44,451 nt of DNA from Verrucomicrobiia bacterium (GTDB taxonomy: Bacteria > Omnitrophota > Omnitrophia > Omnitrophales > Aquincolibacteriaceae). The stretch's first letter is position 1. Every line of letters starts with the position of its first letter. This document shows, in pieces, positions 1-44,451 of the stretch. The DNA is taken from the NCBI GenBank assembly GCA_035495615.1, contig DATJFP010000038.1:1-44451 (forward strand), given 5' to 3'. The translations under genes and the position numbers were made by a program. The notes below the pieces were generated by a model. That model ran no database searches. It had not been told where the DNA came from and saw only the letters and a program-made list of their open reading frames with translations.

Positions 1-3000
1 CCGGACGCCTTCACGCTGAAGGTCGAGATTCCGGAAATCTGGTTGAGCGAATTGATGGCCACGCTCAGCGCGGGATTGCCGTTCGCATCCAGGAACGTGC
101 GGCCCGTCAGGCCCGTGGCCACGCTCGTCTCGTAAAGCGAGGACGACTGCGCTTCGGCCAGCGTGTCGAACGCCGCGCTCGACCACGCCGCGCGCGTCAT
201 GCCCGAGTCGGTCGTGGTCTGGTCCACGAGGCGGTGGCTGTTCACGTATTCGATGTCGCCCGACGGCTTGGTGCTGAACGTGGACACGCCCGAAACCTGG
301 TTGTTCGCGTTGATCGCGAGGCTGACCGCCGGATTGCCGTTCGCATCCAGGAACGTGCGGCCCGTCAGGCCCGTGTTCACGTCCGTTTCATAAAGCCCGG
401 CCGCCTGCGCTTCGGCCAGCGTATCGAAGGAAGACGGGCTCCAGTTCATGCGCGTCATGCCCGCATCGGTCGTCGACTGATCGATCATGCGGTGGCTGTT
501 CACGAAGGCAATGTCGCCGGACGGCTTCACGCTGAACGTCGAAACGCCCGAGATCTGATTGTTGGTGTTGATCGCGAGGCTGACGGCCGGATTGCCGCTC
601 GCGTCCAGGAACGTGCGGCCGGTCAGGCCGGTCGCAAGGTCGGTTTCGTAAAGGCCCGGGGCCTGCGCTTCGGCCAGCGTATCAAAGGAAGACGGGTTCC
701 AGTTCAGGCGCGTCATGCCCGCGTCCGTCGTGCTCTGGTCGATCAAACGGTGACTGTTCACGAATTCGATGTCGCCCGACGGTTTCACGCTGAACGTCGA
801 AACGCCTGAGATCTGGTTCGCGGAGTTGATGGCGATGCTGACCGAAGGATTGCCGTTCGCATCCAGGAACGTGCGGCCCGTCAGGCCCGTCGCCAGGCTC
901 GTCTCGAACACGCCGGCGCCCTGCGCTTCGGCCAGCGTATCAAACGCGGCGCTCGACCAGGAGACGCGCGTCATGCCGGAATCGGTCGTGGTCTGGTCGA
1001 TCAGGCGGTGGCTGTTCACGAAAGCAATGTCGCCGTTCGGACGGACGCTGAAGCTTGACGCCCCGGAAATTTCGTTGTTCGCGTTGATCGCAAAGCTGAG
1101 CGAGGGATTGCCGTTCGCGTCGAGGAACGTGCGGCCGGTCAGGCCCGTGTCCACGTCCGTTTCGTAAAGGCCCGCGGCCTGCGCTTCGGCGAGCGTATCA
1201 TACGAAGACGGGTTCCATGCCTTGCGCGTCATGCCCGTGTCCGTCGTGTTCTGGTCGATCAAACGGTGGCTGTTTACAAATTCGATGTCTCCGGAAGCCT
1301 TCACCTGAAACGTCGATACACCCGAGATCTCATTATTGGAATTTATAGCAACGCTGACCGCAGGATTACCGTTTGCGTCCAAAAACGTACGCCCCGTGAG
1401 GCCCGTGGTCAGGCTCGTCTCATAGAGCCCGCCGGCCTGCGCTTCACCCAGCGTGTCGTAGGCGCTGCTGGACCACGCCGCGCGCGTCATGCCGCTGTCG
1501 GTTGTCGATTGATCAATCAGGCGGTGGCTGTTCACGAATTCAATGTCGCCCGTCGGCTTGACGCTGAAGGTCGACACGCCGCTGATCTGATTGTTTGAAT
1601 TGATCGCGATGCTCACCGAAGGATTGCCGTTCGCATCCAGGAACGTGCGTCCCGTGAGCCCTGTGTCTTTGTTGGTATCATAAAGCCCCGGCGCCTGCGC
1701 TTCGGCCAGCGTATCAAAGGAAGACGGATTCCAGCTCATGCGCGTCATGCCCGAATCGGTCGTCGACTGGTCGATCAGGCGGTGGCTGTTCACGTAATCG
1801 ATGTCGCCCGACGGCTTCACGCTGAACGTGGAAACGCCCGAGATTTCGTTGTTCGAATTGATCGCAATGCTGACCGCCGGATTGCCGTTCGCATCCAGGA
1901 ACGTGCGCCCCGTCAGGCCCGTGGCGAGGTCGGTTTCGTAGAGGCCCGGCGCCTGTGCTTCGGCCAGCGTATCAAAGGAAGACGGGTTCCAGCTCACGCG
2001 CGTCATGCCTGAGTCCGTCGTGCTCTGGTCGATCAGGCGGTGGCTGTTCACGTACTCGATGTCGCCGTTCTGTTTCACGCTGAACGTCGAAACGCCGGAG
2101 ATCTGGTTGTTCGCGTTGATCGCGAGACTGACCGACGGATTGCCGTTCGCGTCGAGGAACGTACGGCCCGTCAGGCCGGTCGCCAGGCTTGTTTCATAAA
2201 GCCCCGCGCCCTGCGCTTCGGCCAGCGTGTCGAACGCCGCGCTCGACCAGCCGGCGCGCGTCATACCGGAATCGGTGGTGCTCTGATCGATCATGCGATG
2301 GCTGTTCACGTATTCGATCTCGCCGTTTTCTTTCACGCTGAACGTGGAAACACCGGAGATCTGGTTATTGGAATTGATGGCCAGGCTGAGGGCCGGGTTG
2401 CCGTTCGCATCCAGGAACGTGCGGCCCGTGAGCCCCGTGTCTTTATCGGTTTCGTAAAGGCCCGGCGCCTGAGCTTCGGCCAGCGTGTCAAAGGCCGCGT
2501 CGGTCCACGAGCGGCGCGTCATGCCGGAATCGGTCGAGCTCTGATCGATGAGGCGGTGGCTGTTCACAAAGGCAATGTCCCCGCTCGGACGGACATCGAA
2601 GGTGGAAGCGCCCGTGATTTCGTTCTGAGCATTGATCGCAATGCTGACCGAAGGATTGCCGTTCGCGTCCAGGAACGTGCGGCCCGTCAGGCCCGTGGAA
2701 AGATCGGTCTCATAAAGTCCCGCGGCCTGAGCTTCGGTGAGCGTGTCAAAACCCGTGTCGCTCCAGCTGCGGCGCGTCATGCCTGCGTCGGTCGTGCTCT
2801 GATCGATCAGGCGGTGGCTGTTCACGTAATCAATGTCGCCCGTCGGCTTCACTTTGAAAGTCGAAACGCCCGCGATCTGGTTTTGCGCGTTGATGGACAT
2901 GCTCACCGCCGGATTGCCGTTCGCGTCCAGGAACGTGCGCCCCGTGAGGCCCGTCGTCAGGCTCGTTTCATAAAGGCCCGGCGCCTGGATTTCCGCGAGC

Positions 3001-3750
3001 GTGTCGTAAGCCGTGTCGCTCCAGTTGGCGCGCGTCATGCCTGAATCGGTCGTGGACTGGTCGATGAGGCGGTGGCTGTTCACGAAATTGATGTCGCCGC
3101 TGTCTTTGACGTTGAACGTCGAGATGCCCGCGATCTGGTTGTTCGTGTTGATGGCCACGCTGACCGACGGATTGCCGTTCGCGTCCAGGAACGTGCGGCC
3201 CGTGAGGCCCGTGGCAAGGCTCGTTTCATAAAGGCCGGGCGCCTGCGCTTCGGCGAGCGTATCAAAGGAAGACGGGTTCCAGCCCATACGCGTCATGCCG
3301 GAATCGGTCGTCGACTGGTCGATCAGGCGGTGGCTGTTGACGAAGTTGATGTCGCCGCGCGGATTCACGTTGAAGGTGGAAACACCGGAGATCATGTTCT
3401 GCGCATTGATGGCCATGCTGACCGACGGGCTGCCGTTCGCATCCATGAAGGTGCGGCCCGTAAGGCCCGTCGCGAGGCTGGTTTCGTAGAGGCCCGAAGC
3501 CGTGATCTTGGCCAGCGAATCGAAAGCCGCGCTGCTCCAGGTCCCGCGCGTCATGCTGGAATCGGTCGTGCTCTGGTCGATCAGGCGATGGCTGTTGACG
3601 TACTGGATGTCGCCGCGTTTGGAAGTGCTGAAGGTCGAGATCCCGCTGACCTCGTTGTTCGCATTGATGGACACGCTCACCGACGGGTTGCCGTCCGTGT
3701 CCATGTAGGTCCGGCTGTTCAGGCCCGTATCCAGGTTCGCCATATAATCG
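1..3750 (-). repeat. 258-bp in-frame tandem array (86-residue protein repeat)
   Basis: The anchor GGATTGCCGTTCGC (plus strand) and its variants recur at 73, 331, 589, 847, 1105, 1363, 1621, 1879, 2137, 2395, 2653, 2911, 3169, 3427 and 3685, exactly 258 bp apart each time. Each unit encodes 86 residues with invariant cores GRTFLDANGNP, STFSV and YVNSHRLIDQSTTDSGMTR, and ends in GLYET. A sixteenth, diverged unit with altered spacing lies just upstream at about 3.75-4.0 kb. The array continues past the left edge, so the total copy number is unknown. Confidence 0.95.
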
Positions 3751-6700
3751 GAAGCGGTGAAGTCCGAGATCTCGTCTTTGTTGGCCGCGGCGCGCGCATT
3801 CCAGTCGATGCGCTGCAGGCCCGGCGTGCCCGTGTTCTGGTCGACAAGACGGTGCGCGTTCACGTACTTCAGAGTACCGTCCAGATTTTTCTCGAAGGTC
3901 GAAAATCCGCTGATTTCCTTGGCCGCGTTGATCGAGAGCGCGAGCACCGGGCTCTGGTCTTTGTCGAGGAAGGTGCGACCCGTGATGTCGTCGTCGATCG
4001 TGCCCGCCAGGATGGCCTGGATGGCTTCGTGGATCGTGTCGATCGAGTCCGCGGGATTTTCGTCGATCTTGGCTTGGATCGCGGCCGCGTCGATGTCGGG
4101 GGCGCCGCCGTCCACGAAGTAGCTGTCCGTAAACTTCAGCAGGTTTTTATTGTCCGCATCGTAATTGAAGATGTTGTAGCTGGCGACCTTCAGGGCCGCG
4201 CCGTCCCAGCGGTAATTGTGCACGTATTCGGTGCGGTCGCCGTCTTCGCTGAAATAAACCGTGGATTTCTTCTGCTTCAGCGCCGACGGAACCGTCACAC
4301 CGCTTGCGTCCGTCGGAAGCGTGATACCGTCTTCGCTGATGTCCCACTGGTCGATGCTGGCGAGATCGCCGTCGCCCGCGTCGTCATAATTGAAGACGCT
4401 CAGCGAAACCGGCTCTTCGTTTTTGTTCATCGAAATGGAGTAAATGGCGCGCGTGCCCACGTCATTGAAGTAGACACGCGTCCGGAACTGATCGTCGCTT
4501 CCCGCGTCCGCGAGCAGCGCGTCGATGGCTTCCTTGATCGTGTCGATCGCGTCCGCCGGGTTCTCGTCGATCTTGGCCTGGATCAGCGCGGGCGTCACGT
4601 CCGCGGCGCCGGTCACCGTGTACTGGTCGCTGTAATTGGCCGTGCGTCCGTCCGATTCGTAGTTGAGGACCGTGAAACCGGCCATGATCTGGACGTCAGG
4701 CGTCGCGGGCGTGCCGTCGTCGTCTACCCATTTGAACGAGAATTCAGCCTGAGGGATTTCATTTTCGAACAGCGTGATCCCGATCTGCTGGTCGTCGGTG
4801 AGCTTGCCGCCCGTCACCACCGGCGCGCCGTTCACGTACGTGGCATCATCGAGGGTGCCGACCACTTTGAACTTCTGGATCATGCTGACCTTGCCGTCGT
4901 CGCCGTAGGTGTAGACCGTCTGCTCGTCCGCGAGCACGTCGGTCGGCGTGGCGCTGCCCGGATCGTCGACGTAAGAGACCGAGCGCTTGACCCGGTCGTT
5001 GTAGAACTGGCCCTGCTCGTAATCGATGCGGCCCGTCTGGATGCCCGCCGCGTTTTCCTGCACGACGTGGTCGATGAAGTTGTCGGGACGGTAAAAGTAA
5101 GTGCTCTTGTTGCCGTGCTTGTCGGTGATGTCCTTGATTCGCAGCTCCTCGGTATCGTTGAACGGCGACATCTTGTAAGTCAGGGTGCTTTCGAGCACGC
5201 CGCCCGTGTGAGGGTCGGATTCGCGGCTCACGTCGTACTGCAGCACGCGGTCCGGATCGGGCGGATCCGCGTCGTCGTATTTGTATTCGCTGCGCTGCAC
5301 CACCTTGCTGCTGTCCGCGCTGTAGGTCAGGATGTAATCGATGTGATCGCCCGCGTCCTGGTAGAAAATCTCGCTCATGATCGGCGCGTCGCGGTTGGGC
5401 TCGACATGAGAGCGTCTCTCCACGACGTGGTCCACATCGGTCGGATCGCCGTTCTCATTATAATAATAGTAGCGCACCGTGCCGTCGTGCTCGAGCACGA
5501 AATCCACGAACGGGCTTCCCGGAGGGCCCTGCGAAAGGCCCGCCGCGTCGTGCTGGTAGACGATGGCGCCGATGATGTCGTTGTCGGGTTCAGGGCCGAG
5601 GATCACCGACAGGTCCATGTCGGCGGCATTGGCGTCGGCATAGGCACGGAACGGATGCCCGACGGGAAGATCGTCGGCCGTGTAGATCGAGCGCGTCCTT
5701 CTTCCTTTGATGTTGATGACTTCATCCATGACTTCGCGGGCGCCGCCCGACGGATCGTCCTTGAAGCGGAAAATCGTGCCCGTGTTGAAGTAGATCGCCG
5801 TCTTGCCGTCTTCCTGGTTGACGATCTCGATCGGGCCCTGGCCGTCCGTGACCAAAAAGTCCGGGCCCTTCGACGTGGTGATGTTGTTTTCCGTGACGCC
5901 GGCTTCATAGATTTCGCGGGAGAGCCGTCCGTCGACCGTCTGCGTCACGACCGTGGACGCGGGCTTGCCCGTGAAGTCCGCGTCAGACGGCGGATTGCCG
6001 GTGTAGGTGTAATCGCGGATCACATTGCCGCCGCTGTCTTCGATGCGGTCGATCAGGCCCCCGGTAAGGAACGTCGTTTCGCCGGTCTTGTTGTTGGTGA
6101 ATTCCACCAGCTCGTCGAAGATGTTGAAGGTGCTGACTGTGTCGCGCACCTTGTCGATCACCACGCGCGTGAAAAAGTCAGGATACGAGAATTGCTTCTC
6201 GATGATGCGCGCAGGGCCTTCCCAGTGTCCGCTTTCAAGCAGCCTGCCGAGTTTGTCTTTCGTATCGTCGTATTCGAAGATGTTGTAGGTGTCGTCGGCG
6301 TTGCGGATATCGACTTTCGTCGGATCCGTGTAGTCATAGGTGGCCAGAACGACCGGCGCGGCGATGCCGTCCCACGTGCCGGTGAAGCGGATCTTGCCGA
6401 TCGTGTTCGTCGCGCCCGTAAAGTCGCGCTCGATGTAGCTGTTGTCGTCGCGGTTCACGATGCGGACGCGGCCCGCGATGTCATAATTGTAATCGGTTTT
6501 GATGACGGGATTCACGCCGTCCATCTGACCGCCGTAGAGGATCTTGCCTAGAGCGTGCGTCGCGGGATCGTATTCCTGAACCACGAAGGACTGGTCCGCA
6601 CGCTCCGTAACACGCATGGTCGTCGGCGTGTCGATTTCGAAGTCGCGCTCCACGACCGCCACATTGATCGAGTTCATGTAACCGCCGCGGACCGGATTCT

Positions 6701-9700
6701 TGATGTCCCTCGTCGCGGAATCGAACTCGTATTCCACGTAATCCTTGCTCGTCGCGTCGACGATACGGACGAATCCGGCATCGCGGTAATCGTAGGTCTT
6801 GGCGGTCTCGAAGTTCGTGCCGTTCGTGTGCGTGCCGGTTTCCAGGATGTTGCCGAACTGGTTTGAGGCGTCATTGAAGGCATAGGTCGTATAGGTGTTG
6901 TCCGTCGCGACCGCTTTGACCTGGCCGGTAGTCGTGTAATCGTAGGTCCTGTTGGCGACGAAGTTGATGCCCGCGTCGTGCACGCCGGACTCGCGGAGCT
7001 TGCCGCGCTTGTTCTTCGACGTGTCGTAATCATAGAGTTCATAGGTGTTGTCGTTGCTGACAACCAGCTGCTGGTCAGGGTACGTCGTGTAGTCGTAGTT
7101 GTGCGTGGTCACGAAATTGGTGCCGTTCGTGTGCGTGCCGCCGTCAACGGCCTTGCCAATCACGTTCTGTCCGGCATTGTAGTCGTACTCTTCGAAGGTG
7201 TTGTTCGTATAGACGACTTTGACTTTCCCCGAGACCGAGTAATCGTAATTGCGGTCCGTGACCAGATTCGCGCCGTGATCGTGCGTGCCGCCGAAGAGTA
7301 CTTTCTCGATTTTGTTCTGGCCGGCATTATAATCGTAAGTCTCGAAGGTGCCGTCCGTGTGGAAAGCGGTGACTTTTCCCGTGACCGTGTAGTCGTAGTC
7401 GGTCGTCTTCACAAAATTCAGCCCATTCTGCTGCGTGCCGTCTTCCAGCAGCTTGCCGAATTTTTTCTGCGCCGCGTTGTATTCGTACTTGCTGTAGGTG
7501 TTGTCCTTGTGGAGGGCGGTGACGATGTCGGCGATCGAGTAATCGTACGTGGCCGTGACCACGAAGTCCCCGCCCGCGTCGTGCGTTCCTTCCCGCAGCA
7601 GGTCGCCCATGGAATTGTCGCCGGCATCGAAGGCGTAAACCTGGAATGTGCCGTCGTCATTGATCGCGGTGACTTCGCCGGGAATGGTGTAATCGTAAAG
7701 CGTCGGCATGTCGAACTCGCCCTGGGCATTGATATCGCCGGATTCGATCAGCTTGCCTTTCTTCTTCTTGTCGATGTCGAATTCGAAGACGCGGTAATCG
7801 CTGTCGGTTTCGTTGACGACCGTCACTTCGTTGTTTTCGTAATCGTATTCGTAATTGTAGACCTTGTTCTCGACCAGGTCCGTCAGGCGGAGAGTCAGAT
7901 CCTGGTCGTCTTTTTCTTCCTTCTGCTGGAGGGTGGCGATGTTGGAGCTGATATCCACGAGGTAATTGAAATAATCGGTATCGTGGCGCAGCGTCACTTC
8001 GTAGATGTTGGCCGCCGTGTTGGTGAGGGCGACGCGGTGGAAATTCGACTTCGGAATGCCGAGCCTCGTTTCGAGATCGTCCATGGCAAGGTCGAAGGCT
8101 TCGGTTTCCTGGGGATTGGCCGGGTTGTAGTCCGGGGCAAGAGGCGCAGGCGTACGCCCCTGGATGCCGTCCACGCGCACTTCGATTTTCGCGCGGGTGT
8201 TGTTTTCGGAGATGAAAGGATTGGAGATAAACTGGATTTCGCGGATGGAATTGACGTTGAGACCGGAAGTATCCAGCTCGAATTTCTGCATCGTGGACGT
8301 CAGACGCACCACGCCGACCGCGATCTTGCCGTCCGTATCGATCACCTTCACCTGCACGCTGAGAGGCTCGGTGATCGCGGGCCTGTCGCCCGTATCGGCT
8401 TTGTCGGCACGCGCCCAGAATTCGAAGCTGCCGTCCACCGAGATGGGCGCGGTCTTGTTTTTCAGGATCATGACGGCCTCGTCGCCGGGATGGCGGCGGA
8501 GATCGTATTGGTAAGCGACGCCGTCGGTCATGGGACGCAGCGTGATGTAACGGCCGGTCGGGTACGTCATGGGCGAATTGCCGATATTGTCGGGCGCGCT
8601 GTCGGTCGCCTGCGGCGCGAGCACGCTCGCGTCTTTTTCCAGGCCCAGCAGCCCGACGTTGATCTGCGCGCGCTGGTTGTCGCCCGAAACCGCCTGATTG
8701 TGGATGATTTCGATTTTCTTGATCTTCGAGGCATCGATGCCGGACGAAAGGTCGAAGACGAATTCCTGTTCCGTGCCGGTGATCGAGACGTTTTTCGCGA
8801 TCACGCTGCCCGAGTTATCTGTAAAGCGGATCACCGCGTTGACCGGATACGTCAGCGTCACGGGATCTTCCGTCGGCTGCACGGCCTGCAGCCAAAGCTT
8901 GAAGCTCGAGCCCGCATCCATGGTGCCAGCCGGATTTTCGATCACGGCAACGGGCTGCGACGCGCTGCTGGAACGCGCGTCATAAACGTACGAGAAGCCG
9001 TTCGTCTTGGAGCGGGCCGTGATGAAGGAGCCGGTGAGCGAAACCCGCGGGCGGTTGGTCAGCGTGGAAGGCGCGCCGCCTTTGGTCCCGCCCGGCACCG
9101 CGGTCAGGTCTTCATTCAGCCCGTTCACCAGCACGAAAACATCCGCGCGTTTGTTCGATCCGGAAACCGACTGATCGTGAACGAAGGTAATGCGTTTCAC
9201 ATTGGCCTTGTCGAAAAGCGGGTCGATCGACTTCGGGTCGATCGTGAAGGCCTTCAGCGTGGTGGTGAGATCCAGGTCCACGCTGACCGTCCTGCCGTTT
9301 TTATCTTCCAGGACGACCCGCTGCTTGAACGGCATGCTGAGCGCCGGGCCGTTAGGCGCGACCTTGGCGTGCAGCGTAAGGGCATTGCCGATGTTCATGT
9401 TCCCGCCGATGTTTTCGAGTCTCATCTTGCCCTGGGCCTCGGCGTTGGCCCGGACGTCGTAGACGTACTTGATCCCAGGCGAATAGGATCCGTCCATCGT
9501 GATGTTTTGCGAGTGGATCGCGGAAGGAAGGTTGGGGAGGGTGGTCTTGGGATTGGCCGTCAGGTCCGTGGAACCGCTGAAGAACGGCACCGCCCCGCTG
9601 CGGTCTTCCATCTGGAGGAACGTCGCGGTGTCGGTCTGGATGTTGACGGAATAACGGTAATATTTCTGGCCGTACTTGAGCAGCAGCTCATAAATGTTCG

Positions 9701-12002
9701 TCGCCGGGTTGAAAATCCCCTGGCGCGTAAAATTGGATTCATTCACACCGAGCCGCGTTTCCAATTCGTCTTCGGCCTCGTTGTAAGCCTCTTCTTCTTC
9801 GGGCGATTCTTTCCTGAATTCCGTCTGCTCCATATCCCGAAGCATGTCCATGCCGCGGATGAATCGGTTGAGTGCTTCGTGCAACAGGACTTCTGCCGGG
9901 CCGGAAAGCGGCTTCGTGTCCTGGGCCTTCTCGATCAGCGAAGCAAGCCCCGCGAGGCTGAGCGGCTGCTTGTCCATGCCGTCCTTGTTGTAGGCCCAGA
10001 CCTGGTCCCCGGCAATGGCGTATTCCTTCAATTTGCCGGCATTCGCGAAGTCCACACTGCTGGGCTGCGACTTGTCCGGATGGTTATGCGCGATGAAAGT
10101 CACGTCACTGTCGTCGAGCAGCTCCTTCACCGGCGCCGGCACCATGACGTCTTCTTCGGTCCCGGAGGTGAAGATGATCGTCTTGCCCCCTTTGACCACC
10201 ACGCCGACTTCGAAATCCAAGGCGGCCAGTTTCTCGAGGTCTTCCGAGGTCAGCCCGTCGATCACGAAAGCCAGGGGCAGGCCTTTCTCGAGCAGGCTGT
10301 AAACGTAATCAAACGTCGTTGCTTCTTTCACATCATAGGCAAAAGGCGTTACTTCCTTGGCGAGGTATTTTTGGGAGGGTTCTTTGATGCGGGACCCGTC
10401 TTGGGCAAGACGGATTTTTCCTTCTTCTATTGTGACTCCTTGGAGATCAGGCGTATTAGGATTGTAAACGGTAGTGCGGTAGGTATTCTCAGGGAAATAG
10501 TAGGCCGTCCGGGCATATCCCCCGGTCTTGGGATCGAGTTCGTAAGTGAACTCGATAGTCTTTGACACACCATTCGCGTCCGGAGGTCCGCGGGACATCT
10601 GGATTCTTCCGACCTCCTGGTTAGGAAGCGCCTCGTAAGTCAGGACGTATCCGTCTTCGGTATGGATTTCGTAAGATGTGCCTTTTCGAACCAGGGTGGA
10701 AGTCAACTTGAGCGTGGCGGCCTTCATTATAAAGGTACCTGCCTCTTGGATCTGGTGCGGTTCCAAGTCGCCGTCCCAGCGGATGACCGGCTTCAGAAGC
10801 TTCATGCGAAGGTAGGTCATGGTCTTGAAATCCAGCACCAGAAGCTGGTCGCCTTCCCCTTCTTTCCCGGCCTTCTGGCGGATGTATTCCTTCTTCTCTC
10901 CGTCCATATTAATGAAGAGCAGATCCCCGATGCCCCCGTTGGCAGCGCGCTCGAAGACCCGGTACTGGTCCGGCTTGTCCGCCATGCGGAAGATGTAAGT
11001 GTTGTGAACGGCGCCGTTGCTGTCCTTGTAGCTGGAAAGCTCGACATTGTACTTGTGGTTCTGCGGGTCGGTATACGCCACGCCCTCCAGGTCTCCCAGG
11101 CTGCCGTCCGCAGTCATGGCATAAACATGACGCGTTCCCTGCAGCGCATCCAGAACCGTGACGCGCTTATGCGCCTTGTCGTATTGATACTTGAGGAAAA
11201 GGCGCTTGCCGTCCTGGACGCCTTCGTACTGGATCATCTGCCCGGGTTCGCCGTTGTCGTCGAGCTCGAAGACGGTTTTCTCATCCGGACGGAGCGGATT
11301 GACGGCCGTCATGGTCCACTTGTCGTAATCGTATTCGCGGGTTTTGTACTCGCGTCCGTTCACGGCAAACCCTTCGTTCGAAATCCCGTCGATTTCGCCG
11401 TTGGGCTGGACAAAATATTCTTTGAACTGGCTGAACCCCTTGCGGCGCGACGTGATGGTCTGGACTTTCATCTTTTCGACCTCGTCTTTGCCGTTGAGCG
11501 TGTATGTCATGATGTGGGCCACCGGTTTCTTGGTGGCCGGATCAATGTCGACCATGTTCAAGAGGCGGCGCGTCGCTTTGTCGACGGTGAACGACGTCCC
11601 GGCTTTCTTGTATTCGAACTTGATCCTGTCGACCATGTCGTGGACTTGCAGCTGGTCGCCGGGACGCTTTTGGAGCGGGTTAATCTCAGGCGAAAAATAG
11701 GCATTGGCGGGAGGCTGTGTATCGGGGGTGTTTTCGACGATCTGATCAGGCGATTTGGCATTTTCTTTGGTGATGGGCTGCTGGGTTTGTTCCATGTCCT
11801 GGAGGAAATGGACGTCACTCAGGTCTTTATCTTTCTGAACATCAGGCTTCGGCATGACAGGCATAGGCAGAGCGGCGGGAGCAACGGAGCTGAAGGCCAA
11901 GCGGGTATCGAGGGAAGTGAAAATGAAAAGGAAAACAGTAATAGCCGCGACCGCGCGGAGGGAAAAAGGTTTTGTGCTTCTGTGACAATCGCTAAAACTC
12001 AT
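1..12002 (-). CDS. Giant secreted multi-repeat protein (3' end beyond window)
   Basis: One frame stays open from ATG 12002 to base 1 (4,000 codons); the C terminus is outside the window. The start follows AAAGGA 12 nt upstream and an in-frame stop just before it. Residues 1-36 form a signal peptide (basic start, hydrophobic AAITVFLFIF, cleavage near RLA-FSS), so export is expected. In order: a tyrosine/aspartate-rich beta region (about 60-500); a JAMM-like segment with E598, H639, H641, S648 and D651; three related beta-sandwich modules at about 9.5-8.15 kb, flanked by two copies of an ETRLG-containing module; about ten 50-residue YD-like repeats (7.7-6.2 kb); a further beta-rich region; and at least fifteen 86-residue repeats (3.75 kb to base 1). 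I recognise no named family overall. A surface or extracellular structural or adhesive role is inference. Plus-strand frames over it are shadows. Confidence 0.93.
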   Translation of the reverse strand, partial: MSFSDCHRSTKPFSLRAVAAITVFLFIFTSLDTRLAFSSVAPAALPMPVMPKPDVQKDKDLSDVHFLQDMEQTQQPITKENAKSPDQIVENTPDTQPPANAYFSPEINPLQKRPGDQLQVHDMVDRIKFEYKKAGTSFTVDKATRRLLNMVDIDPATKKPVAHIMTYTLNGKDEVEKMKVQTITSRRKGFSQFKEYFVQPNGEIDGISNEGFAVNGREYKTREYDYDKWTMTAVNPLRPDEKTVFELDDNGEPGQMIQYEGVQDGKRLFLKYQYDKAHKRVTVLDALQGTRHVYAMTADGSLGDLEGVAYTDPQNHKYNVELSSYKDSNGAVHNTYIFRMADKPDQYRVFERAANGGIGDLLFINMDGEKKEYIRQKAGKEGEGDQLLVLDFKTMTYLRMKLLKPVIRWDGDLEPHQIQEAGTFIMKAATLKLTSTLVRKGTSYEIHTEDGYVLTYEALPNQEVGRIQMSRGPPDANGVSKTIEFTYELDPKTGGYARTAYYFPENTYRTTVYNPNTPDLQGVTIEEGKIRLAQDGSRIKEPSQKYLAKEVTPFAYDVKEATTFDYVYSLLEKGLPLAFVIDGLTSEDLEKLAALDFEVGVVVKGGKTIIFTSGTEEDVMVPAPVKELLDDSDVTFIAHNHPDKSQPSSVDFANAGKLKEYAIAGDQVWAYNKDGMDKQPLSLAGLASLIEKAQDTKPLSGPAEVLLHEALNRFIRGMDMLRDMEQTEFRKESPEEEEAYNEAEDELETRLGVNESNFTRQGIFNPATNIYELLLKYGQKYYRYSVNIQTDTATFLQMEDRSGAVPFFSGSTDLTANPKTTLPNLPSAIHSQNITMDGSYSPGIKYVYDVRANAEAQGKMRLENIGGNMNIGNALTLHAKVAPNGPALSMPFKQRVVLEDKNGRTVSVDLDLTTTLKAFTIDPKSIDPLFDKANVKRITFVHDQSVSGSNKRADVFVLVNGLNEDLTAVPGGTKGGAPSTLTNRPRVSLTGSFITARSKTNGFSYVYDARSSSASQPVAVIENPAGTMDAGSSFKLWLQAVQPTEDPVTLTYPVNAVIRFTDNSGSVIAKNVSITGTEQEFVFDLSSGIDASKIKKIEIIHNQAVSGDNQRAQINVGLLGLEKDASVLAPQATDSAPDNIGNSPMTYPTGRYITLRPMTDGVAYQYDLRRHPGDEAVMILKNKTAPISVDGSFEFWARADKADTGDRPAITEPLSVQVKVIDTDGKIAVGVVRLTSTMQKFELDTSGLNVNSIREIQFISNPFISENNTRAKIEVRVDGIQGRTPAPLAPDYNPANPQETEAFDLAMDDLETRLGIPKSNFHRVALTNTAANIYEVTLRHDTDYFNYLVDISSNIATLQQKEEKDDQDLTLRLTDLVENKVYNYEYDYENNEVTVVNETDSDYRVFEFDIDKKKKGKLIESGDINAQGEFDMPTLYDYTIPGEVTAINDDGTFQVYAFDAGDNSMGDLLREGTHDAGGDFVVTATYDYSIADIVTALHKDNTYSKYEYNAAQKKFGKLLEDGTQQNGLNFVKTTDYDYTVTGKVTAFHTDGTFETYDYNAGQNKIEKVLFGGTHDHGANLVTDRNYDYSVSGKVKVVYTNNTFEEYDYNAGQNVIGKAVDGGTHTNGTNFVTTHNYDYTTYPDQQLVVSNDNTYELYDYDTSKNKRGKLRESGVHDAGINFVANRTYDYTTTGQVKAVATDNTYTTYAFNDASNQFGNILETGTHTNGTNFETAKTYDYRDAGFVRIVDATSKDYVEYEFDSATRDIKNPVRGGYMNSINVAVVERDFEIDTPTTMRVTERADQSFVVQEYDPATHALGKILYGGQMDGVNPVIKTDYNYDIAGRVRIVNRDDNSYIERDFTGATNTIGKIRFTGTWDGIAAPVVLATYDYTDPTKVDIRNADDTYNIFEYDDTKDKLGRLLESGHWEGPARIIEKQFSYPDFFTRVVIDKVRDTVSTFNIFDELVEFTNNKTGETTFLTGGLIDRIEDSGGNVIRDYTYTGNPPSDADFTGKPASTVVTQTVDGRLSREIYEAGVTENNITTSKGPDFLVTDGQGPIEIVNQEDGKTAIYFNTGTIFRFKDDPSGGAREVMDEVINIKGRRTRSIYTADDLPVGHPFRAYADANAADMDLSVILGPEPDNDIIGAIVYQHDAAGLSQGPPGSPFVDFVLEHDGTVRYYYYNENGDPTDVDHVVERRSHVEPNRDAPIMSEIFYQDAGDHIDYILTYSADSSKVVQRSEYKYDDADPPDPDRVLQYDVSRESDPHTGGVLESTLTYKMSPFNDTEELRIKDITDKHGNKSTYFYRPDNFIDHVVQENAAGIQTGRIDYEQGQFYNDRVKRSVSYVDDPGSATPTDVLADEQTVYTYGDDGKVSMIQKFKVVGTLDDATYVNGAPVVTGGKLTDDQQIGITLFENEIPQAEFSFKWVDDDGTPATPDVQIMAGFTVLNYESDGRTANYSDQYTVTGAADVTPALIQAKIDENPADAIDTIKEAIDALLADAGSDDQFRTRVYFNDVGTRAIYSISMNKNEEPVSLSVFNYDDAGDGDLASIDQWDISEDGITLPTDASGVTVPSALKQKKSTVYFSEDGDRTEYVHNYRWDGAALKVASYNIFNYDADNKNLLKFTDSYFVDGGAPDIDAAAIQAKIDENPADSIDTIHEAIQAILAGTIDDDITGRTFLDKDQSPVLALSINAAKEISGFSTFEKNLDGTLKYVNAHRLVDQNTGTPGLQRIDWNARAAANKDEISDFTASDYMANLDTGLNSRTYMDTDGNPSVSVSINANNEVSGISTFSTSKRGDIQYVNSHRLIDQSTTDSSMTRGTWSSAAFDSLAKITASGLYETSLATGLTGRTFMDANGSPSVSMAINAQNMISGVSTFNVNPRGDINFVNSHRLIDQSTTDSGMTRMGWNPSSFDTLAEAQAPGLYETSLATGLTGRTFLDANGNPSVSVAINTNNQIAGISTFNVKDSGDINFVNSHRLIDQSTTDSGMTRANWSDTAYDTLAEIQAPGLYETSLTTGLTGRTFLDANGNPAVSMSINAQNQIAGVSTFKVKPTGDIDYVNSHRLIDQSTTDAGMTRRSWSDTGFDTLTEAQAAGLYETDLSTGLTGRTFLDANGNPSVSIAINAQNEITGASTFDVRPSGDIAFVNSHRLIDQSSTDSGMTRRSWTDAAFDTLAEAQAPGLYETDKDTGLTGRTFLDANGNPALSLAINSNNQISGVSTFSVKENGEIEYVNSHRMIDQSTTDSGMTRAGWSSAAFDTLAEAQGAGLYETSLATGLTGRTFLDANGNPSVSLAINANNQISGVSTFSVKQNGDIEYVNSHRLIDQSTTDSGMTRVSWNPSSFDTLAEAQAPGLYETDLATGLTGRTFLDANGNPAVSIAINSNNEISGVSTFSVKPSGDIDYVNSHRLIDQSTTDSGMTRMSWNPSSFDTLAEAQAPGLYDTNKDTGLTGRTFLDANGNPSVSIAINSNNQISGVSTFSVKPTGDIEFVNSHRLIDQSTTDSGMTRAAWSSSAYDTLGEAQAGGLYETSLTTGLTGRTFLDANGNPAVSVAINSNNEISGVSTFQVKASGDIEFVNSHRLIDQNTTDTGMTRKAWNPSSYDTLAEAQAAGLYETDVDTGLTGRTFLDANGNPSLSFAINANNEISGASSFSVRPNGDIAFVNSHRLIDQTTTDSGMTRVSWSSAAFDTLAEAQGAGVFETSLATGLTGRTFLDANGNPSVSIAINSANQISGVSTFSVKPSGDIEFVNSHRLIDQSTTDAGMTRLNWNPSSFDTLAEAQAPGLYETDLATGLTGRTFLDASGNPAVSLAINTNNQISGVSTFSVKPSGDIAFVNSHRMIDQSTTDAGMTRMNWSPSSFDTLAEAQAAGLYETDVNTGLTGRTFLDANGNPAVSLAINANNQVSGVSTFSTKPSGDIEYVNSHRLVDQTTTDSGMTRAAWSSAAFDTLAEAQSSSLYETSVATGLTGRTFLDANGNPALSVAINSLNQISGISTFSVKAS
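6195..7710 (-). repeat. About ten 150-bp (50-residue) YD-like repeats
   Basis: Within the giant gene, units of about 50 residues each begin with YDY and carry a V-K/T-A-x3-D-x-T-Y/F pattern, then Y-x-YNA, then G-K-L and a GTH-D/T-x-G-x-NF element. Seven units are well conserved and about three nearer 6.2 kb are degenerate. The tyrosine-aspartate pattern resembles the YD/RHS repeats that build beta-helical shells or filaments, but the period is longer than the classic one of about 20 residues, so the relationship is tentative. Confidence 0.8.
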
Positions 12003-12084
12003 GCAGCTTCACAGTCCTTTGCCCATTTCATGAGAAGTGAATACCACTCCAACTTGAAATGACTTCCAAGAAGTTTTGTCGGAT

Positions 12085-12137
12085 TTCGCCTGAATCGATT
12101 AGAGATTTTGCCTAGAAATCTCTAGAACTTCGCCTGA
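12085..12137. promoter_or_regulatory. Hairpin framed by direct repeats in leader of giant gene
   Basis: A perfect 9-bp inverted repeat, TAGAGATTT (12100-12108) and AAATCTCTA (12116-12124), has a 7-nt loop. It is framed by two copies of TTCGCCTGA at 12085-12093 and 12129-12137. It lies between the promoter and the start codon, so it would be in the leader RNA. A regulatory role is inferred from position and symmetry only. Confidence 0.5.
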
Positions 12138-12239
12138 TATGCCTTGCCAAACAAATACGGCCAAAAGTTTCGAATCTTTAAGCATTAACTACATTTAATT
12201 ACTTATTAAATCCTCGAATTAATGGCCTGATCTAGCAAA

Positions 12240-12268
12240 AGTGTACTTGCCTGCCTGTTTCTTGTCAA
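12240..12268 (-). promoter_or_regulatory. Sigma-70-type promoter for giant gene
   Basis: On the minus strand TTGACA (12268-12263), a 17-nt spacer and TACACT (12245-12240) form a good sigma-70 promoter in an AT-rich stretch. Transcription would begin near 12233, giving a leader of about 230 nt before ATG 12002. The rest of the gene-free 12003-12420 interval shows only the hairpin listed separately; I see nothing in 12269-12420, including no clear terminator for miaA. Confidence 0.65.
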
Positions 12269-12420
12269 ACATTCCCAATTTCGCTCCTAGGCTGCTCACC
12301 GTAAGTCATTTAAAGACAGGGCGATGTAATTATTAAAATATTTTGAATAACTTTATAAATGCAGGTACTAGAGGGGGGAAGTGATTTTGGGTGCTATAAG
12401 GAGGGGGAAAGTGTCAGGAA

Positions 12421-13347
12421 TTATCTCACGATGCAAATGATACGGTCAACAAAATCTTTCAGCTTTTCTTCAGGTTCCCACGTCAGCCATTGGATGTTTT
12501 TTTCTTTTCGGAACCACGTCATCTGACGTTTGGCGAGATGGCGGGTGTTTTTCTTGATCAAATCTTTGGCGGCGTCGGCTTCCCTTCCGGAAAGCTCCGG
12601 GCCGGACAACAGCAATTCCTTGTAGCCCACCGCCTGAAACGCGGTTTTGGAAAGTTCTTGCCGCGCAAGCAGACGAACTTCCCGAACGAGTCCTTTTTCG
12701 AACATCTCATCCACCCGCTTTTCGATTTCCCGATAAAGAAAACTTCTTTCCCGGGTGATGCCGAGAACAAGCGGCTCGAATCCCAGATCCGTCAAACCTT
12801 CCTTCGACGCGTACCACTCTCCCGCGGATTTCCCGGAAACCGCGCGAATCTCGAGAGCGCGGATGATGCGTCGCTTATCCGTCGGCTTGATCCTGGCCGC
12901 GGATTCAGGATCGCATTTTTTAAGATCTTTATAGAGCCTTTCAATTCCTTCACTGGAAACGGTTTGCTCCATCTTTTCACGAAACAACGCATCTCCTCCA
13001 GGCTGCGGCGACAATCCTTCCAAAAGCGAGCGCACGTAGAGTCCGGTGCCGCCGGCGACAATCGGCAGTTTTTTCCGGGAAACAATGTCCTGGATGGCGG
13101 CAAGGGCCCTGCGGCGGAACTCGTAAACAGAAAAGGATTCGGAAGGCTCGACCAGGTCGATCAGGTGATGAGGAATTTCTTTGCGCTCCGCCGCGGAAGG
13201 TTTGGCGGTTCCGATGTCCATGCCGCGATAAACCTGCATCGAGTCAGCGGAAATGATTTCACCGCCAAGGCGGCGCGCGACGAGAAGGGCAATCTTGGAT
13301 TTTCCGGCGGCCGTAGGGCCGACCAGAAAAAGCACGCGCGGCTTCAC
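12421..13347 (-). CDS. miaA: tRNA dimethylallyltransferase
   Basis: MiaA transfers a dimethylallyl group to N6 of A37 in tRNAs reading UNN codons. The P-loop FLVGPTAAGKSK lies at the N terminus, followed by the family signatures SADSMQVYRGMDIGTAKP, GGTGLY and, near the C terminus, KRQMTWFRKE. I chose GTG 13347, giving 308 residues, the usual family length. A longer frame to 13416 only adds sequence overlapping argS. The GTG overlaps the argS stop as GTGA, indicating translational coupling. It is the last gene of the rsfS-argS-miaA unit. Confidence 0.95.
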   Translation of the reverse strand: MKPRVLFLVGPTAAGKSKIALLVARRLGGEIISADSMQVYRGMDIGTAKPSAAERKEIPHHLIDLVEPSESFSVYEFRRRALAAIQDIVSRKKLPIVAGGTGLYVRSLLEGLSPQPGGDALFREKMEQTVSSEGIERLYKDLKKCDPESAARIKPTDKRRIIRALEIRAVSGKSAGEWYASKEGLTDLGFEPLVLGITRERSFLYREIEKRVDEMFEKGLVREVRLLARQELSKTAFQAVGYKELLLSGPELSGREADAAKDLIKKNTRHLAKRQMTWFRKEKNIQWLTWEPEEKLKDFVDRIICIVR

Positions 13348-15014
13348 ATGGATTCGGGCTGGGAAATCCCCAGAAGCTCGAGGCCGTTCCACAGCACAAT
13401 GCGGGAGGTCTCGCACAACAGCAGACGGGCCTGGGTCAGCTCCTCGTTTTCCGTGACGACCCGATGGGCGGAATAAAACTTGTGGAAAGCCATGGCCAGC
13501 GTCCGGAGATAATCTGCCAGGCGGTAGGGTTCCAGGCTCTCGGACGCGCCGATCAGGGCCTTGGGAAAGTCCGAAATGATCTTGATCAGATTCCGCTCAT
13601 CTTCGGCTTCATAGAGATCCACGTTCACCTTGACCGTGACTTCGCGCTCGGCAAACCGGAGCACGCTGGCAATGCGGGCATAGGCGTACTGGAGGTAATA
13701 AACCGGATTGTCCTGGGACTTTTGCTTGGCCAGGTCCAGGTCAAAGTCCAGATGGCTTTCCAGACGCCTCATGATAAAGAAATACCGGGCCGCATCCACC
13801 CCGACCTCATCCATGAGCTCCCGAAGCGTGACGAATTCCCCTGCCCGGGTGGACATGCGTACGGGCTGGCCGTTGCGATAAAGGGTGGAAAGCTGGGCAA
13901 TCCGGATCTCGACCTGGCGGGGGTCATGCCCCAGAGCCTGGCAGGCGGCCTTGAGCCTGGGAATGTAGCCGTGGTGATCGGGCCCCCAGAAGTTGATCAG
14001 CCATTCATAGCCCCTTTCAAACTTCTGGCGGTGGTAGGCAATGTCCGGGGCCAGGTAGGTATACTCTCCGGTCGACTTCCGCACGACCCGGTCCTTGTCA
14101 TCCCCCAGATCCGTGGACTTAAACCATAGGGCGCCGTCCTTTTCGTAGATGAAATTCTTCTTTTTCAGGGCGTCGAGAGTCTTTTCCACGGCGTTTTTCT
14201 GGTAAAGGGTCTGCTCGCTGAAATATTCGTCGAATTTGACCCGGAATTCCGCCAAGTCCTTTCGGATCCCCGCCATGATCTCAGCCCCGGCATACTGGGT
14301 GCAAAAGGCGAGCGATTCCTCTTCCGGACGCTTGAGCAGGGAATCCTGCTTCTCCTGGACCAGCTTTTTGGCGATGTCGATGAGGTATTCGCCCTGGTAA
14401 CCGTCTTCCGGAAGCGGCGTGGCCTGCTTCAACTCGGTCTTGTAACGGGACCAAAGGCTTTTGCCGAGCAGGTTCATCTGCCTTCCGGCATCGTTCAGAT
14501 AATATTCAGAGGCCACATGGTGTCCGGTGGCTCTCAAGATCCGCGCCAGCGCGTCCCCCACTGCGGCCTGCCGGCCGTGGGCAATGGTCAGCGGTCCGGT
14601 AGGATTGGCGCTCACATACTCAAGAAGCACCTTTCGCCCCTTGCCGAAGTCGGATTTGCCGTAATCCCGATTTTTCCGGCAGACCTCCATAAGGATCTGG
14701 CCGAGGGAGGACTTTTTCAGGTAGAAATTGATGAATCCCGCGCCCGCGACCTCCATGCGTTCCACCGTCGACTCTTTTTCGTGCTTCGAGCCTTCAGATT
14801 CCAGGAGGAGGACCAAGTCGTCCGCGATCTGATTGGGCCTGGCGCGCGCAATCTGGGCCAATTTGAACGCGGCATTGCAGGCAAAGTCCCCATGGGCCGG
14901 GTCCCGGGAAACGACCAAGTCATACTGGAAGGCTTCGGGGAGGTTCAGCCCCTTGCGCTTGCAGTATTCCTGGATCGTCCTGTCGATGATGCCGCTCAGC
15001 TCCTGCTTGGCCAT
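13344..15014 (-). CDS. argS: Arginyl-tRNA synthetase
   Basis: This class I synthetase charges tRNA-Arg with arginine. At 556 residues it has the usual length. The N-terminal additional domain is followed by the HIGH-type motif in SANPTGPLTIAHGR, and MSTRAGEF stands in the KMSKS position. The C-terminal helical anticodon domain ends in the characteristic NGLELLGI. The start ATG is 1 nt after the rsfS stop (TAG C ATG) and its stop overlaps miaA, so the three genes are co-translated. Confidence 0.97.
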   Translation of the reverse strand: MAKQELSGIIDRTIQEYCKRKGLNLPEAFQYDLVVSRDPAHGDFACNAAFKLAQIARARPNQIADDLVLLLESEGSKHEKESTVERMEVAGAGFINFYLKKSSLGQILMEVCRKNRDYGKSDFGKGRKVLLEYVSANPTGPLTIAHGRQAAVGDALARILRATGHHVASEYYLNDAGRQMNLLGKSLWSRYKTELKQATPLPEDGYQGEYLIDIAKKLVQEKQDSLLKRPEEESLAFCTQYAGAEIMAGIRKDLAEFRVKFDEYFSEQTLYQKNAVEKTLDALKKKNFIYEKDGALWFKSTDLGDDKDRVVRKSTGEYTYLAPDIAYHRQKFERGYEWLINFWGPDHHGYIPRLKAACQALGHDPRQVEIRIAQLSTLYRNGQPVRMSTRAGEFVTLRELMDEVGVDAARYFFIMRRLESHLDFDLDLAKQKSQDNPVYYLQYAYARIASVLRFAEREVTVKVNVDLYEAEDERNLIKIISDFPKALIGASESLEPYRLADYLRTLAMAFHKFYSAHRVVTENEELTQARLLLCETSRIVLWNGLELLGISQPESM

Positions 15015-15015
15015 G

Positions 15016-15339
15016 CTATTCCTCGCCCCAGAGGCTTTCGAGGTGATAAAAGGTCCGCTTTTCCCTATGAAAAATGTGGACGATCACGGAGCCGAAGTCC
15101 AAAAGGACCCACTCCCCGGCTTCCAACCCCTCCCGGTTGAAGAGCGGCACCTTTTTCTTTTTCATAGATTCCATCAGGTGGTGTCCCAGCGCTTTGACGT
15201 GGGGGGCGGAATTACCGTGCGTGATCACGAAGTAATGGGCAATGCTGGTTTGCTTGGAAATATCCAGGACAACCGGCTCTTCGCCCTTTTTGTCTTCGAT
15301 CAGTTCTTTGGCTAACTGAGCAATCTTCTTAGCTTGCAA
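15016..15339 (-). CDS. rsfS: Ribosomal silencing factor RsfS
   Basis: RsfS binds ribosomal protein uL14 and blocks subunit joining during starvation. The frame shows the family core (VVLDISKQTSIAHYFVI, EGLEAGEWVLLDFGSVIVHIF). The frame could extend to 15438, but the evidence favours TTG at 15339: GGAAGGAG lies 7 nt upstream and the resulting 107 residues match the family, whereas the extension is not family-like and would include the promoter. It is the first gene of the rsfS-argS-miaA unit. Confidence 0.93.
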   Translation of the reverse strand: MQAKKIAQLAKELIEDKKGEEPVVLDISKQTSIAHYFVITHGNSAPHVKALGHHLMESMKKKKVPLFNREGLEAGEWVLLDFGSVIVHIFHREKRTFYHLESLWGEE

Positions 15340-15372
15340 AAAAAAGCTCCTTCCGGGGTTGGGAAAGCAGGC

Positions 15373-15381
15373 ATTATAGCA
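15373..15381 (-). promoter_or_regulatory. Extended -10 promoter for rsfS-argS-miaA
   Basis: On the minus strand TGC followed by a perfect TATAAT (15378-15373) forms an extended -10 element about 34 nt upstream of the rsfS TTG start. No convincing -35 box is seen, as is common for extended -10 promoters. Confidence 0.6.
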
Positions 15382-15407
15382 TCCAAGCCTAACGGCCGAA
15401 ACGGGTT

Positions 15408-15923
15408 TTATCGTGTCCTTTCCAGCTCCAAAAGCCACTCTTTCCAGGGAAGTCCGAGCGAGTAGCCGCCTATCTTTCCCTGGGATGACAGAACCCGGTG
15501 ACAGGGAATAAAAATCGGGAGGCGGTTGCGTTTCATGACGGTGCCGACCGCCCGTCCTGCCCGGGCATGCCCGCAGCTTGCGGCCAGGGCGCCGTAAGAC
15601 GTGACCGTGCCGGACCGGGATTTCCAGAGCGTCCGCAGCACTTTTTCCTGAAACGGCGTGTAGCCTGAAAAATCCACTGGAATACCTTTCAAGTCCCGGG
15701 ATTTTCCCTGAAAGAAATCGTCAAGGCGCCGGGCCGCGCGTTTTAAATAAGCGGGAGCCTTGCCGGAAGAGGAGAAAGGTCGGGTCCATCCGGTCTGAGG
15801 GAAATCCAGGCGGTACAGCCCGGTCCGGCTTCCCCAAAGCACGAAGGTTCCCCGCGGATTTTCTACCTGTGTGGCGAAAAGCTCCGGTTCCCGTTTCGGT
15901 TTTTTGCGCTTGGACCGTCTCAT
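15408..15923 (-). CDS. ogt: Methylated-DNA--protein-cysteine methyltransferase
   Basis: This suicide enzyme moves alkyl groups from O6-alkylguanine in DNA to its own cysteine. The C-terminal half has the DNA-binding segment (TPFQEKVLRTLWKSRSGTVTSYGALA) and the active-site motif IFIPCHRVL. At 171 residues it has the usual Ogt/MGMT length. A very basic N terminus (RRSKRKKPKREP) precedes the ribonuclease-like domain. Its ATG overlaps the stop of the upstream dehydrogenase gene by four bases (ATGA), so the two are probably co-translated. Confidence 0.93.
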   Translation of the reverse strand: MRRSKRKKPKREPELFATQVENPRGTFVLWGSRTGLYRLDFPQTGWTRPFSSSGKAPAYLKRAARRLDDFFQGKSRDLKGIPVDFSGYTPFQEKVLRTLWKSRSGTVTSYGALAASCGHARAGRAVGTVMKRNRLPIFIPCHRVLSSQGKIGGYSLGLPWKEWLLELERTR

Positions 15924-17080
15924 GAGTTTCCACTTGGATGCGCCTCACGCACCGCGGGTAAAAGGATTTGCCCGGAACGCACATTGACCGCGCCTTCCAG
16001 TTCCGGAAATTTTTCGAAGGCGCCCGCGGGATTCTCCGCCAGCGCATGCGTGTAAGGAAGTGCGGCACGCGTCAGCGCCGCGGAAGCGCCCGGCCCGCAA
16101 AGCGAGGGAATGTTGGCCACGGAAAACCGGACGTTCCCGAACCGGTCGCGGACAAGCGGCGATTCATAGGTCGTGGCTTTCGCGCCTGGGAAATTGCCGC
16201 CCTGGTCGATGGAAACGTCCATGATCATCTTTTTCTTCGCCCGGCTGGCCTCTTCCAGAACTTTTTCGTCGATCACCTGCAGGGCGCGCCGCCCGGTCTG
16301 ATGCACGCAGCCGACGAACACTGACGCTTCGCCCAAAACTTCGCGCCCCAGCGCTTCCGGAAAACAGACCTGGAGCTTGCCGGCGTGCTGCCATTTCTTC
16401 TGAAGCTCCGCGGCGCGCGGCGGGTATTTTTCCACGAGCGTGACACCGGCTCCCATTTTCAGCAGAAACTCCATCGCTTTTTCACCCGCGATTCCCCCGC
16501 CCCAAACCACGGCCGATTGGGATTTCATGTCGCCCGCGGGCTCCGGATACCGGGAGGCAATGGCGCCGAGGTCGGCGTCCAGCGAAGCAGGATAAACGAT
16601 CGGATCTCTGAAAGCCCACGGCGCCTTGAGAAAATACGCGGCATACGACGCGGAAAGCCCGCCCGCGATCTCGCTCATGGGCTGGAGCAAAGGCCGGCGG
16701 TTTTGGATTTCCAGGCTTTCGTAGCCGATGGCGGTTGCGCCGGAAGCGATCAGCGCGTCGAGAAGCGGCGCTTGTTCCGGCGCGGCCAAGTGGAAAAAGC
16801 AAAAAACCAAAAGATCTTGCCGCAGCAGCGGGTATTCGGGCGGCAGCGGCTCCTTCACTTTTTGAATGAGTCCGGCGCGCGCATAAACCGACTTGGCGTC
16901 GGGCAAGATTTCGGCGCCCACGGCCCGGTAGTCCGCGTCAGAAAACCCCGAACCGGCGCCCGCGTTTGTTTGCACGACAACGGACACAGAACGGGCCGTC
17001 AAAGCCCGGACGCCGTCGGGAGTCATGCCCACTCTTTTTTCCCGGGACTTGATTTCCCTGGGAATGCCGATGGTCAGCAT
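15920..17080 (-). CDS. ald: Alanine dehydrogenase / PNT-family dehydrogenase
   Basis: Likely an NAD-dependent alanine dehydrogenase (alanine to pyruvate and ammonia). Family landmarks are IGIPREIKSREKRVGMTPDGV at the N terminus, substrate lysine in KVKEPLP, histidine in FFHLA, Rossmann loop WGGGIAGEKA and catalytic Asp in MDVSIDQGG. The length of 386 is near the family's 370. The segment before the Rossmann loop is diverged: the usual GVPGV stretch is replaced by an unrelated insert (about residues 150-187). Substrate specificity is therefore less certain than family membership. It precedes ogt with an ATGA overlap. Confidence 0.78.
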   Translation of the reverse strand: MLTIGIPREIKSREKRVGMTPDGVRALTARSVSVVVQTNAGAGSGFSDADYRAVGAEILPDAKSVYARAGLIQKVKEPLPPEYPLLRQDLLVFCFFHLAAPEQAPLLDALIASGATAIGYESLEIQNRRPLLQPMSEIAGGLSASYAAYFLKAPWAFRDPIVYPASLDADLGAIASRYPEPAGDMKSQSAVVWGGGIAGEKAMEFLLKMGAGVTLVEKYPPRAAELQKKWQHAGKLQVCFPEALGREVLGEASVFVGCVHQTGRRALQVIDEKVLEEASRAKKKMIMDVSIDQGGNFPGAKATTYESPLVRDRFGNVRFSVANIPSLCGPGASAALTRAALPYTHALAENPAGAFEKFPELEGAVNVRSGQILLPAVREAHPSGNS

Positions 17081-17106
17081 CGCTTAGCCTTTTGCTTGTT
17101 TGCAAG

Positions 17107-17185
17107 CGTTCGCATGAACGCAAGAGACCTTAAGCATCAACCCGGTGGGGACAGGTCTAAAGACCTGTCCCCGTCCATGCGAACG
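17107..17185. repeat. Nested inverted repeats (REP-like hairpin)
   Basis: A perfect 12-bp palindrome, GGGGACAGGTCT (17147-17158) and AGACCTGTCCCC (17161-17172), has a 2-nt loop. It lies inside an outer 10-bp inverted pair, CGTTCGCATG (17107-17116) and CATGCGAACG (17176-17185). It occupies the gap between nadE and the ald-type gene. There is no T-tract, so it is not a standard terminator. GGGGACAG-type hairpins are often dispersed REP elements mobilised by Y1 transposases; no transposase is present here. Confidence 0.75.
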
Positions 17186-17198
17186 GCACCGCTGCTCT

Positions 17199-18932
17199 CT
17201 AGGGGTCAAAACGGTTGGTGATGGGCATGCGGCGCCCGAACCACGCTTTTTCCGTCACCCGGAGGATGGGCGGCGTCTGCCGCCTTTTGTACTCGTTGTG
17301 GTCGACTTTGCGGATGACGCTGTTGACCAGCGGCGGCCGCACGCCGCGCTTGCGCAGGAGCGGGAGGATTTCGTCCGCGCTCAGGTTCTTTTCAATGTAA
17401 AGGTACAAGATTTCGTCCAGGATTTCGTACGGCGGCAGCGAGTCCTGGTCTTTCTGGTTCGGCCGCAGTTCCGCGGAAGGCGCTTTCGTCAGAATTGCCT
17501 CGGGGATGACTTTTTTGAGGCTGTTGCGGTACATCGCAAGCCGGTAAACGTCGGTCTTGTAAACGTCGCCGATCACGGCAAGCCCGCCCGCCATGTCGCC
17601 GTACAGCGTGCAGTAGCCCATGGCGAGTTCCGATTTGTTTCCCGTCGTCAGAAGCAGCCGGCTCTCGTCGTTGGAAAGATACATGAGTCCCAGACCCCGC
17701 AGGCGCGCTTGCAGGTTTTCCATGGCCAGCGTAATCTTGCCCCGCGGCACGGGCCGGCGCCCTTCTTTTTTCCGGTGCGCCTGATATCGCTTCATGAAAA
17801 ATTCGTATTTTTCCCGGATGGAATGCTTTCGCAGCTCGATGCCGAGATTTTCAGCCAGCGCGGCCGAGTCTTCCCAGCTGCCGCGCGAAGAATAGACGCC
17901 CGGCATGGTCACGCCGAGCACGGCGTCCGGCCCCAGGGCATCGACAGCCAGCGCGGCCACCAGCGCGGAATCAATGCCGCCGCTCAGCCCGATAATCACG
18001 CGCTCGAAACGGTTTTTGCGGCAATAATCGGCGACGCCCAGGCAAAGCGCTTCGTACATTTCTTTGGGCTGACGTGACAGCGGATCCCCGCCCAGCGCAC
18101 CCGCCGCCTCGGCGCTTTGTTTCCAGTCGTAGAAGAAAAGGCCTTCCTGAAAAGCAGGAGCACGGAAAAGAATTCTTCCGTCCTCGTCCGCGAAAAGGCT
18201 GCGGCCGTCGAAAATGAGATCATCCTGCGCACCAACCTGGTTCACGTAAAGCAGCGGCATCTTGTGGCGGAGTGCCTGGCGCTTGATCAAAGCGTCCCTC
18301 ACTTCGGAGACGCCGCGGTAATAGGGCGACGCGGAAATGTTGAGCGCCATGTCCGCGCCCATTTTTTGGAGATCGTCCAGCGGCTTCACCGCGTAGCGGT
18401 CGTCCCAAATGTCTTCACAGATCGTGAGCCCGACCTTCTTTCCCTGCCACGGGATCACACGGCTTGCGGGCCCCGGCTCGAAAAAAATCTCTTCCAGAAA
18501 AACGTCGTAGGTCGGCAGCAGGCGCTTGTATTGTTTTTGCCGGACTTTACCGCCCTGGATCCAGGCCATGGCATTGTAAGTCGCGGGCAAAGAAGCGGGA
18601 ATGAAATGCGAAACCTTGTCCCGGGTTTTAGGTTCGGTCTTTACGCCCGGCGTAAGATCCGGACGGTCGATGAAGCCCAACGCCACAGCGACCTTCAATC
18701 CGGAAGTGGCGCGGGCCACGCGGTCAAGCCACTTCAGGCCTTCTGCAACAAAGGCTTTTTTATTCGCGAGATCCCAGACCGGATACCCGCACAGCGCCAT
18801 CTCCGGAAAAACCGCGAGGCTGGCGCCGGCCTTTTCCGCCTTGCGGATCCATTGGATAATTTTACGGGCATTGCCGGGATAATCGCCGGCCGTGGGGTTC
18901 GTCTGCCCGAGGGCAAGTCTTTGGGTTTTCAT
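17199..18932 (-). CDS. nadE: Glutamine-dependent NAD+ synthetase
   Basis: NadE amidates nicotinate adenine dinucleotide to NAD+ using glutamine. The N-terminal nitrilase-type glutaminase has its triad: E44 in FPEMALCGY, lysine in KRLLPTYDVF and cysteine in LTICEDIWDD. The C-terminal ATP-pyrophosphatase domain has SGGIDSALVAALAVDALG. At 577 residues it matches the two-domain form. It lies 48 nt downstream of the fur gene, separated by a weak terminator-like hairpin. Confidence 0.96.
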   Translation of the reverse strand: MKTQRLALGQTNPTAGDYPGNARKIIQWIRKAEKAGASLAVFPEMALCGYPVWDLANKKAFVAEGLKWLDRVARATSGLKVAVALGFIDRPDLTPGVKTEPKTRDKVSHFIPASLPATYNAMAWIQGGKVRQKQYKRLLPTYDVFLEEIFFEPGPASRVIPWQGKKVGLTICEDIWDDRYAVKPLDDLQKMGADMALNISASPYYRGVSEVRDALIKRQALRHKMPLLYVNQVGAQDDLIFDGRSLFADEDGRILFRAPAFQEGLFFYDWKQSAEAAGALGGDPLSRQPKEMYEALCLGVADYCRKNRFERVIIGLSGGIDSALVAALAVDALGPDAVLGVTMPGVYSSRGSWEDSAALAENLGIELRKHSIREKYEFFMKRYQAHRKKEGRRPVPRGKITLAMENLQARLRGLGLMYLSNDESRLLLTTGNKSELAMGYCTLYGDMAGGLAVIGDVYKTDVYRLAMYRNSLKKVIPEAILTKAPSAELRPNQKDQDSLPPYEILDEILYLYIEKNLSADEILPLLRKRGVRPPLVNSVIRKVDHNEYKRRQTPPILRVTEKAWFGRRMPITNRFDP

Positions 18933-18948
18933 CGAGGGATTGCCTGCA

Positions 18949-18979
18949 AAAGAAAAAGGCCGGGAAAAATCATGCGGCC
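18949..18979 (-). terminator. Weak intrinsic terminator after fur
   Basis: On the minus strand GGCCG (18979-18975), a 12-nt loop and CGGCC (18963-18959) are followed by TTTTTCTTTT. The stem is only 5 bp, so termination is probably partial and may allow readthrough into nadE. Confidence 0.4.
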
Positions 18980-18980
18980 T

Positions 18981-19421
18981 CTATTGGCACTGGGAACAAT
19001 AGCCAAAAAGACGATGGTCGTGGAAGGTCAGTTTGAAGCCGTGTTTCTCGGCCACGCTTTCCTGCTGCTTTTCGATCTCCGGGCATTGGAATTCGACGAT
19101 CTTGCCGCAGACAATGCAGATCATGTGGTCGTGATGGCCTTTTTCGCTGGTCCGCTCGAAGAACTCCCGCTTCCCGCTGCCGACGGATTTTTGGATCACG
19201 CCACCTTCGAGCAGCAGCGGAATCGTCCTGTAAACCGTGTCGCGCGAAATCCGCAGGCCTGCTTTTTTGAACCGGTCGTAAAGGCTGTCCGCGTCGAAGT
19301 GCTCCTTCAGGTGAAGGACTTCTTCGCAAATAGTTTTGCGCTCGTAAGTGTACTTCAGGCCTTTGTGTTCGAGAAGCTGCCGGAAACTTTCCAGCTTTCC
19401 CGTGGCTGCTTGTTTGTTCAT
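18981..19421 (-). CDS. Fur-family metal-responsive transcriptional regulator
   Basis: A 146-residue Fur/Zur/PerR repressor. The N-terminal winged helix includes ISRDTVYRTIPLLLEGGVI. The metal-binding half has GHHDHMICIVCGKIVEF, a CxxC pair, and a second CSQC at the very C terminus, the structural zinc site. The sequence does not separate Fur from PerR or Zur. It has GAGGG near its ATG, and a promoter whose -10 overlaps a TAAGA/TCTTA palindrome, which suggests autoregulation. Confidence 0.93.
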   Translation of the reverse strand: MNKQAATGKLESFRQLLEHKGLKYTYERKTICEEVLHLKEHFDADSLYDRFKKAGLRISRDTVYRTIPLLLEGGVIQKSVGSGKREFFERTSEKGHHDHMICIVCGKIVEFQCPEIEKQQESVAEKHGFKLTFHDHRLFGYCSQCQ

Positions 19422-19440
19422 CCTGCCCTCTTCTATTAAT

Positions 19441-19478
19441 TAAGAAATCATCTTATTTTGCCGGGGACAGGACGTCAA
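19441..19478 (-). promoter_or_regulatory. Promoter and Fur-type operator of the fur gene
   Basis: TTGACG (19478-19473), a 17-nt spacer and TAAGAT (19455-19450) form a sigma-70 promoter. The -10 is embedded in TAAGATGATTTCTTA (19455-19441), an imperfect 7-1-7 palindrome of the size and base composition of Fur/PerR boxes. Binding there would block the promoter. Confidence 0.6.
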
Positions 19479-19507
19479 GGTGAGTTTCGAAAAGCGGAAG
19501 AGAATGC

Positions 19508-20329
19508 CTAAGCGGCGCGGCGGTTGAGGACGAGTTCAGATTCCTTGACCAGCGCTTCGGGAGGCGGCGATTCCAGAGGCTCTCGCAGCCCGACGCGTTT
19601 GCAGATTTCCTGGGTGACATTGCGCTCCAGCGCCTGCGTGGAATAGGTGTAAAGAATGACCGGGATGTGCGACGTGTTCGACACGTGGCGAAGCTTGTAC
19701 GCCAGGATGTCGCCCGGCATGTCGGGCAAGTCCATGCGCACCAGGATCATGTCCGGCGCACTCGCGCATGCGCGTTCAAAAGCCGTGATGCCGGAGCTCG
19801 CGGCGTTCACGATGTAGCCCGCGCTCAGAAAGGACATGGCAATGCGCTCGAATTCCTTGGGATCGTTGTCGACGATCAAGACCTGCTTCTGCTTCCGGGC
19901 ATCGTCCGCAGCGGCCTTCGAGGCTTCAGCTGATTCCGGGACGACAAGGGCCTGGCGTTTGCCGATGATGGTGCGGATCTCGGCCAGCAGCCGGTCGATG
20001 TCAAAGGGTTTGGTCAGGAAGCCGTCCACGTTCAGTTCCGCGAACAATTTTTCCATGTTCGTGCGCCCGGTCAGGACCAGCACGGGATATTTGGCGCGTT
20101 CGTGAGCGCGGTCGTAAATTTTGTGGTAAAAACTGATGCCGCCCATTTGCGGCATGTTCATGTCGAGGAGGATGAGGTCAGGGGTGTATTTGTCGACGAG
20201 CTTGAGGGCGTCCTCGCCGTTAAATGCGGAAATGACCTGATAGCCTTCTGCTTTGAGAAGACTCTGGAGCAGGTCTACGATATCCACTTCGTCTTCAACA
20301 ACCAAAATCCTTTTTTGGCCTGGTTTCAT
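19508..20329 (-). CDS. Tandem receiver-domain protein (second receiver degenerate)
   Basis: This 273-residue protein is two CheY-like domains with no output domain. The first (about 5-122) keeps the acidic pair in VVEDE, phospho-acceptor D56 in LLDMNMP, T87 and K107 in LTKPFD. In the second (about 148-265) the acceptor position is Arg198 (ILVRMDLP) and the conserved Lys is missing, so it should not be phosphorylated. I chose ATG 20329 because the domain begins there; the frame extends to 20383 with sequence that is not family-like. No kinase gene is adjacent. It may be a phospho-relay or protein-interaction module. Confidence 0.85.
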   Translation of the reverse strand: MKPGQKRILVVEDEVDIVDLLQSLLKAEGYQVISAFNGEDALKLVDKYTPDLILLDMNMPQMGGISFYHKIYDRAHERAKYPVLVLTGRTNMEKLFAELNVDGFLTKPFDIDRLLAEIRTIIGKRQALVVPESAEASKAAADDARKQKQVLIVDNDPKEFERIAMSFLSAGYIVNAASSGITAFERACASAPDMILVRMDLPDMPGDILAYKLRHVSNTSHIPVILYTYSTQALERNVTQEICKRVGLREPLESPPPEALVKESELVLNRRAA

Positions 20330-20463
20330 GGTTAAAAAAGTACACAGTCCCCTCTTCTTTTTTCCTTGTAAGGAGGATGCCATACGGCCACGAGAGGGTC
20401 AACGGGCGGGACAATAAAAAGTAAGGTTTGAAGCTTTCTTCATCCAGGATTAAAACAAGACTT

Positions 20464-20485
20464 AACCCTTTTAATTAAAACGGTT
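20464..20485. repeat. AT-rich imperfect palindrome upstream of receiver gene
   Basis: A 22-nt sequence reads AACC-C-TTTTAATTAAAA-C-GGTT, symmetric except for one C/C mismatch pair. It lies in the gap between the secreted nuclease-like gene and the receiver-protein gene. It could be an operator or a weak bidirectional terminator; the sequence does not decide. Confidence 0.4.
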
Positions 20486-20501
20486 TAGACTCGAGACGAG
20501 G

Positions 20502-21416
20502 TCAGGAGGCGGCTTTTTTGGTCTTTACGAGATCGCTGGCCCGGGCATCGAAAAATACCTCGTCCAGGAGTTCGCCCTTGGGGCTGAAGACGCGCTTGAG
20601 CATGATCTTCCCGTCGCGGAAAACCTCTTCGCGCTTGAGCGTGCCGTCGTCGTAATAGTACTTGGCCTCGCTGATGACGTATTCTTTCACGTCTTTGTGA
20701 GCTTCTTCGTTTTCCACCGGCCGCAGCTTGAGGTCGGCCTTGGCCAAATCCGCTTTGTCCTTGACCGTCTCTTGGGTCGGCAGCCCGCCCTTCTTGTTTT
20801 TGACCCAGTCATCGTAACGCGAGAGCTGCTGCTTGCGCATGTCGTCCAGCAGCATGTCCGGCACGTACAGATAATAGTAAGTGAAACCGCCGCCTTCTTT
20901 ATCGTGGTAATTGATCTTGGAATTCATGCCGTCGTACTGCTCGATGGCCTTTTCCGGATCTTCCAGAAATTTCTGCAGCCAGCCCTTGGAGTCTTCCGTG
21001 AAGCGCTCGAAATGAGCGCGTTCCTGGGGGCTCATCTCCGGCGGCAGATGCACGCCGACCATGCGGATGTGCACGTCCCGCGTGACTTCCACAGTGTCGC
21101 CGTCCAGGAGACGGAGCACGTTGCGGATGCTATCCCGGGTCTTGCGTTCTTCTTCGGTTTCTTTGGGAAAAACTTCGACGCGGGCGGCTTCATCATCTTC
21201 TTCGCTCGAAGCGCCCGGCACCCCAACCGCTCCGGGGCGCTGCCCGGGAAGCGCTTCGAGAAAGCGGTAATTTGAGCCTTGATTGGAGTCCATGCCGGAC
21301 GCACTGTCTTGAGCAAAGGCCGAAGCGGCCGCGAAGATCAGAAAGCTGAAGCCGTAAATGCAGAAGATGCGATGGCGGGTTGATTTTACCTGGCTTCTTT
21401 CAGGACATGCTTGCAC
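20502..21416 (-). CDS. Secreted SNase-like protein, catalytic site degenerate
   Basis: This protein of about 304 residues has a signal peptide (YGFSFLIFAAASAFAQ). A middle segment (LDGDTVEVTRDVHIRMVGVHLPPE) resembles staphylococcal nuclease: the GDTV turn and the first arginine are kept. The calcium-ligand Asp is His, the next Thr is Leu and the Glu is shifted by one, so nuclease activity is doubtful. The C terminus (YYDDGTLKREEVFRDG, then FSPKGELLDEVFF) looks like MORN-type hairpins. GTG 21416 has GGAGG 4 nt upstream; an alternative GTG at 21461 has no clear ribosome site. It lies downstream of the DUF192 gene in the same direction. Confidence 0.72.
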   Translation of the reverse strand: MQACPERSQVKSTRHRIFCIYGFSFLIFAAASAFAQDSASGMDSNQGSNYRFLEALPGQRPGAVGVPGASSEEDDEAARVEVFPKETEEERKTRDSIRNVLRLLDGDTVEVTRDVHIRMVGVHLPPEMSPQERAHFERFTEDSKGWLQKFLEDPEKAIEQYDGMNSKINYHDKEGGGFTYYYLYVPDMLLDDMRKQQLSRYDDWVKNKKGGLPTQETVKDKADLAKADLKLRPVENEEAHKDVKEYVISEAKYYYDDGTLKREEVFRDGKIMLKRVFSPKGELLDEVFFDARASDLVKTKKAAS

Positions 21417-21494
21417 GGGCCCTCCGCGTGATGAATTCGGCACACTCCTTAAAGATAACACATTCTGGAGTTTTGCAAAGCGGCCTTAACTATT

Positions 21495-21968
21495 TTAGGA
21501 AGGGGACTTACGGAAACTGAACTGATCCCCTGGCGCAAGCTGCAGACGCTGGGCCGTTCCGGCCGGGAGCTCCAGCACATGATAAGCCGGTTCTGAAGGG
21601 GCGTAAGTTGGGCAGGGAGAAATTTCGCAGGGCGGCACATCGGAGCGAAAAGAAAGGATTTTCAAATGCTGGTCGAGCCAAAAAACATCGAGGGGAAAGG
21701 ACATGTTTTTCATCCAGATGCGGTAGTTCTGCGCGTCCTTGAATAGAAGGAGCATGCCTTCGTCCGGGGCCAAAGGCTTGTGAAACATGAGGCCGCGGTG
21801 GCGTGCTTCGTCGGTCGCTGCTTTCTCGACTTTAAAGCACTGCTCGCGGATGCACAAGCGGGACGCAGAAGTGGAGGCGGAAGACCGTGCCATGGAAATT
21901 CCCAAAAAAAGAAGAAAACCGGCTGCTCCAACCGCCAACCGGCTGACGCGGCCGCCTCGTGGAATCAT
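21495..21968 (-). CDS. Secreted DUF192 family protein
   Basis: A 157-residue exported protein. The N terminus has a hydrophobic signal or anchor (LAVGAAGFLLFLGISMA). The rest is the DUF192 fold, with RGLMFHKPLAPDEGMLLLF, the core IWMKNMSFPLDVFWLD and a final LELPAGTAQRLQLAPGD. The family's function is unknown. Three extra cysteines (SRLCIREQCF, and PCEISPCP) could form disulfides in the periplasm. It begins 9 nt after the stop of the 57-residue membrane protein. Confidence 0.9.
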   Translation of the reverse strand: MIPRGGRVSRLAVGAAGFLLFLGISMARSSASTSASRLCIREQCFKVEKAATDEARHRGLMFHKPLAPDEGMLLLFKDAQNYRIWMKNMSFPLDVFWLDQHLKILSFRSDVPPCEISPCPTYAPSEPAYHVLELPAGTAQRLQLAPGDQFSFRKSPS

Positions 21969-21977
21969 CGGGATGCT

Positions 21978-22151
21978 TTAACCGCGCGACTTAAAGGGAA
22001 GCGTATGCAGGAGGTCCTGATCGGCATCGTTCCGAATCCCGCCGGGACGCATGTCCCGAGACTCAGAATCCTGCTCAGCCAGGAGGGCCGCCAGGAACAT
22101 GGCAAAAATGGTAATCCCCAAAAAGGCGCAGATGAAAAATTTGATTTCCAT
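21978..22151 (-). CDS. Small membrane protein, 57 residues
   Basis: A short gene with AAGGAG 6 nt before its ATG. It encodes an N-terminal membrane helix (FFICAFLGITIFAMFLAALL) and a charged tail of about 32 residues. The stop lies 9 nt before the DUF192 start, so it heads that operon, divergent from the oxidase cluster. I do not recognise the family. The strong ribosome site, helix and tight spacing make it a credible gene. Confidence 0.72.
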   Translation of the reverse strand: MEIKFFICAFLGITIFAMFLAALLAEQDSESRDMRPGGIRNDADQDLLHTLPFKSRG

Positions 22152-22270
22152 GCATCACTCCTTGTCCTTGGACTGCGGAAGACATGGGCTTTTTGTATCG
22201 GCTACGGCCCTGTTTTCCTAAGCAGGATTTTTCCTTTTTTGCAGCAAAAACAATGATTTCATATCTTGTC

Positions 22271-22299
22271 TTGACATTTGCACGCAGTTTTGCCAGAAT
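22271..22299 (+). promoter_or_regulatory. Sigma-70-type promoter for oxidase operon
   Basis: TTGACA (22271-22276), a 17-nt spacer and CAGAAT (22294-22299) lie about 50 nt upstream of ctaC. The rest of 22152-22352 is the divergent gap; no convincing promoter was found for the opposite-strand membrane-protein gene. Confidence 0.6.
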
Positions 22300-22352
22300 C
22301 GCCTCGCTTAGCCATCCCACCTAACCCCTTGAGGCCGAAGCTGTAGCGATTG

Positions 22353-23123
22353 ATGAGCAAATATTACGGTTGGGGATTACCGTTTAACGCATCCGCGAAT
22401 GGCGCCGCGATCGATCGCCTGATCTACGGCATCCACGGCATCATGTTTGTCCTCTTCATTGGCTGGCTTACCTTCCTTGTCTATACTCTGATCCGCTTCC
22501 GCGCGCGTCCCGGTCACCAGGCCGCTTATAAGGTCCATCATTTCAAAGCTCCGACTTATCTCGAAGTCTCGGTGGCCCTCATCGAAGTGCTCCTGCTCGT
22601 GGGTTTTTCGTTTCCGATCATGAATCACGTCAAAAATCAGTTCCCGAACGAGGCTGGTGCCCTGAAGATCCACGTCGTGGCCGAGCAGTTTGCGTGGAAT
22701 ATCCACTATCCCGGCGCCGACGGCGTCTTCGGTAAGACGCGCCAGGACCTCATGGGCTCGGACAATCCCGTGGGACTCGACCCTTCTGACCCGCACGCGG
22801 CCGACGACATTGTCACGATCAACCAGCTCCACATCCCGGTCAATAAGCCCATCATTATTAATTTGACGTCCAAAGACGTCATTCATAGTTTTTTTCTTCC
22901 GGTCATGCGCGTCAAGCAGGACGCGATTCCCGGCGACCTGATCCCGCTGTGGATGGAAGCCAATAAAACCGGCGACTTCGAGATCGCTTGCGCCCAGCTT
23001 TGCGGCCTGGGCCATTATCGCATGCGCGGTTTTTTTTCGATCCATACCCAGGAAGATTTTGACAAGTGGCTAAAAGACAATGCGCCCGCTCCTGCGGCTG
23101 CGCCTGTTGCCCCGGCAGTTTAG
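22353..23123 (+). CDS. ctaC: Cytochrome c oxidase subunit II
   Basis: Subunit II accepts electrons from cytochrome c through a binuclear CuA centre in the periplasm. Two N-terminal membrane helices (about 25-48 and 70-90) are followed by a cupredoxin domain. CuA ligands are visible as H178 (DVIHSFF), C213, C217, H221 and M224 in CAQLCGLGHYRM. Position 215, usually Glu with a backbone ligand role, is Gln. There is no heme c domain (256 residues), so this is aa3-type, not caa3. ATG 22353 is preferred; a TTG directly before it is the only alternative. Confidence 0.95.
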   Translation: MSKYYGWGLPFNASANGAAIDRLIYGIHGIMFVLFIGWLTFLVYTLIRFRARPGHQAAYKVHHFKAPTYLEVSVALIEVLLLVGFSFPIMNHVKNQFPNEAGALKIHVVAEQFAWNIHYPGADGVFGKTRQDLMGSDNPVGLDPSDPHAADDIVTINQLHIPVNKPIIINLTSKDVIHSFFLPVMRVKQDAIPGDLIPLWMEANKTGDFEIACAQLCGLGHYRMRGFFSIHTQEDFDKWLKDNAPAPAAAPVAPAV

Positions 23124-23149
23124 TTCCTTAACCTGTGAGGACGTTTTAT

Positions 23150-24874
23150 ATGAACCATGCATCCCATGCCCATCCTCTGCCTTTCTGGCGGAAATACATT
23201 TTCTCGATGGACCACAAGGTTATCGGCGTCCAGTACGCGGTCACCAGTCTGCTCTTCCTTTTCTTCGGCTTCGGCCTGATCTCGCTGCTCCGCTGGCAGC
23301 TTGCCTTTCCGAGCCAGCCTGTGCCCTTCATCGGCCAGTTTTTCAACGATACCCAGATGGTGGGCGGTATCATGCTGCCAGAATTTTATAATCAGCTCGG
23401 AGCCATGCACGGGACTATCATGGTGTTCCTCGGCGTGGTTCCGCTGGCGGTCGGCGGCTTCGGCAATTATCTCGTACCCCTGCAGGTCGGCGCGCCGGAC
23501 ATGGCCTTTCCCAAGCTGAACATGATGAGCTACTGGGTTTATTTCATCGGCGGCATCGTGATGCTGTGCAGCTTCTTCGTTCCCGCGGGCGCGGCGCAAT
23601 CCGGCTGGACTTCTTATCCTCCGCTTTCGGACGTGGCCCCGCTCGGGCAGACGGTGTGGCTGATCGGCATGGTTTTCCTGATCACGTCGTCGCTTCTCGG
23701 CTCAGTCAATTTCATCGTGACGATCGTGCAGCTGCGCGCTCAGGGACTCACGTTCTTCAAGATGCCCTTTTTCGTGTGGGCTCAGTTCGTGACGAGCTTC
23801 CTGCTACTGCTCGCCTTTCCTCCGCTGGAAGCCGCTTCCGTCATGCAGCTGATGGACCGTCTTGCCGGCACGAGCTTTTTTCTTCCTTCGGGACTTGTCG
23901 TCGGCGGGCAGCCGCTTGCGCATACGGGCGGCGGCAATCCGCTTCTGTGGCAGCACCTGTTCTGGTTTCTCGCGCATCCGGAAGTGTACGTCCTCATCCT
24001 GCCGGCGCTGGGCATCGTGGCGGAAATCATCGCCAACAATACGCGCAAGCCCATCTACGGCTACAAAGTCATGGTCTTCGCCACGATCTTTCTCGGCTTC
24101 ATGTCGTTCGTGGTGTGGGCCCATCATATGTTCCTAACGAACATGGGCACGAGCATGAGCTCGTTTTTCCAAATCACGACCATGATCATTTCCATTCCCT
24201 CGGTCGTCATTCTGACGGCGCTCATCTTGAGCCTGTGGGGCGGCTCCATCCGCTTCAACACGCCCATGCTTTTCGCGGTCGCCTTCCTGCCCATGTTCGG
24301 CATCGGCGGGCTCACGGGCCTGCCGCTCGGCCTGACGGCAAGCGACATCCACCTGCATGACACTTACTACGTCATCGGCCACTTCCATTATGTTGTGGCG
24401 CCGGGAACGATCTTCGCGCTTTTCGCGGGCATCTACTTCTGGTTCCCGAAAGTCACGGGCCGCAAGCTCTCGGAGTTCCTCGGCAAGCTGCATTTCTGGC
24501 CCTCTTTCATTTTCATCAATGGCATCTTCATGCCGATGTTCATCCTCGGCCTGGCCGGCGTTTCCCGCCGCCTTTATTCGCCCGAATACGCGCATGCGCA
24601 GGCCGTGCAGCCCCTCAACGTGTTCATTTCTTACTGCGCCTGGGGGCTTGGTCTTGCCCAGATCCCGTTCATCCTGAACTTCGTGATCAGCCTGTTCGCG
24701 GGAAAGAAAGTGGACAGCAACCCGTGGGAATCCACGACGCTCGAATGGCAGACCACGTCGCCGCCGCCGCATGAAAATTTCGAGCATGAACCTGTCGTCC
24801 TTCACGGTCCGTATGAATACAGCGTCCCGGGCCAGAAAAAAGATTTCCTGCCTCAAAACATGAGGGAGAACTGA
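23150..24874 (+). CDS. ctaD: Cytochrome c oxidase subunit I
   Basis: The catalytic heme-copper subunit reduces O2 to water and pumps protons. It has 574 residues and twelve membrane helices. Ligands are visible: H87 and H413 (low-spin heme), H411 (high-spin heme), and H276, H325 and H326 (CuB). The motif HPEVY, with E278 and cross-linking Y280, marks an A1-type oxidase with D and K proton channels. ATG 23150 has TGAGGA 8 nt upstream. It lies 26 nt after ctaC. Confidence 0.97.
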   Translation: MNHASHAHPLPFWRKYIFSMDHKVIGVQYAVTSLLFLFFGFGLISLLRWQLAFPSQPVPFIGQFFNDTQMVGGIMLPEFYNQLGAMHGTIMVFLGVVPLAVGGFGNYLVPLQVGAPDMAFPKLNMMSYWVYFIGGIVMLCSFFVPAGAAQSGWTSYPPLSDVAPLGQTVWLIGMVFLITSSLLGSVNFIVTIVQLRAQGLTFFKMPFFVWAQFVTSFLLLLAFPPLEAASVMQLMDRLAGTSFFLPSGLVVGGQPLAHTGGGNPLLWQHLFWFLAHPEVYVLILPALGIVAEIIANNTRKPIYGYKVMVFATIFLGFMSFVVWAHHMFLTNMGTSMSSFFQITTMIISIPSVVILTALILSLWGGSIRFNTPMLFAVAFLPMFGIGGLTGLPLGLTASDIHLHDTYYVIGHFHYVVAPGTIFALFAGIYFWFPKVTGRKLSEFLGKLHFWPSFIFINGIFMPMFILGLAGVSRRLYSPEYAHAQAVQPLNVFISYCAWGLGLAQIPFILNFVISLFAGKKVDSNPWESTTLEWQTTSPPPHENFEHEPVVLHGPYEYSVPGQKKDFLPQNMREN

Positions 24875-24876
24875 CC

Positions 24877-25473
24877 ATGTCCGCTTTGATCAAGTACATC
24901 GACAAACCTCATCCGGTGACAGGAGTCACTAATTCCAAGCTCGGCATCTGGTGCTTCATCGCCTCGGAAATCATGCTCTTCGGCGGGCTCTTTTCCGCTT
25001 ACGTGCTTCTCCGGTCCGGCAGCACGACCTGGCCGCACGCGGCGACTGTCCTGAACGTGCCTCTTGCCACCTTGAACACCCTCATCCTCATCACGTCGAG
25101 CGTTACCATGGTCATGGCCTGGGCGTCTTCGGCGCTCCGTGATTACAACAAGTTCCGGATGTACCTCGGCCTCACGGTGCTGCTCGCGCTGGCGTTCCTG
25201 GTCATCAAGGGAATCGAGTACGGCCACAAGTTCGAACATCATCACTTTCCGAAGGAAAGCATCTTCTTCGCCATTTATTTCACGATGACCGGCCTTCACG
25301 GCCTTCACGTGCTGGGTGGGATTGTGGTGAACAGCTACTTCCTTTTGTTCGGTAAACGCATGTGGGACGAGCATCCCGAACAGTTCACGGGACGGATCGA
25401 GGCCGCCGGCCTTTACTGGCACTTCGTCGACCTGGTCTGGATTTTCCTCTTTCCCCTTTTATACTTGGTTTAG
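24877..25473 (+). CDS. ctaE: Cytochrome c oxidase subunit III
   Basis: A 198-residue, five-helix subunit III of the short bacterial form. Landmarks are LGIWCFIASEIMLFGGLFSAY, FAIYFTMTGLHGLHVLGG and the C-terminal GLYWHFVDLVWIFLFPLLYL. It stabilises subunit I and supports proton uptake. The ATG is 2 nt after the ctaD stop, with GAGGGAG just upstream inside ctaD. Confidence 0.96.
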   Translation: MSALIKYIDKPHPVTGVTNSKLGIWCFIASEIMLFGGLFSAYVLLRSGSTTWPHAATVLNVPLATLNTLILITSSVTMVMAWASSALRDYNKFRMYLGLTVLLALAFLVIKGIEYGHKFEHHHFPKESIFFAIYFTMTGLHGLHVLGGIVVNSYFLLFGKRMWDEHPEQFTGRIEAAGLYWHFVDLVWIFLFPLLYLV

Positions 25474-25484
25474 GAGAACGACTC

Positions 25485-25793
25485 ATGGAACATGGCGCGG
25501 AAGCAATCAAAAAACAGGTGCGAGTCTACATTGCCGTGTTCGCGGCCCTGGGCACGCTGACCGTCGTCACGGTCGCCGTTTCTTACCTCCATCTGCCTTT
25601 CCATCAGGCGCTTGCCGTCGCGCTGTTCGTCGCCACGATCAAAGGATCGCTTGTCGCGGCTTACTTCATGCACCTTGTTTCCGAAAAGAAGATCATTTAC
25701 GCGATCCTCATCCTCACGGTCGTCTTCACGCTTTTCCTCTTTTACCTGCCGCTCTGGACCGTGGGAAGCGGCCTGGTGGCGCATGTCTCTTAA
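25485..25793 (+). CDS. ctaF: Cytochrome c oxidase subunit IV
   Basis: A 102-residue protein with three membrane helices. It has the bacterial subunit IV pattern (YIAVFAALGTLTVVTVAV, ALFVATIKGSLVAAYFMHLV, ending in a long helix). ATG 25485 follows TAGGAG, which overlaps the ctaE stop; the frame's upstream extension overlaps ctaE and is not family-like. It is a structural subunit of the oxidase. Confidence 0.9.
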   Translation: MEHGAEAIKKQVRVYIAVFAALGTLTVVTVAVSYLHLPFHQALAVALFVATIKGSLVAAYFMHLVSEKKIIYAILILTVVFTLFLFYLPLWTVGSGLVAHVS

Positions 25794-25989
25794 GATCATC
25801 CATATCGCGATCATGGTGATGTCTGTGATCCTGACGCTCAGCTTTGCCGCCTGGGGCTATCAGGACTTCCTGCACGGAAGCGGCAGCCGAATCAACCTTG
25901 GGCTTGCCTGCGCGTCCCTTGCGGCTTCGGCGGGGCTGATCTATTATCTCTTCTGGTTCGTGCACAAACTCAGGAAAGCGGGACTATGA
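25783..25989 (+). CDS. Small two-helix membrane protein, oxidase operon
   Basis: A 68-residue protein overlapping the end of ctaF by 11 bp in another frame and overlapping the next gene by 4 bp (ATGA). Two hydrophobic segments (IAIMVMSVILTLSFAAWGY and GLACASLAASAGLIYYLFW) flank a short loop and end in a basic tail. I do not recognise the family. Its interlocked position suggests an oxidase accessory subunit. Confidence 0.72.
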   Translation: MSLKIIHIAIMVMSVILTLSFAAWGYQDFLHGSGSRINLGLACASLAASAGLIYYLFWFVHKLRKAGL

Positions 25990-26234
25990 AGAAATCCGTC
26001 TTTATTCTCACCGGTATCCTCGGAGTGCTGGCAAAAGCCCCTTTTGCCATGGCCTGCGCCGTCTGCTTCGGGGACCCTTCCTCACCTTCCAGCAAGGCAG
26101 TCAAGGCGGGAATTCTGCTGCTCCTGGGCGTTACCGGAACCGTCCTTTCCGGCATCGGGGCGCTCATCTTCACCTGGTCCCGTCGCGCCAAGCTCCTAGA
26201 AACAGGCTCCGAGCCCCCTCTTCCCCCGGCTTGA
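25986..26234 (+). CDS. Small CAVC-motif membrane protein, oxidase operon
   Basis: An 82-residue protein: signal-like segment (SVFILTGILGVLAKAPFAMA), a CAVCFGDPSSP motif just after it, a membrane helix (GILLLLGVTGTVLSGIGALIF) and a proline-rich end. The CxxC pair would face the periplasm next to the membrane, as expected for a copper- or thiol-handling protein. Placement after ctaF supports a role in oxidase assembly; that is inference. It is coupled to the gene before it by ATGA. Confidence 0.8.
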   Translation: MKKSVFILTGILGVLAKAPFAMACAVCFGDPSSPSSKAVKAGILLLLGVTGTVLSGIGALIFTWSRRAKLLETGSEPPLPPA

Positions 26235-26302
26235 GCAACTTTCCGCTGAAGAAATTTTCCGGTCCGTCCGATAAATGCAGCACATCCGAAAAAGGAGATT
26301 TC

Positions 26303-26383
26303 ATGGATATCGAAGGTTGGCTGCTGCATATTACGGGCGCGTTCATGCTGGTCCTGGCTTATTTCCTGTTCGTCAAAGCCTAG
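26303..26383 (+). CDS. Tiny 26-residue membrane peptide at end of oxidase operon
   Basis: A start codon preceded by AAAAAGGAG (5-nt spacer) opens a 26-residue frame: a short acidic start, one hydrophobic helix (WLLHITGAFMLVLAYFLFV) and a Lys-Ala end. It lies 68 nt after the CAVC gene on the same strand. Single-helix micro-subunits are known from several heme-copper and bd oxidases. The ribosome site is among the strongest in the window, but the short length keeps this tentative. Confidence 0.6.
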   Translation: MDIEGWLLHITGAFMLVLAYFLFVKA

Positions 26384-26426
26384 AACTTATTCCGTTCATT
26401 TTCTTCTCTCGAAATTTTTCCCCGTC

Positions 26427-27281
26427 TTATTCCAGGTCATTCCATTTGACCGTCAAGGCCTGCCCTTCCAAGTAGACCCGTTCGCCCGCCAGCGTCACCT
26501 TCACCTTTCCTCCGCGCGAAGAAATCTGCCTGGCCTCTAATTTTCTTTTTCCGAGCCGCCTGCCCCAAAAGGGCCCCAAGAGGCAATGCGCCGAGCCCGT
26601 AACCGGATCCTCGGGAATGCCGGCGCGAGGCGCGAAGAAACGCGACACAAAATCATAGGGAGGCCTGGCCGGAGCAGTCACCGTGACGCCGCGCATGTCA
26701 ATCTTCGCCAAAGCTTCGAAATCCGGAAGCAAGGCTGCGACGCTCCGCTCGTCTTCGAGCAGGACGAGATAATCCGTGAGACCTTTGGCCGCGGCTGCGC
26801 TTTGTTTCAGGCCAAGGGCGCGAAGCAAAAGCGGCGGAGGCGTGAGTTCAAGAGGAGGGTCGGCGGGAAAATTCAGCTCGATACCGCGTGCGGTGAACCG
26901 GACCGGCAGCGGACCGCTGCGCGATCGGAAATGGAGAGACTCGGGGCGGCAAAGCCCCTGCTCACGCAACAGATGCGCGCTTGCAAGCGTCGCATGGCCG
27001 CAAAGGTCGACTTCGCAGACCGGCGTGAACCACCGGATATTCCAGACATTTCCCGACCGCACGAGAAATGCGGTTTCGGACAGGCCTAGGCGCCGGGCAA
27101 TCTCCTGCATCCACGTGCTGTCGCGTTTTTCTTCGAGAATGCAGACCCCTGCCGGATTGCCGGACATGCCCTCGCCGGTGAAGGCATGAATTTCCCAGAC
27201 GCGTGCCGGTTTTAATTTAATGACTTTGCGCGTCTTTGGCCCAGCCGAGAGATTTTTCAGCGGCTTTTTTCCATGAGGCAT
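26427..27281 (-). CDS. PhzF family isomerase-like protein
   Basis: The family has a diaminopimelate epimerase-like fold and includes isomerases such as PhzF; the substrate here is unknown. Motifs are EIHAFTGEGMSGNPAGV, with LSETAFL supplying the conserved Glu, CGHATLASAHLL and DPVTGSAHCLLGPFW. ATG 27281 has AAGG upstream and gives 284 residues, but its first 30 overlap the glpK end in another frame and are not family-like, so the true start may be closer to residue 30. It is the last gene of the tatA-methyltransferase-glpK-phzF run. Confidence 0.88.
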   Translation of the reverse strand: MPHGKKPLKNLSAGPKTRKVIKLKPARVWEIHAFTGEGMSGNPAGVCILEEKRDSTWMQEIARRLGLSETAFLVRSGNVWNIRWFTPVCEVDLCGHATLASAHLLREQGLCRPESLHFRSRSGPLPVRFTARGIELNFPADPPLELTPPPLLLRALGLKQSAAAAKGLTDYLVLLEDERSVAALLPDFEALAKIDMRGVTVTAPARPPYDFVSRFFAPRAGIPEDPVTGSAHCLLGPFWGRRLGKRKLEARQISSRGGKVKVTLAGERVYLEGQALTVKWNDLE

Positions 27282-28704
27282 AAAAACCTTGCCGGTCTTT
27301 GTCCGGCATCTTGGGAGAAAAACTTTTTTCCAGTGCCTGAAGCCCGGCAAAATCCGAGCGCTTCCAGAACCCTGCCACGATGCCGGCAAGACCCGCGGCG
27401 CCGAAAACCGTGGTCTCCGTATGCACGGGCCTTTCCACGCTGAAACCCAGCACGTCGGCCTGGAATTGCATCAGGAATTCGTTGCGCACCGCACCGCCGT
27501 CCACACGCAGCGTCTTAAAAACATGGCCGGGCACAAGCGGCTTCATTTCCTCGACGACGTCGCGGGTCTGGTAGCACAGCGATTCCAGCGCGGCGCGGAC
27601 CAAGTGTGCGGGCTGCGTGCCGCGCGTGATCCCGATCAAAAGCCCGCGGGCGTCCGGGTCCCAGAACGGCGCGCCGAGCCCCACAAAGGCCGGCACCAGA
27701 TAGACGCCTTCGTTGGAAGGAAGCGACTTGGCCAGGGCTTCGGTCTCATCCGCGGACCGGATGATCTTGAGGCCGTCGCGCAGCCATTGGATGCACGAAC
27801 CGCCCACGAAGATGCTGCCCTCCAAGGCATATTCGGTCTCGTTCCCGATTTTCCAAGCCACGGTATTAACCAGGCGGCCGGATTTGGGGATCTCTTTTCC
27901 CGTGCACGTCATGACGAAAAGTCCTGTGCCGTAAGTATTCTTGATCACCCCAGGCTTCCACCCGCCCTGCGCGAACAACGAAGCCTGCTGGTCGCCGAGG
28001 ATTCCCGTGATGGGAATTTCCTTTCCCAGAATTTTCTTATCGACCTGGCCGAAGACCGTGCCGCTGTCTTTGACTTCCGGCAGCAGGGATTCGGGAACAC
28101 CGAAAAGTTTCAGCAGTGAAGCGTCGTATTGCAGCGTGAGGATGTTGAAACAGAGTGTTCGGGAAGCATTGCTGACTTCAGTCGCATGAACCTTGCCGCA
28201 GGTCAGGTTCCAGAGGATCCACGTGTCCACCGTGCCGAAAACGATTTCTCCCTTTTCCGCTTTTTGCCGGACTCCCGGAACTTCGTCCAGGATCCAGCGG
28301 ATCTTGGTCGCGGAAAAATAAGGGTCGAGGAAAAGGCCGGTCTTCTCTTTGATTGAGGCGGACTCGCTGCGCAGTTTCTCACACATTGGAGTCGTGCGGC
28401 GGCATTGCCAGACAATGGCATTAAAAACGGGCTTTCCGGTTTTCCGGTCCCAGAGAATCGTGGTCTCGCGCTGGTTCGTGATGCCGAGAGCCGTAATGTT
28501 CTCCACCCCCACCAGGGAAGCTACTTCTTTCAGCGCCTTCAGCGCCGTTTCCCAGATCTGCATGGGGTCATGCTCGACCCATCCCGGCTTGGGAAAAATC
28601 TGCGGGAATTCGTAATAGGCTTTGGCGAGAATACGGCCGTCCGCGGAATACGCGACCACGCGGTTCCCCGTGGTTCCCAGGTCCATGGCCAAAATCGCTT
28701 TCAT
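27217..28704 (-). CDS. glpK: Glycerol kinase
   Basis: GlpK phosphorylates glycerol to glycerol 3-phosphate. The 495-residue FGGY kinase has the N-terminal phosphate loop MDLGTTGNRVV and the GlpK-specific FPKPGWVEHDP and GITNQRETTILWDRKTGKP followed by WQCRRT. The C-terminal domain has DGGAVRNEFLMQFQADVLG. ATG 28704 follows AAAGGAGGAGA; the longer frame overlaps the methyltransferase. It overlaps that gene's stop by 4 bp (ATGA). No glycerol transporter or glycerol-3-phosphate dehydrogenase is nearby. Confidence 0.95.
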   Translation of the reverse strand: MKAILAMDLGTTGNRVVAYSADGRILAKAYYEFPQIFPKPGWVEHDPMQIWETALKALKEVASLVGVENITALGITNQRETTILWDRKTGKPVFNAIVWQCRRTTPMCEKLRSESASIKEKTGLFLDPYFSATKIRWILDEVPGVRQKAEKGEIVFGTVDTWILWNLTCGKVHATEVSNASRTLCFNILTLQYDASLLKLFGVPESLLPEVKDSGTVFGQVDKKILGKEIPITGILGDQQASLFAQGGWKPGVIKNTYGTGLFVMTCTGKEIPKSGRLVNTVAWKIGNETEYALEGSIFVGGSCIQWLRDGLKIIRSADETEALAKSLPSNEGVYLVPAFVGLGAPFWDPDARGLLIGITRGTQPAHLVRAALESLCYQTRDVVEEMKPLVPGHVFKTLRVDGGAVRNEFLMQFQADVLGFSVERPVHTETTVFGAAGLAGIVAGFWKRSDFAGLQALEKSFSPKMPDKDRQGFYASWKKAAEKSLGWAKDAQSH

Positions 28705-29537
28705 TTCTCCTCCTTTGCGGTCCCGGCGGTGCGGATGGCCGTGTACTTGCCGATCCGCACCATGATACGGGAAAATTTTTTTTCCAGTCCCGAAAAAAAC
28801 CACAAGAGGGGTTTCAAAAGGCCGCAGCGATGAAAAAGGCGCGTTTCCGTCAGCGTCAGCGTCCTCAGGCACGTGACTTCCGCGCCGGGAAAACGGGAAG
28901 CCAATTCCTGCGGGGGCCATGAAAAGGAAAACAGTTCCGGCGCGTCCGTGGCATTCTGCCTGCCCCGTTCCGTCAGGCGGCGTGCGGCGGGCGCAATCTT
29001 GAGCACCACGCGGTGAATCCAGGAAAGGAAATTGTGCGCGGAGGTATAAAAAATGACGACGGGAGCGTCCTCAACGGCCGTGCGCCGGAATTCTCCGATC
29101 GCGGCAGGCTGATCTTCCGGCGGCATGTGATAAAGCGAGTGAGACGCCAGCACGCCGCCAAAGACGCCGTCCTTAAATGGCAGGTGCGCGAGGTCGGCCA
29201 CGACGTAGCGTCCGCGCGCGCCGATCAGCTTCCGCGCCTCGTGAAGGCCCTGGAAAGAGAGGTCCGCGCACACATGCGTACGGAAGGCTTTCCCCATTTC
29301 CAGCCGAGGCTCGCCGCCGCATCCCGCGTCGAGGAAATAAGCGCCGCCGTCTTGAAAGTATTTCCGGTAGCGCAATTCGTTGTCACGCATATAGCGCTGG
29401 ACGTCGGAGGAAAGATCTTCGTGGAGGATTTCCGCGCAGTAACGGCCGGTGGCAGGGTCCCGCCGCCAGCCGTAGGTATCGTAAAAGGTCTTGATGTTAT
29501 GCCGGATCTGGTCAGAGCGCGGCAAAGAGGTCCTCAT
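28701..29537 (-). CDS. SAM-dependent class I methyltransferase
   Basis: A 278-residue protein with a Rossmann methyltransferase core: motif I FLDAGCGGEPRLEMG, an acidic CADLSF strand, VVADLAHLPFKDGVFGGVL and the post-motif SHSLYHMP. This is the UbiE/Methyltransf_11 pattern. The C-terminal half (WIHRVVLKIAPAARR onward) is basic and may contact a membrane or substrate. The substrate is not evident. AAGGA precedes the ATG. It lies between tatA and glpK in one operon. Confidence 0.88.
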   Translation of the reverse strand: MRTSLPRSDQIRHNIKTFYDTYGWRRDPATGRYCAEILHEDLSSDVQRYMRDNELRYRKYFQDGGAYFLDAGCGGEPRLEMGKAFRTHVCADLSFQGLHEARKLIGARGRYVVADLAHLPFKDGVFGGVLASHSLYHMPPEDQPAAIGEFRRTAVEDAPVVIFYTSAHNFLSWIHRVVLKIAPAARRLTERGRQNATDAPELFSFSWPPQELASRFPGAEVTCLRTLTLTETRLFHRCGLLKPLLWFFSGLEKKFSRIMVRIGKYTAIRTAGTAKEEK

Positions 29538-29564
29538 GGGCCATCCTTAAGAGGCCTTGGAGGC

Positions 29565-29732
29565 TTAGCTTTTTTTTCCGTTAATGTCGTCGTCCGCGCC
29601 TTTAATGGCCTTTTTGAATTCGCGGATGCCTTCGCCGAGCGCGCGCCCGATTTCAGGCAGGCGTTTTGCACCGAACAGAAGCAGGACAACCAGCAGAATG
29701 ACGACGATTTCCAGGGGACCTGGCATGCTCAT
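29565..29732 (-). CDS. tatA: Sec-independent protein translocase subunit TatA
   Basis: A 55-residue protein with AAGGAG 5 nt before ATG. It has an N-terminal membrane helix ([15 protein letters not shown]) and an amphipathic helix after the hinge ([23 protein letters not shown]), the TatA signature. TatA oligomerises to let folded twin-arginine proteins cross the inner membrane. No tatB or tatC is present here, so it is probably a dispersed tatA. It starts the tatA-methyltransferase-glpK-phzF run. Confidence 0.92.
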
Positions 29733-29916
29733 AACGACTCCTTCGCTTTCGTTGACGTTCTAAAAATAATTGCGGCAATACTTGGTCTTCGACTGCAACT
29801 GCGCCAGGATTTGGTTACTACGCTCGGACGGAGCCTCGCTGCGTAACCTCCCCGCCTTCGCTGACGCCGGCCTTCGGCTCACGGCTTTTCCGCCCATGAG
29901 GGCGGCGCTCACTTGC

Positions 29917-29961
29917 TTCGAATCCTGCCGCCTCGATTTTTTCGGGGCGGCAGGATTCGAA
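29917..29961. repeat. Inverted partial copy of tRNA-Pro 3' end
   Basis: TTCGAATCCTGCCGCC (29917-29932) is the exact reverse complement of GGCGGCAGGATTCGAA (29946-29961), the T-loop and acceptor arm of the adjacent tRNA-Pro. The 16-bp arms are separated by 13 nt rich in T. The other parts of the tRNA are not duplicated. The rest of 29733-29916 shows only small GC hairpins and no gene. Confidence 0.85.
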
Positions 29962-30016
29962 CCTGCGACATCTAGCTCCCAAAGCTAGCGCTCTAGCCAA
30001 GCTGAGCTACGCCCCG
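29942..30016 (-). tRNA. tRNA-Pro (anticodon TGG)
   Basis: The cloverleaf folds fully: 7-bp acceptor CGGGGCG with CGCCCCG, D arm GCTC/GAGC, anticodon stem CTAGC/GCTAG around loop TTTGGGA (anticodon TGG), T arm GCAGG/CCTGC with loop TTCGAAT, discriminator A. The first pair C1-G72 is typical of proline tRNAs. CCA is not encoded. Length is 75 nt. Confidence 0.95.
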
Positions 30017-30078
30017 TAAATCTGGACAGGACAATAATTTATCACGAAAGATTGAATTTGGCATCCAGGAATTTGGCG

Positions 30079-31161
30079 CTAGAAAATCGAGCGTTCCTTA
30101 TGGATGCTGAGCACCAGGCCCAGGGCAAGTGCCGTCATAATGAAGGACGAACCACCGTAACTGATGAGCGGGAGCGTCAATCCGGTAATGGGGAGAAGGC
30201 CGATGCTCATGCCCACGTTGATCATAACCTGGGAAAACAGGACGGTCAGGATGCCCGCAGCCAGCAGCTTGGCGCGCTGGTCTGTTGTTTGGCCGATCAC
30301 TTCGAAGATCGCATTAAAAAGCGCGGCATAGCAGAAAAGAAGGAGCGCCGCACCCAAATACCCCCACTCTTCGCCCAGCACGCAAAAAATAAAGTCCGTG
30401 TGATGCTCGGGAACGAATTGGAGCTGGCTTTGCGTGCCGTGCAAAAGCCCTTTGCCGAAAAGTCCGCCCGAACCGACTGCGATCTTGGACTGTAGTGCCG
30501 TGTACCCCGCGCCAAGGGGGTCCAGATTCGGATTCAAAAAAACAAGGATGCGCTTTTTCTGATATTCCTTGAGGATGCTCCACAAAATCGGCACGGCGGA
30601 GAGCCCCAGCACCGCGGCGCCAATCATGTAGCGGTACGGAATCCCCCACAGAAAAAGAAGCACGATCACCATGGGCACAAAAAGGAGCGAGCTGCCCAGG
30701 TCCGGCTGACGCATGATGAGGATCTGCGGGACGAACGCCAGCACAAGGGCGATGAGGATGATGCTGTTCTTTTTTTCCCATGAATGATGCGAGCCTAGAA
30801 AATTGGCAAGCGTCATGATCGTGGCGATCTTGGCAAACTCCGAAGGCTGGATGATAATCGGCCCGATTCCGATCCAGCGCTGCGCGCCTAAGCGCGTGTG
30901 CCCGGCCACCATGACCCAGACCAGCAGGACGAGAGAAATTACATAAAGCAGATAGGAAACGCTGAGCAGCCGGCGGTAGCCCACGAAAGGCACGAGAAAG
31001 AAAACCACCAGGCCCGCGGAAGCCCATACCATCTGCTTCACATCGTATTCGGCCGGGTCGCGGTAGGAAGCGCTGCGAATGAAGATGATGCCGATGATAC
31101 TGAGCGCGGTCATGGCCACAACGAGCGACCAGTTCGTGTCCTTAAGCCACTTTCTGACCAT
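30079..31161 (-). CDS. rodA: Peptidoglycan glycosyltransferase RodA
   Basis: RodA is the SEDS-family polymerase that extends glycan strands during cell elongation, paired with PBP2. The 360 residues form about ten membrane helices. Signatures are IQPSEFAKIA, MRQPDLGSSL, FVPEHHTDFIFCVLGEEWG with the catalytic Asp, and the C-terminal LPLISYGGSS. It overlaps the upstream mrdA by 20 bp and is the last gene of the mreB operon; its end lies 62 bp before tRNA-Pro. Confidence 0.97.
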   Translation of the reverse strand: MVRKWLKDTNWSLVVAMTALSIIGIIFIRSASYRDPAEYDVKQMVWASAGLVVFFLVPFVGYRRLLSVSYLLYVISLVLLVWVMVAGHTRLGAQRWIGIGPIIIQPSEFAKIATIMTLANFLGSHHSWEKKNSIILIALVLAFVPQILIMRQPDLGSSLLFVPMVIVLLFLWGIPYRYMIGAAVLGLSAVPILWSILKEYQKKRILVFLNPNLDPLGAGYTALQSKIAVGSGGLFGKGLLHGTQSQLQFVPEHHTDFIFCVLGEEWGYLGAALLLFCYAALFNAIFEVIGQTTDQRAKLLAAGILTVLFSQVMINVGMSIGLLPITGLTLPLISYGGSSFIMTALALGLVLSIHKERSIF

Positions 31162-32875
31162 ACATGTCTCTCCAGGTTTCCAGCATGCCCTTCACGATCC
31201 GCGCGCCCGCGATGCCGCCGGAACCGCCGTGCTCGACGAAGACCGCAAAGGCGAGCTTCGGATGTTCATACGGAAAAAAGCCCGTCATCCAGGCATGGGA
31301 ATTCAGAGGCGGCGCCTGCGCCGTTCCAGTCTTGGCCGCCATGTGGCCGAAATCCACACGCCCGAGCTGGCCCGTGCCATAATCGGATTGCACGACCTGG
31401 AACATGCCTTGTTTGACGATCTCGAAATTGGCTTTCTTGATCGAGAGGCGTTTGTGCTCATGCGGCGCTTCGCCCTCCCCTTCGGGCCAGCGGATGAGAT
31501 GCGGCTCAACGATCTCTCCGTCCTTGGCGATGATGGACGTCATGCGCAGGATCTGGACCGGGGAGGTCAGCAAATAGCCCTGGCCAATGGCAAAACTGAG
31601 CGTTTCTCCCTGGTACCATTTTTCCTTCAGCCGCTTTTTCTTCCAGGCCGAATCAGGAACGAGACCCGGCGCGATATTGGAAGTTTCGAGCCGCATGGCC
31701 TCCCCCAGCCCGAGCATGCGCGCGTATTCGGCGATGTCATCCGGCGACAGCCTTTTCCCCACGGAGTAGAAGAACACGTTGCAGGACCTTTCCAGAGCCT
31801 CATAAACGTTCATGTCGCCATGGCCGCGCGCAAACCAGCATTTGCGTGGAACAGAATTGGGCGTGAGGTGGAAAAGCCCGGTACAGTGAAAGGTCGTGCT
31901 GGGCGTGATCTTGCCCGTCTCGAGCCCCGCGAGCGCAGTCACGAGCTTGAACACCGAGCCCGGCGGGTACGCGGAGCTCACGCCGCGGTCCACAAGCGGC
32001 GAAGCTTCGTCTTTGAGAAAGGCCAGGCGCTCTTTGCTGGCGCCCGGCGACACGAAAACGTTCGGATCGTAGGAAGGCGAACTGGCCAGCGCCAGCAATT
32101 CGTCCGTGTCGAGGTCCAGGACGGCCACAGCCGCGTGCTGGCCCTGGATCAGATCCATGATCTTTTTCTGGAATTCAAGGTCGATGGTCATGGTCAGATC
32201 CTCGCCCGGCACCGGCGTCTTCTCGGAAAGGAGCCGGACCATGTTGCCGCGGGCATTCACCTCGATCTGACGCCCGCCCCGCTCGCCGCGCAGCTTTTCG
32301 TCGTAGACCTTTTCGAGGCCCATGCGGCCGACAAGGGAATTCATGCCGTAAAGGAGCTGGTTCTCGTGGAGCTTTTCGTATTCCGCGCTGTTGATCTTTC
32401 CGATGAAACCGATGAGATGCGACGCCGTCTGCTGATAGGGATAAAAGCGACGGCCCGAGACCCGGATGCTGACGCCGGGAAGTTCCGGACGTCTTTCTTC
32501 GATCTTAAAAGCAATTTCCTGGCTCACGTCCTCTTCGATGACGGCCGGAGCAAAAGGGTATTCCCGGGAAGCGCTCATGCGCTGCTTGATCGCGGCTTCG
32601 GTCAGCCCGAGAAGCTTGGAAAGCCGCGGGTATTCGTCGCGGTGGACGTCTTCGGGCGTGGCCACGACGTCATAGGAGGGGCGGTTGGTGGCAAGGGCCC
32701 GGTGGTTCCGGTCAAAGACCCGGCCGCGCGGCGCTTCCATGGGGATGAGACGGATGCGGTTCTTGTCGCCGAGCGTGCGGTAATAGCTCCCGTTCCAGAC
32801 CTGCACGATAAAAAGCGCAAGCGCCAGGACCAGAAGCCCGGTGAACATCGCAATTTTGAGAATCAGAAAACGCAT
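31142..32875 (-). CDS. mrdA: Penicillin-binding protein 2
   Basis: The class B transpeptidase cross-links peptidoglycan during elongation. The 577 residues contain an N-terminal membrane anchor (ILKIAMFTGLLVLALALFIVQ), a dimerisation domain beginning PRGRVFDRNHRALATN, and the transpeptidase with SVFK (S307, K310), SCN (S364-N366) and KTGTAQ near residue 535. It lies 10 bp after mreD and overlaps rodA. Confidence 0.97.
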   Translation of the reverse strand: MRFLILKIAMFTGLLVLALALFIVQVWNGSYYRTLGDKNRIRLIPMEAPRGRVFDRNHRALATNRPSYDVVATPEDVHRDEYPRLSKLLGLTEAAIKQRMSASREYPFAPAVIEEDVSQEIAFKIEERRPELPGVSIRVSGRRFYPYQQTASHLIGFIGKINSAEYEKLHENQLLYGMNSLVGRMGLEKVYDEKLRGERGGRQIEVNARGNMVRLLSEKTPVPGEDLTMTIDLEFQKKIMDLIQGQHAAVAVLDLDTDELLALASSPSYDPNVFVSPGASKERLAFLKDEASPLVDRGVSSAYPPGSVFKLVTALAGLETGKITPSTTFHCTGLFHLTPNSVPRKCWFARGHGDMNVYEALERSCNVFFYSVGKRLSPDDIAEYARMLGLGEAMRLETSNIAPGLVPDSAWKKKRLKEKWYQGETLSFAIGQGYLLTSPVQILRMTSIIAKDGEIVEPHLIRWPEGEGEAPHEHKRLSIKKANFEIVKQGMFQVVQSDYGTGQLGRVDFGHMAAKTGTAQAPPLNSHAWMTGFFPYEHPKLAFAVFVEHGGSGGIAGARIVKGMLETWRDMYGQKVA

Positions 32876-32885
32876 GAATTCGCCT

Positions 32886-33407
32886 TCAGCGGAAAAGCTC
32901 GTACTGCTGCCGGTAGCTCCGCTCGCGGTCGTCGAACAGGATCGACATCAGGAAAAAGAAAAGAGGTGAAATCAACGCCGTGTAAACCGAAGAAATAAGG
33001 ACCGAGCGCCACGTCATCGTGAAAACCGGGTGGCCGTCGAACTGCGCGGCGCCCGTCGCGATAATGGATTCGATGCCCAGCACGAAAAGAAACGCCGCGG
33101 TCTCCTTGACCAGAAGCGACTGGCGATCCATTTTCTGGACGGCCCAGTGGAGGAAAAATGTCATGAGCACGACTGCCGCGGTCTCGATGCCGGCCACCGG
33201 GCTCGTCGTGAGGTCGCGCAGCGCGCCCACCAGTCCCGCCAGCGGTAGAAGTTTCGCGCCGGGCCAGTAAAACGCCACGTACAGGATCACCAGATACAGG
33301 AAAAGAGGCTGGGCCCCCAGCACCTGGATGAGAGGCGCCACCGTAAGGTCCAGGCACAGCAGCACGAGAAGCAGGACCATCAGCCGGCTTGAGAAGACAC
33401 GATACAC
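32886..33407 (-). CDS. mreD: Rod shape-determining protein MreD
   Basis: A 173-residue protein with about five or six membrane helices, the usual MreD topology and size. Primary sequence is poorly conserved in this family; the call rests on topology and on position between mreC and mrdA. It overlaps the end of mreC by 28 bp. It is thought to link MreC to the elongation complex. Confidence 0.88.
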   Translation of the reverse strand: MYRVFSSRLMVLLLVLLCLDLTVAPLIQVLGAQPLFLYLVILYVAFYWPGAKLLPLAGLVGALRDLTTSPVAGIETAAVVLMTFFLHWAVQKMDRQSLLVKETAAFLFVLGIESIIATGAAQFDGHPVFTMTWRSVLISSVYTALISPLFFFLMSILFDDRERSYRQQYELFR

Positions 33408-34180
33408 AGGACCTCCTCGATTTTGGTAAATGCCGCGAACGGCTGCACGGTTGCGGACAAATGCAGGCCGTCTTTGCTCTTCTCGATGGCGGTAATCTTT
33501 CCGATGCGAAGTCCCTTGGGGAAAAGGCCGGTAGCCCCGGAAGTCAGCACGGTTTCTTCGACCGCGGCTTGGGAATCCAGGCTCAAATAATCCAGGGTCA
33601 GCGTCTGAGAACCGTTGCCCGAAGCCAGGCCCTGGCTGCGGCTGTCGGCTGCGAGCGCGCTCACCCGCGCCTCCGGATCCACCAGAAGAATGACTTGCGC
33701 CGTGGAACGGCCGGCTTCGAGGATGCGTCCCACCAGGCCCTCGGAAACGATGACCGGCATGTCTTTGCGCAGCCCCTGCTTACTTCCCTTGTCCAGGATG
33801 ATCGTCTTTTTCCAGGGAGAAAGGTCCCACCCGATCACGCGCGCGGCAATGGTCTTGCCCTTGAACTGGTCGCGGAACTCCAGCAGCTTGCGCAGCCTTT
33901 CGTTTTCACGCTCCACCTCTTTGTACTGCTCGAGATGCGACTCGAGCTGGGCGATCTGCGCCCTGTCCTGCTCGAGCTCTTCGATCGTCTTCCAGAAAAG
34001 AAAGAAGTAGTTAAAAAAGCCGGAGACATTGTTGGAAACGGAGCTTCCCACGGAAAGAAAGGGGCGCAGGAGGCTTTGGGAGGTCATTTGGACGTCTTGC
34101 GTCAGGCCGGGGATGCGGCTGAAGAGGATCAGCGGCAAAAAAGAAAACGCGAGAAAATAATACCGTCTTTTAATCTGCAT
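33380..34180 (-). CDS. mreC: Rod shape-determining protein MreC
   Basis: A 266-residue periplasmic scaffold of the elongasome: N-terminal membrane helix (YYFLAFSFLPLILFS), coiled coil (about 65-105, with LEQDRAQIAQLESHLEQYKE) and two beta-barrel domains (DKGSKQGLRKDMPVIV, GLVGRI). It lies 103 bp after mreB; that gap shows no clear signal. Confidence 0.95.
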   Translation of the reverse strand: MQIKRRYYFLAFSFLPLILFSRIPGLTQDVQMTSQSLLRPFLSVGSSVSNNVSGFFNYFFLFWKTIEELEQDRAQIAQLESHLEQYKEVERENERLRKLLEFRDQFKGKTIAARVIGWDLSPWKKTIILDKGSKQGLRKDMPVIVSEGLVGRILEAGRSTAQVILLVDPEARVSALAADSRSQGLASGNGSQTLTLDYLSLDSQAAVEETVLTSGATGLFPKGLRIGKITAIEKSKDGLHLSATVQPFAAFTKIEEVLCIVSSQAG

Positions 34181-34283
34181 GAACTGCTGGGCCCGGGTGT
34201 TCTAAAGGTGATGAAGCAACTAGGGACACATTATCGCTCACGCCGCGATTACTGTCCACCCGGAGACGGCAGGAAGCTAGGGG

Positions 34284-35336
34284 TTAATATTCCTTGGTCT
34301 GATTATTGTTTACGGCCAGGCGCTTGAGCAGATGGAACTCGTTCAAGTAACGCCCGGTTCCCAGCGCGATGGCGGTCAGCGGATCGTCGGCAATGTGGAC
34401 CGGGAGGCCAGTTTCCTCGCTGATCAGCTTGTCCAGGCCGCGCAGGAGAGCGCCGCCTCCGGCAAGGATCAGCCCGCGGTCGATCAGGTCGGCGGAAAGT
34501 TCCGGCGGCGTCCGTTCAAGGGCAATACGGATGGCCTCGAGAATGGACGACAGCGGCTCGGAAAGCGCCTCGCGGATTTCTTCGCTGGTAATGGTCACGG
34601 TTTTGGGAAGGCCCGCCAGGATGTCGCGGCCTTTGACGTCGAGCGTCGTTTCTTCTTCCAGAGGGTAAGCGGACCCGATGCGGATCTTGATTTCTTCGGC
34701 CGTGCGCTCGCCGATCATCAGGTTGTAAGTCTTCTTGAGATGGCTCATGATGGCTTCATCGAATTCGTCGCCGCCGATGCGGATCGACTTCGAGAAGACG
34801 ATGCCTGAGAGCGAGATCACTGCGATTTCCGTGGTGCCGCCGCCGATGTCCACGATCATGTTGCCCGCCGGCTCCTGAATCGGAAGCCCGACGCCGATCG
34901 CCGCCGCGATAGGTTCTTCGACGAGATAAACGGGATTGCGCGCGCCCGCGCGTTCGGCCGAATCTTTCACGGCGCGCTTTTCAACTTCCGTGATGCCGCT
35001 CGGAACCGCGATGACGACGCGGGGGCTCACGAGATTGCTGGGACGATGCACTTTGCGGATGAAGTAGCGAAGCATGGCTTCGGTGATGTCGAAGTCCGCG
35101 ATAACGCCGTCCTTCATGGGACGGATCGCGACGATGTTGCCCGGCGTGCGGCCCAGCATGCGCTTGGCCTCTTCGCCGACGGCGAGAACGGTATGCGTGG
35201 TTTTATCGATTGCGACGACAGAAGGTTCGCAGAGAACGACGCCCTGGCCTTTCACGTAAACCAGGGTATTTGCGGTACCGAGGTCGATTCCAATGTCACT
35301 AGAAAAAAATCCGAGAGCGCGATCCAGCAATACCAT
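34284..35336 (-). CDS. mreB: Rod shape-determining protein MreB
   Basis: The bacterial actin that guides cell-wall synthesis. The 350 residues contain the ATPase motifs: phosphate 1 [16 protein letters not shown], phosphate 2 [16 protein letters not shown] and adenosine motif [14 protein letters not shown]. It is the first gene of mreB-mreC-mreD-mrdA-rodA. ATG 35336 is preceded by AAAGGA. The leader from its promoter is about 150 nt. Confidence 0.98.
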
Positions 35337-35496
35337 AGGTGGCCAGGTCCTTTGTGAGGGAAATTTTCGTTTCCCAAATTATCGAAGCAGATGATGCATC
35401 CCTTGAGACGTTTTTGACACAAGACATCATTGCTTGTTACGTGAGGCTGTGTAACGGGATGAATCTTCGTACTGCATCCGGGAACGAAGTGCGGCC

Positions 35497-35525
35497 AGTA
35501 TAACGAAAGCCCCCCGGGGTGTCAA
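35497..35525 (-). promoter_or_regulatory. Consensus sigma-70 promoter for mreB operon
   Basis: TTGACA (35525-35520), a 17-nt GC-rich spacer and TATACT (35502-35497) form the strongest promoter in the window. The -35 box lies against the T-tract of the aroA terminator. Confidence 0.8.
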
Positions 35526-35560
35526 ACAAAATAAGGCCTTCCGGCTGTTCGGAAAGGCTT
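35524..35560 (-). terminator. Intrinsic terminator after aroA
   Basis: On the minus strand AAGCCTTTCCG (35560-35550) and CGGAAGGCCTT (35543-35533) pair across a 6-nt loop, with one C/C mismatch and one G-U pair. The T-rich tail ATTTTGTTT follows. It lies just after the aroA stop. Confidence 0.72.
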
Positions 35561-35572
35561 ACAATACTTACA

Positions 35573-36874
35573 CTAAGCTCCCGTTTTGAGCCGCTGAAAA
35601 TCGCTGAAAAAACCCGGGTAGGACGTGGCCACACTGGACGTGTCGTCCACCTCCAACGCCCCTTTCATGCCCAGGGAAGCGATGCACATGCTCATGACCG
35701 TGCGGTGGTCCCCGAAGCTTCTAACCTTCGCCGGCTTCAGGCTTTCGACGCCTTTGATCACGCAGCCGTCCGGCAGTTCCTGAACTTGGGCGCCCAGCAG
35801 GTTCAGGTTTTCGGTCATGGACACAATCCGGTCGGTTTCTTTGACCCGCAGCTCTTCGGCGCCGGAGACCAGGCTTTCCCCTTCGGCCAGCGCCATGGCG
35901 GTCATGAGGATGGGCAGTTCGTCGATCAGGCTGGGGATTTCCGGCTTGGAAATGCGCGTTCCTTTGAGCTTTTTTCCCCGAATGTGGAGGATGCCAAGGG
36001 GTTCCGGCTCTTGATGGGTTTGCCGGATTTCCAGGTCCGCGCCCATGCGTTTCAGCACGTCCAGAAGGCCCGTGCGCGTGGGATTCAGGCAAACGCCTTC
36101 CACGGTTAATTCGGAACCCGGAGTCATGGCCGCGCCGGTAATGAAAAAAGCCGCGGACGAAATGTCGCCCGGGACCTGGCCTTCCAGAGGCTTCAGCGTG
36201 TCGGTCTTTTCCACCTCCATCCATTCCCCGGACTTGGAGAAGCGCGCGCCCATGGAAACGAGAAAGCGTTCGGTGTGATCGCGCGATGCCACAGCTTCAT
36301 GGATGCGCGTCTTGCCGTCGGCGTAAAGCCCCGCGAGAAGCAGGGCGGATTTGACCTGCGCGCTGCCCAGATGATTGTCGTACTCGATGCCTTTCAAAGC
36401 GCCGCCGCGGATCGTGAGCGGCGCGTAATTGCCGTTGTCCTTGCCTTTGATCTGGGCGCCCATTTTTTTGAGGGGTTCGGTCACGCGTTTCATCGGGCGT
36501 GACGAAAGCGACGGATCGCCACTGAGCACGGCCTCAAAGCGCTGGCCCGACAGAACGCCCATAATGAGGCGCATGGACGTGCCGGAATTGCCGAGATAAA
36601 GTTCGGAGGCCGGGGCTTTCAAGCCGCGAAGGCCCGCGCCCTGGACTTCCACCGTCCCCTTGCGCTCGTCCACCTTGACGCCGACGCCCATGGCCTGAAA
36701 AGCATGAGCCGTATGCAGGCAGTCTTCGGCCTGAAGAAAATGCGTGAAAAAGCTGCGGCCGGACGCAAGCGCGCCGAGCATGACGCAGCGGTGCGAAACG
36801 GATTTATCGCCCGGCGGCGTGTAAATTCCCTTGAAGCAGGACGGTTGAGCTTGCAGCGTGAGTGGAGAAGGCAT
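35573..36874 (-). CDS. aroA: 3-phosphoshikimate 1-carboxyvinyltransferase (EPSP synthase)
   Basis: AroA joins PEP to shikimate 3-phosphate in aromatic amino acid synthesis. The 433 residues carry PPGDKSVSHR near the N terminus, LGNSGTSMRLIMGVLSG, the RPMKRV segment, and RVKETDRI with FGDHRTVM in the second domain. The glycine at the LGNSGT position is the ordinary one. It starts 14 bp after the stop of the small coiled-coil gene. Confidence 0.97.
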   Translation of the reverse strand: MPSPLTLQAQPSCFKGIYTPPGDKSVSHRCVMLGALASGRSFFTHFLQAEDCLHTAHAFQAMGVGVKVDERKGTVEVQGAGLRGLKAPASELYLGNSGTSMRLIMGVLSGQRFEAVLSGDPSLSSRPMKRVTEPLKKMGAQIKGKDNGNYAPLTIRGGALKGIEYDNHLGSAQVKSALLLAGLYADGKTRIHEAVASRDHTERFLVSMGARFSKSGEWMEVEKTDTLKPLEGQVPGDISSAAFFITGAAMTPGSELTVEGVCLNPTRTGLLDVLKRMGADLEIRQTHQEPEPLGILHIRGKKLKGTRISKPEIPSLIDELPILMTAMALAEGESLVSGAEELRVKETDRIVSMTENLNLLGAQVQELPDGCVIKGVESLKPAKVRSFGDHRTVMSMCIASLGMKGALEVDDTSSVATSYPGFFSDFQRLKTGA

Positions 36875-36888
36875 GGCGGAAATGGCGC

Positions 36889-37116
36889 TCAGGTGCGCCG
36901 GACCCAGACGCGGAGATTCTTCAGGTCTTCGAACATTTTTTCCTGGTTTTCCAGGATCTTTTTCTGGCCGTCTTCGAGGTCTTTGAGGCGTTTCTCGATG
37001 TCGCCCAGCCTTTCGGTCGCCGTTTTTTCTTCCGCAAAGGCGGGAAGAACGGGCAGCGCGAGAAATGCGAGAACCGCGAGAAGCAGCGCGGTTATTTTAA
37101 AATCACGAGCGGACAA
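36889..37116 (-). CDS. Small periplasmic coiled-coil protein
   Basis: A 75-residue protein: signal peptide (FKITALLLAVLAFLALPVLPAFA) and one heptad-patterned helix (ERLGDIEKRLKDLEDGQKKI onward), ending in basic residues. The start is TTG with GGAAGGGGA 5 nt upstream, overlapping the preceding gene by 14 bp. No named family is recognised. Pairing with the upstream coiled-coil membrane protein suggests joint work in the envelope. Confidence 0.75.
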   Translation of the reverse strand: MSARDFKITALLLAVLAFLALPVLPAFAEEKTATERLGDIEKRLKDLEDGQKKILENQEKMFEDLKNLRVWVRRT

Positions 37117-37999
37117 CGGCGTCCCCTTCCTGGATCTGCGCCTTGGCGCGCTCTTCCACGATGGTCGCGGCGGAAAAATTATCGTAGAGCTTCTCGACCT
37201 CGACCGTGGCCACGTCCTTGCCTTTTTGCTGGACGGCCATGCGCTCGCCGAGCTTTACACTATCCCTTATCCCGATATTCAGGACCACGAAATTAAAATT
37301 GCGGTTGACCGTCATCACCTGCGGGCCGGCTTTGGCTTTGGGCTCTTCGGCCGGAGCCGTAGCGGCAGGCGCGGCAGCGGGCGCGGAAGACGGCGCCACG
37401 TTTTCCATGTCGCTCGTCAGCGCGTCGAGGCCGGCGGCAAAAGAGCTCGAGGCGGATTCCGGGGATTCGGCGCCATTGGCCGCTGCAGGCGATGCCGCCG
37501 CTTCCGCGGGCGCGGCCGGAGCCGGAGCGCTCAAAGCTTCGAGCTTGCGCGCCACTTCTCCGTTCTTGTCTTCCAGTTCCAGCAATTTTTTTTCGACGTT
37601 GGAAAAATCAATGCGGGCCCGTTCCAGCTCGCTTTTCACGCCTTGGGTTTCCTGCGAGGCGGTGTTCATCTGGTATTTGACGCGCTCGAATTCGTCCTGA
37701 AAAGCCTGGTCGCGGGACTTCAAGGCCTCGCTGCCTGCCAAAAGCTGATTGTAGAAACCTTCCAGGCCGGCGCGCTTGGACTGTTCCGCTTTCAAGGCGC
37801 GAAAGAGATACGCGCTGGACGCAGCCGCGGCCACGGAGGCAGCAAGAGAGAGAACGGCCAGCACCTTGATCAGAATGAAACGCGGCGGCTTAGGCAGCTG
37901 CGAAGAATTGCGCGGAGGAATGGGAAGATCGAGTTCGGGCTTTTCTTTTTCGGTCGTCTTTAAATGCGCTTTGGCAAGATGCTCGTAAATGGAGGACAT
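37103..37999 (-). CDS. Membrane-anchored coiled-coil protein with C-terminal beta-barrel-like domain
   Basis: This 298-residue protein has a cytoplasmic N terminus of about 40 residues and one membrane helix (FILIKVLAVLSLAASVAAAASSAYLF). A periplasmic coiled coil (about 70-155) and an Ala/Pro-rich linker follow. A C-terminal domain of about 70 residues begins VNRNFNFVVLNIGIRDSVKLG and resembles the small beta-barrels with an INxG-x-x-DGVxxG pattern (FlgT C-terminal-like). No enzyme motif is seen. An envelope-spanning structural role is inferred. ATG follows AGAAGGAG. Confidence 0.75.
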   Translation of the reverse strand: MSSIYEHLAKAHLKTTEKEKPELDLPIPPRNSSQLPKPPRFILIKVLAVLSLAASVAAAASSAYLFRALKAEQSKRAGLEGFYNQLLAGSEALKSRDQAFQDEFERVKYQMNTASQETQGVKSELERARIDFSNVEKKLLELEDKNGEVARKLEALSAPAPAAPAEAAASPAAANGAESPESASSSFAAGLDALTSDMENVAPSSAPAAAPAATAPAEEPKAKAGPQVMTVNRNFNFVVLNIGIRDSVKLGERMAVQQKGKDVATVEVEKLYDNFSAATIVEERAKAQIQEGDAVVRS

Positions 38000-38028
38000 C
38001 GGGCGCTCCTTCTCGTTCAGGATGCGTT

Positions 38029-38057
38029 ATCGTAGCATAGCGCTTAGGGGAATGCAA
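38029..38057 (-). promoter_or_regulatory. Probable promoter for coiled-coil gene pair
   Basis: TTGCAT (38057-38052), a 17-nt spacer ending in TGC and TACGAT (38034-38029) form an extended -10 promoter about 30 nt upstream of the start codon. The -35 match is poor. Confidence 0.45.
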
Positions 38058-38100
38058 CGGGCCATCCGTCTTGATCAAATAGATCGGCTTTTCCGCCGCT

Positions 38101-39108
38101 TTAGTGCAACAAATTCTCGGGATTGGGAGCTTCTCCGGAGCGGGAAGGGTCAAAGCCCTGGATGATTTCCCGCAGCTCCTCGACCGACGTGCAGCGGTTC
38201 ACCCGTTCGCGGAAACGGGCCGCGCCGGGCATGTCCTTGAAATACCAGCACGCCACGCGCCGCATCTGAAGGTGGGCCGAGCGCGGATTATGGGCAAGCT
38301 CCAGCTCCATGTGTTCGACGAGCGTCTGTTTTTTTTCTTCGAACGTGGGCGGCGGCGGAAGCGGACGCCCCTCAAGCGCGGCTTCCACTTCCCTGTAAAT
38401 CCACGGATTACCGAGCGCGCCGCGGCCGATCATGATGCCGTCGACACCGGAGGTTTTTTTGAGATGCAAAGCGCTTGCGCCGTCGAACACGTCGCCGTTG
38501 CCGAAGACGGGGATCTTCACGGCGTCGCGCACGCGGCCCACGGCCTCGTAGTTGGCCTTGCCGGTATACTGCTGCGCGCGCGTCCTTCCGTGCACGGCAA
38601 TGCCGTCGAGCCCTTCCTGCTCCGCGATCTTCGCGATTTCGCAGGCTTCTTTGCCCGTCTCATCCGAAAATCCGAGCCGCATCTTCACGGTGAGCGGCAG
38701 ATGGCGGAGATTTTTCACCATCTCGCGGAAAATAAGGCGGGCCTTTTCAGGCTCTTTGAGGAGCGCGGATCCCCCGCCGTGGCCGGTGATCTTGGGAACG
38801 GGACAACCGAGGTTGATGTCGACCAGGTCATAGCAGCCCATGTCCTCGACCATGCGCGCGGCTCTTCCCATGATTTCAGGGTCGCACCCAACAAGCTGGC
38901 AGCCCACGGGACGGTCTTCCGGAAGCGTTTTCATGAGTTCAAAAGTTTTACGGCTTTCGTTGACGAGGGCGTGCGCGGAAACCATTTCGAGGTAAGCGAG
39001 TTTCATCCCGCGGCGGCGGGCGATGAGGCGGAAGGGGAGGTCGGTACAATTTGCCATCGGTGATTGGACAACCACCGATGGCAAATTGAGGTCTTTCAGC
39101 CGGATCAT
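38101..39108 (-). CDS. dusB: tRNA-dihydrouridine synthase
   Basis: An FMN enzyme that reduces specific uridines in tRNA D-loops. The 335 residues form a TIM barrel with SPMANCTDLPFR, active-site C102 in NLGCPVPKI, GGSALL, VKMRLGF, HGRTRAQQYTGKA and the phosphate-binding GNGDVFD / IGRGALGNPWI. The helical tRNA-binding domain follows. DusB is the nearest subfamily by motif; A or C cannot be fully excluded. The first 20 codons contain a perfect 16-bp inverted repeat. It begins 10 bp after the SWIB stop. Confidence 0.92.
   Translation of the reverse strand: MIRLKDLNLPSVVVQSPMANCTDLPFRLIARRRGMKLAYLEMVSAHALVNESRKTFELMKTLPEDRPVGCQLVGCDPEIMGRAARMVEDMGCYDLVDINLGCPVPKITGHGGGSALLKEPEKARLIFREMVKNLRHLPLTVKMRLGFSDETGKEACEIAKIAEQEGLDGIAVHGRTRAQQYTGKANYEAVGRVRDAVKIPVFGNGDVFDGASALHLKKTSGVDGIMIGRGALGNPWIYREVEAALEGRPLPPPPTFEEKKQTLVEHMELELAHNPRSAHLQMRRVACWYFKDMPGAARFRERVNRCTSVEELREIIQGFDPSRSGEAPNPENLLH
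39047..39088 (-). repeat. 16-bp perfect inverted repeat inside start of dusB
   Basis: CAATTTGCCATCGGTG (39047-39062) and CACCGATGGCAAATTG (39073-39088) are exact reverse complements with a 10-nt loop. They cover about codons 7-20 of dusB, so the mRNA should fold into a very stable hairpin just after the start codon. Confidence 0.9.
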
Positions 39109-39118
39109 TATCCGGAGA

Positions 39119-39370
39119 TTACTTCAGGTGCTTCGAGACAAGCTTCGTCATTTCGAACATGTTCACAACGCCCTTGCCGCCGAAGACGACCTTCAGCTTA
39201 TCATCCGCGTTGATGTTCCGCTTGTTCTTCGAATCCTGGAGTTTCTTGGACTTGATGTATTCCCAAAGCTTCTTCACCACTTCGCTGCGAGCCATGGGGC
39301 CCTTCCCCACAACCGCTTCAAGTTCGGGACTGAGACTCAGGGGCTTGGAAAGCGCTGACCCTTTTGCCAT
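39119..39370 (-). CDS. SWIB/MDM2 domain protein
   Basis: An 83-residue protein that is almost entirely a SWIB domain: LSPELEAVVGKGPMARSEVVKKLWEYIK, then LQDSKNKRNINADDKLKVVF and a C-terminal helix. SWIB domains are eukaryotic chromatin-remodelling modules; bacterial stand-alone copies are known mainly from Chlamydiae and related groups and are thought to bind DNA or topoisomerase partners. AAGGAG precedes the ATG. The upstream gap 39371-39561 has A-rich tracts but no promoter I trust. Confidence 0.93.
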   Translation of the reverse strand: MAKGSALSKPLSLSPELEAVVGKGPMARSEVVKKLWEYIKSKKLQDSKNKRNINADDKLKVVFGGKGVVNMFEMTKLVSKHLK

Positions 39371-39561
39371 GGATGTTTCTCCTTCTATGGTTGACTTCGG
39401 TGTTGAGCGAAGTTTTGAGTTGAATAACTTGATAGTTTGAGTTCGTAAAACGTTGGGTTAGTCTGCCTTTTTCCTGCTTTTTCTACAAGATTTTTTTCTT
39501 TTTTTTTCAGCGGGCGGCTCTACGCTGCCTTAACTTCATCGCAAACCATGACTTACGGGCG

Positions 39562-40032
39562 TCAGACCGGCTGCCTCTCGCCTTTGGCCAGAAGCGACTT
39601 CAATTCCTTCATGAAGTGGCTGACGTCCTGAAACTCGCGGTAAACGCTCGCAAACCGCACGTAAGCGACCTGGTCCACTTTGGCCAGCCGCTTCATGATG
39701 AACTCCCCTACGGCCGAAGACGGGACTTCCTTTTCGTACTTCTCGTGAAGAAATTTCTCCATGTCATCGATGATCTTTTCCTGGTCAGCCAGGGATACGG
39801 GACGCTTGCCGCAGGCCTTCATGACGCCGTCGAGCGCCTTCTTCCGGTCGTACGGTTCGCGGCGCTGGTCTTTCTTGATGAGGTAGAGGGAGATTTCCTC
39901 CAGGCGTTCGTAGGTCGTATACCGGCGGTTGCAGTTCACGCATTCCCGGCGCCGGCGAATGGCAAGCCCCTCGTCTGCGGTGCGGGAATCGATAACCTTA
40001 TCGTTCTCGTGCTTGCAAAAGGGGCAGCGCAT
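39562..40032 (-). CDS. nrdR: Transcriptional repressor NrdR
   Basis: NrdR represses ribonucleotide reductase genes in response to ATP/dATP. At 156 residues it has the usual length. A zinc ribbon (C3, C6, C31, C34 in CPFC and CVNC) is followed by the ATP-cone domain starting LYLIKKDQRREPYDRKK. It lies 3 bp after glyA. No nrd genes or NrdR boxes were noticed in the window. Confidence 0.97.
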   Translation of the reverse strand: MRCPFCKHENDKVIDSRTADEGLAIRRRRECVNCNRRYTTYERLEEISLYLIKKDQRREPYDRKKALDGVMKACGKRPVSLADQEKIIDDMEKFLHEKYEKEVPSSAVGEFIMKRLAKVDQVAYVRFASVYREFQDVSHFMKELKSLLAKGERQPV

Positions 40033-40035
40033 GAT

Positions 40036-41343
40036 TTAGCGGTACTTCTCTCCAAGGTCCGGATACAAAGGAAAGCGCGCCGTCAGTTTTTCGACGCGGG
40101 TGCGGATATCGGCCAGCTTGGCTTCGCTTTCACGGCCGGTGATGGCCTCGTCGATCAGGCCCGCGATTTCCTTCATTTCGGGTTCCTTCATGCCGCGCGT
40201 GGTGACGGCCGGCGTTCCCAGGCGCACGCCCGAGCCTTTGAAGGGCGACTGCTTGTCGAAGGGAATCATGTTTTTGTTGACCGTGATCTTCACGCGGTCG
40301 AGCAGGTCCTGCACTTCTTTGCCGTTCATGCCCTTCACCGTGACGTCGACGAGCATGAGGTGATTGTCCGTGCCGCCGGAAACAAGCCGGTAGCCGCGCG
40401 CGGCCATGGCTTCGGCAAGCGCCTTCGCGTTTTTCACGATCTGGCCGCAGTATTGTTTGTATTCGGGCTGCAGCGCTTCTTTAAAAGCAACCGCCTTGGC
40501 CGCGATGATGTGCATGAGCGGGCCGCCCTGAATGCCGGGAAAAACGGCGGAGTCGATGGCCTTGGCATACGCCTCGCGGCAAAGGATCAGGCCCGAGCGC
40601 GGACCGCGCAGCGTTTTGTGCGTCGTGGTCGTGACGATGTCGCAGTACGGCATGGGATTCGGATGATGGCCGCTGACCACAAGGCCCGCGAAATGCGCGA
40701 TGTCGGCCATGAGCAGCGCGCCGCATTTGTCCGCAATCTCGCGTCCCCTTTTGAAATCGATGATGCGCGGATACGCCGAAGCGCCGAGCAGGATCATCTT
40801 GGGCTTGTGCTCGAGCGCGAGCTTTTCGAGATTATCGTAGTCGATGCGCTCGTCTTTTTCGCTGACGCCATAGGAGACGATGTCGTAGAACTTGCCCGAA
40901 AAATTCATCTTGTGGCCGTGCGACAAATGTCCGCCGTGCGAAAGGTCCATGGCCAGGATTTTGGAGCCGGTTTCGAGGACGGCCATGAAGACGGCGATGT
41001 TGGCAGAGGTGCCGGAATGCGGCTGGACATTCGCGTGCTCGGCGCCGAAGAGTTTCTTGGCGCGCTCGATGGCCAGCGTTTCCACGGTGTCCACGTTCTC
41101 ACAGCCGCCGTACCAGCGCTTGGCCGGATATCCTTCGGCGTACTTATTGGTCAGCAGCGTGCCCGCGGCTTCCATGACGGCCAGCGACGTGAAGTTCTCG
41201 CTCGCGATCAGCTCGATATTCTCGTTCTGCCGGCGAACCTCTTCGGCCACGGCCTTGTAGATTTCCGGGTCCTGCTCCCGCAGGTAGGAATGGGTCTTAG
41301 TGTCGGTTTTCATATTCTCGGATTTTGTGAACACGGCGCTCAT
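40036..41343 (-). CDS. glyA: Serine hydroxymethyltransferase
   Basis: This PLP enzyme interconverts serine and glycine and supplies methylene-tetrahydrofolate. The 435 residues contain [42 protein letters not shown] and the PLP lysine in [19 protein letters not shown] 41343 has GAGGGAGG 5 nt upstream even though it lies 47 bp inside rpiB; an internal ATG at 41313 has no good ribosome site. Confidence 0.97.
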
Positions 41344-41743
41344 GTCTGCCTCCCTCGAACGATGTATTAAGCCACGTTGTAATAATGCCTTCGATGTCTT
41401 CTTTTTTCGCGATGCCCGAGCCGAGCACCAGCATGTTCGCGTCGTTGTGCTGGCGCGAGAGCCGGGCCTGCTCTTCGGTGTGGCAGAGCGCCGCGCGCAC
41501 GCCTTTCACTTTATTGGCCGCGATCGTACTGCCGATACCGCTGTGGCAGATGCCGATGGCCTTCACACACTCCCCGCTCGCCACCTTCTCCCCCGCGCAG
41601 AACATGGGGTCCGGATAATCGCAGGACTCGGCCGAATTCGTGCCGCAGTCGGCCACATCATAGCCCAGGCGCTTGAGAAGGGCAAAGACCTCTTGCTTCA
41701 GATCAAATCCACGGTGATCACAGGCAAACGCGATTTTAGGCAT
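41297..41743 (-). CDS. rpiB: Ribose-5-phosphate isomerase B
   Basis: RpiB interconverts ribose 5-phosphate and ribulose 5-phosphate. The 148 residues show [19 protein letters not shown], the active-site cysteine in [15 protein letters not shown], and [28 protein letters not shown]. The end overlaps glyA by 47 bp. It follows the tsaC fusion gene by 6 bp. Confidence 0.96.
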
Positions 41744-41749
41744 AAGTCC

Positions 41750-42811
41750 TCAGCCGACGATGTCTTCCCACAAGGCTTCCATTTTTTTCTCGATCATGTT
41801 CATGACGTCTTCATAGACGCCCATGCTCAGGCCGATCGGGTCCATGATATTGAGAACGCGCGTCTTTTCCCGCGATGACGGCACCATGCCCGTGATGAAC
41901 ACGTGGTGCTGCTGGCCCATCACGATGATCATGTCCGCGTTCACGACGTCTTCGCGGCGGCACATGCGCGAGCGGTGCTCGGAAATGTCGACCTCGCGGT
42001 TTTTCATGACATAGACGGCTTCGGAGGTGGCCGGCATGCCGTTGCGCGTGCCCACGCCGCAGGACATGACTTCGATCTCTTCTCCGAAGCCGCGGCGGTT
42101 CAATTCTTCCTTGAGCCAGCCTTCGGCCATGGGCGAGCGGCAGGAATTGCCGGTGCACACGATCAGGATGCGCTTGCGCGGAAAAGCACCGCGCTTGATC
42201 TTGTCGACGGCCGCGCGCACTTCCGCGCCGAGGGCGCCTTCACGCAGGATCACGGGCTCTTTGTCGTTGGAAACGTCCACCACCGTCGAGTCCTGTCCCA
42301 ATTCGCAGGCCCCCGCATCGACCACATAATCGATCTGCCCGCCGAGCTGGCTCATGACATCGTCAGCCGAGCGCGGCGAAGGGCTGCCGCTCATGTTCGC
42401 GCTTGTCGCAATGAAAGGTTCGCCCGTGGAATTGATCAGCGCCGTGGCGACAAGATGCCGCGGGTAGCGGATGCCGACTTTCGCGCCTTCCTGGCTCTCG
42501 ACGATCAGCGTGACGGGCCCGGGCCAGAAAAGACGCGTGAGATACCGGAAGGCCGGCGTGCGTTTGATCCGCAGCTGGTCGATCATGTCCCACTCGCCGA
42601 TGTGAAAGGAAAACTGTTTGGCGTCGTCGCGCTTCTTGATCGCGCAGAGTTTCCGGGACAGCCCGGCGATGCTCATGGGCGCGCCGATGCCGTAGACCGT
42701 TTCCGTGGGAAACGCAACGATCTTCCCTTCTCTGGAAGCACGCGCCACATCGCGCAGCCGCGCCAGGTCGGGGTCGCGGGGGTCCATCTTGAGGAGAACG
42801 GTGGTGGTCAT
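41750..42811 (-). CDS. TsaC (Sua5/YrdC) fused to low-molecular-weight phosphatase
   Basis: A 353-residue fusion. Residues 1-205 are a threonylcarbamoyl-AMP synthase ([49 protein letters not shown]) for t6A37 tRNA modification. Residues 213-353 are a low-molecular-weight phosphatase with the CX5R loop CTGNSCR (C219, R225) and general acid D324 in MDPIG. The loop resembles the YwlE arginine phosphatase more than classical tyrosine phosphatases. It overlaps purE by 4 bp (ATGA). Confidence 0.93.
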
Positions 42812-43314
42812 CCTTTTACGAGCTGCTCTTGGAGCTTCTTGTTCTTGGCCTGGACCTTGTCCGCCATGTCTTTCTTGAACTGGTCCAGTTTCTTTTTGAA
42901 GGCTTCGTCCGCGACACCGAGGATCTGCGCCGCAAGAATTCCGGCATTGCGCGCGCCGGCTTTTCCGACGGCCACCGTGGCCACCGGAATTCCGGCGGGC
43001 ATCTGGACCGTGGCAAGAAGCGCGTCAAAGCCGTTGAGAGGCGTGGAATTGACCGGAACGCCGATGACAGGAAGCGTCGTGTGCGCCGCGACCACGCCGG
43101 CCAGGTGCGCCGCGCCGCCGGCGCCGCAGATGAAAACGCGGAAGCCCTTGTCGCGCGCGTGCGTGGCAAACTCCGCCACCAGATGCGGTGTGCGGTGCGC
43201 GGAAAGGACGTGCATTTCGTAAGAAATGCCGAACTCTTTCAAGGCCGCGCCGGCCTCGTTCATGATTTCAAGATCGCTGTCACTGCCCATTAAAATGCCG
43301 ACTTTGGAACTCAT
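42808..43314 (-). CDS. purE: N5-carboxyaminoimidazole ribonucleotide mutase
   Basis: PurE converts N5-CAIR to CAIR in purine synthesis. The 168 residues have [13 protein letters not shown], the catalytic [22 protein letters not shown] and PVIGVPV, a class I pattern. The C terminus adds a lysine-rich helix. It overlaps purD (ATGA) on one side and the tsaC fusion (ATGA) on the other. No purK is visible in the window. Confidence 0.97.
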
Positions 43315-44451
43315 CTCAAAACCTCCATGGCTCTGCGGCCGATGTCACGCCGGTAAAAGGAATGATCGAAATGGATTTTGCCTACGAACTGATACGCCTT
43401 GTCGCGCGCTTCCCGGAGCGTTTCGCCGAGCGCCGTGACCGCGAGCACGCGTCCGCCGTCGGAGACGATATCGCCGCCGGCATTGCGCGTGGTGCCCGCA
43501 TGAAAAACATGAAGGTCCGGAATCTGCTGAAGGGCTTCCAGCCCCGTGATCTTCAGGCCTTTCTCGTAATGGCCTGGATAACCGCCCGAAGCCACGACGA
43601 TGGTCATGCAGGCTTTCGCATGCCATTCGATGAACTCGGTCTCGAGCTTCCCGTCCGCGATCTGCAGCATGAGCGGCAAAAGGTCGGACTTCATGCGCGG
43701 CAGAATGACTTCGGTTTCGGGATCGCCGAAGCGGCAATTGTATTCCAGGACATACGGCCCTTTGTCGGTGAGCATGAGCCCCGCGTAAATGACGCCGCGG
43801 TAAGGCGTGCCTTCGCGCGCCATACCCTGGACCATCGGGCGGATCGTCTGCTCGAGGATCTCGGTCAACTTCTCCTGACTCACCTGCGGACACGGCGAAT
43901 AAGCGCCCATACCGCCCGTATTGGGGCCGCGGTCGTTGTCATAGGCGCGCTTGTGGTCCTGCGCGCTGGCCAGCGGGATGATCTTGTCGCCGTCGGTCAG
44001 GGCCAGCACCGAAAGCTCTTCGCCTTCGATTAGCTCTTCGATCACGACTTTCTTGCCCGCGTCGCCGAATACGTTCTGTGACATCATCTGCGTGATGGCA
44101 TCGACCGCTTCCTGGGACGAGTGGCAGATGATGACGCCCTTCCCCGCCGCGAGACCGTCCGCTTTCACGACCACCGGCATCTCCGCTTCGACAGCATAAT
44201 GCTTGGCTTCATTTTCGTTGGAGAAGACTTCGTAATTCGCGGTGGGAATGCCGAACTTGTGCATGCGGTCTTTGGAAAAGGCCTTGCTGCCTTCGAGCTT
44301 GGCCGCATCGCGCGACGGGCCGAAGACTTTGAGCCCTTCGTCCTGGAAACGGTTCGTGATGCCGGCGACCAGCGGGACTTCCGGGCCGACCACCGTGAGA
44401 TCGATTTTTTCCTTCTTGGCGAATTTGAGGAGGCCGTCCAGGTCATTCGCG
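43311..44451 (-). CDS. purD: Phosphoribosylamine--glycine ligase (5' end beyond window)
   Basis: PurD makes glycinamide ribonucleotide from phosphoribosylamine, glycine and ATP. About 379 C-terminal residues are visible; roughly 50 N-terminal residues lie outside the right edge, so the first ATG in the window is not the true start. Visible motifs are [15 protein letters not shown]-grasp [26 protein letters not shown] and [18 protein letters not shown]. It overlaps purE by 4 bp. Confidence 0.96.

Follow-up and report, generated by a model that had tools for sequence, protein, structure and literature searches.

Giant open reading frames (ORFs) are a known feature of the Omnitrophota, where a role in adhesion or predation has been proposed for them and where, for one such protein, attached cells showed a 3-fold enrichment of its peptides (Seymour et al. 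2023, PMC10066038). The giant protein of V. archaeovorus has been proposed to form a coat, and most giant ORFs of the Velamenicoccia are called poorly conserved (PMC10066038). A preprint by West-Roberts et al. (2023, as cited in PMC12057145) also deals with giant Omnitrophota ORFs. Within the PVC superphylum, Ca. Menyafoubacter encodes an extracellular, Sec-exported protein of ~6,000 amino acids with RHS regions and carbohydrate-active modules and without transmembrane (TM) segments (PMC12057145). Both the giant ORFs of Omnitrophota and the RHS/carbohydrate-module giants of PVC bacteria have thus already been described (PMC10066038, PMC12057145, PMC12419801).

The protein considered here shares with the Omnitrophota giants its phylum, the giant size of its relatives, a scarcity of annotated domains, probable export and a proposed role in adhesion or predation (PMC10066038; West-Roberts et al., as cited). 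In contrast to the multiple TM helices and mostly poor conservation of those ORFs (PMC10066038), the observed part of the window protein has a TM-like stretch in its leader only, and its family can be traced across the order by head, locus and JAMM module. It has been seen over 12 kb, open at the contig end, against the criterion of >20 kb for Omnitrophota giant ORFs. Compared by description, the Ca. Menyafoubacter protein is similar in its Sec leader, lack of TM segments, RHS regions and carbohydrate-active modules, but carries a CASH beta-helix and a PL6-type lyase and has no JAMM domain reported (PMC12057145). Given the giant ORFs with a proposed adhesion or predation role already known from the phylum (PMC10066038; West-Roberts et al. 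2023, as cited in PMC12057145), the suggestion of an earlier note that this DNA encodes an undescribed surface system is too strong. What is new is a traceable giant family with a JAMM module, giant Omnitrophota proteins as such being known; a literature search, to which the preprint contributed only as cited, found neither this head family described nor a JAMM module reported for such giants.

A giant open frame at a contig end

The window, meaning the whole 44,451-bp stretch of DNA analysed, is the entire contig C38 of a 3.16-Mb genome that is 95.5% complete, and its left edge is the contig end. The giant ORF occupies positions 3..12002 on the minus strand, running from an ATG at 12002 through 4,000 codons to base 3 without a stop, with its 3′ end off the contig. 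An in-frame TGA lies three codons upstream, and the ATG is the first start after it, is preceded by AAGGA at 12 nt, and gives the first residue at which the relatives sharing this N terminus also begin in the alignment. At this base composition, 4,000 open codons would arise by chance with a probability of ~6e-58, and GC3 is 0.80. Between the 86-residue repeat units described below, differences are mostly synonymous (median dN/dS 0.215, mean dS 0.83), as expected of purifying selection, and so the frame is real, translated and constrained. The full-length protein is probably well over 4,000 residues. The earlier note, which had read a single frame from a credible start to the window edge, is thereby upheld by the ORF scan, as is its description of a giant, modular repeat protein of Omnitrophota type, for which export is predicted.

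No second contig of the bin shares the left end of the window, the best other match (83%) falling inside the repeat array (window 1-160), and the contig break is thus left unexplained by any repeat elsewhere in the bin. Directly upstream of the giant ORF, a gene scan places miaA (12421-13416) and argS (13344-15014), both on the minus strand. A cell-shape cluster (rodA/ftsW, PBP2, mreC, mreB) lies at 30079-35336, and the remaining scanned genes of the window have housekeeping functions, with none recognised as a secretion gene.

Modules of the encoded protein

All modules lie on the minus strand and follow the order that had been noted earlier: JAMM residues at 598-651, beta-sandwiches at 822-1290, YD-like repeats at approximately 1401-1955, and then the 86-residue array. 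The first 40 residues (11883..12002) form a hydrophobic leader with a motif that is specific to the family in its alignment and unique within the genome. Its TM-like stretch begins at residue 13 and is the only one in the 4,000 residues seen, the C-terminal part lying off the contig; these residues show no anchor. The leader is a probable Sec signal peptide, from which export may be inferred. It is followed by the head (residues 41-545; 10368..11882), which has RHS/YD-like strand patterns and is conserved across the order. Searches of Pfam and PDB sequences with the head gave no match.

The next domain is of the JAMM/JAB type (residues 546-735; 9798..10367), with catalytic-type residues E598, H639, H641, S648 and D651 assigned from an alignment of members. 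The HxH and SxxD elements, HNHPDKSQPSSVD, stand at 639-651, and E598, which is invariant in 20 aligned members, lies 41 residues ahead of H639. Among the same 20 members, H639 and D651 likewise never vary, position 641 is His in 18, and P647-S648 is nearly invariant; these residues are kept at only 27-38% identity to the window. Read in this alignment, the signature of the giant ORF is complete. The full motif is found in 27 of 30 fetched relative domains, while the remaining three, all linked to the head, have HxQ (His-to-Gln). In Pfam searches, Prok-JAB (PF14464) matched 8/20 relatives (best 4.5e-4) and RadC (PF04002) matched 3/20, whereas the window's own domain fell below the threshold for both profiles.

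Three beta-sandwich modules (residues 822-1290; 8133..9539) are located at 9093-9539, 8598-9077 and 8133-8591. An AF2 model built from only these three copies (pLDDT 74.1, pTM 0.75) retrieved carbohydrate-binding modules (CBMs) as the top Foldseek matches in the PDB, including the CBM-bearing mannanase 1wky (8.5e-6) and CBM11 (3.2e-5), followed by agarase modules and then CBM32 and CBM16, with a best probability of 1.00. Against a viral library, the same model matched the jelly-rolls of tail fibres and tailspikes. The modelled sandwich has a CBM fold, but because identity to CBM structures is approximately 7-14% and the TM-score is at most 0.6, this likeness is one of fold and not of family membership. 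No Pfam profile or PDB sequence match places the sandwiches in a described CBM family.

Next come about eleven YD-like repeats of 50 residues (residues 1401-1955; 6138..7802). A relative (L055, JACPXL010000041.1) from a Candidatus Omnitrophota groundwater metagenome-assembled genome has homologous repeats that are 31-36% identical. Those of the relative score as Pfam RHS_repeat (2.1e-11 and 3.6e-12, and 1.9e-18 for the neighbouring array), all values being summed over repeats; the window's own repeats gave no RHS_repeat profile match. The window repeats appear to be RHS-related by way of this relative, with moderate support only, since summation inflates the scores of arrays and implausible families also turned up in these scans. 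Summation over repeats also underlies the Enolase_N and TolB_N matches of the giant ORF, which were rejected because no single stretch passes.

A non-tandem region (3987..6137), 37-42% identical to four relatives, leads into the tandem array (3..3986). A repeat search resolved the latter into a degenerate unit (3738-3986), 14 full units with a period of 258 nt or 86 residues (residues 2760-3963) and a partial unit reaching residue 4000. The units are 69-89% identical in amino acids. An AF2 model of three of them, at low confidence (pLDDT 47.6), shows each unit as four strands and one short helix. Homologous arrays in relatives, that of L055 included, have other unit lengths, namely 75 residues in L055, 73-76 in genome G004 and ~80 in G014. 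Of the earlier statement that the protein has no recognisable family, one part stands, as no Pfam family was found to span the window sequence in the profile search; the other part gives way to the complete JAMM signature, the CBM-fold sandwich, the RHS-related repeats and a head found throughout the order.

Relatives of the head and of the JAMM domain

The alignment places the head in an order-wide family. Of the 47 genomes in this order of uncultured Omnitrophota, 31 are matched by it, and of the 24 high-quality ones 23, usually with about one copy each and at 21-31% identity to the window. The argS and miaA genes lie directly upstream of the head ORF in the window and in five further genera (six in all), which argues for vertical descent. 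No relatives were found in IMG/VR, phage or plasmid sequences. By coordinate arithmetic, the 31 head ORFs divide into approximately 25 that are truncated by a contig end, three complete ones and three (in G005, G006:C69 and G037) in which a stop or frame change breaks the frame. The one in G006 (C69:19785-29999; L146) is a second head-bearing ORF of that genome; it has a single in-frame stop, and the same frame is open beyond it. A SecA-like motor suggested for G006 by motif reading (GGGKT/DEIH/GRIGR) was discarded for want of Pfam or PDB support.

The complete relatives are distant and measure 12,698, 18,673 and 21,284 residues (38-64 kb). Two of them share a C-terminal segment (28% identity, 5e-10) with an HExxH and a tail ending in SVAVAA or SVAQAA, and the third ends in VQIAA after a HEATH. 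Searches with these C-terminal segments in the window's own genome returned nothing convincing (best E 0.076), so they give no confident indication of how the window protein ends. Middle modules differ strongly between species. In G018:C59 (L147-L149), two giant ORFs stand in tandem, one of 9,521 residues (tail at 27789-28565) and one of 18,673 residues from 34469, and the short ORFs between them carry pieces of that shared C-terminal tail.

Of 285 genomes sampled from the phylum, 31 contain the JAMM domain, all of them members of this order, and it often belongs to proteins without the head of the giant ORF. The three complete relatives lack it, and this loss, together with the HxQ variants, shows that the head can do without protease activity. 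Away from this head, the domain lies in open frames of 39,033 (G021:C47), 23,704 (G039:C4), 17,962 (G038:C2), 14,636 (G005:C77) and 11,896 residues (G010:C60). Another exported giant (G015:C140; L069), whose leader differs, has a degenerate JAMM-like segment and four beta-sandwiches, together with a 28-residue tandem array that runs off the contig.

The window's own genome (G000) encodes a second JAMM protein, split between contigs C35 (3-3842, minus strand; L145) and C39 (2-4666, plus strand; L035), the ends of which share an exact 141-bp overlap within a single ORF. For that reason, C39 was ruled out as the C terminus of the window protein. The joined ORF, of roughly 2,790 residues, comprises a leader, a JAMM domain (HNHP), many sandwich modules and a domain matching the beta-1,2-glucanase 8xuj (E 5e-18; PMC12102758), with the sandwich family of the giant ORF standing before this glucanase-like domain. 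As the JAMM domain and sandwich family here travel with a carbohydrate-active enzyme, glycan binding by the giant protein gains support.

Possible roles of the giant protein

The ORF at 12002..3 probably encodes, though with considerable room for doubt, the N-terminal part of one giant exported and probably surface-bound carbohydrate-binding protein that would serve in attachment or predation. Its Sec leader would take the chain across the inner membrane, after which the RHS-like head, YD repeats and 86-residue array may form a long, beta-rich shaft, lengthened or varied between species by the array. The three sandwiches could bind a glycan, belonging either to the envelope of the same cell or to a different cell. 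As a putative zinc metalloprotease, the JAMM domain might cut the giant chain itself or a surface protein, and the unseen C terminus would hold further modules. Such a protein may mediate attachment to polysaccharide-covered surfaces, possibly those of prey.

The strongest alternative, itself improbable, would instead make the protein a structural component of the envelope, similar to an S-layer or coat, anchored to the cell's own polysaccharide and belonging to the core cell surface of each species in the order. The roughly single copy found in 23 of the 24 high-quality genomes, the fixed argS-miaA locus and the coat proposed for V. archaeovorus (PMC10066038) all agree with such a component, but strong variation of the middle modules between species would be unusual for a lattice protein, and the JAMM module is of enzyme type. 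A good deal less likely is an RHS-like shell that, with its JAB domain, delivers a toxin to competitors on contact. RHS polymorphic toxins do include JAB domains with E, HxH, S and D as toxin domains (PMC3482391), a pairing that this toxin reading fits; yet the JAMM domain of the window lies N-terminally, a shared tail closes two complete relatives where variable toxin tips would be expected, no DUF4329 is found among the Pfam matches of JAMM relatives, and an immunity gene was not recognised, though the 3′ side is off the contig here. Finally, the array or long frame could be chimeric or decayed, with no giant protein made, as might be suspected from the contig break inside the array and the three interrupted head copies. 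This is very improbable, as the units are too divergent for collapsed copies, their dN/dS (0.215) is low, and syntenic orthologs are open in other genera.

The favoured reading, that of a surface protein for attachment or predation, can be extended to a broader proposal that is tentative and on balance doubtful. Throughout the order, a giant surface protein, mostly encoded by one copy, would be passed on vertically with head and locus kept constant and with middle modules that are exchanged freely, and the JAMM metalloprotease embedded in it would process the giant chain or a partner's surface protein. Such proteins would constitute an undescribed class of self-processing megadalton adhesins, systematically truncated in short-read assemblies.

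Assembly truncates most copies at or close to their repeats, and the number and length of such proteins are thus underestimated. Giant Omnitrophota proteins have usually been portrayed as weakly conserved and difficult to assign; the window family, by contrast, is traceable across the order by its head, locus and modules, and thereby offers handles for testing JAMM activity, glycan binding and localisation.
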